Part shown: positions 1 to 64,000 of the stretch, piece after piece
How the letters are laid out: the number at the start of each line of letters is the position of its first letter
How positions within the stretch are numbered: the first letter of the stretch is position 1
Assembly (NCBI GenBank): GCA_024278755.1
Contig: JAJRSO010000050.1
Coordinates: 1 to 64,000, forward strand
Reading direction: 5' to 3'
Source of the DNA: Calditrichota bacterium
GTDB lineage: Bacteria; Calditrichota; Calditrichia; Calditrichales; Calditrichaceae
Length of the DNA stretch: 64,000 nt
Made by a program: the position numbers and the translations under genes
Notes under the pieces: generated by a model
What the model saw: the letters and a program-made list of their open reading frames with translations, nothing else
Told to the model about the DNA's origin: nothing
Databases searched by the model: none

Positions 1-62
1 CAATTCGTTTTTTGAGACTTCAAATTAAACCTGTACAAACCCACCCCTCGTCTCCGGCTAAT

Positions 63-88
63 CCCCTCCCTTTTTTTGAAGGGAGGGG
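63..88. repeat. C-rich/G-rich stem-loop, copy 1
   Basis: CCCCTCCC at 63-70 pairs perfectly with GGGAGGGG at 81-88 around a T-rich loop. A second hairpin with the same design lies at 330-355. This looks like a dispersed palindromic repeat rather than a terminator, because no gene ends just before it in the window. Confidence 0.6.
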
Positions 89-151
89 AAATCCCGATTT
101 CGGGAAGGGGAGGGTTATTATTTTGAACTTTCAACAAACCAGAACATTTAC

Positions 152-172
152 TTTTTTAACCGGACACTAATG
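152..172 (+). repeat. Short dispersed repeat with TTTTAACCGGACAC core, copy 1
   Basis: The core TTTTTAACCGGACAC followed by AATG recurs at 7640-7659 on the same strand with one mismatch. A degenerate copy lies on the minus strand at 2101-2120. All three are intergenic. Function is unknown; it could be a remnant end of a mobile element. Confidence 0.45.
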
Positions 173-329
173 CTTCACTTTGAAAAATAATAAAATTGCC
201 GCGGATTCGTACAATTTTTTATTTTACTTTTAGTGATTATGTCCATAGCTCAGTAATCATTTGTTTAATTTATGTAAAAACAGCTTGTTGAGAGAAAACA
301 AGTTTTAAAAAACAACTCACCCCCTGATT

Positions 330-355
330 CCCCCTCTCTTTTGAAAGAGAGGGGG
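330..355. repeat. C-rich/G-rich stem-loop, copy 2
   Basis: CCCCCTCTCTTT (330-341) and AAAGAGAGGGGG (344-355) form a perfect 12-bp stem with a two-base loop. It matches the design of the hairpin at 63-88, so the two are probably members of one dispersed repeat family. Confidence 0.6.
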
Positions 356-519
356 AGCAATGTATGTCAGTAGTGCAATTTATCTTAACAGGGGGTGTGT
401 TAGAATAACAAGCTGCACAAATTTTGCTAAGTTAAAGACATAATCATTTCTTTTACTCTAACTCAATATTTAATAATTCACGATTCACATCTCTGTTCCG
501 TTGGACCTGAATTGCTTTC

Positions 520-554
520 TATCAGATATTTGACGGTTTATCAAATATCTGATA
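520..554. repeat. Perfect 14-bp inverted repeat upstream of the serpin
   Basis: TATCAGATATTTGA (520-533) is followed after 7 bases by its exact reverse complement (541-554). It lies about 130 bp before the serpin start. No T-run follows, so it is unlikely to be an intrinsic terminator. It could be an operator or a dispersed palindrome; the sequence does not decide. Confidence 0.5.
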
Positions 555-681
555 ATGATTCTTGCTTAGTTTCAGATTTCGTCCCGATATACGCGGTATC
601 TTTTTATTCTTCCCGCATGGCATACTTGTTGAATTAAAGAAATAATACCGTATATTTCAATTAAATAAAAGGAGGATGGTT

Positions 682-1932
682 ATGAAATACTGCACTTTTT
701 TGAGTATTTTTATTGTGGGTCTCACAGCGCTTGCCTGCACCAAAGATCTGTCTCCCCTGAAAAACAATGACCAGACCTTTGTCCGGCCGCTGACCGTGCA
801 GGAATCGGCTGTTGTCGAATCCAGCCAAACCTTCAGCCTCAAACTATTTAAAGCAATTTCCGCCCTGCCATCCGAATCGGAATCCAATCTGTTTATTTCG
901 CCCTTCAGTGTTTCCACCGCGCTGAGTATGGCGCTTAACGGCGCGGCCGGACAGACCTATTCGGAAATCCAGAGTGTGCTGGGAATGTCGGATTTATCCG
1001 AAGAAGAGCGCAATAGCGCCTATAAAACGCTACATGAATTATTAAGCGGAATCGATCCGCGGATACTGTTCGAGATTGCCAATGCCATGTGGTATCGCTA
1101 CGGATTTGAAATTTTGCCGGAATTTGTTCAAACTAACCGCCGCTATTTTTATGCCACGGTGGATTCACTGGATTTTAGCGCGCCGGCCTCTTTGGATATT
1201 ATCAATAACTGGGTGAATGAAAAAACCCATGGGAAAATAGAAAGAATTCTGGACGAAATTCCGCCGGATGCGGTACTTTATATTATTAATGCCATTTATT
1301 TTAAAGCCATGTGGCAGTATGAATTTGATAAAGACTTTACCAAAGAAGAAAACTTTTATATTACTCCGCAAGCGCCGGTAAAAACGCCGATGATGAAAAT
1401 CACCGCTGATCTGAACTATTTTCAAAATGATTCGGTGCAGATTGTGGACTTACCGTACGGGCAGGGTAATTTCAGTATGACGGTTTTCCTGCCGCAGCCG
1501 AACCTTACGCTTGATGCATTTATTGCCGCTTTGGATAATGAACAATGGAACCGGTATTTGAGTCAACTGGACGTTAAAAATGGCACGGTCAGCTTTCCCA
1601 AACTGAAGGTGGAATACAAATTACTAATGAATGACATACTTAAGCAGTTGGGAATGGAACGCGCTTTTGACGCCCGCGCTGATTTCAGCCGCATCCGTCG
1701 CCGCGGCGGTATTTTTATCAGCCGCGTGATTCATAAAACCTTTGTACAGATAGATGAAGAAGGCACCGAAGCAGCGGCTGTGACGCTTGTTGAGTTTCGT
1801 GAAACCTCCATCGGTCCGGAACTGGGTTTTTATATGGAATTAAACCGGCCGTTTATGTTTGTTATCCGCGAAAAAGAGACCGGAACGATTCTCTTTATGG
1901 GCAAAATCATCAAACCGGCATGGGATGAGTAA
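682..1932 (+). CDS. Serpin-family protease inhibitor, probable lipoprotein
   Basis: Serpins trap serine or cysteine proteases by cleavage of an exposed reactive-centre loop. The product is ~416 residues, a full serpin length. The hinge EEGTEAAAVT (about residue 357 onward) is the alanine-rich pattern of inhibitory serpins, and the C-terminal block NRPFMFVIRE matches the family's conserved end. Counting from the hinge puts the scissile bond near the ET/SIG segment, a tentative assignment. The N-terminus is a hydrophobic signal ending ALAC-T, a slightly non-canonical lipobox, suggesting a membrane-anchored extracytoplasmic protein. I chose ATG 682 over ATG 676 because GGAGG ends at 675, directly against the earlier ATG. 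The gene appears monocistronic. Bacterial serpins are sporadic; a role in protection against own or foreign proteases is inferred. Confidence 0.93.
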   Translation: MKYCTFLSIFIVGLTALACTKDLSPLKNNDQTFVRPLTVQESAVVESSQTFSLKLFKAISALPSESESNLFISPFSVSTALSMALNGAAGQTYSEIQSVLGMSDLSEEERNSAYKTLHELLSGIDPRILFEIANAMWYRYGFEILPEFVQTNRRYFYATVDSLDFSAPASLDIINNWVNEKTHGKIERILDEIPPDAVLYIINAIYFKAMWQYEFDKDFTKEENFYITPQAPVKTPMMKITADLNYFQNDSVQIVDLPYGQGNFSMTVFLPQPNLTLDAFIAALDNEQWNRYLSQLDVKNGTVSFPKLKVEYKLLMNDILKQLGMERAFDARADFSRIRRRGGIFISRVIHKTFVQIDEEGTEAAAVTLVEFRETSIGPELGFYMELNRPFMFVIREKETGTILFMGKIIKPAWDE

Positions 1933-2242
1933 TCTTCTCGCTATTCGCAAAAAAAATATATCACCACGAAGGACACGAAGATCACGAAGAGAAGACCGTT
2001 GATTGCTTCATTCTCTTTACGGTTTTTTTGGTAACATAATTGACCGGATCATTCATCGTTTTTATATTACTTCTGTTCTCTAAATGAACTATTTTTTATT
2101 AATAGTATCCGGTTAAAACCAAAATTTTGAACTAGAATTAGGAAAGCGGTACAACCGTATCTTCATTAAATTTTTGGAATAAAAAGATAGAAAACAGAGT
2201 TATGCCTACTGTCTGTCAAAACCACAACAATAAGGAGTAGCG
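1933..2242. other. Intergenic region between serpin and pckA with direct repeats
   Basis: No gene is visible. At 1963-1990 CACGAAG-type units occur three times in tandem; the same unit recurs at 22290-22320 and, inverted, near 7503-7530. At 2101-2120 there is a degenerate minus-strand copy of the AACCGGACAC repeat. The pckA promoter should be in the last ~100 bases; a Shine-Dalgarno AAGGAG lies at 2231-2236. Confidence 0.5.
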
Positions 2243-3847
2243 ATGAGCTCACACCACGAAATTGAAGGCCAGCACGGCCTGGAGCATCTCGGGTTTCGGA
2301 ATCTTAATAATGCCTACTGGAATTTAACAACCCCTTCTTTGTATGAACAGGTTGTCCGTCGCCGCGAAGGTTTGCTGGCCCATCTCGGTCCCATTGTCGT
2401 ACGCACCGGTGCGTTTACCGGCCGCTCGCCCAACGATAAATTTATCGTGCGCGAACCGGAATCGGAAGATCTGGTTTGGTGGGGACCGGTTAACCGGCCT
2501 TTCACCCCTGAGCAGTTTAATAATATCTGGCACCGCCTGCAGGCCTATTTGCAGGGCAATGATATTTTTGTACAGGATTGCTACATCGGTACGGATGAAA
2601 AATACCGCATGCCGTTGCGCGTAATTACCGAATACGCCTGGCACTCCCTCTTTGTACGCAATATGTTTGTTACTATCGAAGATAAAAAAGAACTAAAACA
2701 GCATGTGCCGGAATTTACCATTATCGACCTGCCCAAATTCCACGCCGTTCCGGAATTAGACGGAACCAATTCGGAGGCGTTTATCCTGGTGAACCTGCGC
2801 CAAAAATTAGTACTGATTGGCGGCACCAGCTATGCCGGCGAAATTAAAAAATCGGCGTTTACCATCATGAATTTCCTACTGCCTCAAAAAAATGTTTTGC
2901 CCATGCATTGTAGCGCAAATATCGGCAAAGAAGGCGATACGGCGGTATTCTTCGGCCTTTCGGGAACCGGCAAAACCACGCTTTCCGCCGAGCCGAACCG
3001 TGCGCTTATCGGGGACGACGAACACGGCTGGAGTCCGGAAGGCGTTTTTAATTTTGAAGGCGGCTGTTATGCCAAGGTTATACGTTTGTCGCATGAAGCG
3101 GAACCGGAAATTTACAGTACTACGCGAAAATTCGGCACCATTCTGGAAAATGTTGCCATCGATAGTTATAAACGTGATCCGGATTTGGACGACGCCACGT
3201 TTACCGAAAATACCCGAGCGTCTTATCCCATAACCCATTTGGAAAATATTGTGGAGGACAGCAAAGGCGGTCATCCTAAAAATATTATCTTTTTAACCGC
3301 CGACGCTTTTGGTGTTTTACCGCCGCTTTCCAAACTGACAAAAGAGCAGGCTATGTATCAATTTTTGTTGGGATATACGGCAAAGGTCGCCGGAACGGAA
3401 CGCGGGATTACCGAACCGCAGGCCACGTTTAGCGCCTGTTTCGGCGCGCCGTTTATGCCGCAGCACCCCAGCGTGTACGCCAAGCTGCTCGGTGAAAAAA
3501 TTGAAGAACACGGCGTTACCTGCTGGCTGGTAAATACGGGATGGACCGGCGGACCTTTTGGAACCGGCGAACGTATGTCCATCAAACATACGCGCAGTTT
3601 GCTGAACAGCGCTCTGGAGGGGAAACTGGATCAGGTTAGTTTTACGGTCGATCCGGTATTTGGATTAGCCGTGCCCGATTCCTGTCCGGAGGTTCCTGCG
3701 GAGGTTTTAATGCCGCGCAATACATGGAAAGATAAAGCTGCTTATGACAAAAAAGCGCAGGAATTAGCGCAAAGCTTCAGAAAAGAATTTAAACAGTACG
3801 AAGCGTATGTTGGCCCGGAAGTGGTAAAGGCCGGCCCGTTGGCATAG
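2243..3847 (+). CDS. pckA: Phosphoenolpyruvate carboxykinase (ATP)
   Basis: This enzyme converts oxaloacetate plus ATP to phosphoenolpyruvate, CO2 and ADP. It is the entry to gluconeogenesis, or runs in reverse as an anaplerotic/fermentative step, in the cytoplasm. At 534 residues it has the normal length of the ATP-type enzyme. The P-loop GLSGTGKTTLSA is near residue 238 and the second kinase motif with metal-binding aspartates, IGDDEHGWS, near 255. The N-terminal RTGAFTGRSPNDKF block is the substrate-binding region of the ATP family. The start ATG follows a good AAGGAG after about 6 bases. A strong bidirectional hairpin follows the gene, so it is probably transcribed alone. Confidence 0.98.
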   Translation: MSSHHEIEGQHGLEHLGFRNLNNAYWNLTTPSLYEQVVRRREGLLAHLGPIVVRTGAFTGRSPNDKFIVREPESEDLVWWGPVNRPFTPEQFNNIWHRLQAYLQGNDIFVQDCYIGTDEKYRMPLRVITEYAWHSLFVRNMFVTIEDKKELKQHVPEFTIIDLPKFHAVPELDGTNSEAFILVNLRQKLVLIGGTSYAGEIKKSAFTIMNFLLPQKNVLPMHCSANIGKEGDTAVFFGLSGTGKTTLSAEPNRALIGDDEHGWSPEGVFNFEGGCYAKVIRLSHEAEPEIYSTTRKFGTILENVAIDSYKRDPDLDDATFTENTRASYPITHLENIVEDSKGGHPKNIIFLTADAFGVLPPLSKLTKEQAMYQFLLGYTAKVAGTERGITEPQATFSACFGAPFMPQHPSVYAKLLGEKIEEHGVTCWLVNTGWTGGPFGTGERMSIKHTRSLLNSALEGKLDQVSFTVDPVFGLAVPDSCPEVPAEVLMPRNTWKDKAAYDKKAQELAQSFRKEFKQYEAYVGPEVVKAGPLA

Positions 3848-3860
3848 ATTTAAAGAAGCG

Positions 3861-3895
3861 GAAGAGGGAATTTTTTATTTCCCTCTTCTATTTTT
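3861..3895. terminator. Bidirectional terminator between pckA and the YgjV-like gene
   Basis: GAAGAGGGAA (3861-3870) pairs with TTCCCTCTTC (3879-3888) around an AT-only loop, followed by TATTTTT. The stem begins 14 bases after the pckA stop and runs into the last codon of the convergent minus-strand gene. Confidence 0.8.
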
Positions 3896-4532
3896 GCAAC
3901 TCCTTTTTGAACCAGTTACCGCCCCGTTTGTTGTCTTTTTGGAATCCCATTTTTTGTAAATACTTTTGATGCGCCGCGATATCGCTACAGGTAATTAAAA
4001 AGCGGTAATTAAGATTCCTGAAAAAATCCTGTCCGCGGTGATAAAGATAGTGTGCGTTTTGCCGGTCGCGGTACGCGGGGATGGAATAGTCCAGACAGAT
4101 ACGCAGGGTGTCCCCCGCCTCTTTCTTTGCAATAAACAGGCTCACCGGCATCAAATTACGCAGCACAAAAGCAATCAGATAATCTTTGGACGGATCAAAT
4201 GTGAACTCCGGGAAAAAGCGTTTTATATCTTCCCGGTGATATTCCAGAAAACGCAGTAAAAAGGGGCTTTGGGTGGTGCGGATGGGCAGCAGTTCAAAAT
4301 AATCTTTTTTGCGCCGCATCTGAACGAGATAATAAATATCCACCAACGCGATAAAACTATTTAAGATGAGTACCGGATAGGCCTGCATCAAAAAACCATA
4401 AAAGGCAAAGGTGGAAGCGCCGATGAGATTGATTTTCCGCAGGCGCGAAATGGATTTCATCGATAACGACAGGGCGATTAAAAACGAACCACTGTAGCCG
4501 ATTATTTGAATCCATTGGGCTGTCGTAAACAT
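3888..4532 (-). CDS. YgjV-like inner membrane protein with a C-terminal GNAT-like domain
   Basis: Residues 1-90 form about three to four short hydrophobic helices in the pattern of the YgjV family of small inner membrane proteins, whose function is not established. Residues ~95-214 are soluble and end with SDIAAHQKYLQKMGFQK, the look of the last helix of an acetyltransferase fold, so a GNAT-like domain is inferred with low certainty. The start ATG shares one base with the stop of the upstream minus-strand gene (TAATG), implying translational coupling. The role is unknown; the partner is also a membrane protein. Confidence 0.6.
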   Translation of the reverse strand: MFTTAQWIQIIGYSGSFLIALSLSMKSISRLRKINLIGASTFAFYGFLMQAYPVLILNSFIALVDIYYLVQMRRKKDYFELLPIRTTQSPFLLRFLEYHREDIKRFFPEFTFDPSKDYLIAFVLRNLMPVSLFIAKKEAGDTLRICLDYSIPAYRDRQNAHYLYHRGQDFFRNLNYRFLITCSDIAAHQKYLQKMGFQKDNKRGGNWFKKELQK

Positions 4533-5881
4533 TAAAATACCGTCATTATGTTAAATCCCGGGATAACGCGATTCTGTTTTCTGCTTAATTGAAAAGCGGG
4601 TGTAATCATGATACTTAAATCATCATCTGCTTTAACGCTGCCGCCTTCTTTTTTAAGATTAAATATTTTATCGGTTAAATAGGTTCCGCCTAATCCGCCG
4701 GCCAGCATTAACGCGTACATGACTCTTTCATTCTTTACTTCCGTAATGACGCCAAGCCCGGCTATAAAAGAAATTCCGGAAACAGTTCCCAAAGTGGATA
4801 CAACGCCCTGGCCTAATGAATAATCATATCCGTCAATATATCTGTCCATCAGAATGGCGCCCAGAGATAAGCCGCTTACGGGGATAAGCGCCCATTTACG
4901 ATTGTTTAAATCAACGTTCAGAAGGCGAATCAGAAAAAAGCCGTAAAGGGAACCGGAAAAAGCGCCCTGGGTTAACATCAGAGCATCACCGGCGGAATGG
5001 TTTTTATCCCCCCAAAAAGTGTGGGTCAGATAAACACCCAGTGGATATCCGGCCAATTCGATTACTGTATTCAACTGTTTCCATTTATCATGTTTTTTTT
5101 CCCATGAGCGGTAATCAGGACTGTTTTCCCATTCTTCCCAAGTCAAATTTTTTTGCGGTATCGGCTGCGCAGGCGGTTTATCGAAGATGTAATGCAATTC
5201 CATTAATGTAATACCGCCAATTCCCGCGCCTAAACTTAACGTCCAGCTCTGTCCGTGAGAAGGCTGCCATGACTTATGCAGCTGATCCCCTATCCAGGCG
5301 CCAATGGGGATGGAAGCCATTACGGCCAGTTCCCAGGTTTTTCGATTATCCTTGTCTAACTCGAAAATGGTATTCAATCCAAATCCGTAGCGCAAACCAA
5401 TCAGAGAGCCTAAGCGCATCATATTGACCCGTGCATGAGAAAGTTCCGTCCTGCGCGTCAAACGGTAGGTAAAATAAAAGGAACCGGCCAGAGATATCAT
5501 TTCGGAGCCGATATACCATTTTGGATCTTTCGCGCTTAACACATGGGGAATCATCCAGCCGTAAATGGAAGCGCTGTAAGCCATATTTTGCGCAATCAGC
5601 AGCCATCTGCCCGACTGGTCAATATATCCGGAATCGATCGAAAATTGCGCGCGAATTTTAGCAATATCCTGTCCGGAAAGATTGAGAGACGACCGCAGCG
5701 CGTTGAGAATGGCCCGTTCATCCGCGCTAATGGTTCCATCGGCCAGAGCGGTTTTATAAGCGTTTCGATAAATCTCATTTTGGGTTTGCGCAAGATTCTG
5801 GGAAAACGACAAATGAACAAACAGAAAAATAGATAAAACAAGAATTCTAAAAAAGAATGAATATGTTTTTTGTCTTTCCAT
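4532..5881 (-). CDS. Secreted/membrane protein of unknown function with TerB-like N-terminus
   Basis: The 449-residue product starts with a signal sequence ending near HLSFS-QN. A short helical stretch follows, NAYKTALADGTISADERAIL, which resembles the metal-binding start of TerB-like domains (an ADG-x-I-x-x-E-E/D-R-type pattern). The remainder contains many glycine-rich hydrophobic segments, suggesting a multi-pass membrane or barrel-associated protein. I chose the ATG at 5881 because GGAGG lies 6 bases upstream; a TTG five codons earlier overlaps that site. It is cotranscribed with the YgjV-like gene. I do not recognise a named family for the body of the protein. Confidence 0.55.
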   Translation of the reverse strand: MERQKTYSFFFRILVLSIFLFVHLSFSQNLAQTQNEIYRNAYKTALADGTISADERAILNALRSSLNLSGQDIAKIRAQFSIDSGYIDQSGRWLLIAQNMAYSASIYGWMIPHVLSAKDPKWYIGSEMISLAGSFYFTYRLTRRTELSHARVNMMRLGSLIGLRYGFGLNTIFELDKDNRKTWELAVMASIPIGAWIGDQLHKSWQPSHGQSWTLSLGAGIGGITLMELHYIFDKPPAQPIPQKNLTWEEWENSPDYRSWEKKHDKWKQLNTVIELAGYPLGVYLTHTFWGDKNHSAGDALMLTQGAFSGSLYGFFLIRLLNVDLNNRKWALIPVSGLSLGAILMDRYIDGYDYSLGQGVVSTLGTVSGISFIAGLGVITEVKNERVMYALMLAGGLGGTYLTDKIFNLKKEGGSVKADDDLSIMITPAFQLSRKQNRVIPGFNIMTVF

Positions 5882-6079
5882 TTCCTGCCTCCGCAAGTCG
5901 ATTGTAGTTTTTTTAAATCACTTTCGCACTGATTTTTTACAAACCCGTTCAGAAGATATAGGCTTGGTTATTCAATGTCAATTTATAGAAAGTTAATCGT
6001 TACGTACGCCAAAGAAAACCTATTAATGCTTGGTAAAATTTCAGAATTGAAGATTGGAAACGGGAAACCGCGACGACAG

Positions 6080-7396
6080 TTAAACACTAATTTTTTTAAG
6101 CTTAGAAATCTGTTTTGCGGTGGTATTTATTTTTGCGAAAGAGCTGTCTAATAGCGCCTGTTCAAAATCCTCATTGGTCTGATACACGTAGCCGAAAGTG
6201 GGTTCCCACAATTCGGCTTTTTCCATACACAAATAGAAAAATACCCGCTCCTGCCAGGGCTTAAAGGTTTCGTACATCAAACGAAATTTATTGATTTTAA
6301 TTTCATCCGAATAGGTTAGTTTGCCGTGGGGATCGGTTACAAAATCCATTTGCAGAATTTTAGTGGGCATCCCGCGCTCGCGGATTTTTTTTATCACCGG
6401 TTTAATAAAAGTTACCGAGCCGAATGAAATAAATAAAACCTCTTCGGGTTTAAAACGCTGCATAATGGTTTGGGCGATTTCCGGATAGGCTGTGGCCCAG
6501 TCGTCATAATAAATAATGGGATGGAAATGAAACGAAACTTTTACGCCTTTATCGGCCACGGCTCGCGCTGCGCCAAGGCGTGCTTCCAGACTGGCGGTAT
6601 AATGCTCTTCGTTGTCGATAATTATTTGCGGATTCAGAGACCAGCTGCATACAATATTGGCCGGAATTTCATTTTCGAGGAAATAGGAAATGTTATCGGA
6701 CTTCGTTTTAAATTCCAGCAGTACATTCGGGTGTTTCCGGGCGAACGCCATTAAATCATCCAGAATCCCGTTGCGGTTGCCCCAGACCAGGGCGTCGGAT
6801 GACTGTCCTGTACCGATATGCCAGCGCCGGTCGGCGCTAAGCTCAATTTTATCTAACTTCTCTTTAATATTTTCTTCGATGTAAATTTTATCTTTATAAA
6901 AGGTTTGGATGGTGCAGTAACTACAGCCGAAGGCGCAGCTCTCTACGGCGTCGATGGTGCGCAGGTTACAACAGACGGTTTTTTCGGAAGCCACCGGGCA
7001 CCAGCCGTAAATATCGGTTTCTGTTTTCCCGGAAATAATTTGATTCTTTTCGGGTTTAACCGGTTTTTTATTGGGATTGGCCGCATAGGATTTTGCCGCT
7101 TTTTTAAGCGCTGCGAGGTGATCCTGCAGGGCGTCTAGAAAGTGTTTTTTATATTTGCGTAAATCCGTGTAGGTTCCGCTTATTCTGCGGTAGTCCAGCC
7201 ACCAATCGGCCAGACTCCGCGCCGACCACATCTCCAGATCACGGCAGAATTCCGTAACCTGGCGGAATTCCTGAAAGGTAAAACGGAATTCGAAGGTTAA
7301 ATCCCGGACGAGTTTTTGTTGCTCTGTGGCCAGCAGGGAATACAATTTGTATTCTGTGTATTTCGAGAATTTTTCGTTTATATCAAGGGATGCCAT
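6080..7396 (-). CDS. Spore photoproduct lyase-like radical SAM protein
   Basis: The protein has a radical SAM cluster motif CAFGCSYC (CxxxCxxC, about residues 153-160), the variant spacing used by spore photoproduct lyases. Nearby are RTIDAVESC and the later DPHGKLTY block typical of the SplB family. In spore formers SplB repairs the UV-induced spore photoproduct in DNA; this organism shows no sign of sporulation, so the substrate may differ. The length of 438 residues exceeds the ~340 of classical SplB because of a ~120-residue N-terminal helical extension with no recognised domain. AAAGGAAA precedes the ATG. The gene stands alone. Confidence 0.8.
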   Translation of the reverse strand: MASLDINEKFSKYTEYKLYSLLATEQQKLVRDLTFEFRFTFQEFRQVTEFCRDLEMWSARSLADWWLDYRRISGTYTDLRKYKKHFLDALQDHLAALKKAAKSYAANPNKKPVKPEKNQIISGKTETDIYGWCPVASEKTVCCNLRTIDAVESCAFGCSYCTIQTFYKDKIYIEENIKEKLDKIELSADRRWHIGTGQSSDALVWGNRNGILDDLMAFARKHPNVLLEFKTKSDNISYFLENEIPANIVCSWSLNPQIIIDNEEHYTASLEARLGAARAVADKGVKVSFHFHPIIYYDDWATAYPEIAQTIMQRFKPEEVLFISFGSVTFIKPVIKKIRERGMPTKILQMDFVTDPHGKLTYSDEIKINKFRLMYETFKPWQERVFFYLCMEKAELWEPTFGYVYQTNEDFEQALLDSSFAKINTTAKQISKLKKISV

Positions 7397-7726
7397 AATT
7401 TCCTTTAAAAGAGCGTATTGTAACTTTTAACTAAACCGCCAAGTGCGCGAAGATACGCTAAGAATTTAAACTAAGATACATATTGAAATCTTCTTTTTAT
7501 TATTTTTTCTTCGCGTTCTTCGTGTTAGGTATTTATTCTGTAACACGTGTTAAAGTGAGGCCGAATCTACAAAAATACAAGTGAATGTAAAGTGTTTTTA
7601 GCATCTATGCTGTTTTTTTTATAAGTTTATCCATTGCTGTTTTTAACCGGACACAAATGTTTTAAATTAATCAAAGCCAGGGATTCTCACCGATAAACAC
7701 GGATTAATAACTTAAACGGGAATCGA
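7397..7726. other. Intergenic region with dispersed repeats
   Basis: This 330-base AT-rich region separates two divergent genes. It contains an inverted CACGAAG-type repeat (TTCTTCGCGTTCTTCGTG, ~7507-7525) and the second copy of the TTTTAACCGGACAC repeat (7640-7659). A CACCGATAAACACGG stretch lies near 7690-7704. No ORF or RNA gene is evident. Confidence 0.5.
7640..7659 (+). repeat. Short dispersed repeat with TTTTAACCGGACAC core, copy 2
   Basis: It is nearly identical to 152-172, with a single substitution after the ACAC, and lies 70 bases before dam. A third, poorer copy lies in inverted orientation at 2101-2120. Confidence 0.45.
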
Positions 7727-8578
7727 ATGATAGTTAATCCTATGCCGGAAAAAGAAAGTCTTACGCCGATTGTCAAATGGGCCGGCGGCAAACGCCAGCT
7801 TCTGCCGGTTATCGAACAAAATCTTCCGCAAACCTTTTTTCGCTATTTCGAGCCCTTTGTGGGCGGCGGCGCGCTGCTCTTTCATTTGCAACCCGCAGAG
7901 GCCATTGTAAATGATATCAATGAGGAGCTGATTAATTTATATCGGATAATCCGGGATCATATCGACGATTTAATTAACGCTTTGAAAAAGCATAAAAACG
8001 AAGAAACCTGGTTTTATGAGATACGGAATCAAGACCGGGATAAAGCGTACCATAAAAAAACCGCGGTGGAACGGGCGGCCCGTATTCATTATCTGAATAA
8101 AACCTGCTATAACGGTTTATATCGGGTGAACAGCGCCGGACAATTTAACGCGCCCTTTGGCCGCTATAAAAATCCGAATATTGTAAATGAAAAAAATCTG
8201 CGGGCGCTGCATCGCTATTTAAATGCCAACACAATCGAAATTCTGAATGTTGATTTTAAGGCAGCTTTAAAACAGGCCGGAAAAGGAGATTTTGTCTATT
8301 TGGATCCGCCCTATGATCCGCTTTCCGAAAGCGCTAATTTTACCGGTTACAGTAAAAATGGATTCGGCCGGGCGGAGCAGGAACGGCTGAAAGAAACCTG
8401 TGACGATTTGCATAAAAGAGGCGTTCATTTTTTATTGTCCAATTCGGCGACCGCTTTTATTAAAGAATTATATACGAATTATGATATTCAGATTGTCCGC
8501 GCCAAACGAGCGGTAAACTCGAAAGGGGATAAAAGAGGCGAAGTGGAAGAGGTACTGGTGCGCAATTACACGTTTTAA
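7727..8578 (+). CDS. dam: DNA adenine N6-methyltransferase (Dam family)
   Basis: It methylates adenine N6, in the Dam/DpnM family most often at GATC, using S-adenosylmethionine. Motif I (SAM binding) appears as VKWAGGKRQLLP near the N-terminus, FEPFVGGGALLFHL follows, and catalytic motif IV is DPPYDPLS near residue 195. The length of 283 residues is normal. No restriction endonuclease gene lies beside it, so it looks like an orphan methylase, possibly for replication/repair timing or gene regulation. The start could also be the second methionine (residue 6); the ribosome binding site is weak for both. The short distance to a downstream hairpin repeat suggests a monocistronic unit. Confidence 0.93.
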   Translation: MIVNPMPEKESLTPIVKWAGGKRQLLPVIEQNLPQTFFRYFEPFVGGGALLFHLQPAEAIVNDINEELINLYRIIRDHIDDLINALKKHKNEETWFYEIRNQDRDKAYHKKTAVERAARIHYLNKTCYNGLYRVNSAGQFNAPFGRYKNPNIVNEKNLRALHRYLNANTIEILNVDFKAALKQAGKGDFVYLDPPYDPLSESANFTGYSKNGFGRAEQERLKETCDDLHKRGVHFLLSNSATAFIKELYTNYDIQIVRAKRAVNSKGDKRGEVEEVLVRNYTF

Positions 8579-8597
8579 TCGGATTCGCTAAAACATG

Positions 8598-8692
8598 CCG
8601 TCTTTGTAAGCGAGGAACGCGCGAAGCAATCCTTTGTATTGGGTTAAGAGGTTGCTTCGTTCGCCGCTAACGCGCCTTACTCGCAAAGACGG
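8598..8692. repeat. Long imperfect inverted repeat between dam and comEC
   Basis: CCGTCTTTG plus a GCGAAGCAATCC-type arm at the left pairs with GGTTGCTTCG and CGCAAAGACGG at the right. Together they form a ~95-base imperfect hairpin between two convergent genes. Related pieces (GCGATGACG, GAAGCAATC) occur at 11222-11290 and around 25455-25540, so this is a dispersed repeat. It may also stop transcription from both sides. Confidence 0.6.
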
Positions 8693-8709
8693 TGCGTCGG
8701 GGTAAACTT

Positions 8710-11070
8710 TTACCGCCAATTAACCAGCTTTACTTCTTCTCCGTCACATTCAAATACAAGCGCGCCAAAATGATCGGTGCGTAGCGGGCGGGCGCCGTTT
8801 TGCCGTAATCGCTGCATTGTTTTACGCGAGGGATGAAAGAATTTATTATGCCTGCCCACCGAAACCACAGAATACTGTGGCTTGATTAAATGCAGGAACG
8901 CTGCGGAAGTGGATGTTTTGCTGCCGTGATGGCCCACCTTTAGCACGTCTGATTTCAAGAAGGATTTATAATTCAGCAAATTGGTTTCCCCGTTCTGCTC
9001 CAGATCGCCGGTAAGCAAAAAGGCGCAGCGGCCGTAACACAGTTTTAACGCCAGAGAACTGTTATTTACCTCATTCCCGGAAAAAGTTTTTGCGTGCAGG
9101 TAGGGGCCGAAAGGATGCAGCACATAAATACGAAAACCGTTACCCATAAAAATCTGATTGCCCCGTTTTTTGTACGAGATGGGAATTTTCTTTTGCCGGG
9201 CTTTATCTAATAGTTGCGAATACAGTTTGCTCTTCCCCGGATAGCGGCTGATGATTAACGAATCGGCCGGGAATTTATCTAAAATGGAAATGAGTCCGCC
9301 AAAATGATCGCTGTGCGGATGGGTGCTGACCAGATAGTTTATTCTTTTAATACCGTAGTAATGCAGCAACGGGATTAAATAGCGCGTGCCGGAATCCATT
9401 GAAAACTTGCGGTCGCCGCCATCCACCACCATCACTTTGCCGTTTGGGAACTGCACAATGGCGCCATCGCCCTGACCGACATTGACAAAGGTGACGCGCA
9501 GGCGGTTGGGTGGACCGCTGTTTAGGTAAAAGAGCGTGGCAAACAGCAACAAAGCGGGAAAGATGGTTTTCTTTTTTAGATTAAAAACTAAAAGCAGGAA
9601 CAGGATGAGGAGGACGATGCTTAGAAGCGACGGTTTGGGAACGCCTATTTGGATGAAAGGCAGACGAGTGAAAAAGGCGTTGAGTTTCAGAATTAGCGAA
9701 AAATAATAATACAATATCCAGCCTAACCCAGCGCCGATACCAATTCCGACTCCGCTCACAAGAATGAAAATAAAACTCAGCACCACAAATCCGCCGATGA
9801 GGGGAATGAGCAGCACATTCACCAGCACCGCCCCTGTTTGTAGTGATCCGTAGTACCACCAGGTTAGCGGCACCGTACCCAATACGGCGGCGAGGGAGAC
9901 GAGGAAAGGCTGAACAATCCACTTATTTAGAAAAGGCTGTTTTATTTTAAATAGAGGCAGGGAACGGAATTTGGGATAAGCGTACAAAATACTGCCGGCC
10001 GCGGCAAAGGAAAACTGAAACCCCGGTTGCAAAAGTTGCTGCGGCGCAAAAATCAAAATCAGTAGCCCGGCCGTACCGATGATATTCATCGCGTTGGTTT
10101 TGCGCTGTAAAAACTGTCCGGCAAAATAGAGTGCGGCCATCATGCCGGCCCGCAGAACCGGCGCCTTAAAATCGATTAAAGCGATAAACAGGAACAGAAA
10201 TATTAAGGCGGCGGCGTTTCGTTTATTGTGAGAAAGCCCCAGTAATCCGAAAATAAGCAGAAAGAGCATCAAAATAAATCCAACGTGCAAACCCGAGACG
10301 GCCAGCACATGCACGATACCGGTTTGCTGAAACTGTTTTAAAATGCCGCGATCCACATCCTGCCGTTCTGCGAGGATAAGCGCTTTTACGACGGCGGCCG
10401 CCGGTTCGGGAATATTGGTTTCGATTTTAGAACGGATAAAATTGCGCAAGGGGACAAGAAACGTTTGTTGCAGGTAGTTCCCGTTTTGGCCGGGCAGGAT
10501 GGTGCAGTTTTCTCCTTTTAGATAGGTTTGAAAATAAATACCTTTCAGTTGTAAATATCTTCGAAAATTAAATTCGCCCGGATTGCCGGGCAGGGGCGGT
10601 TCTTGCAAACGGGATGAGATTCGAATCCGCTGACCGTATTGCAGGCGGGTTTTGTATTTTCCCTGAAACAGATAAATGAGGCCATTTGATTCAACTTTTG
10701 CGGAATCGGTATAAATAAAAGAGCACTGCAGGACATAACGGTTTTTGCCGTTTTTTCGATACTGCGCTTCTTTAATCCAGCCTTCGACAGCGGCCGTTTT
10801 CTTTAAATTCTGAAAGAGAAGATGCTCTGGCGGAAAAGCAGTTAGCGAAAAATAGAGACGCAAAACGCCTAAAATGATAACGGCGGGAAAAAGAAAAAAC
10901 AGGATGCGGCGTCGTAATAAAACGGCGCAAAGAAGAAGCGATAAAATAATTAGTAAGATCAAAACCGGAACAGACCGGATGAAAATCCAGCCAAGCGCAA
11001 TTCCCGCAGCATAGACGAGAAAAAACCAAAACGCCGGAGCGCTGTGGAAATATTTTTCGAAAGCGTTCAT
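8710..11070 (-). CDS. comEC: ComEC/Rec2 family DNA-uptake channel protein
   Basis: ComEC forms the inner-membrane channel that carries single-stranded DNA into the cytoplasm during natural transformation. The 786-residue product has the full family architecture. Two N-terminal transmembrane helices are followed by a soluble OB-like segment (~residues 85-190), a multi-helix competence domain carrying AVSGLHVGFIL, and a C-terminal metallo-beta-lactamase domain. The metal motif STHPHSDHFGG is near residue 582, and VGHHGSKTS and GDLEQNGE follow. All metal ligands appear present, so the C-terminal domain could be a nuclease. No other competence genes are in the window. Confidence 0.95.
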   Translation of the reverse strand: MNAFEKYFHSAPAFWFFLVYAAGIALGWIFIRSVPVLILLIILSLLLCAVLLRRRILFFLFPAVIILGVLRLYFSLTAFPPEHLLFQNLKKTAAVEGWIKEAQYRKNGKNRYVLQCSFIYTDSAKVESNGLIYLFQGKYKTRLQYGQRIRISSRLQEPPLPGNPGEFNFRRYLQLKGIYFQTYLKGENCTILPGQNGNYLQQTFLVPLRNFIRSKIETNIPEPAAAVVKALILAERQDVDRGILKQFQQTGIVHVLAVSGLHVGFILMLFLLIFGLLGLSHNKRNAAALIFLFLFIALIDFKAPVLRAGMMAALYFAGQFLQRKTNAMNIIGTAGLLILIFAPQQLLQPGFQFSFAAAGSILYAYPKFRSLPLFKIKQPFLNKWIVQPFLVSLAAVLGTVPLTWWYYGSLQTGAVLVNVLLIPLIGGFVVLSFIFILVSGVGIGIGAGLGWILYYYFSLILKLNAFFTRLPFIQIGVPKPSLLSIVLLILFLLLVFNLKKKTIFPALLLFATLFYLNSGPPNRLRVTFVNVGQGDGAIVQFPNGKVMVVDGGDRKFSMDSGTRYLIPLLHYYGIKRINYLVSTHPHSDHFGGLISILDKFPADSLIISRYPGKSKLYSQLLDKARQKKIPISYKKRGNQIFMGNGFRIYVLHPFGPYLHAKTFSGNEVNNSSLALKLCYGRCAFLLTGDLEQNGETNLLNYKSFLKSDVLKVGHHGSKTSTSAAFLHLIKPQYSVVSVGRHNKFFHPSRKTMQRLRQNGARPLRTDHFGALVFECDGEEVKLVNWR

Positions 11071-11630
11071 TTTTTCTGGTAGTTTAAACTTTTAAACCGC
11101 CCGGGAATTGAAGAGGAATAAATTGTAAAACCTAAATTGAGCGATTGTTTATGTAAATCTGTATAAATAAATGTCGTTTACGCTATTGCGATGCCGCAGG
11201 GTGTACCACAAAGTGGGTCTCTTTTTAGAAAGCAATCTTCTAAAAGATCGCCACGTCGTCCCGATTTTCGGGATTCCTCGCGATGACGAACAAGAATCGC
11301 TCGGTTTAGGTAAAAATAGTTTTTTTTATCACAGATGAAATGATTCATTCGGTGACAGGTTTTAAGCCCCCCGCTTGTATCGCGGCCGGAATAATAAAAA
11401 AATCTATTGAATCGAATATGCAATATCAAGGCATAATCTAATTATTTTAAAATTGTGCCGATTGAGAAATAGCGGTGCAGAGAGATTGTCCGAAGCAAGT
11501 AAAAAAAGGGAGCTATTTTGGTTCAGAATTAAAGTATCCAAAATTTTGTCAGATTTCGATTAAACTTTTATTCCATACTTTTTATTAGTATCTTAAATTT
11601 ATTTAATCATTATAAAATGAGGACCGTGCT
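11071..11630. other. 560-base intergenic region with hairpin repeats
   Basis: No credible gene is visible. At 11222-11245 TTTTAGAA and TTCTAAAA form a hairpin. At 11246-11290 a GATCGCC...GCGATGACG block contains an inner CCCGA/TCGGG hairpin and belongs to the same dispersed family as 8598-8692. The remainder is AT-rich and should contain divergent promoters for comEC and the lipoprotein gene. Confidence 0.5.
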
Positions 11631-12623
11631 ATGAAAAAAATGTATTTACTTTCCATGCTGATAATCAGCGCACTGTTAATTCAATGCGGAGGAAATCCCG
11701 AGCAGGACGGCGATCAGGCATTTGCACAGAAAAAGTTTAACCAGGCGCTGTCTTACTACCTGCAAGCTAAAAAAGCGGATTTTCAAAATCAGAAAATAAA
11801 TGAAAAAATTGCCTTGTCTTATATGCACAAGGGCCAACAACTATTTGCCAAAACCCATAATGTGGAATCCTTTTCCGGTAATTTTGAAAAAGGTGAAAAC
11901 TTTATTCCCGAAACAGAAACCAGTCCCGAATTTGACGCGCAATACAGTGCGATGCTGCATGAACTGGCAAAGGCCTATCGACAGGCGAAACCGGCCAATG
12001 AAATCCAAAAGGAACAGTATTTTAGTAAAACACTGGACCTACTTGATCGTGCCCTGACCTTTAACCCGGATAATGGCGATGCTGAAAAAACGCTTGCCGA
12101 CATTAAAAATGAAAACTTTAAACAGACCTACGAAAAAGGAATGCGCTTTTTAAAACAGGCAAAACGGGAAAAGAATCCCGATCTCTATCTGACAGCCGAA
12201 CGGTATCTGAAACGAGCGGTGTTTTTTAATCCCGATGACGAAAAGGCGCTAAAGAGTTTAAAATCGGTCCGCAAAAAAACGCTTGCCGTACTGGATATGA
12301 ATGGGGATTTCCCGTTTGCCATTGCCGATCGTCAATATAAAGACGGACGTTTTTTACTGGCCTTTACCGCCTTAAATAACGGTGGAGAAACCTTGACGTT
12401 TGATCCGCTTAAACTTATGTTGGTTACCGCGGATGAACAGGAAATTGCACTGGACGTTGCCTATACCGAGAAATTCGATAACGGTTTAACAAAAACAGTT
12501 ATACTGGAACCCCGTAAACAGATTGACGGAACACTGGCTTTCGCTGTTAAAAAATCACGCAGAATAATTTCGCTTAATTATCCGTTATCAGAAGAAAAAC
12601 AGGTACGGAAGTATTTCCCGTAA
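11631..12623 (+). CDS. TPR-containing lipoprotein
   Basis: A signal peptide ends in the lipobox LLIQC-G, so the mature protein should be lipid-anchored outside the cytoplasm. Residues ~25-215 contain tetratricopeptide-like helix pairs (DQAFAQKKFNQALSYYLQAK, then LLDRALTFNPDNGDAEKTL, then AERYLKRAVFFNPDDEKALK). A C-terminal ~100-residue beta-rich domain follows (VTADEQEIALDVAYTEK). TPRs usually scaffold protein complexes; the partner is unknown. It lies 49 bases ahead of the aminopeptidase gene in the same direction and may be cotranscribed with it. Confidence 0.75.
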   Translation: MKKMYLLSMLIISALLIQCGGNPEQDGDQAFAQKKFNQALSYYLQAKKADFQNQKINEKIALSYMHKGQQLFAKTHNVESFSGNFEKGENFIPETETSPEFDAQYSAMLHELAKAYRQAKPANEIQKEQYFSKTLDLLDRALTFNPDNGDAEKTLADIKNENFKQTYEKGMRFLKQAKREKNPDLYLTAERYLKRAVFFNPDDEKALKSLKSVRKKTLAVLDMNGDFPFAIADRQYKDGRFLLAFTALNNGGETLTFDPLKLMLVTADEQEIALDVAYTEKFDNGLTKTVILEPRKQIDGTLAFAVKKSRRIISLNYPLSEEKQVRKYFP

Positions 12624-12672
12624 ACCGTTCCGAAATAATTCGTGAGGAAATAAATTAAAAATGGAGTTATAA

Positions 12673-13908
12673 ATGGGTTCAAGCATTACAAAAGAACAAC
12701 TGCAAAAATGGGCGGATTATCTGGTGGATTATTCGCTGGGCGGCGTTACTAAAGACGATGTGGTAATGCTGAAAGGCGAACATATTACCTGGCCGTTACT
12801 CTCTGCTTTGCAGGATAAAATTTTTGCCGCCGGGGCCATTGCCGATTTAAATATTGTTGCGCCGGATAATGACCGCGGCAAGGTTTGGGGCGCTTCTATG
12901 GCACGCTTCGGAAGCGAAGAACAAATTGCCAAAGTGCCGCAATGGCATGTGGATCGCTATAAAGCCATGACAAAATACATTGAAGTGCTGGGCGCCGAAA
13001 GCCCGGAACTCTATGCCGACGTCCCGGAGGAAACCGGGCAGGCGATTATGCGTGTGGATGAGCCGATAAAAACACTGCGCATTTTAAAACCGTGGGTGCT
13101 AACCCTGTTTCCGACACAGGGATTTGCCGATATGGAGGGCATGACGCTGGAACGGTACGCCGAAGTGGTGGTCAATGCTTCCATGGTCGATCCCCGTCTA
13201 TTAGACGAGGTGGAAGAAGATATCTACCGTCTGATGCATAAAAGTAAAACCATCCGCATTGAAACCGAGCATCCGCATACTGGTAAAATGCTGGAACTCA
13301 AAATGGATATCGATAAACGTAATGTGATTAAATGTACCGGTAAACGTAATTTCCCCGACGGCGAAGTGTTTACCAGCCCCAATGTGCCGACGGTGGAAGG
13401 TGAAATATTTGTAGACCTGCCGGTTTCCTTTGTGGGCGTGACCATTCAGGGCATTTATCTGCGTTTCGAAAAAGGGAAGATTGTAGAATACAAAGCGGAT
13501 AAAGGGTTTGAAACCCTGCAAAAAATTATCGAAACCGATACGGGCTCGCACAGCCTCGGCGAAGTGGCTCTGGGCATGAACAATGGCATCGAAGAGGTGC
13601 TGAAACATCCTCTGTTTGTGGAAAAGGTCGGCGGTACGCTACATATTGCCATTGGCGCCAGTTATCCGGAATGCTATGTAAAAAATCCTTCTTCGGAAGA
13701 GGGTGAAAAGGAAGCGGAAGAATTCTTTAAAAAAGGATTGCTGAATAAATCGGCTCAGCACGTGGATATCGTAACCGATTTTCGTCCCGGTGGCAGTGGC
13801 CGCGCCGTATATTTAGACAATGTAAAACTGGAAATTGAAAATAATATCTGGGTGGTTCCCGAAGCGCACAAAGTAAAGAACCCCGTTGATACGGACTCCC
13901 GGTGGTAA
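12673..13908 (+). CDS. M29 family aminopeptidase (thermophilic metallo-aminopeptidase type)
   Basis: M29 enzymes (AmpS/AmpT/PepS type) are cytoplasmic dimetal aminopeptidases that remove N-terminal residues from peptides. The 411-residue length is typical. Conserved blocks are visible: TVEGEIFVDLP with a metal-binding glutamate, GSHSLGEVALGMN with another glutamate, GGTLHIAIGASYPE with the histidine ligand, and a final QHVDIVTDF with histidine and aspartate. GGAG lies about 8 bases before the ATG. A hairpin overlapping the stop codon probably ends the transcript. Confidence 0.9.
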   Translation: MGSSITKEQLQKWADYLVDYSLGGVTKDDVVMLKGEHITWPLLSALQDKIFAAGAIADLNIVAPDNDRGKVWGASMARFGSEEQIAKVPQWHVDRYKAMTKYIEVLGAESPELYADVPEETGQAIMRVDEPIKTLRILKPWVLTLFPTQGFADMEGMTLERYAEVVVNASMVDPRLLDEVEEDIYRLMHKSKTIRIETEHPHTGKMLELKMDIDKRNVIKCTGKRNFPDGEVFTSPNVPTVEGEIFVDLPVSFVGVTIQGIYLRFEKGKIVEYKADKGFETLQKIIETDTGSHSLGEVALGMNNGIEEVLKHPLFVEKVGGTLHIAIGASYPECYVKNPSSEEGEKEAEEFFKKGLLNKSAQHVDIVTDFRPGGSGRAVYLDNVKLEIENNIWVVPEAHKVKNPVDTDSRW

Positions 13909-13924
13909 AAACCGGAGGTTTTTA
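13906..13924 (+). terminator. Hairpin overlapping the M29 stop codon
   Basis: TAAAAACC (13906-13913, containing the stop codon) pairs with GGTTTTTA (13917-13924) across a GGA loop. The U-rich right arm could support intrinsic termination. The loop is tight and the T-run lies inside the stem, so termination strength is uncertain. Confidence 0.5.
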
Positions 13925-14173
13925 TCCCGAGTTGTGCGCAGGGATGCGCACGTATTTATCGGGATGAAAAGTTGCTTATTATATGCCAAAGAGATGTTTT
14001 TATCCTGCCTGTCCCTGTCTTTTGGGACTTTGTGCGCAGGGATGCGCAAGCAATTGTCGGGATAAAAAGCCGCTAAATGGGCGACAAAGAATTTTTTATC
14101 CCGATTTTTTGAAGCGTAGCGGAAATCCTGCTTGCGGGGTGTGCTTGGATGCGCAAGCATTTGTCGGGAAAAT
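13919..14173. repeat. Three tandem hairpin-forming repeat units
   Basis: Three related units lie at about 13919-13970, 13996-14070 and 14093-14173. Each opens with TTTATCC(C/T)G and ends with TCGGGA followed by A-rich sequence. Inside, the first two carry TGTGCGCAGGGATGCGCA, itself palindromic, and the third a variant (GTGCTTGGATGCGCAAG). Outer arms can pair with each other, so each unit could fold as a long hairpin with an inner stem. No ORF of note runs through them. This fills most of the 435-base gap between the aminopeptidase and the polysaccharide operon. Confidence 0.65.
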
Positions 14174-14196
14174 AGACATAGGACACAAAATATATG

Positions 14197-14222
14197 GGCG
14201 GAGTTATATCCGCCTTTTTTAT
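14197..14222 (+). terminator. Intrinsic terminator ahead of the polysaccharide operon
   Basis: GGCGGA (14197-14202) pairs with TCCGCC (14209-14214) over GTTATA and is followed directly by six or more Ts. This is a textbook rho-independent terminator. It separates the aminopeptidase/repeat region from the operon starting at 14344. Confidence 0.85.
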
Positions 14223-14343
14223 AACAACCATCTGATATTATATCTGTATTCTTTAAAATAACCAATTTTTCTTTTTTAAAATACTTGATTCGACAAACAA
14301 AACACATTACTTTATGAGTAAAATAATTACTCGGTAAAGGAAT

Positions 14344-14883
14344 ATGTTAAATTCATTAATCACTTCCGAAACACGCATAAAATTACTTCTGCGTTTTTTT
14401 CTCAATCCCAAAGCCCGTGGCTATCTGCGCCAATTGGCTAAGGATTTTAATGAATCTACCAATGGGATTCGTGTGGAACTGAATAAACTCCAGCAGGCAG
14501 GCATGCTGCAATCGGAACAGGAAGGGCGCAATAAAGTTTTTCGAGCCAATACCGACCACCCTCTTTTTGACGATATACGCAGTATTGTTTTAAAATCCAC
14601 CGGTATCGATAAAGTCGTTTCCAATATTCTGCAGAAACTGGGGCCGGTGCAACTGGCTTTTATCCGCGGGGATTATGCTACCGGGAAAGACAGCGGACTC
14701 ATCGATTTGGTAGTGGTCGGTGATACGGTGAACAGGGAAGAACTGGAACGGGTGCGTTTGAAAACAGAGCAGTTGATCAACCGTAAAATTTCGGTGCTGG
14801 TGTTAACCGGATCGGAATATGAAACATTAAAAGAGAGCCTGCAAAAAGAGACAGTACTGGTTCTGCTGGAAAGGAAGAGCTGA
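14344..14883 (+). CDS. Winged-helix regulator with degenerate nucleotidyltransferase-like domain
   Basis: Residues 1-70 are a winged helix-turn-helix (ETRIKLLLRFFLNPKARG, then YLRQLAKDFNES, then RVELNKLQQAGML) of the ArsR-like type. Residues ~95-175 look like a minimal nucleotidyltransferase fold. The expected GSxARG...SDxDL active site has become RGDYATGKDSGLIDLVVVG, so the first catalytic aspartate of the D-x-D pair is replaced by leucine and activity is doubtful. Genes of this type often open polysaccharide operons. AAAGGA precedes the ATG, and the stop overlaps the next start (TGATG). It is probably a transcriptional regulator of the operon to 20765; the ligand is unknown. Confidence 0.75.
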   Translation: MLNSLITSETRIKLLLRFFLNPKARGYLRQLAKDFNESTNGIRVELNKLQQAGMLQSEQEGRNKVFRANTDHPLFDDIRSIVLKSTGIDKVVSNILQKLGPVQLAFIRGDYATGKDSGLIDLVVVGDTVNREELERVRLKTEQLINRKISVLVLTGSEYETLKESLQKETVLVLLERKS

Positions 14884-16082
14884 TGCGTATCGGGATGATA
14901 TTGGATAGTTCTTTTCCAGTGGATGACAGGGTAGAAAAAGAGGCCAGAACATTAATTGAAGCCGGATTTGAAGTACATCTTTTATGTCTCTCATTTGGAA
15001 ATCAGTCTTTACAGGAACAAATAAACGGGATTCATATATCCCGTGTTTTTTTAAATAAACAGGTATATAAAAAGCTATCTGCGCTTATTCTTACGTTTCC
15101 GTTTTATAACTGGTTTTGGAAAAAACGTATTCAGAAATTTGTTTTAAAAAAGAACATAGATGTCCTTCATATTCATGATTTGCCTTTATGCGGAATCAGT
15201 ATTGATATTGCTCAAAAATATAATATCCCATTGGTGGCGGATATGCACGAAAACTATCCGATGCTGATTTCTGAATCACGCCATAGCAATACATTGTTAG
15301 GTAAAATTTTAATCAGCAAAAAGAAATGGTTTGTTAAGGAAAAAGAATGGCTGGAAAAAATAAAGCATATAATCGTTGTTGCAGATGAGATGAAACAACG
15401 CTTGCAGGCTGTTTTGCCAGAAATAAAGAATTTTGCGGTTGTTCCCAATACAATTCATATCAATGATTTCCTTAAACTGCAAAAGAGGGATCATGAACGA
15501 AGTGCAAAATATAAAGATGACTTTATTATTTTATACTATGGCGGATTAGGCAGGTTGCGTGGGATTGAAACGGTGATAGAGGCTGTGTCATTGTTAAAAG
15601 GGAAAATTACTCGTTTAAGGTTTGTTATTGTCGGAACAGGTTCTGTTATGAATGAACTTAAGATTAAGGTCAAAAACGATGGTCTCCAAAAAAGTGTTAG
15701 TTTTGAAGGCTGGCAAGAACAGTCTGTACTCAATGCCTATATGGAAAATGCCGATATCTGTGTTTTGCCACATATCAAATCCGTACAAACCGATAATTCC
15801 AGTCCTAATAAACTATTTATCTATATGTTGTTTAAAAAGCCGGTTATTGCTTCCAATTGCCATTCCATTCAAAAAATTATTGAGGAATACGATTGTGGAT
15901 TAATATATAAAAGCGGCGATTCCGAACATTTAGCACGACAGATACAAGAACTATATACTAATTCTTCCAAGGCCGAACAGTTGGGGGAAAATGGGCATCT
16001 GGCGGTTAAAACTCATTTTAACTGGAGCAAAACAAGTCAACCATTAATTGATTTATATAAAAAAATTGAAATGGATGTTTAA
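14883..16082 (+). CDS. Glycosyltransferase family 4
   Basis: This is a 399-residue GT-B fold retaining glycosyltransferase that transfers a sugar from a nucleotide donor to a growing lipid-linked glycan at the cytoplasmic face. The N-terminal acceptor domain starts MRIGMILDSSFPVDDRVEKE, the DxRVxxE pattern common in GT4. The C-terminal donor domain has YYGGLGRLRGIETVIEAVSL and the late SPNKLFIYMLFKKPVIASN. It overlaps the regulator gene by one base and is followed by wecB after two bases, so it is in the same operon. Donor and acceptor cannot be read from sequence. Confidence 0.88.
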   Translation: MRIGMILDSSFPVDDRVEKEARTLIEAGFEVHLLCLSFGNQSLQEQINGIHISRVFLNKQVYKKLSALILTFPFYNWFWKKRIQKFVLKKNIDVLHIHDLPLCGISIDIAQKYNIPLVADMHENYPMLISESRHSNTLLGKILISKKKWFVKEKEWLEKIKHIIVVADEMKQRLQAVLPEIKNFAVVPNTIHINDFLKLQKRDHERSAKYKDDFIILYYGGLGRLRGIETVIEAVSLLKGKITRLRFVIVGTGSVMNELKIKVKNDGLQKSVSFEGWQEQSVLNAYMENADICVLPHIKSVQTDNSSPNKLFIYMLFKKPVIASNCHSIQKIIEEYDCGLIYKSGDSEHLARQIQELYTNSSKAEQLGENGHLAVKTHFNWSKTSQPLIDLYKKIEMDV

Positions 16083-16084
16083 CT

Positions 16085-17137
16085 ATGAAAATAGCCACCA
16101 TCATCGGTGCCCGGCCGCAATTTATTAAGGCGGCAACACTTAGCAGAGTTGTTCGTGCGCACAGTGATATTAAAGAAGTATTGATCCATACCGGACAGCA
16201 CTATGATGCAAATATGTCGGATGTGTTCTTTCGTCAACTGCAAATCCCGGAACCCGATTATAATCTCGAAGTGGGTTCGGCCAGTCATGGCAGGCAAACC
16301 GGGCAGATGCTTGAGCGCATTGAAGAGGTGTTACTTAAAGAGAAACCGGACTGGGTACTGACCTACGGCGATACAAATTCTACGGTAGCGGGGGCGTTGG
16401 CCGCTGTTAAACTGCATATCCCCACCGCTCATGTGGAAGCGGGTTTACGTAGTTTTAACCGAAAAATGCCGGAAGAGATTAATCGCATAGCTTCCGACCA
16501 TATTTCCGATTTACTGTTTGCTCCTACCCAAAACGCAATGGCGCTTTTAGCAAAAGAGGGACTCGCGGATATTTCCCGGTTTAGCGGCGACGTGATGTAC
16601 GATTCCATCTTATTCTATTCAAAAATCGTTACCGAAAAGCACAAACCCGCGGTTTTGGATGAATTAAATGCGTATTATTTGGCAACCGTTCATCGCCCGG
16701 AAAACACAGATGCTCCGGAACGCCTGCAACATATTTTCAGCGCCTTTTCCGAATTGGACAAACCGGTCGTTTTACCCATTCATCCCAGGACCAGACATTT
16801 GCTGGATAATATTCAGTTTAATGACAATATTCGCATTATTGATCCGGTTGGATACCTGGAAATGCTCTATTTATTAAAACATAGCGCCAAAGTATTGACA
16901 GACAGCGGCGGTCTGCAGAAGGAAGCCTATTTTATGAACAAAGCCTGTATTACGCTGCGTGACCAGACCGAGTGGATTGAAACGCTGGAAAATAACTGGA
17001 ATTTTATTGTGGCAGCGGATAAGGATAAAATATTGGATAAAATTCAGGTAAATAACTTAGGCGCCCGCAGCGATGCTTTTGGAGATGGTCATGCGGCTGA
17101 GAAAATAATTAATGGTATTTTGGATACGGAAGAGTAG
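16085..17137 (+). CDS. wecB: UDP-N-acetylglucosamine 2-epimerase (non-hydrolysing)
   Basis: It interconverts UDP-GlcNAc and UDP-ManNAc, supplying ManNAc-type precursors for surface polysaccharides. The N-terminal IGARPQFIKAATLSR, the HTGQHYDANMSDVFF segment, YGDTNSTVAGALAA, HVEAGLRSFNRKMPEEINR and HRPENTD are all hallmark motifs. Late in the protein LTDSGGLQKEAYFMNKACIT is the UDP-binding segment. The length of 350 residues is normal. It sits between two GT4 genes, implying a ManNAc-derived residue in the product of this operon. Confidence 0.95.
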   Translation: MKIATIIGARPQFIKAATLSRVVRAHSDIKEVLIHTGQHYDANMSDVFFRQLQIPEPDYNLEVGSASHGRQTGQMLERIEEVLLKEKPDWVLTYGDTNSTVAGALAAVKLHIPTAHVEAGLRSFNRKMPEEINRIASDHISDLLFAPTQNAMALLAKEGLADISRFSGDVMYDSILFYSKIVTEKHKPAVLDELNAYYLATVHRPENTDAPERLQHIFSAFSELDKPVVLPIHPRTRHLLDNIQFNDNIRIIDPVGYLEMLYLLKHSAKVLTDSGGLQKEAYFMNKACITLRDQTEWIETLENNWNFIVAADKDKILDKIQVNNLGARSDAFGDGHAAEKIINGILDTEE

Positions 17138-17155
17138 AAAAAATTTGGCATTCCT

Positions 17156-18292
17156 ATGGAAAATAAAAAAAACGTTTTAATTCTCACCAGCTGGTATCCG
17201 AGTGAAGAGTCTGTATATAGCGGAATATTTATTCAGGAACAAGCTAAAGCGTTAAGTAAGGATTTTAATATTATTGTAGTTGTTATAAAAGTTGATTACA
17301 CTCGTTTTGCCCCCTTTTTTAAATATGAAGTAAAAAGACAAGGGAGCGGTTGTTTAAAAGAGTATCGGTTAACCGTTTTAAAATCCTTTCCTGTTTATAA
17401 TCAATTTAATTTTTTCGCGGCGGTTCAAAGAGTTTTAACAAATGAATTTGCCGATATAAATATAGATTTAATTCACAGCCACGTGTCCTATCCTGCGGGC
17501 GTTGCTGGATATTTCTATAGTAAGATACGTAAGATACCATTGATCATTACCGAACATTATGGCGGTTTTACAGGTTTATTTAGAACCTGGTTTCATAAAA
17601 AGCTGGCGCTGATGGCGTTGCGGAATGCAGACTCGGTAACAACGGTAAGCCGGGCATCAAAAGAAATTATAAGCCGATACATTGATAATGAGATAATGAT
17701 AATTCCTAATATGATCGATGTATCTAAGTTTTCGATTGAAAAAACAAAAGGTGATGTGATCCATGCTGGCTTTATGGGGGGCTTAAACACCAATGTAAAA
17801 GGATTAGATATTCTGCTTCAGGCAGCCGGGAAATTAAAAAAAGAACAGATTCTATTTCATATTGCCGGAGGGGGAGACCTTCTGGAGTTTTATAAACAAT
17901 ACGCAGCAGAGCTTTCCCTTGCAGATAAATGTGTTTTTTATGGCCCGTTAAAACCAGAACAAACGCCATCTTTTTATAATCGTTTAGACATCTTTATCCT
18001 GCCCAGCAGGCGGGAGTCGTTTGGGGTTGTGCTACTCGAGGCTTTGGCTTCCGGAGTTCCGGTAATTGCAGCGCGTTGCGGCGGTCCGCAGGAAATTGTA
18101 ACAAATGATGTAGGAATTTTAATCGAAAAAGAAAATCCTGGTGCATTGGCAGAAGGTATATTAAAGATAATCGGGGAAAGAAATAGCTATGCTCCGGAAC
18201 GTTTGCGCCAAGAAGTGGATCAACGGTTTGGTGTTGATCGGATTCGAAAAAAAATGCAGGTACTTTATAAACAGGTGATGGAGAGAAAATAA
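17156..18292 (+). CDS. Glycosyltransferase family 4
   Basis: A 378-residue GT-B enzyme. The N-terminus reads NVLILTSWYPSEESVYSG, with the WYPS pattern of bacterial GT4s. The donor-binding domain has the classic EX7E-type segment RRESFGVVLLEALASGVPVI followed by GGPQEIV. It lies 18 bases after wecB and 2 bases before the sulfotransferase gene. It probably adds one sugar in assembly of the repeat unit; specificity is unknown. Confidence 0.9.
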   Translation: MENKKNVLILTSWYPSEESVYSGIFIQEQAKALSKDFNIIVVVIKVDYTRFAPFFKYEVKRQGSGCLKEYRLTVLKSFPVYNQFNFFAAVQRVLTNEFADINIDLIHSHVSYPAGVAGYFYSKIRKIPLIITEHYGGFTGLFRTWFHKKLALMALRNADSVTTVSRASKEIISRYIDNEIMIIPNMIDVSKFSIEKTKGDVIHAGFMGGLNTNVKGLDILLQAAGKLKKEQILFHIAGGGDLLEFYKQYAAELSLADKCVFYGPLKPEQTPSFYNRLDIFILPSRRESFGVVLLEALASGVPVIAARCGGPQEIVTNDVGILIEKENPGALAEGILKIIGERNSYAPERLRQEVDQRFGVDRIRKKMQVLYKQVMERK

Positions 18293-18294
18293 AA

Positions 18295-19287
18295 ATGAAA
18301 AAACCGGTGTTTATACTGGGATGTTCAAAATCCGGTACGTCCCTGCTCCGAAATCTGCTTGACGGCCATCCTGATTTGTTTGTTGTGCCTACCGAAGCTC
18401 ATTTTTTTCAGCGAACCAAATACTGGGTTACTTATTCGTTTAGGCGTACAAAACCCGAAACGTTATCGTTTGATGCTAAAAAGGAGCGATTGATAAAATG
18501 GATTGAAATAGTAAATACTACTGAAGATACTGTTTCGGATGCTTTTACAAAAAATAGGTGGAATTTACAACTGGCTGCTCAAATTATTTCTGATAGCCGG
18601 CCAAAATCCAATCGAGAGCTGTTGGATATTTATATGAAAGCGATGTATCAGGCCCTTTATGGACAAATGCTTCCGTCCACAAAACGGATTGTGGAAAAAT
18701 CCGTAGAAAATGCCGAATTTGCGACGGAACTAAAACGGTTTTATCCCGATGCTGTTTTTTTACATATCGTTCGCAGTCCGTATTCTAATTTAACGGCACT
18801 TCGTAAGTATACACAATATGCGCAAAAGACCTCTTTTTTTCCATACCTGAAAAACAGTGTTTTGGCAATGTATAATTCGTATTATTTTTTGTATAAAAAC
18901 AGGGAAATAATTGATGGATATAAAACAATACGCTATGAAGATATTTTAACAAAACCCGAAGACACAATGAAAAAAGTTGCGGAATATCTGGGAATCCCGT
19001 TTTGTCAGAGTCTGCTTAAACCCACAATGTTCTCTGAAAGCTGGCACGGTAACAGCAGCAGCAAAACGAAGTTTTCATCCATTTCTGCTAAGAATTTAAA
19101 CCGTTGGAGGACTGAAATTACAGCGTTAGAAATATGGGTTGTAAACCATTTTTTTGACTTTGTAATCCGCGATTTTAACTATCAACCCGAAACGAATCGC
19201 GGTGGTTTGTATCGCTTACAAAAAGCCGAACTTCCAAAAACATATATTCAAAACCGGATGTTTCTTAAAATATTCAGCCGGATTTAA
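18295..19287 (+). CDS. PAPS-dependent sulfotransferase
   Basis: Family members move a sulfuryl group from 3'-phosphoadenosine 5'-phosphosulfate to hydroxyls of carbohydrates or other acceptors. The 5'-phosphosulfate loop is PVFILGCSKSGTSLLRNLLD at residues 4-23, and the 3'-phosphate-binding element is VFLHIVRSPYSNLTALRKY near residue 155. A later RYEDILTKPEDTMKKVAEYL is typical for the family. The length of 330 residues is ordinary. Its position between a GT4 and a flippase suggests a sulfated surface glycan. The genes for making PAPS are not in the window. Confidence 0.87.
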   Translation: MKKPVFILGCSKSGTSLLRNLLDGHPDLFVVPTEAHFFQRTKYWVTYSFRRTKPETLSFDAKKERLIKWIEIVNTTEDTVSDAFTKNRWNLQLAAQIISDSRPKSNRELLDIYMKAMYQALYGQMLPSTKRIVEKSVENAEFATELKRFYPDAVFLHIVRSPYSNLTALRKYTQYAQKTSFFPYLKNSVLAMYNSYYFLYKNREIIDGYKTIRYEDILTKPEDTMKKVAEYLGIPFCQSLLKPTMFSESWHGNSSSKTKFSSISAKNLNRWRTEITALEIWVVNHFFDFVIRDFNYQPETNRGGLYRLQKAELPKTYIQNRMFLKIFSRI

Positions 19288-19304
19288 CCAGATAAGTTGA
19301 CCGA

Positions 19305-20765
19305 ATGCGCTCACAGTTTGTTCAATTAGCTAAAAACTCAATTATTTACAGTATAGGTGCGCTTTCTACAAAAGCCCTTGGTTTTGTTTTGCTGCCGATT
19401 TATACTTCCAAACTAAGTGTGCCTGACTATGGAATGCTTGCTATCCTGGAAGTGAGCGCGCAGTTTGTAACGGCTGTATTCGGATTGAATTTATACAGGG
19501 CCTTGGTTCGTTGGTACTGGGATCCGGAATATAGGGACAAACAAAAAGCCGTGTTTTTTACACTGCTTAGTTTTCTGATTTTGTTTGTCGTATTACTTGA
19601 AATCGCTGGATACCTGATTGCGCCAGCCGCAGGCGGGCTTTTATTTGGTGGTACAAATAACACATATGTTTTACGGTTGATGTTGGTCAGCGCCGGATTG
19701 GAAATCATTTTTCAGATTCCTTTAACCTTGATGCGCGTTCAGGAAAAACCGATTTTATATTCTGTTTCAAATGGGATAAAACTATTGGTTTCCGGTAGTA
19801 TGACGATTTATTTTATTTTATTTCTGGCTAAAAAAGTAGATGGCATTTACGAAGCCCAGATTATTGGAGCTGTATTTTTTTTACTCCTAATATCTCCGTA
19901 TATCATTAAAAACATTCAGGCTTCTTTTTTAGGCTCTACGCTCAAAGAGATGTTCCGCTTCAGCTTCCCTTTGGTTTTTGCTTCTATTTCAGGGCTTTTA
20001 TTAACCATTGCAGATCGTTTTTTCTTAAAATTTATGGCCGGCTTGTCAGATGTAGGTGTGTATTCCCTGGGTTTTAAAATCGGTAATTCTCTAAAATTAT
20101 TTTTAGTGCAGTCGGTTTTACTGGCAGTGTCACCCATAATTTTCAAAATGATGGATCATCCGGAGAATAAAAAGTTTTATGCCCGTCTTATGTCAGTGCT
20201 TGGTTTGTTAGTTATGAGCTTTGCAGTAGTATTGTCTGTATTTGGGCATGAGCTCACCGCTTTACTTGCCCGAAAACCGGATTATCAAAGTGCGGAATAT
20301 ATTATTTCGATTATTTCCTTTGGCGTATTTTTTGGAATGCTAAAGGAAACGGCGCTCACCGGAATAAATATTCAAAAGAAAACGAAAATACTGGCGCTGA
20401 TAGTTTTGACGGCAGCATTTCTAAATTTAGTTTTAAATTATATTTTGATATCCTGGTTTCAATCAATAGGCGCAGCGACGGCCACACTCATTACACAAAT
20501 CTATTTGTTTCTTCAGGTTTATTACATAGCCCAAAAAATATACCCGATACCGTATGCGCTTAAAAAGATTGCAATTCTGATTAGTATGGCTGTTTTAACA
20601 GTTGTGGTTGGATTTCTAATGAATGATATGCCATTCGTTGTACGGTTGATATTTAAGGGTCTTTTATTATCCGGTTTTTTTATCTCTCTATATTTTTTTA
20701 ATGTTTTTAATAAAGACGAATTGAATAAAGTCCTGTCAACAGTTAAAAAGAAAGGCGGTTTTTAA
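19305..20765 (+). CDS. Polysaccharide flippase (Wzx-like, MOP superfamily)
   Basis: A 486-residue integral membrane protein with about 12-14 predicted helices. The amphipathic start YSIGALSTKALGFVLLPIYT and the SVPDYGMLAILE motif are typical of oligosaccharide/O-antigen flippases. It would move the lipid-linked repeat unit across the inner membrane. It is the last gene of the first polysaccharide operon. No polymerase is in this operon; the O-antigen-ligase-like protein at 43456 could serve it, or the product may not be polymerised. Confidence 0.88.
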   Translation: MRSQFVQLAKNSIIYSIGALSTKALGFVLLPIYTSKLSVPDYGMLAILEVSAQFVTAVFGLNLYRALVRWYWDPEYRDKQKAVFFTLLSFLILFVVLLEIAGYLIAPAAGGLLFGGTNNTYVLRLMLVSAGLEIIFQIPLTLMRVQEKPILYSVSNGIKLLVSGSMTIYFILFLAKKVDGIYEAQIIGAVFFLLLISPYIIKNIQASFLGSTLKEMFRFSFPLVFASISGLLLTIADRFFLKFMAGLSDVGVYSLGFKIGNSLKLFLVQSVLLAVSPIIFKMMDHPENKKFYARLMSVLGLLVMSFAVVLSVFGHELTALLARKPDYQSAEYIISIISFGVFFGMLKETALTGINIQKKTKILALIVLTAAFLNLVLNYILISWFQSIGAATATLITQIYLFLQVYYIAQKIYPIPYALKKIAILISMAVLTVVVGFLMNDMPFVVRLIFKGLLLSGFFISLYFFNVFNKDELNKVLSTVKKKGGF

Positions 20766-21118
20766 TTTTTACTCACAGATTTTGCTTATATATGTTCTGT
20801 TTTTTTGGAGTCAAACTGTTTTATAAATCCTATCCATTTAGTTCGCTCGTAAGTTGCCGAATTTTACATCCTTTATTTTACCTAAGACGAATAGGTTAAC
20901 AACGCTTTCAGCCGGTACGTTACATTAAAAAAAATCGGCGATACTTAGTATAGAAATGAGGCGGGGCATATCTTCTCCAATAAACAGAAAAACAGAATGC
21001 ACATGAAAAAATATATGATTATAATATAAAGAAAATAAATGCAAAGACGAGGAAAATATAAAGTTTGAATCTTTTCGCGCAGTCCGTTAAATTTGCGGCT
21101 GATTGATTAATGAGGTGA
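20766..21118. other. Intergenic gap of about 350 bases
   Basis: The stretch is AT-rich with no ORF, RNA gene or clear terminator that I can support. A GAGGTG Shine-Dalgarno-like element lies just before the aminotransferase start, and the promoter for that gene is presumably within the last 150 bases. Confidence 0.5.
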
Positions 21119-22255
21119 ATGATGTCCGAGCAAAAAATTACGGCAGTTCCGCTTTTAGACCTAAAAGCGCAGTACGAAACCATCCGCGGCGAAATTGAAC
21201 CGGCGGTGAAAGCGGTAATGGAATCCCAGTATTTTATATTGGGGCCAAAGGTTAAAGAATTTGAAACACACGTGGCCGATTATGTGCAGGCCAAATATGC
21301 GCTGGGGGTCTCTTCGGGAACCGACGCGCTGCTCATTGCTTTAATGGCGTTGGATATTCAGCCGGGAGATGAAGTTATTACAACAGATTATTCCTTTTTT
21401 GCCACGGCGGGTTCTATCAGCCGTTTAAATGCCATTCCGGTTTTTGTGGATATCGAACCCGATACGTACAATATCGATCCGGCAAAGATTGAAGAAAAAA
21501 TAACGGATAAAACCAAAGCGATCATTGCGGTGCATTTATACGGTCAGTCGGCGGATATGAATCCGGTTATGGAATTGGCGCAAAAATACAATTTAAGAGT
21601 GATAGAAGACGCCGCGCAGGCCATTGGCACCGAATATGCGGACGGCCGCCGGGTGGGTTCTATCGGAGATATTGGCTGCTTCTCTTTTTTCCCCAGTAAA
21701 AATCTCGGGGGATTCGGAGACGGAGGGCTGGTCACCACAAACGACGCTCACTTGGCGGAACGGCTGACCTATCTGCGTAACCACGGGGCGCATCCCAAAT
21801 ACTATCATAAAATGATTGGCGGTAATTTTCGTCTGGACGCCATACAGGGAGCAGTGCTGGATGTTAAGCTGAAGCATCTGGATGGCTGGACGGGCGGCCG
21901 TCAGAAAAACGCGGATTATTACGATGCGGAAATCGATTCCCGGGAATTGGATAAATTTGTGTCGGTTCCCAGGCGGGTAGCCGGCGGGCGCCATATTTTT
22001 AATCAATACATTTTGCGTGTTCAAAACCGGGACGGCCTGTTGGCGCATCTGAAAAAACAAAATATCGGCTCCGAAGTCTATTATCCGGTAACCTTTAATA
22101 ACCAGGAGTGCTTTACCTATCTTGGGTATAAAAAGGGAGATTTCCCGGAAGCGGAAAAAGCCGCTGCCGAAACACTGGCTATTCCCATCTATCCGGAACT
22201 GACCACCGAGCAACAAAACTATGTGCTGGATGCTATAGAAGAGTTTTATAGGTAA
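21119..22255 (+). CDS. DegT/DnrJ/EryC1/StrS family sugar aminotransferase
   Basis: PLP-dependent enzymes of this family aminate keto-sugar nucleotides for polysaccharides or secondary metabolites. The active-site lysine lies in SFFPSKNLGGFGDGGLV near residue 190. The aspartate that contacts the PLP nitrogen is in VIEDAAQAIGTEY, and SSGTDALLIALMAL is the phosphate-binding segment. The length of 378 residues is normal. Two adjacent ATGs (21119 and 21122) are both possible starts. It stands 350 bases after the flippase with its own promoter region. Its amino sugar could feed either polysaccharide locus. Confidence 0.93.
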   Translation: MMSEQKITAVPLLDLKAQYETIRGEIEPAVKAVMESQYFILGPKVKEFETHVADYVQAKYALGVSSGTDALLIALMALDIQPGDEVITTDYSFFATAGSISRLNAIPVFVDIEPDTYNIDPAKIEEKITDKTKAIIAVHLYGQSADMNPVMELAQKYNLRVIEDAAQAIGTEYADGRRVGSIGDIGCFSFFPSKNLGGFGDGGLVTTNDAHLAERLTYLRNHGAHPKYYHKMIGGNFRLDAIQGAVLDVKLKHLDGWTGGRQKNADYYDAEIDSRELDKFVSVPRRVAGGRHIFNQYILRVQNRDGLLAHLKKQNIGSEVYYPVTFNNQECFTYLGYKKGDFPEAEKAAAETLAIPIYPELTTEQQNYVLDAIEEFYR

Positions 22256-22409
22256 GAGATACCTAAAGTCGCCGGAATGGCTGGCTTTTCACGAAGAGAC
22301 ACGAAGATATAATGAACGAAGAAAATGATTTATGAGAGGGAAAAGAAGTCTTCCAAACTTTTAAAGCCTGGAAACTTTTATCATAAAATGAATGTGTTAG
22401 AGAAGGAAG

Positions 22410-22772
22410 ATGTTTATTATGGCGATTCTAATCGAAAAGCCGGCGCGGATCGAGGCAGAAGGCAATAAAATTATTGAGGAATTTATCGGAAGGGTAAACA
22501 GCGGAACATCCGAAATCAGCATCGCAAAAATGATTAGCCCCGGCGGTTGGAGCGAACCGGCTCAGACTCCGGAATTTGATGAATACACACTGGTGTTGCG
22601 CGGAACACTTCTGGTAAAAACGGCTGCCAAAGAATTTACGGTTAACGGAGGGCAGGCTTTTATCGCCCGACGTGGTGAAAAAGTACAATACAGCGCGCCG
22701 GACAATGACGGCGCCGAATACATTGCGGTCTGTTTGCCTGCTTTTAGCCCGGAATTGGTACACCGGGATTAG
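22410..22772 (+). CDS. Small cupin-domain protein
   Basis: A single-domain ~117-120 residue cupin. The motif-1 region is DEYTLVLRGTLLVKT and the motif-2 region NGGQAFIARRGEKVQY. The usual metal-binding histidines of cupin motif 1 are not obvious, so a metal-dependent activity is uncertain. Two starts are possible: ATG 22410 sits directly against the AAGGA sequence, and ATG 22419 gives better spacing. The role is unknown; such small cupins often bind sugars or small molecules, or modify them. Confidence 0.7.
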   Translation: MFIMAILIEKPARIEAEGNKIIEEFIGRVNSGTSEISIAKMISPGGWSEPAQTPEFDEYTLVLRGTLLVKTAAKEFTVNGGQAFIARRGEKVQYSAPDNDGAEYIAVCLPAFSPELVHRD

Positions 22773-22799
22773 GGATTACAATAAAAAAGCAATTAAGCA

Positions 22800-22842
22800 A
22801 AACGCTTCTAAACGTTTAAACTTTAGAAGCGTTTCTTTTTTT
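22800..22842. terminator. Bidirectional terminator between cupin and glyQS
   Basis: AAACGCTTCTAAA (22800-22812) pairs exactly with TTTAGAAGCGTTT (22822-22834) and is followed by C plus a T-run on the plus strand. An A-rich segment on the other side gives Ts on the minus strand. It lies between the ends of two convergent genes. Confidence 0.88.
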
Positions 22843-24145
22843 AGCTAATTTTTTCATTTAAAAAGGATTTGATTTCGTCAATGGCAATACGCTGCTGTTC
22901 CATCGAATCCCTATCGCGTACGGTAACGGTCCCGTTTTCCAGCGATTCCGTATCCACCGTAAAACAGAACGGCGTTCCGGCTTCGTCCATACGGCGGTAA
23001 CGGCGTCCCACGGAACCGGCCTCGTCATAAAATACCCGGAAATTGCCGCGTAAGTCGTTAATAATCTTCTTTGCTAGTTCCGGCATCCCGTCCCGTTTAA
23101 CCAATGGAAAAACCGCCGCTTTAACCGGCGCCACCGCTGGGGCGAATTTCATCACCACGCGCTCTTCTTCTTCGGTGTAGGCGTCTATCAGGCAGGTGAG
23201 CAGCGTGCGGTCGCAACCGACGGAGGTCTCGATAATATAGGGCAGAAAACGTTCTTTAGCCTGATCGTCAAAAAACTGCATATCTTTGCCCGAAAATTCT
23301 TTATGCCGTCCTAAATCGAAATCGGTACGGTTATGAATCCCTTCAATCTCGTTCCAGCCAAACGGAAATTCGTATTCGATGTCAAAGGCTGCTTTGGCAT
23401 AGTGAGCCAGTTCGTTTTTCCCATGTTCGTGGTAGCGCAGTTTTTCCGGATTGAGTCCCAAACGCCGGTACCAGTCCATTCGTTTTTGCTTCCAGTATTC
23501 GAACCATTTTTCATCCTCGTCGGGACGGACAAAGTACTGCATTTCCATCTGCTCGAACTCTCGGGTGCGGAAAATATAGTTCCCCGGCGTGATTTCGTTA
23601 CGAAACGCTTTGCCGATTTGGGCGATGCCAAAGGGCAGCCGTTTGCGGGCGGCTTCGCGTACATTATGAAAATTGACAAAAATACCCTGTGCCGTTTCCG
23701 GTCGTAAAAAAACCACATTGGCCGATTCTTCCAGCGGGCCCATAAAGGTTTTAAACATCAGGTTAAAATTACGAGCTTCGGTAAAGGTATCTCTGTTGCC
23801 GCAAACCGGGCAGGGTTTTGACGTGTCGATTTGGTCTTCGCGGAAACGGCTTTTACACTGTTTACAATCTACCATCGGGTCGGTAAAACCTTCCACGTGT
23901 CCGGAAGCTTCCCACACCTTGGGATGCATTAAAATGCTGGCGTCCAAACCTTCCACATCGTCGCGTTCGTACACCATGCTTTTCCACCACAGTTCCTTGA
24001 TATTTTTTTTCATTTCCACACCGAGGGGACCGTAATCGTAGCAGGAATTAATACCGCCGTAAATTTCGCTGCTCTGAAAGATGAATCCTCTGCGCTTTGC
24101 CAGCGAAACCAGTTTGTCCATTGTTTTATCTTTAGATTTAGCCAC
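22841..24145 (-). CDS. glyQS: Glycyl-tRNA synthetase, single-chain (alpha2) type
   Basis: It charges tRNA-Gly. The class II motifs are visible: motif 2 FRNEITPGNYIFRTREFEQM and motif 3 SVGCDRTLLTCLIDAY, plus the early SSEIYGGINSCYDYGPLG block specific for the single-chain enzyme. A zinc-binding insertion with paired cysteines (CKQC and CPVC, about residues 95-120) is present. The length of 434 residues fits the bacterial alpha2 form rather than the split GlyQ/GlyS form. The start is GTG with AGGAG 6 bases upstream. Confidence 0.96.
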   Translation of the reverse strand: MAKSKDKTMDKLVSLAKRRGFIFQSSEIYGGINSCYDYGPLGVEMKKNIKELWWKSMVYERDDVEGLDASILMHPKVWEASGHVEGFTDPMVDCKQCKSRFREDQIDTSKPCPVCGNRDTFTEARNFNLMFKTFMGPLEESANVVFLRPETAQGIFVNFHNVREAARKRLPFGIAQIGKAFRNEITPGNYIFRTREFEQMEMQYFVRPDEDEKWFEYWKQKRMDWYRRLGLNPEKLRYHEHGKNELAHYAKAAFDIEYEFPFGWNEIEGIHNRTDFDLGRHKEFSGKDMQFFDDQAKERFLPYIIETSVGCDRTLLTCLIDAYTEEEERVVMKFAPAVAPVKAAVFPLVKRDGMPELAKKIINDLRGNFRVFYDEAGSVGRRYRRMDEAGTPFCFTVDTESLENGTVTVRDRDSMEQQRIAIDEIKSFLNEKIS

Positions 24146-24563
24146 GTTCTGCTCCTGATAATTTTCTTGTTGGCGAAAAAATAGTTTGCGAAACGTTTGG
24201 TTTTTAGCCCCGTCATAGGGAAGTGCGGATTAATTGTTTCGTAAACCTTTTAACCTGTGCTTTAAATAATCCGCGCAATTTAACGGATTTACAGCAAAAG
24301 TTCTAATTTTTTTATCTGTTCTGCGTTAGGCTGTTGGTGTAATGGGGCAATTCATTTGCCATTTTAAAAATATATGCGTAGCGCAATCCGTCGGATTGTG
24401 TTTTTATATGATTGCTATTAATGAGTCCAGTCTAAAAAGGCGTAGTCACTGATTTCCACAGAAAGACCCGGATAGTTTTTATTGAGATTACATTGAATAG
24501 ATTCGTGTAAATTCGTGGTTTTTATAGTGAACTCATTAATTGAAGCGGGCCGGAATGATTGGG
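24146..24563. other. Intergenic region of about 420 bases with palindromes
   Basis: No gene is visible. CAATCCG-T-CGGATTG at 24384-24398 is a short palindrome with the same core as 39376-39396. A segment near 24505-24525 (ATTCGTGTAAATTCGTGG) resembles the dispersed CACGAA-type repeats elsewhere in the window. No terminator for recO is obvious. Confidence 0.45.
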
Positions 24564-25313
24564 CTATATCAGCAGTTGCAGGGATTTTAAGACCACATTT
24601 TTCTCCGTATGAAAATTCATATATTCCAGAAGCAGCGGGGTAAAATTAAAGCCCGCGGCGTTTTCAAAAGAAAAATCCTGTATTTTTTTATGGGGGTAGG
24701 TTTGCAACTGTTTTAAAAACTGCCAATGCCGATGTTTCAGTTTCATCCCGCCAGCCGAATTAGAAACACAATCCGCGCAATAAACGGCCCCTTGCGTTAG
24801 ATTGAAACGGACGGAGCCGGAAGAGGGCTCGGAATGGCAGATATGGCACTGTTTAAGCTGGGGCCGGAATCCGAGAAAGGATGAAAATTTCAGCAGAAAA
24901 TACCAGAAGACGATTTCCGGATTTTGCGCCGTTTCGATATTTTTAAGCATTGCAGATGTAAAATCAAAAAAAACGGCGTCGGCTTCGTGTTCGTGTAAAA
25001 CCAGGTTCAATAATTCGGTAATGGCCAGGGCGTAAGGCAGGCGGTCCAGTTTAAGGCGCAGGCCGTTAAAAGAATCGAGTACGTGTAATCCGGTAAGAAT
25101 TTGCAGCTCCCGGCCGCTTTTCATGGAGAGCGTACAGTTGATGTGGTTCAGCGTTTCGATGGAACCGGCAAAAGGGCTTTTGGGCTTCAGGGCGCCGCGG
25201 GCAATGACTCCGATCTTGCCCCATTCCCGCGTATAAAGGGTTACGATTTTGCTGGATTCGTGCCAGCGGATAGAATGTAGAATTAAGGCGTCGCTTTTTT
25301 TTAGTTCCGGCAT
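24564..25313 (-). CDS. recO: DNA repair/recombination protein RecO
   Basis: RecO anneals complementary DNA and, with RecR, loads RecA at gaps in the RecF pathway. I start the gene at ATG 25313, giving 249 residues. The family's N-terminal OB-fold begins LKKSDALILHSIRWHESSKI there, with later GVIARGALKPKSPFAG; the ~67 codons open upstream are unlike RecO and overlap a dispersed repeat. The C-terminal zinc finger is intact (CHIC and CADC). The ribosome binding site for this start is weak. Confidence 0.9.
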   Translation of the reverse strand: MPELKKSDALILHSIRWHESSKIVTLYTREWGKIGVIARGALKPKSPFAGSIETLNHINCTLSMKSGRELQILTGLHVLDSFNGLRLKLDRLPYALAITELLNLVLHEHEADAVFFDFTSAMLKNIETAQNPEIVFWYFLLKFSSFLGFRPQLKQCHICHSEPSSGSVRFNLTQGAVYCADCVSNSAGGMKLKHRHWQFLKQLQTYPHKKIQDFSFENAAGFNFTPLLLEYMNFHTEKNVVLKSLQLLI

Positions 25314-25454
25314 AAGTAAATATAGGACGTTCTGTTTTAAATCACAAAAACAGAGTAAAAGTTTATTGCCACCGCTGCAGAGAATAGATGATTGATTAAC
25401 GATTGCAGAGTAACGAATGGCGGTTGCCGATTGAATGGCCGGTTGTACCGTCTT

Positions 25455-25540
25455 CATGAGGCTGAAGGGCGAAGTGATCCCTTGCAATTGAGCATGGATT
25501 GCTTCGTTGTCCAATATAGCCGAACGCGCTGCGCTGCGTA
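25455..25540. repeat. Dispersed repeat fragment upstream of recO
   Basis: The segment contains GGATTGCTTCGTTGTCC and CGAACGCGCTGCGCTGCG, related in wording to the hairpin arms at 8598-8692. It runs into the open frame upstream of recO, which is one reason I do not extend recO to an upstream start. Confidence 0.35.
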
Positions 25541-25589
25541 CCGATAAAAATTCTGCAATCAGAGCCTGCTAATCATTTGCTTCCTTTCT

Positions 25590-26217
25590 TTAATTTCTTT
25601 TTCCTCGAAGGATAAGGCCTTTGCCAGAACGTTCACCAACTGCAACGATATAATCACTTATAACATCTAAGGCATGCCAGGAACCATAAAATTGGGCAGC
25701 TCTTTCCCGGTATAATGTTTCCAGCTATTTCCATTGTAATGCGATAGCAAGCCAAATGAACCGGTCACGAAAACATCGTTAATACTATTGCCTCTAACTT
25801 CCGATTTATAATACCCTATCTGATCAGTTTCTCTTCTCCGCGTGGTTTGATTTTTTTCACGAATATATAGGCCATCACCGGCCGCATAATATATTTTTCC
25901 CGACTCAAACCAAATTGTACTTAAATTAATTGCCAGCCCTAAATCGGGTTCGAAAGAAACTGTATTTCCATCAATTCGTAAAATAGGACGTTCTTTTTCT
26001 AGATGAAAATTAGTTGAAACAGCAGCAAGAATTTAATATTCGTTGTTTTCTACATTCAATGAACCCCAAATATCAACAAAATCAATATCTGTGCCGCTTT
26101 CTAACCGCTACCAGCTTTGATCGTCGCAGTGACGGATTTGGCCATTATTCTCTACAACAAATACATCCTCAACAGAAGTACCCCACATAGAATTAATACC
26201 AAAACCACCTTGTAGAG
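25590..26217 (-). pseudogene. Decayed beta-propeller-like (repeat) protein gene
   Basis: On the minus strand one frame gives ~180 residues of protein-like sequence with two related repeats: MWGTSVEDVFVVENNGQIRH and, ~110 residues later, NSINDVFVTGSFGLLSHYNG. These recall the DVxxVGxxGxIxHYxGxxW units of propeller-type cell-surface proteins. It is broken by TAG (26108-26110), TAA (26033-26035) and a frameshift near 25665-25675, after which ALDVISDYIVAVGERSGKG continues in another frame to a stop at 25590. The N-terminal part is missing; its edge coincides with the dispersed repeat at 26210. Confidence 0.7.
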
Positions 26218-26331
26218 AAAGGTAAGATTTTAGAATTTGGCGTTTATTTGTTATTTGGCGCTTCTAAGATTTCACTTTAGAAATTTGGGTTACAAATAAA
26301 TTACAAAAGACAAAAATCAAATCACAAATAA
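26210..26331. repeat. Dispersed intergenic repeat, copy A
   Basis: The block starting TTGTAGAGAAAG, then TTTTAGAATTTGG, then CTTTAGAAATTTGGG has a close relative at 56780-56856 in the same order. An ACAAATAA-rich arm follows here (26290-26331) but precedes the shared block in the other copy. The arms are roughly complementary to each other, so the element may form a long weak hairpin. Confidence 0.6.
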
Positions 26332-26345
26332 TCTCTGTATACTCC

Positions 26346-26355
26346 GTTACCCATT
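26346..26355 (+). repeat. Left inverted repeat flanking mazEF
   Basis: GTTACCCATT here is the exact reverse complement of AATGGGTAAC at 27011-27020. A GTATA lies a few bases outside the repeat on each side, also in inverted orientation. The pair brackets the toxin-antitoxin module. Confidence 0.4.
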
Positions 26356-26408
26356 ATTTAAAAGAAAACACATAAAAAAGACTTGCGCATTAAAATAAAA
26401 GTTGTTAC

Positions 26409-26422
26409 TTTGTAATTACAAA
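26409..26422. promoter_or_regulatory. Candidate MazE operator palindrome
   Basis: TTTGTAATTACAAA is a perfect 14-bp palindrome 14 bases before the mazE start. MazE-type antitoxins repress their own operon by binding such palindromes. A possible promoter, TTGCGC at 26383 and TACTTT at 26406 with 17-base spacing, overlaps it. The promoter boxes are tentative. Confidence 0.55.
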
Positions 26423-26435
26423 AAGGGTTAAAATT

Positions 26436-26681
26436 ATGGAATTATCAATAATAAAAATAGGAAATTCAAAAGGTTTCAGACTTCCCAAAACTTTGATTGA
26501 TAAATACAATATCAAAGATAAAGTAGAGCTAATTTTGGAAAAAGAATATTTGATTATTAAACCTATATCAAAACCGAGAAAAGATTGGGAAACAGCATTT
26601 AAAGAAATGAATGAAAATGGAGATGACCAACTTTTATTTAATGACGTTTTTGAAAATGAAAATTTAGAAGAATGGATTTAA
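26436..26681 (+). CDS. mazE: MazE-like antitoxin (AbrB/SpoVT fold)
   Basis: An 81-residue protein whose N-terminal half, IIKIGNSKGFRLPKTLIDKY, is the swapped-hairpin DNA-binding fold of AbrB/MazE antitoxins. The acidic C-terminal tail (NENGDDQLLFNDVFENENLE) is what normally wraps the toxin. It should neutralise the toxin encoded just downstream and repress the shared promoter. The coding region is clearly more AT-rich than neighbouring housekeeping genes, suggesting recent acquisition. Confidence 0.9.
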   Translation: MELSIIKIGNSKGFRLPKTLIDKYNIKDKVELILEKEYLIIKPISKPRKDWETAFKEMNENGDDQLLFNDVFENENLEEWI

Positions 26682-26995
26682 ATCAATATCAAATTGTTCT
26701 AGTAAACCTTGATCCAACCCTTGGAAGTGAAATAAAAAGAACAAGACCTTGTGTAATCATTTCACCCAACGAAATGAATAAATACCTTCGGACAATAATT
26801 ATTGCACCGATGACGACAATATCAAGAAAATATCCAACTAGGATTGAAGTAAAACACGATCGAAAAATTGGCTGGATTGTTATTGACCAAATTCGAACTA
26901 TTGACAAACAAAGAATCATTAGGATTTTAGGAAGACTATCCAAACCCGAAATAAAAGAATTAAAATCAGTGATAAAAGAGACATTTGTAGATTAA
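26672..26995 (+). CDS. mazF: MazF/PemK-like endoribonuclease toxin
   Basis: A 107-residue protein with the MazF fold: IVLVNLDPTLGSEIKRTRPC near the start, VIISPNEMNKYLRTIIIAPM, and a late VIDQIRTIDKQRII. MazF toxins cut single-stranded RNA at short sequence motifs, halting translation when the antitoxin is degraded. The conserved arginine of the RPC segment and the later threonine/serine positions are present, so it looks active. The gene overlaps mazE by 10 bases, the usual arrangement. Confidence 0.93.
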   Translation: MDLNQYQIVLVNLDPTLGSEIKRTRPCVIISPNEMNKYLRTIIIAPMTTISRKYPTRIEVKHDRKIGWIVIDQIRTIDKQRIIRILGRLSKPEIKELKSVIKETFVD

Positions 26996-27010
26996 AAAAG
27001 CAAGAAAAAC

Positions 27011-27020
27011 AATGGGTAAC
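27011..27020 (-). repeat. Right inverted repeat flanking mazEF
   Basis: AATGGGTAAC is the exact reverse complement of 26346-26355. The distance to the mazF stop is only ~15 bases. Confidence 0.4.
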
Positions 27021-27167
27021 AAAAAATATACTGCATACCGCAATTAGTTGTATATATGAAAATTAATACACAAAATAATCATTGTTGTAACTTGAAAAAT
27101 AATCATTTCAAAAGCGGTACGCAGCATATTCAAACCGTTGCAAAGATTTGTATTCTGTAATTTATCT

Positions 27168-27848
27168 TTAAGGCAAATACTGCCGTAGCATATAGCCGGC
27201 TTCCGGGCCGAACCGGAACAAAAAGTGCAGGATGGACAAATCCCGGTTCGATTGCAAAATATGGTAATCGGGGAAGGGGGCAAATCGTGCACAGGCAATT
27301 CCGTTTTGCAGCAGAATCTTTTCGTCAACCCGTCCTTCATTAAAGATAGCGGAATCCGCCGCATAAGCCGAACTGTTTGTCTGCCGGCACCATTCGGTGA
27401 TGAGCGTTTCGTTTGTGCCGGCATTGTTAAGTTCCGATGAACGCAAGAGTTGCACATTTAAATGCAGCAGACTTATCAGGGCAGAGAGGGTTGCATATAA
27501 AAAACCAGCCAGGTCTGGTGGATGGTTTTCCAGCAATTCTTCAATAATCGGCAAATAATAGTAGGCATACGGCGTATGATGAAACATATGGCGGATGGTA
27601 TGCAGGTGTTTTTTTGACCAGTGGCTGTTGGGGTCAAAGACCTTTTTACTAAGCGGACGTTTGGGGCTGCCGTGTTTTACCGGCAGGCGCAGGGCCGGTT
27701 GACTGATCTGCAAACGGGCGGAGACGGTAGCGGGCGATCGCTTTATATATTGAAAGTGATCGGTCAGGATAAGTATATCGCTTTGAACTGCATTCCAGAA
27801 AAAATCCAGGGATGGAAAATAGGCGGGCTGCTGTGTGCTTAATATCAT
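27168..27848 (-). CDS. WbqC-like family protein
   Basis: A 226-residue protein starting ILSTQQPAYFPSLDFFWNAV and then DILILTDHFQYIKRS, the family's IQQPxxxPxxGxF...DDVQYxKR pattern. WbqC-type proteins occur in O-antigen and antibiotic clusters and are proposed to act with sugar or amino-group transfer; the chemistry is not settled. It stands alone, divergent from the ribosomal operon. C-terminal blocks such as NLSDR... are altered, so functional transfer from characterised members is unsafe. Confidence 0.75.
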   Translation of the reverse strand: MILSTQQPAYFPSLDFFWNAVQSDILILTDHFQYIKRSPATVSARLQISQPALRLPVKHGSPKRPLSKKVFDPNSHWSKKHLHTIRHMFHHTPYAYYYLPIIEELLENHPPDLAGFLYATLSALISLLHLNVQLLRSSELNNAGTNETLITEWCRQTNSSAYAADSAIFNEGRVDEKILLQNGIACARFAPFPDYHILQSNRDLSILHFLFRFGPEAGYMLRQYLP

Positions 27849-28030
27849 TTCAATACGATCTCTGTTTAAATCTCTTTTTGTGTAAAAGAGAAAATTACTT
27901 AAAATACCCGGAAAAGAAAAATAAAATACAAAAATACGGCAAACATATTAAAATTAAATTTGACTACCGAAAGAAGCTTTTTTAAATTCAATGCTCGTTT
28001 TTATACAGTTTAGCACCCAGGAGGTTGGAT

Positions 28031-28471
28031 TTGAAAACATATATTGCGCGTGAAAAGGAAGTAGCCGATTCAAAGCGCTGGTATATCGTAGATGCAGAAA
28101 ATATGGTTCTTGGACGAATGGCCGCAAAAATTGCCCACGTCTTAAGAGGAAAGCATAAACCAATTTATTCTCCGCATCAGGATGTTGGTGATTTTATCGT
28201 AGTTGTGAATGCAGAAAAAATTAAATTAACCGGAAAAAAGATGGATCAAAAATCATATTTTCGTCATTCCGGTTATATTGGCGGTGTTACAAATACGCCT
28301 GTCGCTCTTATGCTCCAGACACACCCGGAACGTGTTGTGGAATATGCCGTAAAAGGCATGCTTCCGAAAAACGCACTGGGCATACAGATGTATAAAAAAC
28401 TGAAGGTGTATGCCGGTCCGGATCATCCGCACGCCGCGCAGAATCCCCAGGTTTTAGACCTAACGAAGTAA
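28031..28471 (+). CDS. rplM: 50S ribosomal protein L13
   Basis: L13 is an early assembly protein of the large subunit. The protein shows [20 protein letters not shown], the [18 protein letters not shown] block and [20 protein letters not shown], all conserved. I start at TTG 28031 (147 codons including stop) because AGGAGG ends at 28024, leaving 6 bases; the in-frame TTG at 28025 would touch it. It is followed by rpsI after 13 bases, the universal pairing. Confidence 0.97.
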
Positions 28472-28484
28472 TCAGGAGTTTTCA

Positions 28485-28874
28485 ATGGAAGTCTATGTTT
28501 CAGTAGGAAGGCGTAAAGGCGCTGTTGCCCGAGTGCGCATGACCCCGGGTAGCGGGAAAATTGTTATTAATGGTAAAGATGGATTGCTTGAATATTTTAA
28601 ACGCGAAACTTTAAAGATGGATATCGAACAGCCTTTAACGTTAACCGAAAATTTAGATAAATACGATTTTAACGTCCGTGTGAACGGCGGCGGATTAAGC
28701 GGGCAGGCCGGTGCGCTTCGTCTCGGTATTGCGCGCGCCCTTTTGGCTTTTAGCGAAGACTATCGCCAGACGCTGCGTCAGGGCGGTTTCCTTACCCGTG
28801 ACCCGCGCGAGAAAGAACGTAAAAAATACGGATTGGCCAAGGCCAGAAAACGTTTCCAGTTTTCAAAGCGTTAA
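28485..28874 (+). CDS. rpsI: 30S ribosomal protein S9
   Basis: S9 contacts P-site tRNA through its basic C-terminal tail. The 129-residue product contains [40 protein letters not shown] and the end [17 protein letters not shown], with the invariant terminal K-R. It is cotranscribed with rplM and ends at an intrinsic terminator. Confidence 0.98.
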
Positions 28875-28884
28875 TATGTATCAA

Positions 28885-28908
28885 AGCCAGAAAATATCTG
28901 GCTTTTTT
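28885..28908 (+). terminator. Terminator after rplM-rpsI
   Basis: AGCCAGA (28885-28891) pairs with TCTGGCT (28897-28903) over AAATA and is followed by a run of Ts. It ends 34 bases past the rpsI stop and separates it from the rpsB operon. Confidence 0.85.
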
Positions 28909-29020
28909 CTTGTAATTAAATAACACACATCAGCTTTTTATTCTCCGGGTGTCCCGTGAAAACGGGATTGGAAGAATGGCAGGGCTGGTGGAGGATTAAC
29001 CCAAACCACAGGAGTATTTT

Positions 29021-29668
29021 ATGTCCTCAGTCTCTCTCGAAGAACTGCTGGCGGCCGGCGCCCATTTCGGTCACCTGACCCGCCGCTGGAATCCCAAAAT
29101 GAAACGTTATATTTTCATGCAGAAAAACGGGATCCATATTATCGATTTAAAGAAAACACAAACCGCGCTTGATGTCGCGTTAAATGCTATCCAACGCATT
29201 GTAGGCGAAGGGTATGATGTGTTGTTTGTCGGCACCAAGTTGCAGGCAAAAGAAATTATCGCCTCCGAAGCCAAACGCAGCGGACAATTTTTCGTATCGC
29301 ACCGCTGGCTGGGCGGAATGCTGACCAACTTCAGCACCATCAAAAAATCTATTAAACATTATAAAAATCTGGAAAAAATGAGTACCGACGGTACGTATGA
29401 AAAAATTTCCAAAAAAGAGCGTCTGACCATCGACCGTGAAAAAGAAAAACTGTTTCAGGTTTTGGGCGGAATCGAAGAAATGAGACGTTTGCCGGGCGTG
29501 GTTTTTGTGGTGGATATTAAAAAAGAGCACATTGCCGTTAAAGAAGCGCATAAAATGAACATTCCGGTTATTGCCATGGTCGATACCAATGTGGATCCGA
29601 CCGAAGTAGAATATCCGATTCCTGCAAATGACGACGCCGCCAAAAGCATCAGTTTAATTACCTCATAA
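29021..29668 (+). CDS. rpsB: 30S ribosomal protein S2, cut short by an in-frame stop
   Basis: S2 binds late to the small subunit and helps recruit S1 and mRNA. Residues 1-215 are fully conserved S2: [52 protein letters not shown], and [20 protein letters not shown] with [15 protein letters not shown]. The frame then meets TAA (29666-29668), exactly where S2 proteins usually have lysine before IADAVM. The same frame continues with IADAVMQAKQKSNEKKALED for 50 more codons. A single A-to-T change (AAA to TAA) would explain it. Without the tail the product may still work, because the lost part is the variable C-terminus. Confidence 0.95.
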
Positions 29669-29821
29669 ATAGCGGATGCGGTGATGCAGGCTAAACAAAA
29701 ATCAAATGAGAAAAAAGCATTGGAAGACGCGGCCAAGGCGGAAAAAGAAAAAGATCAGCCGGTAAAAGCGGCGCCCAAAGCAAAGAAAGAAATAAAACCA
29801 AGATCGAAAAAGGAGTCGTAA
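29669..29821 (+). other. In-frame C-terminal continuation of rpsB after the stop
   Basis: The 50 codons after the rpsB stop stay open to TAA at 29819-29821, two bases before the tsf start. They read IADAVMQAKQ followed by a lysine/alanine-rich tail, typical of extended S2 C-termini. It is probably the original end of rpsB. Confidence 0.8.
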
Positions 29822-29823
29822 GA

Positions 29824-30420
29824 ATGGCTAACATTACTGCAGCAATGGTAAAAGAGCTGCGCGATAAAACCGGCGTTGGTATGATGGATTGTAAAAAAGC
29901 GCTGAATGAAACAGATGGGGATTTTGATAAAGCCTTGGATGTTCTGCGGAAAAAAGGGATTGCTAAGGCAGCCAAACGTGCGGACCGTCAGGCAAACGAA
30001 GGCGTTGTCGCCTCCTATATTCATCCCGGGAGCAATCTCGGTGTTTTGGTTGAAGTAAACTGCGAAACAGATTTTGTAGCCAATACCGACGGATTTAAAG
30101 AATTTGCCAAAAATGTGGCCATGCATATTGCCGCGTCAAATCCCAGCGCAGTTGACCGGGATCAGGTAAATAAAAATGAAGTTGATAAAGAATTGGAGAT
30201 TTTAAAAGCACAGGCGCTGGAATCCGGCAAACCGGAACATATTGTCGATAAAATTGTTCAGGGACGTCTCGAAAAATTCTATTCGGAAGTTGTCCTGTTA
30301 GAACAGCCCTATGTAAAAGATCCGGATAAAACCATTAAGGATCTGCTTACCGAAACGATTTCGAAGGTTGGAGAAAACGTAGCGATTAAACGTTTTGCCC
30401 GTTTTCAAATCGGAGGATAA
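29824..30420 (+). CDS. tsf: Elongation factor Ts
   Basis: EF-Ts exchanges GDP for GTP on EF-Tu. It has the N-terminal UBA-like ITAAMVKELRDKTGVGMMDC, KKALNETDGDFDKALDVLRK, the core VEVNCETDFVANTDGFKEF and LLEQPYVKDPDKTIKDLL. The 198-residue length marks the short form common outside Proteobacteria. AAGGAG lies upstream inside the rpsB tail. It is linked to pyrH with 2 bases between them. Confidence 0.97.
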   Translation: MANITAAMVKELRDKTGVGMMDCKKALNETDGDFDKALDVLRKKGIAKAAKRADRQANEGVVASYIHPGSNLGVLVEVNCETDFVANTDGFKEFAKNVAMHIAASNPSAVDRDQVNKNEVDKELEILKAQALESGKPEHIVDKIVQGRLEKFYSEVVLLEQPYVKDPDKTIKDLLTETISKVGENVAIKRFARFQIGG

Positions 30421-30422
30421 AA

Positions 30423-31145
30423 ATGAATAATCAGAACCCCGGATTCAAACGCATCCTGCTAAAATTAAGCGGAGAGTCGCTGGCGGGAAAAGACAAAACG
30501 GGTATTTCGCCCGAAATACTAAAATATTTTGTCGCCGAAGTTGAAAAAGCATACGAACTGGGCGTTCAGATTGGAATTGTAATCGGAGGAGGAAATATCT
30601 TTCGCGGAATCTCCTCCGGTGCTGTTCATATGGATCGCACCACGGCCGACCATATGGGCATGCTTGCCACCGTAATTAACTCTCTTGCCCTAAAGGATGC
30701 GCTTGTAAGCCGCGGGCTTCCGGCCGTTGTACTCTCTGCTGTGCGCACCGATGGGATTACCGAATTCTACTCCATTCGTAAGGCCCGAAACTTTTTAGAA
30801 GAAAAACATATTGTTATAGTTGCCGGAGGAACAGGAAATCCGTATTTTACTACCGATACGGCAGCCGTTCTGCGGGCGATTGAAATTCGGGCAGATGCGG
30901 TTTTAAAAGGAACGCGCGTTGACGGCGTTTATAATGCGGATCCGGAAAAAGTGGAAGACGCCTTTCGTTTTGACGAATTAACCTATATGGAAGTGGTTAA
31001 AAAAGAACTTAAAGTAATGGATACAACCGCCATCACGCTTTCCATGGAAAATAATTTACCGATAATCGTATTTAATTTTGATAAAGCGGATAATCTGCAA
31101 AGAATAGTTAAAGGTGATTCGATAGGAACAATCGTACGGAGGTGA
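30423..31145 (+). CDS. pyrH: Uridylate (UMP) kinase
   Basis: It phosphorylates UMP to UDP in pyrimidine nucleotide synthesis. The amino-acid-kinase fold is shown by RILLKLSGESLAGKDKTGIS, the glycine-rich IGIVIGGGNIFRG, and MDRTTADHMGMLATVINSLA, then VIVAGGTGNPYFTTDTAAVL. The length of 240 residues is standard. It lies between tsf and frr with 2-3 base gaps, as in most bacteria. Confidence 0.98.
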   Translation: MNNQNPGFKRILLKLSGESLAGKDKTGISPEILKYFVAEVEKAYELGVQIGIVIGGGNIFRGISSGAVHMDRTTADHMGMLATVINSLALKDALVSRGLPAVVLSAVRTDGITEFYSIRKARNFLEEKHIVIVAGGTGNPYFTTDTAAVLRAIEIRADAVLKGTRVDGVYNADPEKVEDAFRFDELTYMEVVKKELKVMDTTAITLSMENNLPIIVFNFDKADNLQRIVKGDSIGTIVRR

Positions 31146-31148
31146 AGT

Positions 31149-31708
31149 ATGCCGGTTAAAGAAATTATTAAAGACGCAAAGCACCGTATGGAAAAAACGG
31201 TTGAAAATTTAGTCAACGAATTAACAAAAATTCGTACAGGCCGAGCCAATCCCTCTCTGCTCGACAGTGTAAAAGTGGATTATTACGGTCAGGCAGTTCC
31301 GCTCAATCAAGCGGCAAATATCAGTGTTCCCGAACCCCGCCTCATTGCTATTCAGCCTTGGGAAAAAAATATGCTCGCCGAAATTGAACGGGCAATTTTA
31401 AAAGCGGATTTAGGATTAAATCCCTCCAATGACGGTTCTATGATTCGTGTTCCCATACCGCAACTAGCGAAGAACGCCGTAAGGACTTGGTGAAGCTGGT
31501 GCATAAATATGGCGAAGACGGAAAAATAGCCATTCGCAATATCCGCCGGGACGCCAATGACCATCTTAAAAAAATGGAAAAGAATCACGAAATTTCCGAA
31601 GACGAACTAAGTGTGGAACTGGATACGATTCAGGAAACGACCGATGCGCATATAAAAAGCATTGATGAAATACTGGAAAAGAAAGAAAAAGAAGTGTTGG
31701 AAGTATAA
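31149..31708 (+). CDS. frr: Ribosome recycling factor, split by a one-base frameshift
   Basis: RRF with EF-G splits the post-termination ribosome and is essential in bacteria. The first frame gives [20 protein letters not shown] through [18 protein letters not shown] and then diverges to a stop at 31491-31493. Normal RRF sequence resumes in the next frame as [20 protein letters not shown] and runs to 31708. Between CAACT (31461-31465) and AGCGAAGAA one base is missing, since the family expects ...P-x-L-(T/S)-E-E-R-R. The combined product would be ~186 residues, the normal length. No slippery signal of known type is evident, so sequence error or a true mutation is likelier than programmed shifting. 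Confidence 0.9.
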
Positions 31709-31735
31709 GAGATTGTTTGAGAATTTTTTTCGTGG

Positions 31736-31763
31736 GGGGAGCGCTTTGCTCCCCTTTTTTTTT
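31736..31763 (+). terminator. Terminator after the rpsB-frr operon
   Basis: GGGGAGC (31736-31742) pairs with GCTCCCC (31748-31754) over GCTTT and is followed by nine Ts. It is a strong intrinsic terminator 28 bases after frr. Confidence 0.92.
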
Positions 31764-32007
31764 AAGCGCTAATCTCCATTCAAGTTTATAAAAAAAGCAT
31801 CGAAAATGGAATAAATTAAAGTTATATACACTTTATATATAGAATGTATTAAAATAACACATCTTTAATTATTGATGCTGTATTTTGATATTCAGCACAG
31901 CTTTTTCGAACGGAAAATGTAAGCTTAAAGTTTTTGCTGTAACTGCGTGTAAATTAAAGAAAAAAGTATTTTTTTAAGAGTGAGATAAAAGGACTTTTCC
32001 CAAGTTT

Positions 32008-32970
32008 ATGACACAAGTAAAATTTACAAATGTCCTTATTGTCGGTTGGAATATTGAAGCGGCAAACCTGTTTGACCGGATAATAAGCGCTCCGGCGCTG
32101 GGTTATAATATTCGCGGATTTATAAAACCTTCCGGCGTTGCGGAAAAGGTCTACTATAAGAATGTTCCTGTTTTGGGCGGAACGGAAGACCTCGTTAAGG
32201 TCGTGGAAAGTTATAATATCAATGAAGTACTGATTGTTCTCTCGCCGCAGGAAAAACAATATCTTTCTGAAATTATTGATACCTGTACAAAAAATGCAAT
32301 TATTTACCGAATTGTTGCCGATACATACGACGCCGGTTACGAACATGTAATCCGTCATGTAATTCGCGATGTATGGCGCCCCGGCGAATTCGGAATAAGA
32401 CGTATCTTTGATTTTCTGGGCTCATTGTTTCTGCTTATTTTACTTTTCCCGTTATTTATTGTTGTGGCAATTGCCATCAAGCTGGAATCGGAAGGTCCCA
32501 TCTTTTATTCGCAGCAGCGCTATGGAAAGGACGGCGCTATCTTTGCCGTTCATAAATTTCGTTCGATGGTTCAGGATGCAGAGACAAAATCGGGGCCGGT
32601 CTGGGCGGTTAAACAAGACCCCCGTATTACACGGTTCGGAATGTTTATGCGTAAAACCCGAATTGATGAATTACCCCAGTTAATGAATGTACTCAAAGGC
32701 GATATGAGTTTTATCGGACCAAGACCGGAGCGGCCTTTCTTTGCCGATTCGTTTAAGAAACAAATTCCGTTTTATATGAACAGGCTGCAAACCAAACCCG
32801 GCATTACCGGGCTGGCCCAGGTAACGGTTGGGTACGACGAAACGATTGAAGATGTAAAAGAAAAAGTTGCCAGAGATATTGAGTATATAGAAAATTTAAA
32901 ATCCTGGAAAATGAATCTTAAAATCCTTTGGAAAACTTTTTTTGTTGTGATTTTCGGCGAAGGTCAATAA
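32008..32970 (+). CDS. Exopolysaccharide sugar-phosphate transferase (polyprenyl-phosphate type), short form
   Basis: The enzyme starts EPS synthesis by moving a hexose-1-phosphate onto undecaprenyl phosphate at the inner membrane. The catalytic half (~residues 130-320) has a membrane helix FLGSLFLLILLFPLFIVVAI, then FRSMVQDAE, KTRIDELPQLMNVLKGDMSF and IGPRPERP, all family hallmarks. Residues ~8-125 are a nucleotide-fold domain opening VLIVGWNIEAANLFDRI. The four N-terminal membrane helices of WcaJ/WbaP-type proteins are absent and no frame for them lies upstream. It is the first gene of the EPS locus, 250 bases after a terminator in an AT-rich leader. Confidence 0.92.
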   Translation: MTQVKFTNVLIVGWNIEAANLFDRIISAPALGYNIRGFIKPSGVAEKVYYKNVPVLGGTEDLVKVVESYNINEVLIVLSPQEKQYLSEIIDTCTKNAIIYRIVADTYDAGYEHVIRHVIRDVWRPGEFGIRRIFDFLGSLFLLILLFPLFIVVAIAIKLESEGPIFYSQQRYGKDGAIFAVHKFRSMVQDAETKSGPVWAVKQDPRITRFGMFMRKTRIDELPQLMNVLKGDMSFIGPRPERPFFADSFKKQIPFYMNRLQTKPGITGLAQVTVGYDETIEDVKEKVARDIEYIENLKSWKMNLKILWKTFFVVIFGEGQ

Positions 32971-33149
32971 CTTAACAAGTTCGGTAAGACCGGCGGGTTT
33001 AATAAACTAAAATTTTTTCAGGATATTGGTGATGATAACAAAGCGTATCATCTGTATAGAAGAATATGTTAGCGATGAATGATTATTCCCCTGCAGTTAA
33101 TCAACTGTAATTGACAGGGCGGAGCTTTAATAGCAGAGGCTGGAGTACC

Positions 33150-33950
33150 ATGGAAGAAATTAAAATTGATTCGAAATTTGCCGATCAAAACGGCGAAATA
33201 ATGATTGTCGAACTTGGCGGGCATGTGGATCAGTCGAATAGTTTTCGATTACAGAAGATGTTTGATAATATCATTCAAAGCGGATGCTTTAAAGTTATTG
33301 TTGATTTTACAAAATTATACTATATGAGTAGTTCCGGCTGGGGAATTTTTGTTGGAGAAATTAAACGTTTCCGCGAAAACGGCGGCGATATTAAGCTGGC
33401 GGGAATGAATCCGGAAATTAATGAAGTGTATCAGATGCTGGAGTTTTACCATATCCTCGAAGATTATCCTACCATAGAAACGGCTGCCGCATCATTTAAA
33501 ACAAATGCCGAAGAACTTGATCTGGCTAAAGACGATTCGCTTGCTATGGAACCGGGTATTTCGAATGAATCCGTTGAAAAGGAATCTTCTACAGAAGAGA
33601 TAGAATTGTTTGAGCCTTCGAAGGATTCCCCCGAAAGCAATACGGAAGAAAAAGAAGATACAACAACCGTCGATTTTGAAATGGGAACCGATTTCGGCGC
33701 AACGAGTATGACGGAATTTATTCCGCATACGCTTAAACAAAATGTGAAGCTTGCCGATTTGCCGTTAATGGAAAAAGTAAAACGGGTAGTTGCTCAAAAT
33801 CCTCTTTTAGGGGTGTTTGGTATCCGGAAGGTATTGAGACATGAGCAGTTTGGATTTACCAGGGTTGGTTTGTTTCAGCTCATCCGCCTGCTAAAAGAAC
33901 TGGATTTAAATTCAAAAGATAAAAGGTACCGTTTTTATCGATCATGTTAG
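33150..33950 (+). CDS. STAS-domain protein with acidic linker and C-terminal helical domain
   Basis: Residues ~1-115 form a STAS domain, the fold of anti-anti-sigma factors, with VIVDFTKLYYMSSSGWGIFV holding the usual phosphorylatable serine region. An acidic, low-complexity linker of ~75 residues follows. The final ~70 residues (LMEKVKRVVAQNPLLGVFGI, then QFGFTRVGLFQLIRLLKELD) look like a small winged-helix or DNA/protein-binding domain that I cannot name. I start at ATG 33150, which follows GGAG after 4 bases; the longer TTG start adds 13 unlikely residues. It sits between the initiating transferase and the export genes, so it may regulate EPS output. No kinase or sigma partner is in the window. 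Confidence 0.72.
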   Translation: MEEIKIDSKFADQNGEIMIVELGGHVDQSNSFRLQKMFDNIIQSGCFKVIVDFTKLYYMSSSGWGIFVGEIKRFRENGGDIKLAGMNPEINEVYQMLEFYHILEDYPTIETAAASFKTNAEELDLAKDDSLAMEPGISNESVEKESSTEEIELFEPSKDSPESNTEEKEDTTTVDFEMGTDFGATSMTEFIPHTLKQNVKLADLPLMEKVKRVVAQNPLLGVFGIRKVLRHEQFGFTRVGLFQLIRLLKELDLNSKDKRYRFYRSC

Positions 33951-33965
33951 AAAGAGAATGATAAG

Positions 33966-34637
33966 ATGACATTTAAAATGAATCGTTTTGTAACCGTATT
34001 TCTGGTTTTATCTTTTTTCGGAAATGTACATACGCTTTTGGCACAAACAAAACAGATACACCCCTTTACTCCGGGGGATGCTATTTCGGTCAGTACATTT
34101 CCCGATACAACCTCTTTTTTAAACGGTATTTTCCCCATTGATCAGGAGGGAATGGCCGAATTTCCTATTGCAGGGAAAGTTAAAATCAGTACCATGACCC
34201 AGGATGGGTTAAAAAAGTATTTGTTAAAGGAATTTAAAGATTACCTCAAATATCCCAATTTATATATCAAACCGTTAGTGCGTATCAGTCTGCTGGGCGG
34301 GTTTATGCGACCGGGGCTCTATTATATCGATATAAAAAACTCATTATGGCAGGCGGTTTATACCGCCGGCGGAACCCTTCTCGAAGAAGGTATTTATGAT
34401 ATGCGTTGGGAGCGCAATGGAAATGAGCAGGCCGGGAATATTGCCAGCCTGTTCGAAAAAGGAGTTTCTCTGGAAAAAATGGGATTTAAGTCGGGCGATC
34501 AAATCTGGACGCCTTCACCCAACCGCCGGACGGTTTGGGATACAATACGGGATGTAATGCCCATTTTAACATTCACTACATCCATTTGGCTGATGTACAA
34601 TACCTATCAGAGAGACCTGATTATACTGGGTAGATAA
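33966..34637 (+). CDS. Polysaccharide export protein (Wza/SLBB type)
   Basis: Residues ~1-27 are a signal peptide (LSFFGNVHTLLAQ). The mature part has the Poly_export motif PFTPGDAISVSTFPDTTSFL, then an SLBB-type segment VRISLLGGFMRPGLYYID. The C-terminus ends with a membrane helix (PILTFTTSIWLMYNTYQ), unusual compared with lipidated Wza. It is short at 223 residues. It lies 19 bases before the Wzz/kinase gene; the two should cooperate in export across the envelope. Confidence 0.87.
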   Translation: MTFKMNRFVTVFLVLSFFGNVHTLLAQTKQIHPFTPGDAISVSTFPDTTSFLNGIFPIDQEGMAEFPIAGKVKISTMTQDGLKKYLLKEFKDYLKYPNLYIKPLVRISLLGGFMRPGLYYIDIKNSLWQAVYTAGGTLLEEGIYDMRWERNGNEQAGNIASLFEKGVSLEKMGFKSGDQIWTPSPNRRTVWDTIRDVMPILTFTTSIWLMYNTYQRDLIILGR

Positions 34638-34656
34638 TTTAAGAGGATTAATACAT

Positions 34657-36981
34657 ATGGCAGACAATAAGCATACGACGATGTCTGAAGGCGGACTGGA
34701 TTTTGGAAAATATTACCGCTTAGTCAAACGGAAAATCTGGACGATCATTGCCATTTTTAGCGTGGTTTTCGTCCTTTGGGTGGCAGCGGCAATCAGGCTC
34801 GGGCCAAGTCCCGTCTATACCACCAACGCCCTATTGCAGTTCGAAGACCGCCGTGCTTTATCAGCCGTGGAAACTCGGGGCCGTGTGGAAAATGAGAGTA
34901 AAATCGGTTTGCTGCTTAGCCGTAATTTTTTAGGTAAAGTGGTCGACAAACTTTCGATGGGCTTAAAGGTTCAGAATGTAAGCCGTTACAGCTTTATTGA
35001 CAGTGTTATTTTGAGTGATGGTTATCTGCTTGGGGATTATGTCTTGAAGAAAAAAGAGGGCCATCTGCAACTTTATTTTACAGATAAAGATAAAACGATA
35101 GAAGATAAAAAAGTATTGGACATGCCATATCCGGAAAACAATACGATTGAATATGGCGGATATAAGCTTTTTATGAAGGAGACCTTTTGGGAAAACCACG
35201 ACAAAGTAGGTTTTCGGCTGATGTCCAGGGCAAAAGCAGTGGAATCGTTGCGAAATTCATTAGGTTACAGATTTCAGAATCGCTCACGTACATTGGCCAG
35301 TATCAATATTACCGGTACCGATCGCTATTTTATTACGGATGTTTTGAATACTCTGATAGATGAATTTGTTCTTCAGAATCTGGATGTTAAGAAGTTCCAT
35401 ACACGAGAAGTGCTGAATATTTTAACGGAACAGTTGCAGACGGCCCAAACAGAACTGGATATTGCTGAGGGAGAACTGAAAAGATTCAGAGAAAACAACC
35501 CCTGGGTAGGCTTAACGGGGGATATAAACGGTGTTGTAAACGGTATATCGGCAAGTGAAGCCACTAAAACAAGTATTAAAAATCGCAAAACTGAACTGGA
35601 TATGCTGCTTCAGCGCCTTAATTCCAGTAATGGCGATAACAGAAATTCCATCCTAAATGAAATTCTTTCCTTTTTGGCAGCCCAGGCGCTTCCCACCATT
35701 CCGGCGCTTACATCGGAATTTACAACTTTAACCGAAGAGCGTATCCGTTTACTCGCTTCCTATGCGCCTTCACACCAGTTTGTTGTGGAAAACGCGCGTA
35801 AGATCAAGGAACTTGAAAAAAAGGTTTTGATGACGGCAGGAAATCAGTTAAGTCAGTACGATGCGCAACTGGTCCGCATCCAAAAGGAAATAGATAATAA
35901 TACCTATAAAATCAGACACCTCCCGGCTAAAGAAATGCAACTCGCAGAGCTTCAGCGTAAACGGTCGGTAGCCGACCAAATATACTCCACGCTTTTGGTG
36001 CGCTACAATCAGGCAAAAATTGCAGATGCCGTTGAAGTGGGCGATATTATAATTTTAGATCCCGCTGTCGTACCGCAGGCTTCCAGTAGAATGAAAGTAT
36101 ATCTCAAATACGGCCTTATCGGCGTGATACTCGGCCTGGCTTTTGGAATCGGGTTTGTCATTCTTAGCAGCTTGTTAGATAAAACCGTTCGCACATCCGA
36201 AGAGTTGGAAAAGCTGGTTTCTATGCGCGTTTTAGCAAAGATCCCGAAAATCGAGACAACCGATGAGCTTGATGCGCGAAACTTTGATGCCCCCGTACGT
36301 ATCGATCCCAAACTGGTAACGGCGGATTATTCGCCTTCGCCCGTGGGTGAAGCATACCGGAGTTTAAGAACCCAATTGCTGGTGAATAATAAAAATGTAA
36401 AATCAATTTTTATCACATCGCTTAATCCGAGCGAAGGAAAATCACTTAATGCGGGAAATTTGGCCATTACCTTTGCCCAGCAAAAACTGCCGACTTTGCT
36501 AATCGACGGCGATATTCGCCGAGGCGTTATTCACCATTCCTTTGCCTGTCAAAAGAAACCGGGGCTCTCCGATTTTCTGTATTCCAATGCGGATATTACG
36601 GATGAGAATATCCGGAAAATCATTCAGCAAACCCATATCCCCAATTTATATCTTATCAGCAGCGGTCGGCCGGTTCCCAATCCGTCCGAAATTTTGGGTG
36701 GACAGCGTGGTAAAGATGTGTTTAATTTCCTGAAAAAACGGTTTGGTTTTGTTATTGTCGATTCGCCGCCCATCAGCGTAACTTCCGATTCGGTTATTAT
36801 TTCGCAATATGTGGATGCCGGTTTATTTGTTGTGCGGGCCGGGAAATCAAACGTGGAACAGTTAAAAGCCAAAATTTCGGAATACAAAGACTTTTCCGAT
36901 AGCCTTGCCGGAGTGGTTTTAAACTACGCTAAACTGGATATAAAAAAATCACATTATCATTATTCGTATTATAATTATTGA
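34657..36981 (+). CDS. Polysaccharide co-polymerase with BY-kinase domain (Wzc-like)
   Basis: The 774-residue protein combines a Wzz chain-length domain (two membrane helices near residues 28-48 and 485-508, with a long periplasmic coiled region) and a cytoplasmic tyrosine kinase. Walker A is SLNPSEGKSLNAGN (near 588), Walker A' LLIDGDIRRG (~614) and Walker B FVIVDSPP (~698). The C-terminus is a tyrosine cluster (HYHYSYYNY), the usual autophosphorylation tail. Phosphorylation state is known to tune polymer length and export in this family. It is followed by a terminator and is the last gene of the first EPS sub-operon. Confidence 0.94.
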   Translation: MADNKHTTMSEGGLDFGKYYRLVKRKIWTIIAIFSVVFVLWVAAAIRLGPSPVYTTNALLQFEDRRALSAVETRGRVENESKIGLLLSRNFLGKVVDKLSMGLKVQNVSRYSFIDSVILSDGYLLGDYVLKKKEGHLQLYFTDKDKTIEDKKVLDMPYPENNTIEYGGYKLFMKETFWENHDKVGFRLMSRAKAVESLRNSLGYRFQNRSRTLASINITGTDRYFITDVLNTLIDEFVLQNLDVKKFHTREVLNILTEQLQTAQTELDIAEGELKRFRENNPWVGLTGDINGVVNGISASEATKTSIKNRKTELDMLLQRLNSSNGDNRNSILNEILSFLAAQALPTIPALTSEFTTLTEERIRLLASYAPSHQFVVENARKIKELEKKVLMTAGNQLSQYDAQLVRIQKEIDNNTYKIRHLPAKEMQLAELQRKRSVADQIYSTLLVRYNQAKIADAVEVGDIIILDPAVVPQASSRMKVYLKYGLIGVILGLAFGIGFVILSSLLDKTVRTSEELEKLVSMRVLAKIPKIETTDELDARNFDAPVRIDPKLVTADYSPSPVGEAYRSLRTQLLVNNKNVKSIFITSLNPSEGKSLNAGNLAITFAQQKLPTLLIDGDIRRGVIHHSFACQKKPGLSDFLYSNADITDENIRKIIQQTHIPNLYLISSGRPVPNPSEILGGQRGKDVFNFLKKRFGFVIVDSPPISVTSDSVIISQYVDAGLFVVRAGKSNVEQLKAKISEYKDFSDSLAGVVLNYAKLDIKKSHYHYSYYNY

Positions 36982-36997
36982 TTTGTAACTCCTTTCC

Positions 36998-37044
36998 AAG
37001 GAAGCCGTATTCCGATAAAACGGAAATTCGGCTTCCTTTTTTTT
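36998..37044 (+). terminator. Terminator after the Wzc-like gene
   Basis: AAGGAAGCCG (36998-37007) pairs with CGGCTTCCTT (37029-37038); a second small stem TTCCG/CGGAA lies inside. A run of Ts follows. It ends 17 bases past the stop, so the next gene probably has its own promoter. Confidence 0.88.
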
Positions 37045-37138
37045 AATCCGACAAATAAAACAGATATGGTGTACAACGGCCAGAATATACTATATGGTTG
37101 TTAAAACTTATTATTACAATTAAGAGACAGACCGTTTT

Positions 37139-38170
37139 ATGACAATAAAAGTACTTACAGAAGCAGACCGGCCAGCCTGGGACGCTTATATAGACCGGCA
37201 TCCCGAAAGCAGGCTGTATCATAAAGCGGTTTGGATAGATATTTTTTCGGAAACGGCCGGAAAACCGCCCTTGTATTTATTCGCAGAGCAGAATGGAAGC
37301 ATTACGGGTGTAGCTCCGCTTATTAGGTTTAAATCGCCTGTAACGGGAAATGTTTTAATATCGTTGCCCTTTGTGAATTACGGCGGACTTTTGTATGACG
37401 ATGCTGTTTCAAAAAATGCGTTGCTGGAAAAAATAGCCGCCATCCGGCAGGAAGAAGACTTTGGCAGTGTAGAACTGAGAACGGCACAGGCAAACGCCTT
37501 TGCATTACCGGTAAAACAAAATAAAGTAACGTTTATTTTAGACCTGCCGGAAAGCGCCGAAGCGTTGAATAAACAGTTTAAAGCCAAACTACGCAGTCAG
37601 ATCCGCAGACCTGTCAAAGAGGGAATGTACGCAAAAACAGGAGGCGCTGAACTTCTGGATGATTTTTATTATGTGTTCTGCCGGAATATGCGGGATTTGG
37701 GAACACCGGTCACAGGGAAGCCGTTTTTTGCTAAACTACTAAGTGTCTTTCCCAATGAAGCCCGGATAGTAACGGTATATACCAAAGATAAGTTACCGGC
37801 GGCTTCAGCGTTTTTACTGGGTTTTAAGGAAATGCTGGAAATTCCCTGGGCTTCCTCGTTGCGTCGGTATAATCGATTTAGCCCCAATATGTTGCTCTAT
37901 TGGGAAGTATTATCTTTTGCCATCAAAGCCGGATATAAAAAATTCGACTTTGGACGGGGAACAAAAGACGGCGGTACCCATAGGTTTAAAAAACAATGGG
38001 GCGGCTCCGAGCAGACACTCTATTGGTACTATGTCTTACCGCAGGGCGAAGAACTGCCGCAGGTCAACAAAGAAAATCCAAAATATGCCTTAGCAATTAA
38101 GATGTGGCAAAAACTACCGCTGGCGCTGGCAAATTTAATAGGACCCAAAATAGCAAAGCACCTTCCATAA
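37139..38170 (+). CDS. FemAB-like acyl/aminoacyl transferase, EPS-associated
   Basis: A tandem-GNAT FemAB-family protein of 343 residues. Visible blocks include ESRLYHKAVWIDIFSETAGK, LISLPFVNYGGLLYDD, KFKAKLRSQIRRPVKEGM, PWASSLRRYNRFSPNMLLYW and KKFDFGRGTKDGGTHRFKKQ, the characteristic C-terminal motif. The close match in wording is to FemAB proteins of exosortase/PEP-CTERM EPS clusters. The true substrate is unknown; transfer of an amino-acid or acyl group to the polysaccharide is inferred. Confidence 0.85.
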   Translation: MTIKVLTEADRPAWDAYIDRHPESRLYHKAVWIDIFSETAGKPPLYLFAEQNGSITGVAPLIRFKSPVTGNVLISLPFVNYGGLLYDDAVSKNALLEKIAAIRQEEDFGSVELRTAQANAFALPVKQNKVTFILDLPESAEALNKQFKAKLRSQIRRPVKEGMYAKTGGAELLDDFYYVFCRNMRDLGTPVTGKPFFAKLLSVFPNEARIVTVYTKDKLPAASAFLLGFKEMLEIPWASSLRRYNRFSPNMLLYWEVLSFAIKAGYKKFDFGRGTKDGGTHRFKKQWGGSEQTLYWYYVLPQGEELPQVNKENPKYALAIKMWQKLPLALANLIGPKIAKHLP

Positions 38171-38206
38171 AATATCTTATCCTATCAAGTAAGGTAAAAT
38201 TTATAA

Positions 38207-39370
38207 ATGTTAGAATCCATTTTCTGGCTGTTGTTTGCAGTCGTTTTATATATTTATCTGGGCTATCCCCTCCTTCTTGAAATCATTGCCCGGTTCAGGA
38301 GAAAAACAACCGATACCGATCCCGATTACCTCCCCCGGGTTTCTTTTATTATCTCGGCATTTAATGAAGAAGAGGTGATTTTGGAAAAACTGGAAAATAC
38401 GGTTGCGTTGGACTATCCGCGTGAAAAATTATCCGTCTGGGTTGTATCGGATGCTTCTACGGATAAAACGGATGCGCTCGTAAAAGGATTTAACAAGGAT
38501 AATGTGCATCTTTTTCGGGTTGAAGGACGAAAAGGTAAAACCCACGGAATTACGAAAGTGATGGAAAAGATTGATAGTCAAATCGTTGTTTTTTCCGACG
38601 CCAATGCCATTTATCAAAAAGATGCCTTACGTCAGTTAGTTAGTAATTTTAATGACCCGCAGGTTGGTTATGTGGTGGGGCAGGCGCAATATTATAAAGA
38701 TGAAATCAGCGCGGCCGGCGCCAATGAAAATACCTACTGGTCTTTTGAGCTCCGTTTAAAAAAGAATGAATCTGCCGTTGGTTCTGTGGTTGGTGGAGAC
38801 GGCGCTATTTATGCCGTAAGACGTTCGCTGTTTATTCCGCTTGATGATGAGGATATCAATGATTTTGTGAATCCCATTCAGATTATTTTACAGGGATACC
38901 GGGGCGTGTTTGAACCCGATGCCGTCTGTTTTGAGCAGACCGGGGATAGTTTCGAAAAAGAGTTTAATCGCAAACGACGCATTGTAAACCGCAGTTGGCG
39001 CGGCTTGTGGAAAAATGCGGCGGTAATGAATCCGTTGCGCACGGGACTGTTTGCCGGACAAATAATTTCGCATAAACTTCTGCGCTGGCTTGGGGGATTG
39101 TTTGGACTGATGCTGCTTCCTGTCAATATATTTTTACTTAAGGAAGGTGGGCTTTACAACCTCTTTTTAAGCGGGCAGTCTGTTTTTTATCTGCTGGTCT
39201 TTTTGGGATATTATATGTATAAAAATAAGGAAAATGTACCATCGGCTGTGGGAATTCCGTTCTATTTTTTTATGGTAAACTGGTATTCTCTGCTGGGAAT
39301 TCTGGATGCATTTCGGGGAGAAACCTATACGACCTGGCAGACCATAAGAGAAAATGATACCGATGAATAA
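38207..39370 (+). CDS. Membrane-bound family 2 glycosyltransferase
   Basis: A GT-A fold enzyme with an N-terminal helix (IFWLLFAVVLYIYLGYPLLL) and two to three C-terminal helices around 39100-39260. The catalytic pieces are SDASTDKTD, VVFSDANAIYQ and GGDGAIYAVRRSL, plus FNRKRRIVNRSWRGLW in the place of the QxxRW motif of processive GT2s. The length of 387 residues resembles single-chain hyaluronan/cellulose synthase-like enzymes without extra domains. It may be processive or add one sugar. Confidence 0.9.
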   Translation: MLESIFWLLFAVVLYIYLGYPLLLEIIARFRRKTTDTDPDYLPRVSFIISAFNEEEVILEKLENTVALDYPREKLSVWVVSDASTDKTDALVKGFNKDNVHLFRVEGRKGKTHGITKVMEKIDSQIVVFSDANAIYQKDALRQLVSNFNDPQVGYVVGQAQYYKDEISAAGANENTYWSFELRLKKNESAVGSVVGGDGAIYAVRRSLFIPLDDEDINDFVNPIQIILQGYRGVFEPDAVCFEQTGDSFEKEFNRKRRIVNRSWRGLWKNAAVMNPLRTGLFAGQIISHKLLRWLGGLFGLMLLPVNIFLLKEGGLYNLFLSGQSVFYLLVFLGYYMYKNKENVPSAVGIPFYFFMVNWYSLLGILDAFRGETYTTWQTIRENDTDE

Positions 39371-39375
39371 TTGTA

Positions 39376-39396
39376 ATTCAATCCGCCGGATTGAAT
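39376..39396. repeat. Perfect palindrome between the GT2 and GNAT genes
   Basis: ATTCAATCCG, one C, then CGGATTGAAT. The core CAATCCGnCGGATTG recurs at 24384-24398. No T-run follows. It could slow transcription within the operon or be a small dispersed palindrome. Confidence 0.5.
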
Positions 39397-39416
39397 AGAA
39401 TTAAAGGTAATACGAA

Positions 39417-40481
39417 ATGGCATATACGGTAAAAGAAGCGGATGTGGTTAAAGACAAGCAGATTATGTTGCGTATTCTGCAAAATAACCGTTCCCGTGAT
39501 AATTATGATTACAGTAAACGCTACGACTGGATTTACCTGAACAATCCGCTGGGCAAAGCAAAGGCCTGGATTATATGGAAAGATAAAACCAGCCAACCGG
39601 TCGGTTTTACCGGCGCTTTTCCCAGAGCCGTGTATGTAGACGGCAGAAAATACATCGGCTGGAACTGCGGCGATTTTTCCATTGAAAAAAAATTTCGTTC
39701 ACTTGGCATTGCTCTAAAATTACGCAAAGCGGCAAAGCAGGCGGTGGATAATAATGAAATTCCTTTTTTATATGCCCATCCCAACGCCCGAATGGAAGTG
39801 ATTCATTTAAAATCGGGGCATTTAAAAATTGCCCGCATGATGCGTTACGCGTTGCCGGTACGGTTAGATGGGATATTAAGTAAGTTTTTACCATTTCATT
39901 GGCTGGTGCGAGTATTCGCCATTCCCCTGAATGTGCTGCTGAGTTACCAGTACCGGTTTCGTATCTTCAGCGGCGTGACGGCAAAAAACTTTGATACGGT
40001 GCAGGTGAATGAAACCCACGAAAATGTATTCATGAAAATGACCGGACAATTTCCGGTCCTCGGCAGCCGGGACAAGGATTATATTAACTGGAAATTCCGG
40101 GACAACCCCAATTATGCTTATCGGCAGATGGATTTGTTTTACAAAGGTGCCTTGGTAGGCAGTGTTTTTTATACAAAGCGCGACAAAGTAATCAATATAA
40201 GCGATGTGCTGATTGATGATTTCCGACGTTTTGCCGATCAACTGTTCCGTTATTTTATAAAACGTGTTCGCCGTTTAAATCCCGAAGTGGTAACGGTTTC
40301 GTTTATCCTTCAGGAGTTCAACCCATTCGTAAAGGTACTAAAAAAGACAGGATTCAAATATCGTGATGACGCCACATCGGGCGCGATTGCTTATGTTAAT
40401 AAAGAAAACAACCCGCCGCTTGCCGAACGCATGCTAAAGGGTGAAAATTGGTTTATGACCGTTGGTGACAGAGACGCTTAA
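39417..40481 (+). CDS. GNAT-family N-acyltransferase, EPS-associated
   Basis: A 354-residue protein with an N-terminal GNAT domain: KAWIIWKDKTSQPVGFTGAF, then GWNCGDFSIEKKFRSLGIAL, whose SLGIAL stretch is the acyl-CoA (or acyl-ACP) pyrophosphate-binding loop. A second similar domain occupies the C-terminal half (GKENWFM end). It is followed 14 bases later by a carrier protein gene, suggesting that an acyl group held on that carrier is transferred to an amino sugar. Confidence 0.72.
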   Translation: MAYTVKEADVVKDKQIMLRILQNNRSRDNYDYSKRYDWIYLNNPLGKAKAWIIWKDKTSQPVGFTGAFPRAVYVDGRKYIGWNCGDFSIEKKFRSLGIALKLRKAAKQAVDNNEIPFLYAHPNARMEVIHLKSGHLKIARMMRYALPVRLDGILSKFLPFHWLVRVFAIPLNVLLSYQYRFRIFSGVTAKNFDTVQVNETHENVFMKMTGQFPVLGSRDKDYINWKFRDNPNYAYRQMDLFYKGALVGSVFYTKRDKVINISDVLIDDFRRFADQLFRYFIKRVRRLNPEVVTVSFILQEFNPFVKVLKKTGFKYRDDATSGAIAYVNKENNPPLAERMLKGENWFMTVGDRDA

Positions 40482-40495
40482 GAATAGGAGGAAAA

Positions 40496-40732
40496 ATGGA
40501 TATTAAGCAAAAACTGATAGATTTTTTATATGACGATTCTCTAAAAGACGAATTTAACGATTTAGAGCCGGATGATTCTTTGCTTGAGCTGGGAATTGTA
40601 GATTCGGTAAAAATGCTTGATCTGATTGGCTTCATCGAAGATACGTTTAATATTAAAGTAGATGAGGAAGATTTATATCCGGAAAATTTCGATTCGCTCA
40701 ACGCCATAGAGGAGTATATTCAGTCTAAATAA
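40496..40732 (+). CDS. Acyl carrier protein
   Basis: A 78-residue phosphopantetheine carrier. The attachment serine is in LELGIVDSVKMLDLIGFIED; the usual DSL is DSV here, as in dedicated carriers such as D-alanyl carrier proteins. The strong acidity (E/D-rich helices) fits the family. A good AGGAGG is 4-6 bases before the ATG. It lies between the GNAT and flippase genes. No activating ligase or thioesterase is in the immediate region, so its loading enzyme is unknown. Confidence 0.9.
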   Translation: MDIKQKLIDFLYDDSLKDEFNDLEPDDSLLELGIVDSVKMLDLIGFIEDTFNIKVDEEDLYPENFDSLNAIEEYIQSK

Positions 40733-40733
40733 G

Positions 40734-42215
40734 ATGACCGATAATTTAGCTCAAAAAACGCGTACGGGAATTCTTTGGAATGCAGGCAATATTCTGTTTT
40801 CAAAATCCTTTCGTCTGATTACAAGTATTGTTTTAGCGCGTCTGCTATTTCCGGAAGATTTTGGGTTATACGGCATTGCTTTAATTCTTATCCGGCTGGC
40901 CCGTAAAATAACAAATATGGGATTTGGGGCCGTTATTGTCCAGCGAAAGGAGATAACGAAGCAGGAAATAGACACGATTTTTACCGTAAGTCTGAGTATG
41001 AATTTTATAATGGCGCTCGGGCTTTTTTTTGCTGCGCCGTACTTTGCACAATGGATAGACGAACCACGGATTGTTCCATTGGTTAATCTTATTTCTACGA
41101 CTTTTTTGATGGCTGCTTTTATTTTAACGGCGGAAAATATTTTAAAGCGAAATCTTAAGTTTAAAGCGCTCTCATTTAGCCGATCGATCAGTTCGGCCGT
41201 TCAGTATTCGGTACCTATCCTTTTAGCCATACTAAGTTTTGGTGTTTGGAGTTTAATTTTAGGCGAGGTTTTAGGTACCTTTGCTGCCATGGTCATGGCC
41301 CTGTTTTATGCCCGCTGGATGCCTAAACTCTATTTTAAATTAAAAGCGTTTAAAAATGTCTATGCGTATGGGTTTAAAGTATCGGTCGTTTCATATCTCG
41401 AATATTTTATTAACAATATAGATTACCTGCTAATTGGTAAATTTCTTGGCACGGTTCAGTTAGGATTCTACGAGCGCGCTTTTAATATAATGAATCTTAC
41501 GCGGAGACAATTGGGAAATACCATAAATGAATCGTTATTTTCGGCCTATTCAAAAATCAGCGGCGATAAAAAGCGGATTGTTTTTAATGTTAGCAAAGTT
41601 TTAAACTATGTTTCTTTAATTGCGTATCCGGTGCTTATCTGGCTGTTTTTTGCTGCTCCTTCTTTAATTGCAAATCTTTATGGCGCCAAATGGTACGAGA
41701 CAATCATTCCGCTGCAGATAATGTGCCTCTCGGGGATTATTAATACGCTTTCGATGGTGTTTAGCCCGGTTATCTTTGCGTTGGATTTAACGGCCCACCG
41801 TATTAAAATTCAGCTTATCTATCTGGTTGTATTAGCGGGTTTAATCTACCTGCTGATTCCGCTCGGAATAAAAGGCGCGGCCTTTGCCGTTGTGCTGGCT
41901 GCCGCCATAAATACCGGAATGCTGCTGTACATAATGCAGAAAAAACTTAGTTTTAATTTGACACATTTTTTTAATGCACAAAAAACACCGTTATTGTATG
42001 GCGCTGTTCAGGTAACCTTTCTGTTTTCGGCCATCACCCTCGGGAAACTATATTTTCCTTTACGCTCAATCCCCATGTTTTTTACCGTAAGTATTGTTAC
42101 AGTGGCTGCTTTTGGCATTTCACACGTTATTTTTAAAAAAGAGGATTATCAGAATCTGCTGGATGAGATACGTTCCGCCCTTCATAAGAAAACCTCTAAC
42201 GTTAAACCCACATAA
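40734..42215 (+). CDS. Polysaccharide flippase (Wzx-like, MOP superfamily)
   Basis: A 493-residue integral membrane protein with ~14 helices. It opens with GILWNAGNILFSKSFRLITS, then IVLARLLFPEDFGLYGIALI, the family signature, and keeps RWMPKLYFKLKAFKNVYAYG in the central loop. It should flip the undecaprenyl-linked repeat unit. It starts one base after the carrier protein stop. The related protein at 56939 shares the same signature. Confidence 0.92.
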   Translation: MTDNLAQKTRTGILWNAGNILFSKSFRLITSIVLARLLFPEDFGLYGIALILIRLARKITNMGFGAVIVQRKEITKQEIDTIFTVSLSMNFIMALGLFFAAPYFAQWIDEPRIVPLVNLISTTFLMAAFILTAENILKRNLKFKALSFSRSISSAVQYSVPILLAILSFGVWSLILGEVLGTFAAMVMALFYARWMPKLYFKLKAFKNVYAYGFKVSVVSYLEYFINNIDYLLIGKFLGTVQLGFYERAFNIMNLTRRQLGNTINESLFSAYSKISGDKKRIVFNVSKVLNYVSLIAYPVLIWLFFAAPSLIANLYGAKWYETIIPLQIMCLSGIINTLSMVFSPVIFALDLTAHRIKIQLIYLVVLAGLIYLLIPLGIKGAAFAVVLAAAINTGMLLYIMQKKLSFNLTHFFNAQKTPLLYGAVQVTFLFSAITLGKLYFPLRSIPMFFTVSIVTVAAFGISHVIFKKEDYQNLLDEIRSALHKKTSNVKPT

Positions 42216-42230
42216 AGATTCTCAGCAAAA

Positions 42231-43451
42231 ATGAAACACAATACAATAGATATTCCGTGGGGCGCCTGGTACGGCGACCGAAAATTACGTTTAAAATTCC
42301 CGGAATCCTGGCTGGTTACAAACTTTACGCTTCAGAGTGACCGGAAAATTTCGGACAGCCAGATTTCGGAGAAACTGAATGCACTGGATCTGCTTTTACA
42401 GAAAAAAAATCCTAAAAGCATTATTATTGCCGTAGATGATCTTACCCGGCCGGTTTTACTGGAAGAACTAATGGAGCAATTGCTTACGCGCATTACACAG
42501 TTTGGGGTTTCGGCAAAGCGTATTAAAATCATAATTGGTTTGGGTTCTCATCAGGGGTTGAATAAGGAAGCCTTATTAAAGAAACTGGGACGTTTTGCGA
42601 CGGAAAAATTTAAATGTATAAATCATCATCCCCAAGACACAGTTCCCATAGATATCATCTGGGGCAAAACTCCGGTAAAACTAAATAAGCATTATTTGCA
42701 GGCTGATTTTAAAATAGTTATCAGCGGCTTAACGCCACATAGTTTTGCGGGTTTCAGCGGCGGCGCAAAAATGCTTTTTCCAGGACTGGCCGATATGGAA
42801 ACCATCGCCAAAACTCATAAATCGGTTTTAATGGGCTTTATGGGAAAACTGGGCGATATGGCGCAAAATAAGTTTCGCGATACAATTGAGGAATTTGTAA
42901 ATAAGGCCGGGTTGGATTTTTTTATCGGAGTCGTGATTAATGCCGATCGCAGTATACGAAATATTCACTGTGGTGATTATATTTCCGCACATCGTCTTGC
43001 CGCCGAAGAGGCTCGCAACTACTATTTACTCGATTTGAGTACGATGGAAAAACCATTTGATGCAGTTATTTTAAATGCATATCCCAAAGATACGGAGCTT
43101 TTACAGGCGGAGAACGGATTCATCCCCATAAAATCGGCGAAGCGCAATCTGGTTCGTGAAGAAGGGATTGTCGTTTTAACTTCAGCTTGCAGCGAAGGGA
43201 TGGGGCATCATGGTCTGTTTGCTCCCGACGGGGTTTTATACCGCAAACCCCGTTTGCTGCGGTTTTTAAAGGAACGTCCGCTCTATTTTCATTCTGCAAA
43301 AATTACGGTAACGGAATTCCATGCCTTATATCACGAATCGTATCACTTTGTTAATGATATGCAGACGCTGATAAAGATATTGCAGCAAAAGCTACCCGAA
43401 AATGCACGGGTTGCCGTTTTTCCGTACGCCAGTTTACAATTAACAGGATAA
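42231..43451 (+). CDS. LarA-type (nickel-pincer) racemase/epimerase-like protein
   Basis: A 406-residue LarA-family protein. The motif DDLTRP is at 69-74 and GLGSH ends at H107. PHSFAGFSGGAKMLFPG carries H170 and K180, and KTH gives H196. The spacings H170-K180 (10) and K180-H196 (16) equal those of the H174, K184 and H200 that hold the nickel-pincer cofactor in lactate racemase, as I recall the structure. So the cofactor site looks intact. LarA-family enzymes epimerise alpha-hydroxy acids; here, in an EPS operon, a sugar acid or lactyl substituent is a plausible substrate, but this is inference. LarB/C/E cofactor genes are not in the window. Confidence 0.88.
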   Translation: MKHNTIDIPWGAWYGDRKLRLKFPESWLVTNFTLQSDRKISDSQISEKLNALDLLLQKKNPKSIIIAVDDLTRPVLLEELMEQLLTRITQFGVSAKRIKIIIGLGSHQGLNKEALLKKLGRFATEKFKCINHHPQDTVPIDIIWGKTPVKLNKHYLQADFKIVISGLTPHSFAGFSGGAKMLFPGLADMETIAKTHKSVLMGFMGKLGDMAQNKFRDTIEEFVNKAGLDFFIGVVINADRSIRNIHCGDYISAHRLAAEEARNYYLLDLSTMEKPFDAVILNAYPKDTELLQAENGFIPIKSAKRNLVREEGIVVLTSACSEGMGHHGLFAPDGVLYRKPRLLRFLKERPLYFHSAKITVTEFHALYHESYHFVNDMQTLIKILQQKLPENARVAVFPYASLQLTG

Positions 43452-43455
43452 CTTT

Positions 43456-44772
43456 ATGTCCGCCACTACTTTTGTATTTTTAGCCATTTATTTTACCGGT
43501 TTGTTTTTAACCTTTCGCCATCCGTATTTCGGAATTGCGACCTATATTTTTGAATGGCACAACCATCCGCCCTATATGTGGTGGGGCCGGGATTTACCTG
43601 ATCTGCGCTGGTCTCTGCTTGTTTCGGTTATCACTTTGTTGAGTTTAATTATAAACTATAAAAAACTTGCCTATCTATATAAGCCGAAATACAACCTTAT
43701 TTGGTGGTTGGTAGCAATGACCATATGGATGTATTTTATCAGCGCCTTTTTTGCGATTGATCCTAAAACAAGTTTCCGTAAAGCAGAAATATTTTACAAA
43801 TTAACGATTCAGATTTTTCTTATGATGTTCTTAATCAGGGAAATAAAACATCATAAGGTTGTGATTTGGACGCTTATGATTGGCGTAGCCAATTTCGGAC
43901 GCGTGGCCTGGCAGCGAGGTTCAAACAGATATTTGGGTGTTATCGCTCCGAATTCAACGGAGGAAAATGCGGTGTCGGCACATGTGGCGGCTGTAATTCC
44001 ATTCTTTGAACTCTATTTTTTAATCGGCTCCAAATGGGAAAAAATAGTCTCTCTGCTCTCATTGCCATTTGCGGTTAATTTAATAATTCTGGCCAATTCA
44101 CGGGCCTCTTTTTTAGCGCTTGTCGTTATTGCGGCCCTTTCGCTTTTATGGATAAAAGGAAGGCTGCGCTGGCGGGTGATTTTAGGTACCATCGGCGGTA
44201 TCATTTTAGTGCTTAGCCTGGCCAACGACCAGTTTTGGAATCGGCAGGCTACCATGGAAAACTACGAAGAAGAGGGATCGGCAATGAGCCGTTTTTATCT
44301 TTGGAATGGCGCTTTAAAAATGTGGGCCGACCATCCGATGGGATTAGGCGGGAACGGATTTCAAATGCTTGCCATTGAATATATTCCCGAGTTGGCCGAA
44401 AAGATGGAAGAGCATGGCGCGAAAACGGTGCATAATACCTTTTTATTGGTGCTGGTAGAATGGGGGGTTGTGGGGTTGCTCCTCTTCCTTGGTTTCATTA
44501 TACATGCGATGTTTATTTTATATAAAACCAGGCATGATAGAAATAAATCTCCGGGTTACCGATATTATGTGGACGCAATGGCGATACAAATGGGGCTTTT
44601 GGGAATTTTAACCGCAGGTATATTTCATAACCGTTTATATTCAGAAGTTGTTTACTGGTTCGGCGCCTTTGCTGTTGCATTAAGGAATATACAGATGACC
44701 GAAATAGAAAATATACGGATGGAACTGCAAGCGGCAGAAGAAACCATTCCGGGAGAAACATCACGTGTCTGA
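43456..44772 (+). CDS. O-antigen ligase/polymerase-like membrane protein
   Basis: A 438-residue protein with ~11 membrane helices and a large loop (residues ~235-330) carrying SRFYLWNGALKMWADHPMGLGGNGFQ-type Wzy/WaaL residues split over the loop and EHGAKTVHNTFLLVLVEWGV. Its N-terminal YIFEWHNHPPYMWWGRDLPD block resembles the exosortase-associated ligase subgroup with a DUF5935-like N-terminus. It is probably the polymerase or ligase for this EPS. It overlaps the next gene by 8 bases. Confidence 0.85.
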   Translation: MSATTFVFLAIYFTGLFLTFRHPYFGIATYIFEWHNHPPYMWWGRDLPDLRWSLLVSVITLLSLIINYKKLAYLYKPKYNLIWWLVAMTIWMYFISAFFAIDPKTSFRKAEIFYKLTIQIFLMMFLIREIKHHKVVIWTLMIGVANFGRVAWQRGSNRYLGVIAPNSTEENAVSAHVAAVIPFFELYFLIGSKWEKIVSLLSLPFAVNLIILANSRASFLALVVIAALSLLWIKGRLRWRVILGTIGGIILVLSLANDQFWNRQATMENYEEEGSAMSRFYLWNGALKMWADHPMGLGGNGFQMLAIEYIPELAEKMEEHGAKTVHNTFLLVLVEWGVVGLLLFLGFIIHAMFILYKTRHDRNKSPGYRYYVDAMAIQMGLLGILTAGIFHNRLYSEVVYWFGAFAVALRNIQMTEIENIRMELQAAEETIPGETSRV

Positions 44773-46138
44773 AAAAAAAGTATTATATCTTACCGTTAAC
44801 TTTCCGCCAAACCAATCCGTTGGAACACACCGTGTGGCGAAAATTTTAAAATATATTGATGCGCAAAAATTCCGGTTTTTTGTTTTAACTTTAAAAGAAA
44901 AATACTACAATGCCGAGGCCGGGCAAAGTAGTGGAGACGAAAAAAAAATACCGGTTTCCGTACAGGTTTTCCGAACGGACCGCTGGGACTTAACCTATGT
45001 TTTTACAGCGCTAAAACAGTTTGCACGGAGAATGGTTAAACCTTCCGTCTCTATAGAAAATGGCAGTGCCGTCAATTCGCACGAGATAAAAAGAAGAAAC
45101 AAACGAACGGCAAAGCCAAAAAAAATCATCCTGTTTATTTACCGTCTGCGTGATTTCATCTTTTCCATATTCGAGTTTCCCGACAAGTATATCGGCTGGC
45201 TTCCGAACGCGGCGCGTCAGGGAATAAAAATTGTAAAGGAAAATAAGATCGATTTTATTTTAACAACGGCTCCGCCGCATTCATTGTTTCTTATAGCCGT
45301 TATCATTAAAAAATTTACCGCGGTTAAACTGGTTTTGGATTTTCGTGATCCCTGGGCCCTGTCCCGTTGGGACAAAGGAAATTTTGTACGTTATTATTTA
45401 GAACACTGGTTGGAAAGCTTTGTCCTTAAACGAGCCGATTTAATGTTGTTTGTAACAGAAAACTTGCGTGACGAATATATAAAAAATTATTCCAAAATGC
45501 CGATAGAGAAGTTCATACTCTTTTCGAATGGCTATGATCCTGATGATTTCCCCTCGGCCCCGTTAAAAGAAACATCAAAGACCGATATAATTCGTTTTGT
45601 TCATTTGGGAACGTTGTATAAAAAACGGAATCCTATGCATCTTATTAACGCGTTAGGCGCATTAAAAGCCAGTGGGTCTTTTCAGAAAATATCTGTCCGG
45701 CTGGAATTTATCGGCAGTATTGCCACGGAATTAAACTGGCTTCCCGATAAAATTAAACAACTTGGCCTCGGGGATATGGTCTCTTTTACGCCGCCGGTTA
45801 GTTTTAAGAAGAGCATCGAAACGATGTACGCTGCCGATGTATTAGTTATTATTCAGCCCGGAACCGATTTACAGATTCCGGCTAAAATGTTTGAGTATAT
45901 GTATACGGGAAAACCGATTTTTGCAGTGGCCGAACCGGATAGCGCTTCCGACCGGGTGATTGTTGCAGGGAATCTCGGGAAGATGGCGCCGGCAGACAAT
46001 CCGCAGAAAATAGAACAGTCATTGCGCGAAATGCTGGCATATATACGTCAGGAACAAAAGCCGAAATGGGAATATATTCAATCGTATAATTACAGTAACT
46101 ATATTTCGGTATTAGAAAAATGCCTGCAAGAGGTTTGA
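44765..46138 (+). CDS. Glycosyltransferase family 4
   Basis: A 457-residue GT-B enzyme starting at GTG. It opens KVLYLTVNFPPNQSVGTHRV, the FPP...G.R pattern of GT4s with an N-terminal lid. A basic insert lies near residues 95-125. The donor domain shows FVHLGTLYKKRNPMHLINAL and PAKMFEYMYTGKPIFAVAEP. It overlaps the ligase-like gene and is followed by another GT4 with a single-base gap. Confidence 0.88.
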   Translation: MSEKKVLYLTVNFPPNQSVGTHRVAKILKYIDAQKFRFFVLTLKEKYYNAEAGQSSGDEKKIPVSVQVFRTDRWDLTYVFTALKQFARRMVKPSVSIENGSAVNSHEIKRRNKRTAKPKKIILFIYRLRDFIFSIFEFPDKYIGWLPNAARQGIKIVKENKIDFILTTAPPHSLFLIAVIIKKFTAVKLVLDFRDPWALSRWDKGNFVRYYLEHWLESFVLKRADLMLFVTENLRDEYIKNYSKMPIEKFILFSNGYDPDDFPSAPLKETSKTDIIRFVHLGTLYKKRNPMHLINALGALKASGSFQKISVRLEFIGSIATELNWLPDKIKQLGLGDMVSFTPPVSFKKSIETMYAADVLVIIQPGTDLQIPAKMFEYMYTGKPIFAVAEPDSASDRVIVAGNLGKMAPADNPQKIEQSLREMLAYIRQEQKPKWEYIQSYNYSNYISVLEKCLQEV

Positions 46139-46139
46139 T

Positions 46140-47255
46140 ATGAAAATCCGTGTGGCACATATACTCTATTATCTGGCTCCGGCGGGTAAAGAGATTGGTA
46201 TTGTAAAACTGTTAAACGGGTTGGACCCGGATTTATTCGAAGGCTCTTTAATTATACTCGAAAAGATTTATGATGATTTGGGCCTGGATAGAAATAAAAC
46301 AGAAGTGACCGTGCTAAATCAGCCGCGTGGGAATGATTTTCTTTTACCCTTTAAGCTGGCCGGAATATTAAAAAAAGGAAAGTATGATATTGTCCATACA
46401 CATGCCTGGGGAACGCTGGTTGAAGGTGTGCTCGGTGCAAAATTAGCTGGAATACCGGTTATTATCCATGGTGAACACGGTACATTTCACCGAACCGGAA
46501 AACGAAAGACGGCTCAAAAGCTGTTTTTTAACTGGGCCGACCGCCTCTTGTCGGTTTCTGATGTGCTGGCAAACGATATCAGTAAAACAATTGGTATTAA
46601 ACGTGACAGGTTTTTTACCATTATGAATGGTGTGGACACGGATAAGTTTAAGCCGGACGAGGAAAAACGTAAATTTTACCGTACGCAATATGCGCTTAGT
46701 GCCGATACTATTTTAATTGGAACTGTCGGCAGACCCACAGCCGTAAAAAATCAACAGTTAATGGTTAAGGCATTGCCGTCTTTAGTTAAAAAATTTGGCG
46801 ATGTTCGTTTTATGAGTATTGGAATGACGCCGAGAAATTCTTTACGTGGAGATTTGGAATCCCTGGCCAAAAAACTGGGCGTTTTCGATAGGCTGATTTT
46901 CACAGGGCCGCAGTCGGATATTCCCGGATTTCTGAATGCGTTCGATCTTTTTGTTTTACCCTCTTTAAGCGAAGGCTGTTCCAATGTTATTCAGGAAGCA
47001 ATGGCAACGGCTTTGCCAATTGTTGCCAGCAATGTTGGCGGAACGCCGGAACTTTTAACGCATAATCAAACCGGATTGTTATTTGAATCGGACAACGTCC
47101 AGAAACTGGAAGAAACCATTATCCGGCTGTTACAAGATAAGGAATTGCGTCAGGCATTAGGACAAAACGCCCGTCAAAAAACCGAAGAGGATTTCTCTCT
47201 GGAATCAATGATTACCGCCTATCAGGATTTTTATCGGAGTTTAATAAAAAAATAA
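46140..47255 (+). CDS. Glycosyltransferase family 4 (GT4-type, PEP-CTERM/XrtA style)
   Basis: A 371-residue protein. The acceptor domain opens VAHILYYLAPAGKEIGIVKL and the donor site includes VGRPTAVKNQQLMVKALPSL and the E-x7-E segment SEGCSNVIQEAMATALPIVA, followed by GGTPEL. The start resembles glycosyltransferases of exosortase-A-associated clusters. It transfers one sugar in repeat-unit assembly; specificity is unknown. Confidence 0.9.
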   Translation: MKIRVAHILYYLAPAGKEIGIVKLLNGLDPDLFEGSLIILEKIYDDLGLDRNKTEVTVLNQPRGNDFLLPFKLAGILKKGKYDIVHTHAWGTLVEGVLGAKLAGIPVIIHGEHGTFHRTGKRKTAQKLFFNWADRLLSVSDVLANDISKTIGIKRDRFFTIMNGVDTDKFKPDEEKRKFYRTQYALSADTILIGTVGRPTAVKNQQLMVKALPSLVKKFGDVRFMSIGMTPRNSLRGDLESLAKKLGVFDRLIFTGPQSDIPGFLNAFDLFVLPSLSEGCSNVIQEAMATALPIVASNVGGTPELLTHNQTGLLFESDNVQKLEETIIRLLQDKELRQALGQNARQKTEEDFSLESMITAYQDFYRSLIKK

Positions 47256-47258
47256 CGT

Positions 47259-48280
47259 ATGAGTCTGCTAAAAAAAATAGTTTATCAATCCATTAATCTA
47301 AGCGGAATAAACGCATGGTCGCGAAAAAGGCATGCTAACAGTATCCTCTTTTTAACGTACCATCTGGTTTTGCCTTATTCCGAAAAATTTAAACGTTTTG
47401 ATTATCGTAATGTGGTTTCTACGGATCGTTTTGATGAACAGATTCGATTTTTGAAAAAGAACTACCAGATTATTTCCCTTTCGGAAGCCCATCGCTTAAT
47501 GCGGGGGAGTGGCAAAACGGTTCGTATGTTGTAATTACGTTTGATGATGGGTTCAGAAACAATTTTACCGATGCCTATCCGGTATTAAAAAATAATAATG
47601 CTCCGGCGACGTTTTATGTGTGTACAAATTTTATTGGCCAAAATAAAATGCTTTGGACAGAAATTGTAACGGCTTTGCTGACATTTACTAACAGAAAACA
47701 GATACAATTAAACCTAAAAGAATCCGTAGACTTTTCACTGGATTCTCCGCATGATGTGGAAAAAACGTCTTTAATAATTCGCCGGTACTTAAAAAAAAGC
47801 CCTGTCGCCGAAAAGAACCGCATACTTAACGAATTACAACAGCAATGCAATGACATAACAAATCCGGTTGAACTGGATGCGGAACGGTACCGTTTTATGA
47901 ATTGGGCCGAAGTTCGGGAAATGGCAAATAACAATATGGAAATTGGTTCGCATACGGAAAATCATATATTGCTAAACATGGTTGATGCCCGAACCGCTTT
48001 TAATGAATTGAAGAATTCCAAAGAAACGTTGGAGAAAGAACTGAAAAAGACCTGTTTTCATTTTAGTTATCCCAACGGAAGTTCGGAAAACTTTTCTCAT
48101 GAAAATATTGTGCAACTCCGGCAATTAGGGTATCGTTCTGCCGCAACGCAAATAAAAGGGTTCAATAATAAAGACACGGATGTATTTCAGATAAAACGAA
48201 TTAATATCAGCAGAGATATGGATTTGGCCGTTTTTAAGGCATATACTTCCGGGAACTATAAAATATTTGCCCGGGGATAA
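47259..48280 (+). pseudogene. Polysaccharide deacetylase, frameshifted in a G run
   Basis: The first frame reads to TVRML and stops at 47532-47534; the correct continuation GEWQNGSYVVITFDDGFRNN is in the next frame. The NodB-type metal and catalytic residues are in that second part (TFDDGF, and HTENH in EIGSHTENHILLN). The break lies in five Gs (47503-47507); a sixth G would restore one ~340-residue protein. Family members de-N-acetylate polysaccharides. The N-terminal SILFLTYHLVLP block and length match exosortase-associated deacetylases. If the reading is right the gene is inactive in this sequence; if a G was lost during sequencing the gene is intact. Confidence 0.82.
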
Positions 48281-48284
48281 GGGA

Positions 48285-49316
48285 ATGATGAACCGAAAAA
48301 AAACAACCAAGTTTGATGCGGTGCCATTAGCAGATATCTTGCAGAAATATTCCGAGAGTTCAGGAATTAGTTTAACCCGTTTTGTAATTAAAAAATATAT
48401 AGATCGTCCCATATCGTTGGTGTTCAGAATAAAACTGGAATTAGAGAATGGCGACCTGCAAAATATTTATTTGAAATATTATAAACCTGTTCAGGAAGCC
48501 GCCCGGATTACCAGCGTTGTAAAACGAGATTTCGAAACGACCCGGTTTTGGTATAACCGGTTTAAAAAAAGTAAAACATATAAAGTAGTAGAGCCGCTCT
48601 ATGCCGATCCCGAAAAATCGGTTTTGATTACCCGTGAAAGCAGCGGATACAGCCTGTGGGAATACATCAATAAAAACGGCCAGTTTTTTCCTTCTGCGGA
48701 TCTGAAACGGCAGATGTTCGAAATGACCCGGCGTTCGGGCCAGTGGCTGCGTTTTTTTCAGGAAATCCCTTTTCAGGGGAAAAAAAGCCTGATTGAGCTG
48801 GAAGAAATTATCGATTATATCTCCCTGCGGCTAAACCGATTGCAGGATAATTCCAAAATAAAATTTGACGAGCAGCTAAAAAAAGATGTTCTATACTATA
48901 TTCGTAAAAACTGGAATGACGTTTCTCTGGAGGAAAGAGGAAAATCCTATGTTCATGCGGATCTTTCTTTATCAAATATATTAATTGATTCTGATACGGT
49001 TACCGTCCTAGATTTCAATAAAATAGAGATAGGTTCACCGTTTAAAGACCTGACTCGTTTTTGCCATCAGTTACAACTACTAAAAAACAAACCGACCTTT
49101 AATAAACGCTTTGTCGAAAATTTACAGATCCATTTTCTGGAAGGATACGAACAACCGGAAATTATCCGACATCCTCTGTTTAAAATTTACCTTATGATCC
49201 ATACCATTAACCATCTCGGGAAAACCGCAAGATACTGGGAGCATTCCTTTGTTGAAAATATTTACAACCGCTGGATTGTACGAAACACACTTAACCGAAT
49301 CCGGAAAATAGTTTGA
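48285..49316 (+). CDS. Aminoglycoside-phosphotransferase-like / lipopolysaccharide-kinase-like protein
   Basis: A ~343-residue kinase-fold protein. The catalytic loop is YVHADLSLSNILID (HxDxxxxN), followed by TVLDFNKIEIGSPFKDL, in which the metal-binding D is kept but the following residues differ from DFG/DWE. An N-lobe with IYLKYYKP holds the probable ATP lysine. Such enzymes phosphorylate sugars (for example in LPS core). A TTG at 48267 would extend it into the previous gene; ATG 48285/48288 after AAGGGA is preferred. The substrate is unknown. Confidence 0.72.
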   Translation: MMNRKKTTKFDAVPLADILQKYSESSGISLTRFVIKKYIDRPISLVFRIKLELENGDLQNIYLKYYKPVQEAARITSVVKRDFETTRFWYNRFKKSKTYKVVEPLYADPEKSVLITRESSGYSLWEYINKNGQFFPSADLKRQMFEMTRRSGQWLRFFQEIPFQGKKSLIELEEIIDYISLRLNRLQDNSKIKFDEQLKKDVLYYIRKNWNDVSLEERGKSYVHADLSLSNILIDSDTVTVLDFNKIEIGSPFKDLTRFCHQLQLLKNKPTFNKRFVENLQIHFLEGYEQPEIIRHPLFKIYLMIHTINHLGKTARYWEHSFVENIYNRWIVRNTLNRIRKIV

Positions 49317-49317
49317 T

Positions 49318-51564
49318 ATGGGTATACGGAATAAAATAAACAAAATAAAAAGAATGTCCCTTGCCGAACTCTTATTCCGGCTTACAGAGCAGTTGCGCAT
49401 ACGGAAAGAACGCCTGTTTTTTCCGCGCGAACAGCAACGTGTTTTTTCTGATACTTTTAATTTTTTTACTCCCGCGCAGCCGGAGTTATTCTCTCTGTAT
49501 CAACAGAAGAAACTAATTGATTTGCTCGATCATCCGCAGATGATGCGATCTGTCTCCGAAAAACTAAACGAAAAACGGCGCCAACGGTTTTTATCCGAAT
49601 ATCCCGGGGAGTATCAAAAAAGCCTGTTAAGGGCAGATGCTTTTCTGGAGCATAAATTTGCTTTTTTGGGTGTCAAATTCCGGTTGCCCGACCCTATTCC
49701 CTGGCAGTGCGATCCAGTCTCTTTAAATCCCTATCCAACAGGTTTTTATCGTGAGATTAATATTTTTACCAATGAAAATGCCGGCGACGTGAAACATGTC
49801 TGGGAAGTGAACCGTCTGCAGTTTGTTATCGAAATCGCCAAAGCCTATTATTTATCAGGTAATGAAAAATACGGAGACAAAGTAAAACAACTTATCCTCG
49901 ACTGGGATAGGAATAATCCTTACAAAACCGGAATTGCCTGGAGCAGCGCATTGGAAGTCGGCGTCCGTGTTTTAGCTCTTATCTGGATCTTAAATTTTTA
50001 TAAGGCCGGTCCTAAGCCCGATGCAAATGTGTTAAAAACATTGGTGCGGCTTATCTATTTAAGCGGCGTCTATTTACATGAAAATTTATCCATCTATTTT
50101 AGCCCCTACAACCATTTAATCGGTGAAGCGGCCGGACTGTTTGCCGTTGGCTATTTGTTCCCCGGATTTAAAAATGCCAAAAAATACGAACAGGAAAGCT
50201 GGCGCATTTTATCTGATCAGATAAATAAACAATTTCATCCGGACGGCGGATTGGTGGAACAGGCTACTTTTTACCACCATTTCACATTGGGCTTCTTCTT
50301 TCAGGCGCTGGCCTTTAAGCGCCTAAACGGCGAATCGGTTCCGGGAAACTATTTTGACCAACTGGAAAAGGCCACTGAATTTGCTCTGTATATGACTAAG
50401 CCCGAAGGGCACCTGCCCTATCTTGGGGATATCGACGACGCCCGATCCATCTATTTCAGTGATCCGACCCATTGGGATTTCAGTTCGTTTCAGGCCATCG
50501 GGGCCGCTCTTTTTAAACGGGCCGACATGAAACAGGCGGCAGGTCATTTTAAAGAAGACGCTTTTTGGATTTTACCGGACAGCGACCGTTTCCGTTTTGA
50601 TGCGTTAAGTACAGCCCAAAAAAAAGAAGGACTAATGCAGTTCCCGGATGCGGGGTACACCATTTTTAAGAAAAACAGCCTGTTCGGTATGATGGATCAC
50701 GGCCCGCTGGCCCACGGCGTTTTTCATGACGAAACGCCTTCGGCGGCGCACGGACATGCCGATTTGCTGGCCATCGAGCTTTCCGCTTTTAATGAATCCT
50801 TTTTAATCGATCCCGGCTTTTCTAATTACCGTGGCGATTTTAACTGGCATTCCTATTTTCGCAGCACCGCCGCGCACAATACCATCGAAATTGACGGCCA
50901 GTCCCAGGCCAAGCAGGGGGGGATCCTGCAGTGGTCGCATGCGCCAAAATTTAAAATGCTGAACCTGCTAAACGAAGACTGGATACAGGGTGTTTGCGCC
51001 GAGCATTACGGTTACCGTCGCCTGCCGGGAAAACCAACGCACCGCCGCTGTTTTCTGTTTGTGGATAAGGCCTTCTTTATTTCTGTCGACTGGATTTTCG
51101 GTAAAGGAAGTGAAACACATTCTATCTATTACAATCAACATTTCGATTCGGGAATCCTTGTAAAAAAACAAAAGGACGAAAATACGCTTCTGGCAAAAGG
51201 GCAAACAGGTAGCCTTGCCTTGCATTATTTTAGTGATGCGGATGAACCGTTTCATATTGAAATAAACAGAGGCGGAGACGGTCCGGAACAGGGTTGGATT
51301 TCACCCACTTACCTGGCGCGTACACCGGCTTTTGCGGCGCGCATGGGCGGAGAGTTTTCGTTGCCGTTTACACTGCTCACACTCTATCTGCCGTTTAAAA
51401 ATAAAAGCGAATGGAAGGTTGCAGGCCAATTGTCCGGCATCGAAATCACCGGGACAGATACAAAATATTCCATTCGTTCTGAATCCTCTGCACACGAATC
51501 ACTCCGGATTGCAAAAACCCAAAACGGGGTAGAACAAAGGGTGACAATGAATCCCTCCGGATAG
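49318..51564 (+). CDS. Heparinase II/III-like protein, EPS-associated
   Basis: Residues ~60-380 form an alpha-helical toroid (alginate-lyase-like N-domain, with AWSSALEVGVRVLALIWILN and FSPYNHLIGEAAGLFAVGYL). The rest is the beta-sandwich Heparinase_II_III domain with SAAHGHADLLAIELSAFNES and STAAHNTIEIDGQSQ, holding the catalytic-type histidine and tyrosine neighbourhood. There is no signal peptide, as usual for the versions in exosortase-type EPS loci. The length is 748. It may trim or modify an acidic EPS, or act as a polymer lyase; activity is not shown. Confidence 0.82.
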   Translation: MGIRNKINKIKRMSLAELLFRLTEQLRIRKERLFFPREQQRVFSDTFNFFTPAQPELFSLYQQKKLIDLLDHPQMMRSVSEKLNEKRRQRFLSEYPGEYQKSLLRADAFLEHKFAFLGVKFRLPDPIPWQCDPVSLNPYPTGFYREINIFTNENAGDVKHVWEVNRLQFVIEIAKAYYLSGNEKYGDKVKQLILDWDRNNPYKTGIAWSSALEVGVRVLALIWILNFYKAGPKPDANVLKTLVRLIYLSGVYLHENLSIYFSPYNHLIGEAAGLFAVGYLFPGFKNAKKYEQESWRILSDQINKQFHPDGGLVEQATFYHHFTLGFFFQALAFKRLNGESVPGNYFDQLEKATEFALYMTKPEGHLPYLGDIDDARSIYFSDPTHWDFSSFQAIGAALFKRADMKQAAGHFKEDAFWILPDSDRFRFDALSTAQKKEGLMQFPDAGYTIFKKNSLFGMMDHGPLAHGVFHDETPSAAHGHADLLAIELSAFNESFLIDPGFSNYRGDFNWHSYFRSTAAHNTIEIDGQSQAKQGGILQWSHAPKFKMLNLLNEDWIQGVCAEHYGYRRLPGKPTHRRCFLFVDKAFFISVDWIFGKGSETHSIYYNQHFDSGILVKKQKDENTLLAKGQTGSLALHYFSDADEPFHIEINRGGDGPEQGWISPTYLARTPAFAARMGGEFSLPFTLLTLYLPFKNKSEWKVAGQLSGIEITGTDTKYSIRSESSAHESLRIAKTQNGVEQRVTMNPSG

Positions 51565-51689
51565 TCTTTGCCGGAAAGCGATAGATAACGAAGAATCTCC
51601 GCTCACTAAACAGGAGGAGTTTTTTAGGCGAATTCCTCGCTTTACATAGAAATATAAATAAATATCTCAAACTAAAAGGAAGCGAACTC

Positions 51690-52757
51690 TTGGCAAGCAA
51701 ACAAATTAAAGTTCTGGAAATTTCATCGTATCCGCCGCCGCGTGCCGGCTGGGGGATGCGTATCTATTTTTTAAAACAGGTGATGGAAAAGAACGGCGAC
51801 GTCTGCTCCGTACTGAATGTGGGAAAAGGACGTTTTCTGACAGACCGGGATTTTATTCCGGTTTTCGGAGCGCTGGATTACTCCATTAAAGTGTTAAAAC
51901 ACCGTTTAAAAGGTTTTCTGATTCATATGCATCTGAATGGCGATTCGCCTAAAGGATTTATGCTCACCAGTATCGCTCTGCTTATTTCGGTGCTCACCTT
52001 TCGCCGTCCGGTCATTACATTTCATGCAGGGCCGGTGCAAAAGTATTTCCCGCAGTCTCAGGCGCCGCAACTAACGCTGCTCTATAAATATATTTTCTGG
52101 TTGCCGCGTACAATTATCTGTAACAACGAAGCGGTAAAACAGAACATCGTCGGTTACGGCGTAAATCCCCATAAAATTGAAACCATCCAGGCCTTTAGTA
52201 GACAATATTTAAACTTTGAAAAAGTCGAACTCCCTGAAAAAACCGAAACATTTTTTACCGGCCATGCACCGGTTATTTGCAGTTATGTGTTTTTCCGGCC
52301 CGAGTTTTTCATCGAAGAAATGATACAAGCGGTGGCTGAAGTTGTGAAAAAACAACCTGCGTTCGGTTTGATCATCATGGGTTCGGAAATGGGTTCCGAA
52401 GATATTCGGAAACTCATTGCCGATTTGGGCCTGCAAAACAATGTTCTGCTGGCCGGCGATCAGGATCACGATGCGTTTCTTACAATAATGAGCCGCTCAA
52501 AGTTTTATCTGCGTACGCCCTTTAAAGATGGCATTGCCTCGTCTGTATTGGAAGCGCTGGCTCTCGGCGTCCCGGTGGTGGCCTGCGAAAACGGCAGCCG
52601 TCCCGAAAGCACCATTACCTATGAAAACCGCAATGTACAGGATATGGCCGAAAAAATTCTGAATACGCTGGAAAATTATGATCAGGCCGTTGCCGCAGTT
52701 GTTAAGCCGGAAATTAAAGACACCATTGTGGACGAACTAAAGGTTTTAGGTAAATGA
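51690..52757 (+). CDS. Glycosyltransferase family 4
   Basis: A 355-residue GT-B protein starting at TTG, with AAAGGAAG 6 bases upstream. Opening: VLEISSYPPPRAGWGMRIYF. The donor domain has FKDGIASSVLEALALGVPVV and CENGSRPEST. It overlaps the following gene by four bases (ATGA), so the two are translationally coupled. A 125-base gap separates it from the heparinase-like gene. Confidence 0.87.
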   Translation: MASKQIKVLEISSYPPPRAGWGMRIYFLKQVMEKNGDVCSVLNVGKGRFLTDRDFIPVFGALDYSIKVLKHRLKGFLIHMHLNGDSPKGFMLTSIALLISVLTFRRPVITFHAGPVQKYFPQSQAPQLTLLYKYIFWLPRTIICNNEAVKQNIVGYGVNPHKIETIQAFSRQYLNFEKVELPEKTETFFTGHAPVICSYVFFRPEFFIEEMIQAVAEVVKKQPAFGLIIMGSEMGSEDIRKLIADLGLQNNVLLAGDQDHDAFLTIMSRSKFYLRTPFKDGIASSVLEALALGVPVVACENGSRPESTITYENRNVQDMAEKILNTLENYDQAVAAVVKPEIKDTIVDELKVLGK

Positions 52758-53914
52758 GAATACTCTATCATCACCGTACCTTAGGCGACGGCGCCGAAGG
52801 AATACATATCCAGTCGATAGTAAATCAGTTAAAAGAATTAGGGCACGAAGTGCGTGTTGTCTCTCTTGTAGGCGAACAAACGGAATTCCGTTCATCCCAG
52901 GATGCGAAAGAAAGCAAATGGGATAAAATTAAAGCCTTTATTCCCCAGCCGGTGTATGAGCTGGCAGAAATTGCCTATAACCTGAAGGGGAAGAGCATGT
53001 TAATGTCGGCCATAAAAGAATTTAAACCGGATATGATTTACGACCGCTATGCACATTTTAGTTTTTCCGCTTTGTGGGCGGCTTCAAAGACAAAGGTACC
53101 GCTGATTCTGGAAGTCAATTCACCCTATTCCATACAAAAACGGCAGTGGGAAAAGGTGTATTTTCCCGGTCTTTCGGAAATGGGTGAACGTAAGATATTT
53201 AATAAGGCGCCGCATATTATTGTGGTCTCTTCGCCCTTAAAAAAGATTGTGATGGAGTATGGCGTTCCTGCCGACAAAATAACGGTGTTGCCAAACGGAA
53301 CCGATGTGCAGCGTTTTAATCCGGCGCTGGAGGTTGCCGACTTAAGAAAAGAATTAAAAATAGAAGGGAAAACGGTTATCGGCTTTGTTGGTATTCTTAG
53401 GCGCTGGCACAATATAGATAAACTGATCGACATTCTGGAAAAAATGGATTTAAAAAAGCAGAATGCGGTGATGCTTTTTCTCGGAGACGGGCCCAGTTAC
53501 CGGGAATTAAAAGAGTACAATGACGAAAGGGGAAATACCGAAACCATAAAATTCCTCGGCCGCATTGCCCATTCGGAAATTCAGCGCTATGTGGCCCTAA
53601 TGGATATTGCGGTGAGTCCGCATGCCACACCCTATTCTTCGCCCATGAAAATATTGGAATATATGGCCATGGAAAAAGCGGTGCTGGCGCCGGATATGCC
53701 CAATATTACCGATTTAATCGATCACGATAAGACCGGCGTTTTATTTACACCCGATGATGCCGATTCATTAAAAAAGCAATTGGTAAAACTGATTCGGGAT
53801 TCGAATCTGCGGCAACAATTGGGACAGGCCGCTCGGGAAAAAGTAATCCGTGAATTTACCTGGCGCAAGAATGCCGAGAAAACCGTGGCTTTGGCATCGA
53901 ATTTGATTTCTTAA
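52754..53914 (+). CDS. Glycosyltransferase family 4
   Basis: A 386-residue enzyme. MRILYHHRTLGDGAEGIHIQ is the N-terminal loop; the acceptor side has YDRYAHFSFSALWAASKTKV; the donor domain has GFVGILRRWHNIDKLIDILE and SSPMKILEYMAMEKAVLAPD. Its ATG overlaps the stop of the upstream GT4. It adds one sugar in the same pathway. Confidence 0.88.
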   Translation: MRILYHHRTLGDGAEGIHIQSIVNQLKELGHEVRVVSLVGEQTEFRSSQDAKESKWDKIKAFIPQPVYELAEIAYNLKGKSMLMSAIKEFKPDMIYDRYAHFSFSALWAASKTKVPLILEVNSPYSIQKRQWEKVYFPGLSEMGERKIFNKAPHIIVVSSPLKKIVMEYGVPADKITVLPNGTDVQRFNPALEVADLRKELKIEGKTVIGFVGILRRWHNIDKLIDILEKMDLKKQNAVMLFLGDGPSYRELKEYNDERGNTETIKFLGRIAHSEIQRYVALMDIAVSPHATPYSSPMKILEYMAMEKAVLAPDMPNITDLIDHDKTGVLFTPDDADSLKKQLVKLIRDSNLRQQLGQAAREKVIREFTWRKNAEKTVALASNLIS

Positions 53915-54004
53915 ACACAGTAAAAAGCCGAAATTAGCGGCATAAGCAGCCCGGAAGCGGATCCATCGGCTTTTATCTGCATTACGTATTAGTAAAAGGA
54001 AAAT

Positions 54005-56506
54005 ATGTTGAGAAAATATTTTACATTTATCATTGTCGGCTTTGCAAGCTTGGCTTCGGCCTTCACGCCTCAGCCCGGCAGTCCGTTGGCTTTGCATCAG
54101 CACCCGAGAATGCACATTACCCAACAGACCATTCCTATGTTTAAACAGGTTATTGCAGACCAATTCCGCTCAGAGTTTCAGGAATATGTGAATTGGGCCG
54201 CCGATGCGGACCCCACAGAAGGGGATAATATTTTATCAGCCGCCGGCCATGATCCGCTTCGCGCTCTGATTGTACATCAGGCCTTTATTGCCGCCCTTGG
54301 CGAAGTTACCGGAATCCATTATGCCGTTTCGCCCGAGACCTTTGCTCAGCGGGCCATTGATGGGTTACAAACCCGATTAGATGCAGGGGACGAATTATCG
54401 TTTGTAGCGGCTTTGGCATACGACTGGACGTTTAATTTTATGACAGAAACACAACGCCGGCAAATTGCGGAAATAATGCGTACACGCACGGTAACACACA
54501 AAGTGTATACAAATTCTATTGCAAATCCTTCTTTTCAGCCGGAGCAGATGTTTAGCAGTAAATACTACGAAGGCGCATACCCGTGGTATATGGCCCTGGC
54601 TTTTTGGGGCGACGGATTCATTGATGACGATGCGGATAAGGCCCTCGATACGTTTCATGATGTAATGATGAACTATGGCTTTTTGGACGCGCATAATTTT
54701 GTTGCCGGTGAAACGGGCGGATGGTCCGAATGGATTGGTTACGCCAGTTGGCATATGCGTACGGAGTTTTTAAACATTGATGCCTGGACAACAGCAACCG
54801 GTGAAAATGTTATCAGCGGCCAGGGACGTATCGTGGGAAACGCCGCCGCAAATTATCCAAAGCTGATGAGTTATGCGTTGGATCCGCATAAATATTTTAA
54901 CAGACATTATACATATATCCGGCAGGGCGGCGCGGAAACAACGGATTGTTCGTTTGAACACCGATCCATGCGTGAACAGATGCTTATGCTACCGCGTATT
55001 TTAGACAATGGCGGTTATGCCGATATGGCCGGATTGCTACGGCATATAATAGATGACTATGACGTCCTTTGGCCGGGATATACACATTTTTATCTGTGGG
55101 GGTTTCTTGGCATTTATCGGATGGCGGATGTAAAAACACCCGATGATTTGAATTTCCCCAAATCGATGTGGTCCAGAAATATGGGCACTTTTTTTGCCCG
55201 AACCGGTTTCAATAGTTCGGCTGATGGCGTTTTTACTTACTCGGATGGACACTTTAGATTTGAAGGACATTCCGGGCCGGATGATACACCGGCATTTACT
55301 CTGGCAAAATATGGCGGACTTGTAAACTTTAGAACGGTTGCACACCGGGGGTATGGAAATTTGGATGATTATCCCGGTGCGCGTATGTATAATGTGGTGT
55401 ATTTTGATGGTGATCCCTATGCAGACAGGCAGTCCATTGATACACCGGCAGGACTTGAGGAAATTGCAACAGGACAGGGGAACCATGATTATGGCGGTAT
55501 CGAACAGGTTACCGGCCGGGACGGTACATTTTATTTTATTCGAAGTAACCGGTCACGTAGTTTTAGTAGTGCCATTAATCATACGCGGGAATTAGTGTAT
55601 ATTCCCGGTCAGCAGCCGGAAGAGGATGCCGATGTTCTTGTTATTTATGACCGCACATCTTCTTCTGCTCAGCCGGAATGGGTGTATCACGTCCCCTGGC
55701 TTCCCGAGGTGAGCAATTATACAAGCACCGAAGATATTTCTACGGGTACCGGTACTGCCGACAGAATGGGTAATGCCTACAACGGGAACATGATCTTGAT
55801 AAAAGAACTTAATAGTCTGGGTGGCGAGCGTGACAGCGACGGGGGCGATTTGGATTATGTCGGTAGCGGTGGCGCGCACGGTGTGGCCTTCTGCCGTACT
55901 ATTTTACCTCAGCAGGCCCGTATAGAAGTGACCAGAGTGGCGGAACTGAGTTCCGAAGTAATTAAGCGCCAACATCATTTGGCGATTAAGTCGTATCGTT
56001 GGCAGGTTTCTGTTAAGCCCACACAGACAGAAGCAGCACAGCGATTTTTAAATGTCTTTCAGACGGGAGAAGAAAACAAACTGACGCATGTATCTGCCAT
56101 GCAGTTGGTTGAGGTAGGTGCAGCCATGCAGGGTGTTTTTGTCGAAGCCGAACGAAGCGGCCGTCCCAATAAACTGGTTTTGTTTAGTAAAGAAGATGCT
56201 GTAAACGAAAATACAATTACCTATTCGGTGTCGGAATCCGGCGTGACACAGCATATAATTTCGGGAGTTAAACCATACACAATATATGATATTCAGCAGA
56301 TCAGCGATTCGGGAACTACTACTTTTCAGCAGGGAACTGAGCCGGATATGCAGCTATGGGATTATAAAGGAGTGGCTGTTAATGTTCCCAGGGGAGTGTT
56401 GTTTTTCGAAACAACCGTAACCGGCAATACCACGTTTGTTATTACGCCTGCCGGCGAACAGGATGTAACGCCTCCTACAAAACCTCAGGGAATGCGTCTT
56501 AAATAA
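54005..56506 (+). CDS. Secreted heparinase II/III-like or alginate-lyase-like protein
   Basis: A signal peptide (residues ~1-18, FASLASA-F) precedes an 833-residue extracellular protein. The N-terminal part (to ~400) is helical with ALAYDWTFNFMTETQRRQIA, and the middle has GHSGPDDTPAFTLAKYGGLV and RMYNVVYFDGDPY, resembling the Heparinase_II_III catalytic sandwich. It would degrade or remodel an acidic polysaccharide outside the cell, possibly to release EPS. The last residues, DVTPPTKPQGMRLK, look like the beginning of a fibronectin type III domain, but the protein then stops; the expected C-terminal domain or sorting signal is absent. AAGGAAA precedes the ATG. Confidence 0.7.
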   Translation: MLRKYFTFIIVGFASLASAFTPQPGSPLALHQHPRMHITQQTIPMFKQVIADQFRSEFQEYVNWAADADPTEGDNILSAAGHDPLRALIVHQAFIAALGEVTGIHYAVSPETFAQRAIDGLQTRLDAGDELSFVAALAYDWTFNFMTETQRRQIAEIMRTRTVTHKVYTNSIANPSFQPEQMFSSKYYEGAYPWYMALAFWGDGFIDDDADKALDTFHDVMMNYGFLDAHNFVAGETGGWSEWIGYASWHMRTEFLNIDAWTTATGENVISGQGRIVGNAAANYPKLMSYALDPHKYFNRHYTYIRQGGAETTDCSFEHRSMREQMLMLPRILDNGGYADMAGLLRHIIDDYDVLWPGYTHFYLWGFLGIYRMADVKTPDDLNFPKSMWSRNMGTFFARTGFNSSADGVFTYSDGHFRFEGHSGPDDTPAFTLAKYGGLVNFRTVAHRGYGNLDDYPGARMYNVVYFDGDPYADRQSIDTPAGLEEIATGQGNHDYGGIEQVTGRDGTFYFIRSNRSRSFSSAINHTRELVYIPGQQPEEDADVLVIYDRTSSSAQPEWVYHVPWLPEVSNYTSTEDISTGTGTADRMGNAYNGNMILIKELNSLGGERDSDGGDLDYVGSGGAHGVAFCRTILPQQARIEVTRVAELSSEVIKRQHHLAIKSYRWQVSVKPTQTEAAQRFLNVFQTGEENKLTHVSAMQLVEVGAAMQGVFVEAERSGRPNKLVLFSKEDAVNENTITYSVSESGVTQHIISGVKPYTIYDIQQISDSGTTTFQQGTEPDMQLWDYKGVAVNVPRGVLFFETTVTGNTTFVITPAGEQDVTPPTKPQGMRLK

Positions 56507-56938
56507 ATATTTTTTATATAGGAACGATGTATACATTTTATAAGTGCATGTATTTCCCGTCCATATGATTATGATCCTTATTTTAATACGGTTTTTCATT
56601 GGAAAAAATGAAGGGCCGTATTTCTTTTTATATTTTTAAATTTTATTCGGATGGGTTTTATTTCCCGCCTCCTCCCCCGGATCGTGATAAAGGTTTAGCC
56701 TTAAGTTCTAAATTACAAATAACAAGAATCAAATAAATATCAAAAAAACAATAACTCAAATCTCAAACATAAAATTACATTGTAGAGAAAGATTTAAATT
56801 TTAGAATTTGGTGTTGTCTTTTGGTATTTCCTAAAGTTTACTTTAGAAATCTGGGGCCAAGTCATTCTGAATACCCTGTTGTATACGGCGGGATTGTTCA
56901 TTTACTAATTATAAAATACACTTTTTATTCCGGGATAT
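56507..56938. other. 430-base intergenic region with dispersed repeat
   Basis: This is the longest gap in the EPS locus. It contains the dispersed repeat copy B (56707-56856). A possible weak hairpin lies near 56576-56620 (ATACGG...CCGTAT) followed by a T-rich stretch, which could end the secreted lyase transcript. The next flippase gene probably has its own promoter. Confidence 0.5.
56707..56856. repeat. Dispersed intergenic repeat, copy B
   Basis: TTGTAGAGAAAG (56780), TTTTAGAATTTGG (56799) and CTTTAGAAATCTGGGG (56841) match the block at 26210-26289 in order and spacing. Here an ACAAATAACA-rich arm (56707-56760) precedes the block. The arm order is therefore swapped relative to copy A. Confidence 0.6.
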
Positions 56939-58345
56939 TTGGTGAGCGAAAATAAAAAAATAATAAAAAAAACCAATCAATCGGTTGCATACCGATTCGG
57001 GTTTAAAATATTGCAACGTGGATTTGCATTGGTGTTGTCTGTTATTTTGGCCCGGTTGCTTTCTCCGGCAGAATTTGGTGTGGTTGCCATTGCCAAAATG
57101 GTAATCAACTACGCCAATAATTTTTCGAATTTTGGATTCAATACCGCTCTTATTCAGAAAGATAAAGTTGATAACGTTCAGATCAATTCGGTTTTTACCC
57201 TTAATCTGTCAATTTCACTGCTACTTGCACTTATAACAGCGGTCTTTTCTAGTCAAATAGCCGGATTTTTAAATAATGTGGAAGTTGGCCCTGTTTTACG
57301 CTGGATGTCTTTGTACTATCTTATTACCTCTTTTTATTATATTCCGGTTACCATATTAAAACGGAGTATTGACTATAAAGTACTTTCGATTATTGAGTTT
57401 ATTCAGGGAATACTTACATCGGTATTTGCCATAGTTCTTGCTTATTATAGTTTTAGTTATTGGGCTATTGTTATTCCGTCGCTGATAATGCCTTTTTTAT
57501 TTGTTTTAATCCTAATGGCTAAAACACGCTGGTTACCTAAAATTGTATTTAAACATTCGGCAATGCGGGAAATATATTCTTTCGGTTTATGGAATTTTAT
57601 TCGCACTCAGCTTAATTTAATTGTTTCGAAGGTAGACTATTTCGTGATAGCAAAATATCTGGATGTAGCCGCTTTGGGAATTTATGAGAAGGCTTTCGAA
57701 TTCACAAATCGTTCGCTAACGGGCGTAACCAAGCCGATAAATTCCATCTATTTTTCCACTTTCAGTCGCCTTAAAAAAGAGCCGGAAGCCATAAAAAATG
57801 TCTTATTTCAGGGGATTTCCATTATTGCCACGGCCAGTTATCCTATTTTATTTGGTATCATTGCTGTAGCGCCTCACTTTGTTTTCAGCCTTTTGGGTGA
57901 AAAATGGGCCTTGGCGGTTATTCCGATGCAGCTTTTGGCAATCGCGGGAGTTTTTAGAGTCCCCCTGGGAATGTTTTCGAGCGTAAATGTAGCCATCGGT
58001 CAGTATAAACTACAAACAAAATACAATATGATTATTTCGTTTGTTTTTGTAGCGCTTTGTTTTAGCGTTGTTCGATATGGTATTTATGCCGTTACGGCTT
58101 CTTTTTTAGTGTATTCGGTGCTGGGTTTTGCTCTTAGTTTTTCTCTTCTTAAAAAAACACTAAAACTCAATGTAAGTGAAGTTTTAAAATCTTTAATCTA
58201 TCCGTTGGCGGGGTCGGTAATAATGGCGGTGATAATCATAAGTCTATCCAGAACCGTTCTAACCGATATTCGTTCTATCTGGCAATTTTCTGCTTTAGTA
58301 ACAACGGGGGGGGGAGCTATGTTTTATGGATTCTTTTCTTTATAA
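56939..58345 (+). CDS. Polysaccharide flippase (Wzx-like), C-terminus shifted by a poly-G tract
   Basis: A ~468-residue flippase of the same group as 40734 (YRFGFKILQRGFALVLSVIL, then LARLLSPAEFGVVAIAKMVI). After a run of nine Gs (58306-58314) the frame ends within 11 codons as GGGAMFYGFFSL. In the next frame the sequence continues GSYVLWILFFIKKGKVTIVL and stops at 58399-58401, only 4 bases before the next gene's ATG, the usual tight spacing. Losing two or gaining one G would restore that longer protein. The start is TTG 56939 or GTG 56942; the ribosome binding site is weak. Confidence 0.88.
   Translation: MVSENKKIIKKTNQSVAYRFGFKILQRGFALVLSVILARLLSPAEFGVVAIAKMVINYANNFSNFGFNTALIQKDKVDNVQINSVFTLNLSISLLLALITAVFSSQIAGFLNNVEVGPVLRWMSLYYLITSFYYIPVTILKRSIDYKVLSIIEFIQGILTSVFAIVLAYYSFSYWAIVIPSLIMPFLFVLILMAKTRWLPKIVFKHSAMREIYSFGLWNFIRTQLNLIVSKVDYFVIAKYLDVAALGIYEKAFEFTNRSLTGVTKPINSIYFSTFSRLKKEPEAIKNVLFQGISIIATASYPILFGIIAVAPHFVFSLLGEKWALAVIPMQLLAIAGVFRVPLGMFSSVNVAIGQYKLQTKYNMIISFVFVALCFSVVRYGIYAVTASFLVYSVLGFALSFSLLKKTLKLNVSEVLKSLIYPLAGSVIMAVIIISLSRTVLTDIRSIWQFSALVTTGGGAMFYGFFSL
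58306..58314 (+). repeat. Homopolymer tract of nine Gs inside the flippase gene
   Basis: Nine consecutive Gs in a moderate-GC genome, inside the 3' end of a surface-glycan gene. Such tracts are hot spots for slipped-strand length change and also for sequencing error. The tract length decides which of two C-termini the flippase has. Confidence 0.8.
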
Positions 58346-58405
58346 AAAAAGGAAAAGTTACTATTGTTCTGAAAGATACTGCCGGTATAAAAGGAAAATA
58401 ATCTT

Positions 58406-59551
58406 ATGATTGTAGTACACTTAACAGTAACGCCCTGGGACGTAGGGCAGACCATGTCGCGACAAGCAATGGCGCAAGCCTTATCCAAATATTGTCTTAA
58501 TCTATATTACGTGCCTCCCAAAACGATTTCCATTAGCGAAATTCCTAAAAAACGCATTCAGGGATCAAAAAAGCAGATTAATGATAATTTAGTGCTGTTA
58601 ACACCTCCGGAAATGCAGGGGGAAATCTTACGCTATAAAAAACTAAAAGAGATTCAGTTAGGCCGTCAGATAAAATGGCTAAAAAAAAGAATAGATAAGT
58701 ATTCGACTTCTGCAAATGAGAAAATAATCCTTTATGTTTGGCACCACATATTTTTACCCTTTGTAGAACAGATAAGGCACGATGTACTGGTGTATCATAT
58801 TTATGATGATGTTTTTATGTATAAAAAGGTCAATATAAAAAAAGGTGAAGTGGAAGCAGATAAAAAACTAATTTCTTCTGCGGATATCGTTGTGGTTGTG
58901 GGAAAAGACCTTGCCGAGTGGAAAAAGGTAAAGCGGCCTTGGATTGCCTGTCCCGGCGGAGTGAATACCAATGTTTTTAAACAGGTGCCGGTAAACCTTA
59001 ATTCCCTTGGTTTTACCGTTGATGCCGGACGTAAAACGGTTGGCTATTTTGGTATGATTAACAGTAAAATTAATCTTCCCTTACTTAAAGAAATCGTAAC
59101 AAAAGGGCAGGATTTTCATTTTGTTTTTGCCGGGTTAATTGGGAATATGGATGTGCAAGATAAAGCATTATGGGCGGAAATTAATGCGGCGGAGAATGTT
59201 TCTCATCTGGGGATTAAGAAACAGAAGGAGTTAGTGGATTTATATAATATGATTGATATGGGGTTTATGCCATATCGCCATCAATCGGGTTGGTCTGTTT
59301 TTGCGATTCCATTAAAGATGTCGGAATTTTTGGCCTGCGGTAAGGCGATTGTAAGCACGCCGCTGCTTCCTTTAAAGGAATATCAAAAATACGTTCAGTT
59401 AGAAGAAAATGCCGATGGATTTATCCGGGCGTTTAATGACTTATTAAAAAACGATTCCGAAGAATTAATTCGTGCCCGAATAGCGTTTGCTAAAGAAAAC
59501 TCCTGGGAAAACAGAGCGAAACTTGTACTTTCTGAAATTAAAAAGAAATGA
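58406..59551 (+). CDS. Glycosyltransferase (GT4/GT1-like)
   Basis: A 381-residue GT-B enzyme: IVVHLTVTPWDVGQTMSRQA at the start, and a donor domain with GYFGMINSKINLPLLKEIVT and FAIPLKMSEFLACGKAIVST. The N-terminal domain with KTISISEIPKKRIQ is more divergent than in the other GT4s. The stop overlaps the next ATG (ATGA). It probably adds a sugar to the EPS repeat or to a linked surface component. Confidence 0.8.
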   Translation: MIVVHLTVTPWDVGQTMSRQAMAQALSKYCLNLYYVPPKTISISEIPKKRIQGSKKQINDNLVLLTPPEMQGEILRYKKLKEIQLGRQIKWLKKRIDKYSTSANEKIILYVWHHIFLPFVEQIRHDVLVYHIYDDVFMYKKVNIKKGEVEADKKLISSADIVVVVGKDLAEWKKVKRPWIACPGGVNTNVFKQVPVNLNSLGFTVDAGRKTVGYFGMINSKINLPLLKEIVTKGQDFHFVFAGLIGNMDVQDKALWAEINAAENVSHLGIKKQKELVDLYNMIDMGFMPYRHQSGWSVFAIPLKMSEFLACGKAIVSTPLLPLKEYQKYVQLEENADGFIRAFNDLLKNDSEELIRARIAFAKENSWENRAKLVLSEIKKK

Positions 59552-60237
59552 TCATTGAACAAAAATATAATTATGTTAAACAAGAAACAGGATTTCTTTT
59601 AGATTGGCTGGAGCATATTTTGGTTCGGGATCCGAAGTATTATTTCGGTACGATTTTTAGTATTTATTATGATACTCCCGGATTAAATTTTTATTATGAA
59701 AAAAGAAATAGCGATTATTTAAAAACTAAACTTCGTTTACGATGGTATACGGATTTAAACACTGTATCTCCGGACGAATTTATTACCTGTTTTCTGGAAC
59801 TTAAACAAAAAACAGGAACCACCAGAAAGAAGCAGAGAAAAAAACTAATACTTGCTTCAGAGAACCTTAAACTTAATCCCTTTTCCCAGAAGGAAATTTT
59901 GGATTTACCCTATATAAGCGATGATTTTAACTATCATATAAATGATATATTAGTACCCATGGCCATAATCCAGTACAAAAGATATCGGTTTGTAGATCCG
60001 TTAAGCGGTTCCCGCGTCTCTTTAGATTTTGATATTTCCTGTCCGGCTATTAACACTCAGTTTGTACATGGAAATACTCCGGTACATCTGGACTCAGGAG
60101 TGCTGGAAGTAAAAGGTTCCGGATTGCATTTGCCAAAACTATTGAATCCAATTGAATCATATTTAAAAAAAGAGGCATTTTCCAAATACGCCCAGTGCCT
60201 TGAATACGTGGATAATTCTGTTACAAGGAGAGTATAA
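59548..60237 (+). CDS. VTC-domain (CYTH-fold) protein
   Basis: A 229-residue protein of the VTC family, whose eukaryotic members polymerise polyphosphate. The N-terminal EQKYNYVKQETGFLLDWLEH, FGTIFSIYYDTPGLNFYYEK, KTKLRLRWYTDLN and ECLELKQKTGT-like segments give the basic, tunnel-lining residues of the CYTH fold (K/R-rich strands, acidic LELK and VLEVKG ends). It starts within the stop of the glycosyltransferase gene and ends just ahead of a DUF4956 gene, the usual bacterial pairing. Whether it makes polyphosphate here is unproven. Confidence 0.85.
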   Translation: MIIEQKYNYVKQETGFLLDWLEHILVRDPKYYFGTIFSIYYDTPGLNFYYEKRNSDYLKTKLRLRWYTDLNTVSPDEFITCFLELKQKTGTTRKKQRKKLILASENLKLNPFSQKEILDLPYISDDFNYHINDILVPMAIIQYKRYRFVDPLSGSRVSLDFDISCPAINTQFVHGNTPVHLDSGVLEVKGSGLHLPKLLNPIESYLKKEAFSKYAQCLEYVDNSVTRRV

Positions 60238-60238
60238 T

Positions 60239-60940
60239 TTGAAAGACATCTTAAGTAAAATAGGAAAGTTAGTACAGGACCCGACGGTTGCGGTGGATGT
60301 TACCGGCTTTATTTTTGCCCTGCTTATATCTGTTGTCGTCGGACTTATTGTTTCGATATTATATCAGGTATTTTATGAAAACCGGGCTACAGGATCCCAA
60401 ATACACCGTAGTTTTATTTTAATAAGTCCTTCCATTACAGCATTGTTTATTGCCATACAATTTTCATTGCCTCTGTCATTAGGTCTCCTTGGGGCGTTGT
60501 CTTTTATTCGTTTCAGAACACCCATAAAAGAACCGGAAGAAATTGGCTTTATGATGCTTTTAATAGCGGGGTCGGTTGTTTGTGCTACATTTCAGTTTCT
60601 ATTACTCTTTGTACTTCTGGGGCTGGCAGTGGTCGTTTTGATGCTTCAAAAATATATGCCGCTTTTGTTTAAGGGAAAACGAAAAGACGGCATTCTGCTA
60701 ATCACTCTTAAGGACGGGGTTTCGGCTAAAGAAAAACAAAGTATTTTACAATATCTGGAATCAAAACTAAACAATGTCCTGCTTCAAAGCGTTTCTTTTA
60801 CAGAAAACCTTACGACTATGTATTACTCGTTTGCCGCGGTTGAGAATAACGATTTGGCGACTTTGCACAGCTCACTTTCTGAAATTGCTTCCATTCAGAA
60901 ATTAAATATTATTTATAATCGTGACGGATTATTGTTTTAA
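60239..60940 (+). CDS. DUF4956 membrane protein
   Basis: A ~233-residue protein with about four membrane helices (VTGFIFALLISVVVGLIVSI, then SITALFIAIQFSLPLSLGLL, then IGFMMLLIAGSVVCATFQFL) and a soluble C-terminal domain. The GALSFIRFRTPIKEPEEIGF motif is the family signature. I start at TTG 60239, which follows AAGGAG (60225-60230) after 8 bases and begins one base past the VTC gene. The function is unknown; the family co-occurs with VTC and CotH proteins. Confidence 0.85.
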   Translation: MKDILSKIGKLVQDPTVAVDVTGFIFALLISVVVGLIVSILYQVFYENRATGSQIHRSFILISPSITALFIAIQFSLPLSLGLLGALSFIRFRTPIKEPEEIGFMMLLIAGSVVCATFQFLLLFVLLGLAVVVLMLQKYMPLLFKGKRKDGILLITLKDGVSAKEKQSILQYLESKLNNVLLQSVSFTENLTTMYYSFAAVENNDLATLHSSLSEIASIQKLNIIYNRDGLLF

Positions 60941-60958
60941 GGTCGGGCATGTGCAAAA

Positions 60959-62653
60959 ATGCAAAAAATCATAAATCTGATACTATCTTTTACGCTTCTG
61001 TTTATGCTCTATATCCTTTTCATTTCTTCTTCGTGGCATCAACAGATAATTTCGCAGCAGTGGAGTTTAAACCAACTACACTTTTTGGAATTCCGCAAAA
61101 AATTAAAAGCACGTGTAGCGCCCAATATCGATAAACGGTTTAAGTTTCATGTGAATGAATCCTTTTCGGGGAAACCGTATGCGGATAAGAAGGCGGGATT
61201 TTATACCGATTCGCTGACCGTACGGTTGTTTAGTGACGAACCAAACGCTCAAATATTTTATACCGTCGATGGCAGTATTCCTACAAAAAACGCCCTAAGA
61301 TACATTAAACCCATTAAGATAAATAAAAATAAGGTTCTGCGTTTTCGCTCTTTTTGCTTAAATAAATTTCCAAGTGAAGTGGTTACAAAAACGTATCTTG
61401 TAAACGTTGCGTATACTTTACCTATCCTGTCACTCGTTACCGATCCGGTAAATTTATGGAATAAATATTCGGGAATTTATAAAAATCCAAAAAAACACGG
61501 ACGAAAATGGGAACGGGCCGCACATCTGGAAACATTTAGGAAAGATGGCACGTTAGAGACACAGTTTCCATTACATATCCGCATTCATGGGGGATATTCC
61601 CGCAGTAAACCAAAAAAATCATTCCGGCTTATTTATGATGTTTCGGAAGTAGAAGGAACAGATAAAAAAAATATATTTAAAAAAAGTAAAAAGCATTCGG
61701 AGCGCCAGCTCGTTTTAAGAGCCGGAGGCAGTAATGAAGATTTTCGTCTGCGCGATGAAGTTTTTCAGACATTATACGCCGAAGTCAGCAATCTGCATTC
61801 TCCTTTCGAGCTCTGTGTCCTCTATTTAAACGGAGCGTTTTGGGGAATTTATAATATCCGTAAACGCATCGATCAACGTTATATCCGTGAAATGGAAGGG
61901 CCGGGAAATTATAATTTAATCTATGCTTTTTTTAAAGCGGTGGATGGTGATACAAAATTTTTAGACAGCACGTTTCATTTTCTAAAAACCCACGATCTCA
62001 CTCTGGACGAAAACTTTAAACAGGCACAGGAATTTATCGATACAGATAATATGATGGATTTTTGGCTGTTTAATATCTATTTCGGGAACATAGATTGGCC
62101 TCATAATAATGTTTATATGTTCCGGGACTCAGGGCCCTGGCGTTATATTTCGTGGGATGCGGATGCTACATTTGATATTAGCGACGGATTTGGATTACAA
62201 CACAATACTTTAGCGTGGGCATTGCGGGATACGTTACGTCATGATTTACGACGCCCGGGAAGAACAGATAATAGCCGGATGCAGTTATCCACATTTATCT
62301 TTAGTTCGCTGATAAAAAATCAGTCTTTCAGAGAAAAGTTTATAACTCGTTTTTTAGAATTGGTGCATAATAATTTTCAACCGCAACGGATCGAAGTAAT
62401 TACGGATAGTTTAATAAACCTGAGTAAAACGGCGCATAAAGATGATTTGGAGCGCTGGGGACACAGCGACAATGCGTATTGGCATAATGTGGAAATGATC
62501 AAAAATTTTGCTTATAAAAGATCTCAGATTATTTCGGAGTATTTTGAAGAAGAATTCCATATTGATCTTGATGATTTTGCGTTCCGGAAGCGTTCAAAAT
62601 ATAATGAACCATTCTGTTTGAAAAATAGCGACAAATATATTAATAACAGATGA
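60959..62653 (+). CDS. CotH-like kinase family protein with N-terminal chitobiase-C-type domain
   Basis: A 564-residue protein with an N-terminal membrane anchor or signal (IINLILSFTLLFMLYILFIS). A beta-sandwich follows around residues 80-150 (IFYTVDGSIPTKNALRYIKP, like the chitobiase/FN3-type domain). The CotH kinase-like domain follows: LRAGGSNEDFRLRDEVFQTL, YLNGAFWGIYNIRKRIDQRY, and WPHNNVYMFRDSGPWRYISW with DADATFDISDGF. CotH proteins can phosphorylate proteins on the cell surface or in spore coats. Acting outside the cytoplasm fits the anchor. It is downstream of the VTC/DUF4956 pair. Confidence 0.87.
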   Translation: MQKIINLILSFTLLFMLYILFISSSWHQQIISQQWSLNQLHFLEFRKKLKARVAPNIDKRFKFHVNESFSGKPYADKKAGFYTDSLTVRLFSDEPNAQIFYTVDGSIPTKNALRYIKPIKINKNKVLRFRSFCLNKFPSEVVTKTYLVNVAYTLPILSLVTDPVNLWNKYSGIYKNPKKHGRKWERAAHLETFRKDGTLETQFPLHIRIHGGYSRSKPKKSFRLIYDVSEVEGTDKKNIFKKSKKHSERQLVLRAGGSNEDFRLRDEVFQTLYAEVSNLHSPFELCVLYLNGAFWGIYNIRKRIDQRYIREMEGPGNYNLIYAFFKAVDGDTKFLDSTFHFLKTHDLTLDENFKQAQEFIDTDNMMDFWLFNIYFGNIDWPHNNVYMFRDSGPWRYISWDADATFDISDGFGLQHNTLAWALRDTLRHDLRRPGRTDNSRMQLSTFIFSSLIKNQSFREKFITRFLELVHNNFQPQRIEVITDSLINLSKTAHKDDLERWGHSDNAYWHNVEMIKNFAYKRSQIISEYFEEEFHIDLDDFAFRKRSKYNEPFCLKNSDKYINNR

Positions 62654-62766
62654 GCCGGCACATCCTGTTTTTTTTAAAATTAATTCTGTTTTATCTCAAT
62701 AATAGATTAAATCTTCCGACCCTCTTTTAAATAGTAGTTCACTATAAAAACAAACAATGGCAAAAT

Positions 62767-64000
62767 ATGTGTGGAATCGCCGGTTTTATATCTCAAAAAA
62801 ATAATTTAAAAACCCATAAAACCCGTCTGGAGCAGATGATAGGATCATTATATCATCGCGGGCCGGATGAATGTGGTTTTTTGTTTGATAAACGCTGTGC
62901 CATGGGCATGTCCCGATTGAGTATTATCGATTTAAACAGCGGCAGTCAGCCTATTCATAATGAAGATAAATCGCTGTGGATTGTATTTAACGGCGAAATT
63001 TTTAACTATCCCGAACTGGGAGAAACGTTAAAAAACAAAGGCCACCGCTTTTACACCTCCTCCGACACAGAAGTGATTTTGCATTGCTATGAAGAGTACG
63101 GCCTGGATTTTGTGCAGCATCTTAACGGTCAGTTTGCCATTGCCATCTGGGATAGAAAAAAACAACAACTGATTTTAGCGCGTGACCGTGTGGGCATACG
63201 GCCTTTGTTTTATGCGCAGATAAACGATAAGCTTATTTTTGCTTCAGAAATGAAAGCGATTTTTGCAGAAGGAACGGTACAACCGCATATAACGGAAACA
63301 GGGCTGGCCGATATATTTACCTTTTGGGTCAATATTCCACCACAAACAGTTTTTAAAGATATAAACGAATTACCGCCCGGTCATCTTATGATTTGCAATG
63401 GTAAACAAATGCACATTAAAAAATACTGGGCGTATTCTTTTCCACAAAACGGAAACTTTACCGATAAATCTGAAAAAGAATTACAACAGGAATTGCAGGA
63501 TTTGCTATACGATGCGGTGACCATTCGTTTGCGTGCCGATGTGCCGGTCGCCTCCTATTTAAGCGGCGGGATTGATTCGTCCATTATTTCGACACTTGTT
63601 AAAAATTATCATAACAATGATTTAATCACATTTTCCGTTACTTTTAAAGACAAACATTTCGACGAGCGTAGTTTTCAGGAACAGATGGCAAAAAAGATAG
63701 GTACGCGCCACCATTCTATCGAAGTGGATGATAAAAAAATTGCCAATGATTTCAGCGATGTCATTTGGTTTTCGGAAAAACCGCTTATGCGAACGGCGCC
63801 CTCGCCGCTTTTCGCGCTATCGTCATTAGTAAGGCAAAATAATATTAAGGTTGTCCTTACCGGCGAGGGCGCCGATGAAATGTTTGGCGGCTATAATATT
63901 TTCCGGGAAGATAAGGTACGCCGCTTTTGGGCGCGGGAGCCACAATCCCGGTGGCGCCCCAAGCTTTTTTCCCGTTTATATGCCTATATATTAAAATCCG
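62767..64000 (+). CDS. asnB: Asparagine synthetase (glutamine-hydrolysing), partial
   Basis: The gene runs off the right edge after ~411 codons. Cys2 of MCGIAGFI is the glutaminase nucleophile, and HRGPDECGF and NGEIFNYPELGETL complete the class II amidotransferase domain (residues 1-190). The synthetase domain has the PP-motif SYLSGGIDSSIIST near residue 265 and LTGEGADEMFGGYN. Such AsnB-like enzymes in EPS loci usually amidate uronic acids or other carboxylates. It is likely the next modification gene of the EPS locus. Confidence 0.93.
   Translation, partial: MCGIAGFISQKNNLKTHKTRLEQMIGSLYHRGPDECGFLFDKRCAMGMSRLSIIDLNSGSQPIHNEDKSLWIVFNGEIFNYPELGETLKNKGHRFYTSSDTEVILHCYEEYGLDFVQHLNGQFAIAIWDRKKQQLILARDRVGIRPLFYAQINDKLIFASEMKAIFAEGTVQPHITETGLADIFTFWVNIPPQTVFKDINELPPGHLMICNGKQMHIKKYWAYSFPQNGNFTDKSEKELQQELQDLLYDAVTIRLRADVPVASYLSGGIDSSIISTLVKNYHNNDLITFSVTFKDKHFDERSFQEQMAKKIGTRHHSIEVDDKKIANDFSDVIWFSEKPLMRTAPSPLFALSSLVRQNNIKVVLTGEGADEMFGGYNIFREDKVRRFWAREPQSRWRPKLFSRLYAYILKS

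Follow-up and report, generated by a model that had tools for sequence, protein, structure and literature searches.

Genes for a CotH protein, a polyphosphate polymerase and a DUF4956 protein have been described in 2020 and 2025 as accessory genes of Gram-positive Pel operons (PMC7112168; PMC12345266), and a regulation by phosphorylation was proposed by the authors of the earlier study (PMC7112168). In S. intermedius, the trio corresponds to SIR_1592-1594 and is found only with Pel according to the authors; the deletion of DUF4956 increased Pel and lowered aggregation, the deletion of CotH lowered Pel, and for the deletion of VTC alone no phenotype was reported (PMC12345266). The yeast VTC complex makes polyphosphate and moves the chain into the vacuole, and it combines the tunnel domain of Vtc4 with the VTC membrane domain (PMC4641920). 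A further relevant case is NELoc-2 of C. perfringens, in which two VTC genes each lie beside a gene for a membrane protein of 222-226 aa, together with a CotH gene (PMC2879425). Judged by its size and place, this membrane protein is probably a DUF4956 protein.

The window analyzed here comprises 64,000 nucleotides of a Calditrichota genome (GCA_024278755.1, contig JAJRSO010000050.1, positions 1 to 64,000), in which the same trio occurs in synteny, as in the accessory module of the Gram-positive Pel operons. The window genes listed below all lie on the forward strand. A GT4-type glycosyltransferase (58406..59551; PF00534/PF13692) is followed by a soluble VTC-domain protein of 229 aa (59548..60237; PF09359, 4.5e-21) with a polyphosphate-polymerase-like tunnel of the TTM/CYTH fold, a DUF4956 membrane protein of 233 aa (60239..60940; PF16316, 3.5e-13), and a CotH-kinase-like protein of 564 aa (60959..62653; PF08757, 2.1e-36) with an N-terminal anchor, a chitobiase/Fn3-like domain and the CotH domain. 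The glycosyltransferase and VTC reading frames overlap by 4 nt (ATGA), VTC and DUF4956 are separated by 1 nt, and DUF4956 and CotH by 18 nt. Translation of DUF4956 probably starts at the TTG at 60239, which is preceded by AAGGAG, and not at 60200, where the mechanically called reading frame begins. Reading frames and Pfam matches thus agree with the original prediction, which had described this gene order with small gaps and an overlap of VTC with the upstream glycosyltransferase. The coupling itself is not undescribed, as the trio is already in print in Pel operons (PMC7112168, PMC12345266).

The trio is placed between the GT4 gene and an asparagine-synthase-like amidotransferase gene (62767..64000, running beyond the window; TIGR01536, 7e-131; 658 aa in the contig), within a locus of the Wzx/Wzy type with many glycosyltransferases. 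The polysaccharide core (32008..38170) encodes an undecaprenyl-phosphate glycosyl-phosphate transferase, a STAS protein, a Poly_export lipoprotein, a Wzc-like kinase and a FemAB protein (TIGR03025, TIGR01007, TIGR03019, PF01740, PF02563). A Wzx-type flippase, a Lar_N protein, a Wzy_C polymerase/ligase and a GT4 protein, assigned by family matches, follow at 40734..46138, and a second Wzx-type flippase lies at 56939..58345 (PF13440, 5.7e-73). Beyond the window the locus goes on with more glycosyltransferases, a deacetylase and an epimerase. Among the approximately 35 scanned proteins of the 30-77 kb stretch no match to a Pel family was found; Wzx, Wzy_C, Wzc and the undecaprenyl-phosphate transferase are present instead. 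The occurrence of the trio outside Pel, which is new here, contradicts the published statement that it is found only with Pel.

The VTC protein matches PF09359 with 75.9 bits (cut-off 23), and yeast Vtc4 (3g3q) is the best solved relative of the family profile (1e-17). In the profile alignment, K6, R63, R65, K86 and K95 align with Vtc4 K200, R264, R266, K281 and K294, and R145, R156, E187 and K189 with R361, R373, E426 and K428; by motif, K213 presumably corresponds to K458. The basic tunnel residues and the metal glutamate are therefore retained. At the positions of Vtc4 R196 and T198, the window protein carries I2 and E4. In the phosphatase-type motif ExExK, E4 is the latter of the two glutamates; bacterial VTCs retain it, so that a hydrolytic activity is conceivable. 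The alignment thus indicates a protein that combines Vtc4-like with general TTM features. It could accordingly be proposed that the module trims or senses triphosphates and that its VTC-like component is not a polymerase but a triphosphatase or another TTM enzyme, a view that is favored by E4, by the isoleucine in place of R196, and by the fact that many TTM proteins are hydrolases (PMC4641920). However, the protein matches the Pfam VTC family, its residues K189 and K95 at the positions of K428 and K294 are still basic, and in the phosphatase AtTTM3 glutamates take the place of the basic residues found at the exit in Vtc4 (PMC4641920), so that we consider a triphosphatase improbable. No hydrophobic segment was found in the 229 aa, and a membrane domain of the yeast Vtc4 type is absent from the same protein, which is therefore filed as a VTC-domain protein and not as a member of a yeast-type VTC complex.

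The partner that most regularly accompanies VTC is DUF4956. Among 40 genomes of the phylum, DUF4956 lies in the same gene cluster in all 12 VTC loci; of its 15 above-threshold matches in these genomes, 12 accompany VTC. A broader survey took in 80 loci from named genomes with a VTC profile, along with samples from the Bacillota and from the phylum of Desulfomicrobium. When all loci of several phyla with enough flanking sequence are considered, including nine of the phylum's own, DUF4956 is found within three genes of VTC in 97 of 99, which rules out a chance adjacency. VTC and DUF4956 are a near-obligate pair across phyla, which is a new observation. The genome of C. glutamicum has matches to VTC, DUF4956 and CotH.

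The DUF4956 protein is multi-spanning, and its profile aligns with that of MgtC over 117 columns of the membrane region (hhalign 95.3%, E 2.4e-8); the MgtC Pfam model PF02308 weakly matches one DUF4956 gene (7e-4, under its cut-off). An AF2 model of the monomer, calculated from 52 sequences (pLDDT 84.7, pTM 0.73; an earlier model from 10 sequences was weaker), is helical in the membrane part and ends in a ferredoxin-like domain. For this C-terminal domain, Foldseek identified ferredoxin-like and ACT domains, including the C-terminus of M. tuberculosis MgtC (2lqj), while structure and profile comparison found no solved relatives of the membrane part. A search for plasmid relatives of the window DUF4956 gave no match. 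By profile and model, DUF4956 is thus predicted to be an MgtC-like protein with an ACT-like tail, and we know of no MgtC relative that acts as a polyphosphate channel. An MgtC and ACT description of one member, SIR_1592, is already in print (PMC12345266). An assignment as tubulin/FtsZ, the product name given to the similar-sized VTC neighbors (PMC2879425), can be rejected for this multi-spanning, MgtC-like protein.

The ACT-like domain suggests regulation. If the module were regulatory, polysaccharide synthesis would be tuned by VTC together with the ACT-like domain of DUF4956, through sensing or setting the status of phosphate or nucleotides; CotH would phosphorylate a synthase or export protein, and polyphosphate would at most be a local signal. 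This would suit the MgtC-like and ACT architecture, the S. intermedius mutants with their elevated Pel and reduced aggregation upon loss of DUF4956 and their reduced Pel upon loss of CotH, and the phosphorylation-based regulation that was proposed before (PMC7112168). With the ACT-like domain and the S. intermedius mutants in its favor, regulation stays a serious rival, but we regard it as rather unlikely in view of the orientation of CotH, the additional partner protein and the genomic distribution that are described below.

CotH matches PF08757 with 126.5 bits (cut-off 23.8) and contains Fn3_assoc/CHB_HEX domains besides. Its profile matches the structure of the spore coat CotH (5jd9) at 4e-37, and the catalytic residues D228 and D251 correspond to D379 and D400 of the window protein, an assignment that relies on the 23-residue spacing in 5jd9. 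Both D228Q and D251A inactivate the B. subtilis enzyme (PMC7821199). As both catalytic aspartates are retained, and likewise the VTC residues, a loss of active-site residues in either protein is ruled out. Bacillota loci encode (S/T)DYD repeat tails; in the window locus, no comparable acidic S/T/Y-repeat acceptor was found. The sole hydrophobic segment of CotH is N-terminal (residues 1-27), which fits an N-in, C-out anchor and agrees with the outward-facing anchor of the original prediction. The kinase-like domain would then point away from cytosolic enzymes, which speaks against the tuning of cytosolic polysaccharide synthesis.

CotH genes are abundant: a genome of the phylum may contain as many as 13 matches, and most of these genes lie away from VTC. 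It could therefore be argued that CotH is a passenger, and that VTC and DUF4956 form the unit while CotH is a common surface protein with a separate function of its own. Yet in 39 of the 99 loci CotH is no more than four genes away from VTC, in many phyla it is the immediate neighbor, and it alternates with another candidate partner, a membrane-fusion-type protein; a mere passenger role thus appears very unlikely to us.

This membrane-fusion-type protein of 350 aa precedes VTC in most sampled non-Bacillota loci. Of the 57 non-Bacillota loci whose flanks were long enough, 45 encode it; no Bacillota locus does, a pattern to be expected if a product leaves through a two-membrane envelope. Taken as a profile, the family matches MacA, EmrA and AcrA; matches of individual members to Pfam HlyD_3 are weak, with E <=0.1 reached by 11 of 21. 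That it is the usual partner of VTC-DUF4956 in the sampled non-Bacillota loci is new here, and its recurrence points to transport rather than sensing. No such protein occurs beside the window module. Where the membrane-fusion protein is absent, CotH is nearly always present, often together with polysaccharide genes, which is likewise new: CotH lies within 7 kb in 11 of 12 non-Bacillota loci without the membrane-fusion protein versus 12 of 45 with it (Fisher test, p 6.7e-5, not independent evidence given the relatedness of the loci). The VTC+DUF4956 tree implies about five changes of the membrane-fusion trait and three to five independent comparisons, for which a sign test is not significant; because of these few independent changes, the association is not significant once relatedness is considered. 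The alternation looks like an exchange of partner. The window falls on a long branch of this tree, in a small clade (support 99) whose other members are two Desulfomicrobium MAGs and one Chlamydiota MAG from groundwater; all members of this clade carry CotH.

Modules of the CotH type adjoin polysaccharide genes in Calditrichota, Chlamydiota, Bipolaricaulota and Bacillota. The neighbors are heptose-type sugar genes and GT2 in G028, a GDP-mannose-dehydratase-like gene and GT2 in G032, and GT4, DegT aminotransferase and epimerase genes in the Chlamydiota locus L024. Two Bipolaricaulota loci contain a GT2 synthase and GH113, one of them also a UDP-GlcNAc 2-epimerase, and the Bacillota locus L123 contains a chitin-synthase-like GT2. 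In G033, genes for DUF4956, CotH and a phosphoesterase lie directly 3' of genes for an undecaprenyl-phosphate transferase, Wzc and FemAB that resemble their window counterparts, with no VTC before the contig end. Among the loci of the membrane-fusion type, GT2/GT4 genes were found within 7 kb in at least 2 of 45; glycosyltransferase counts are lower bounds, because the home-made profiles miss members. In Desulfomicrobium, whose modules are closest in sequence to that of the window, no polysaccharide gene was found among the flanking reading frames scanned, and the modules adjoin MotA/ExbB- and OmpA-like genes. That the module is also found outside polysaccharide loci argues against a dedicated tuning of polysaccharide synthesis. 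The originally predicted phosphate- or polyphosphate-dependent modification of the glycan or its carrier proteins is therefore upheld in part: modules with CotH are found next to polysaccharide genes repeatedly and in more than one phylum, whereas Desulfomicrobium is a counter-example and the S. intermedius VTC deletion has no reported phenotype. Neither of the two observations that would have refuted the prediction, a loss of the basic VTC tunnel residues or a lack of recurrence beside such genes, was thus made.

With respect to polyphosphate, a family search detected neither PPK1 nor PPK2 in the window genome. VTC is nevertheless not a simple stand-in or general replacement for PPK, since 8 of the 11 VTC genomes of the phylum also carry PPK1. 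In another Calditrichota genome, the gene for a longer DUF4956-like protein forms a row with those for PPK1 and a metallophosphoesterase, which provides an independent tie to polyphosphate.

Taken from the homologies and residues described, our leading explanation, to which we give roughly even chances, is that polyphosphate is produced by VTC at the membrane, that DUF4956 serves as an anchor and passes or gates the chain, and that CotH acts outside on a matrix polymer or protein. The VTC tunnel domain with its intact residues would polymerize polyphosphate from ATP at the cytosolic face. DUF4956, as the obligatory partner implied by the near-invariable pairing, would anchor the enzyme and either pass the chain across the membrane or gate the activity. 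The extracytoplasmic kinase-fold domain of CotH may phosphorylate a glycan-associated protein or the glycan, or bind the chain, and the outcome would be a matrix that is phosphorylated or loaded with polyphosphate. The shifts in Pel level and aggregation upon deletion of DUF4956 or CotH in S. intermedius count for such a matrix-linked role, while the lack of a reported phenotype for the loss of VTC alone counts against this explanation. ATP is scarce outside the cytoplasm, which makes exported polyphosphate attractive as a donor for CotH, although this use of polyphosphate is speculation. A bolder version, which we consider improbable, would take the membrane-fusion protein, VTC and DUF4956 as a widespread machine for polyphosphate synthesis and export, consisting of a polymerase, an MgtC-like inner-membrane translocon and a MacA-like adaptor, with the CotH version using the exported polyphosphate as donor to phosphorylate matrix polysaccharide or proteins. 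A literature search, with most subscription journals and preprints outside its reach, found no paper on the combination of membrane-fusion protein, VTC and DUF4956 or on polyphosphate as CotH donor. If VTC-DUF4956 does export polyphosphate, this would explain how bacteria could place polyphosphate extracellularly, give a function to DUF4956, tie phosphate chemistry to the biofilm matrix in many phyla, and offer a possible source of phosphate donor for an extracytoplasmic kinase such as CotH. The survey in any case yields testable partners, namely a near-invariable pair and a third partner that is either the membrane-fusion protein or CotH.

When compared with the known systems, the window VTC shares the tunnel domain and basic residues with the yeast VTC complex, but it has neither SPX nor a fused VTC membrane domain, and the membrane part would be a separate and unrelated MgtC-like protein. 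DUF4956 in turn shares the membrane-region profile and the ACT-like C-terminal domain with MgtC/SapB, but PF16316 is a separate family that is tied to VTC. The window CotH resembles the spore-coat kinase of B. subtilis and B. cereus (5jd9) in fold family and catalytic aspartates, but it is membrane-anchored, extracytoplasmic and outside a spore-coat setting. NELoc-2 of C. perfringens likewise combines VTC, a membrane protein, CotH and a chitin-synthase-like glycosyltransferase, but it is known as an association locus (PMC2879425). A likeness also exists to the Gram-positive Pel module, with the same three families in a row beside polysaccharide genes, an MgtC-like transmembrane and ACT architecture of its DUF4956 and a secreted CotH; the window locus differs from it in being of the Wzx/Wzy type and from another phylum, with no Pel-family match among the proteins scanned and no adjacent pelDEADAFG.

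The window genome, which is rated 95.8% complete, gave no match to either PPK1 (PF02503) or PPK2 (PF03976) across its whole length, and VTC is therefore the only polyphosphate-synthase candidate detected in it. Outside the Bacillota, VTC and DUF4956 form compact rows with a MacA/EmrA-like protein (e.g. at L015:6948-9441), and such a row looks like a polyphosphate export system. The groups that have it include Bacteroidota, Ignavibacteriota, KSB1 and Eiseniibacteriota. A DUF4956 relative is also a neighbour of PPK1, the other polyphosphate synthase, in the Calditrichota genome G032, where a metallophosphoesterase, a DUF4956-like protein of 364 aa, a secreted protein of 300 aa and PPK1 stand in a row (L146:1167-6657, contig C87).

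In five Bacillota loci with VTC-DUF4956-CotH, RsgI-like anti-sigma and lipoprotein-like proteins are encoded immediately upstream (L126:4393-7032, L136:5096-6973, L125:7709-9380, and in L121 and L131), and in L126 this stretch includes a sigma-70 region 2 protein as well. These RsgI-like and lipoprotein-like proteins carry long extracellular repeats, (S/T)DYD or TDYGPNNDGV, and are candidate acceptors for CotH.

The polysaccharide locus of the window further encodes a Lactate-racemase-N/DUF362-like protein (42231-43451), an APH-type phosphotransferase (48267-49316) that could phosphorylate a sugar or lipid, and a secreted-looking protein of 833 aa (54005-56506) without a match in the Pfam scan. 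Two Wzx-type flippases (40734-42215 and 56939-58345) are present, which perhaps reflects two polymers or a fused locus. A polysaccharide locus of the Calditrichota genome G033 (L148:2-11322, contig C208) shares with it a core of UndP-transferase, STAS, export, Wzc and FemAB genes, and contains a DUF4956-CotH-phosphoesterase set that belongs to a lineage other than that of the window module.
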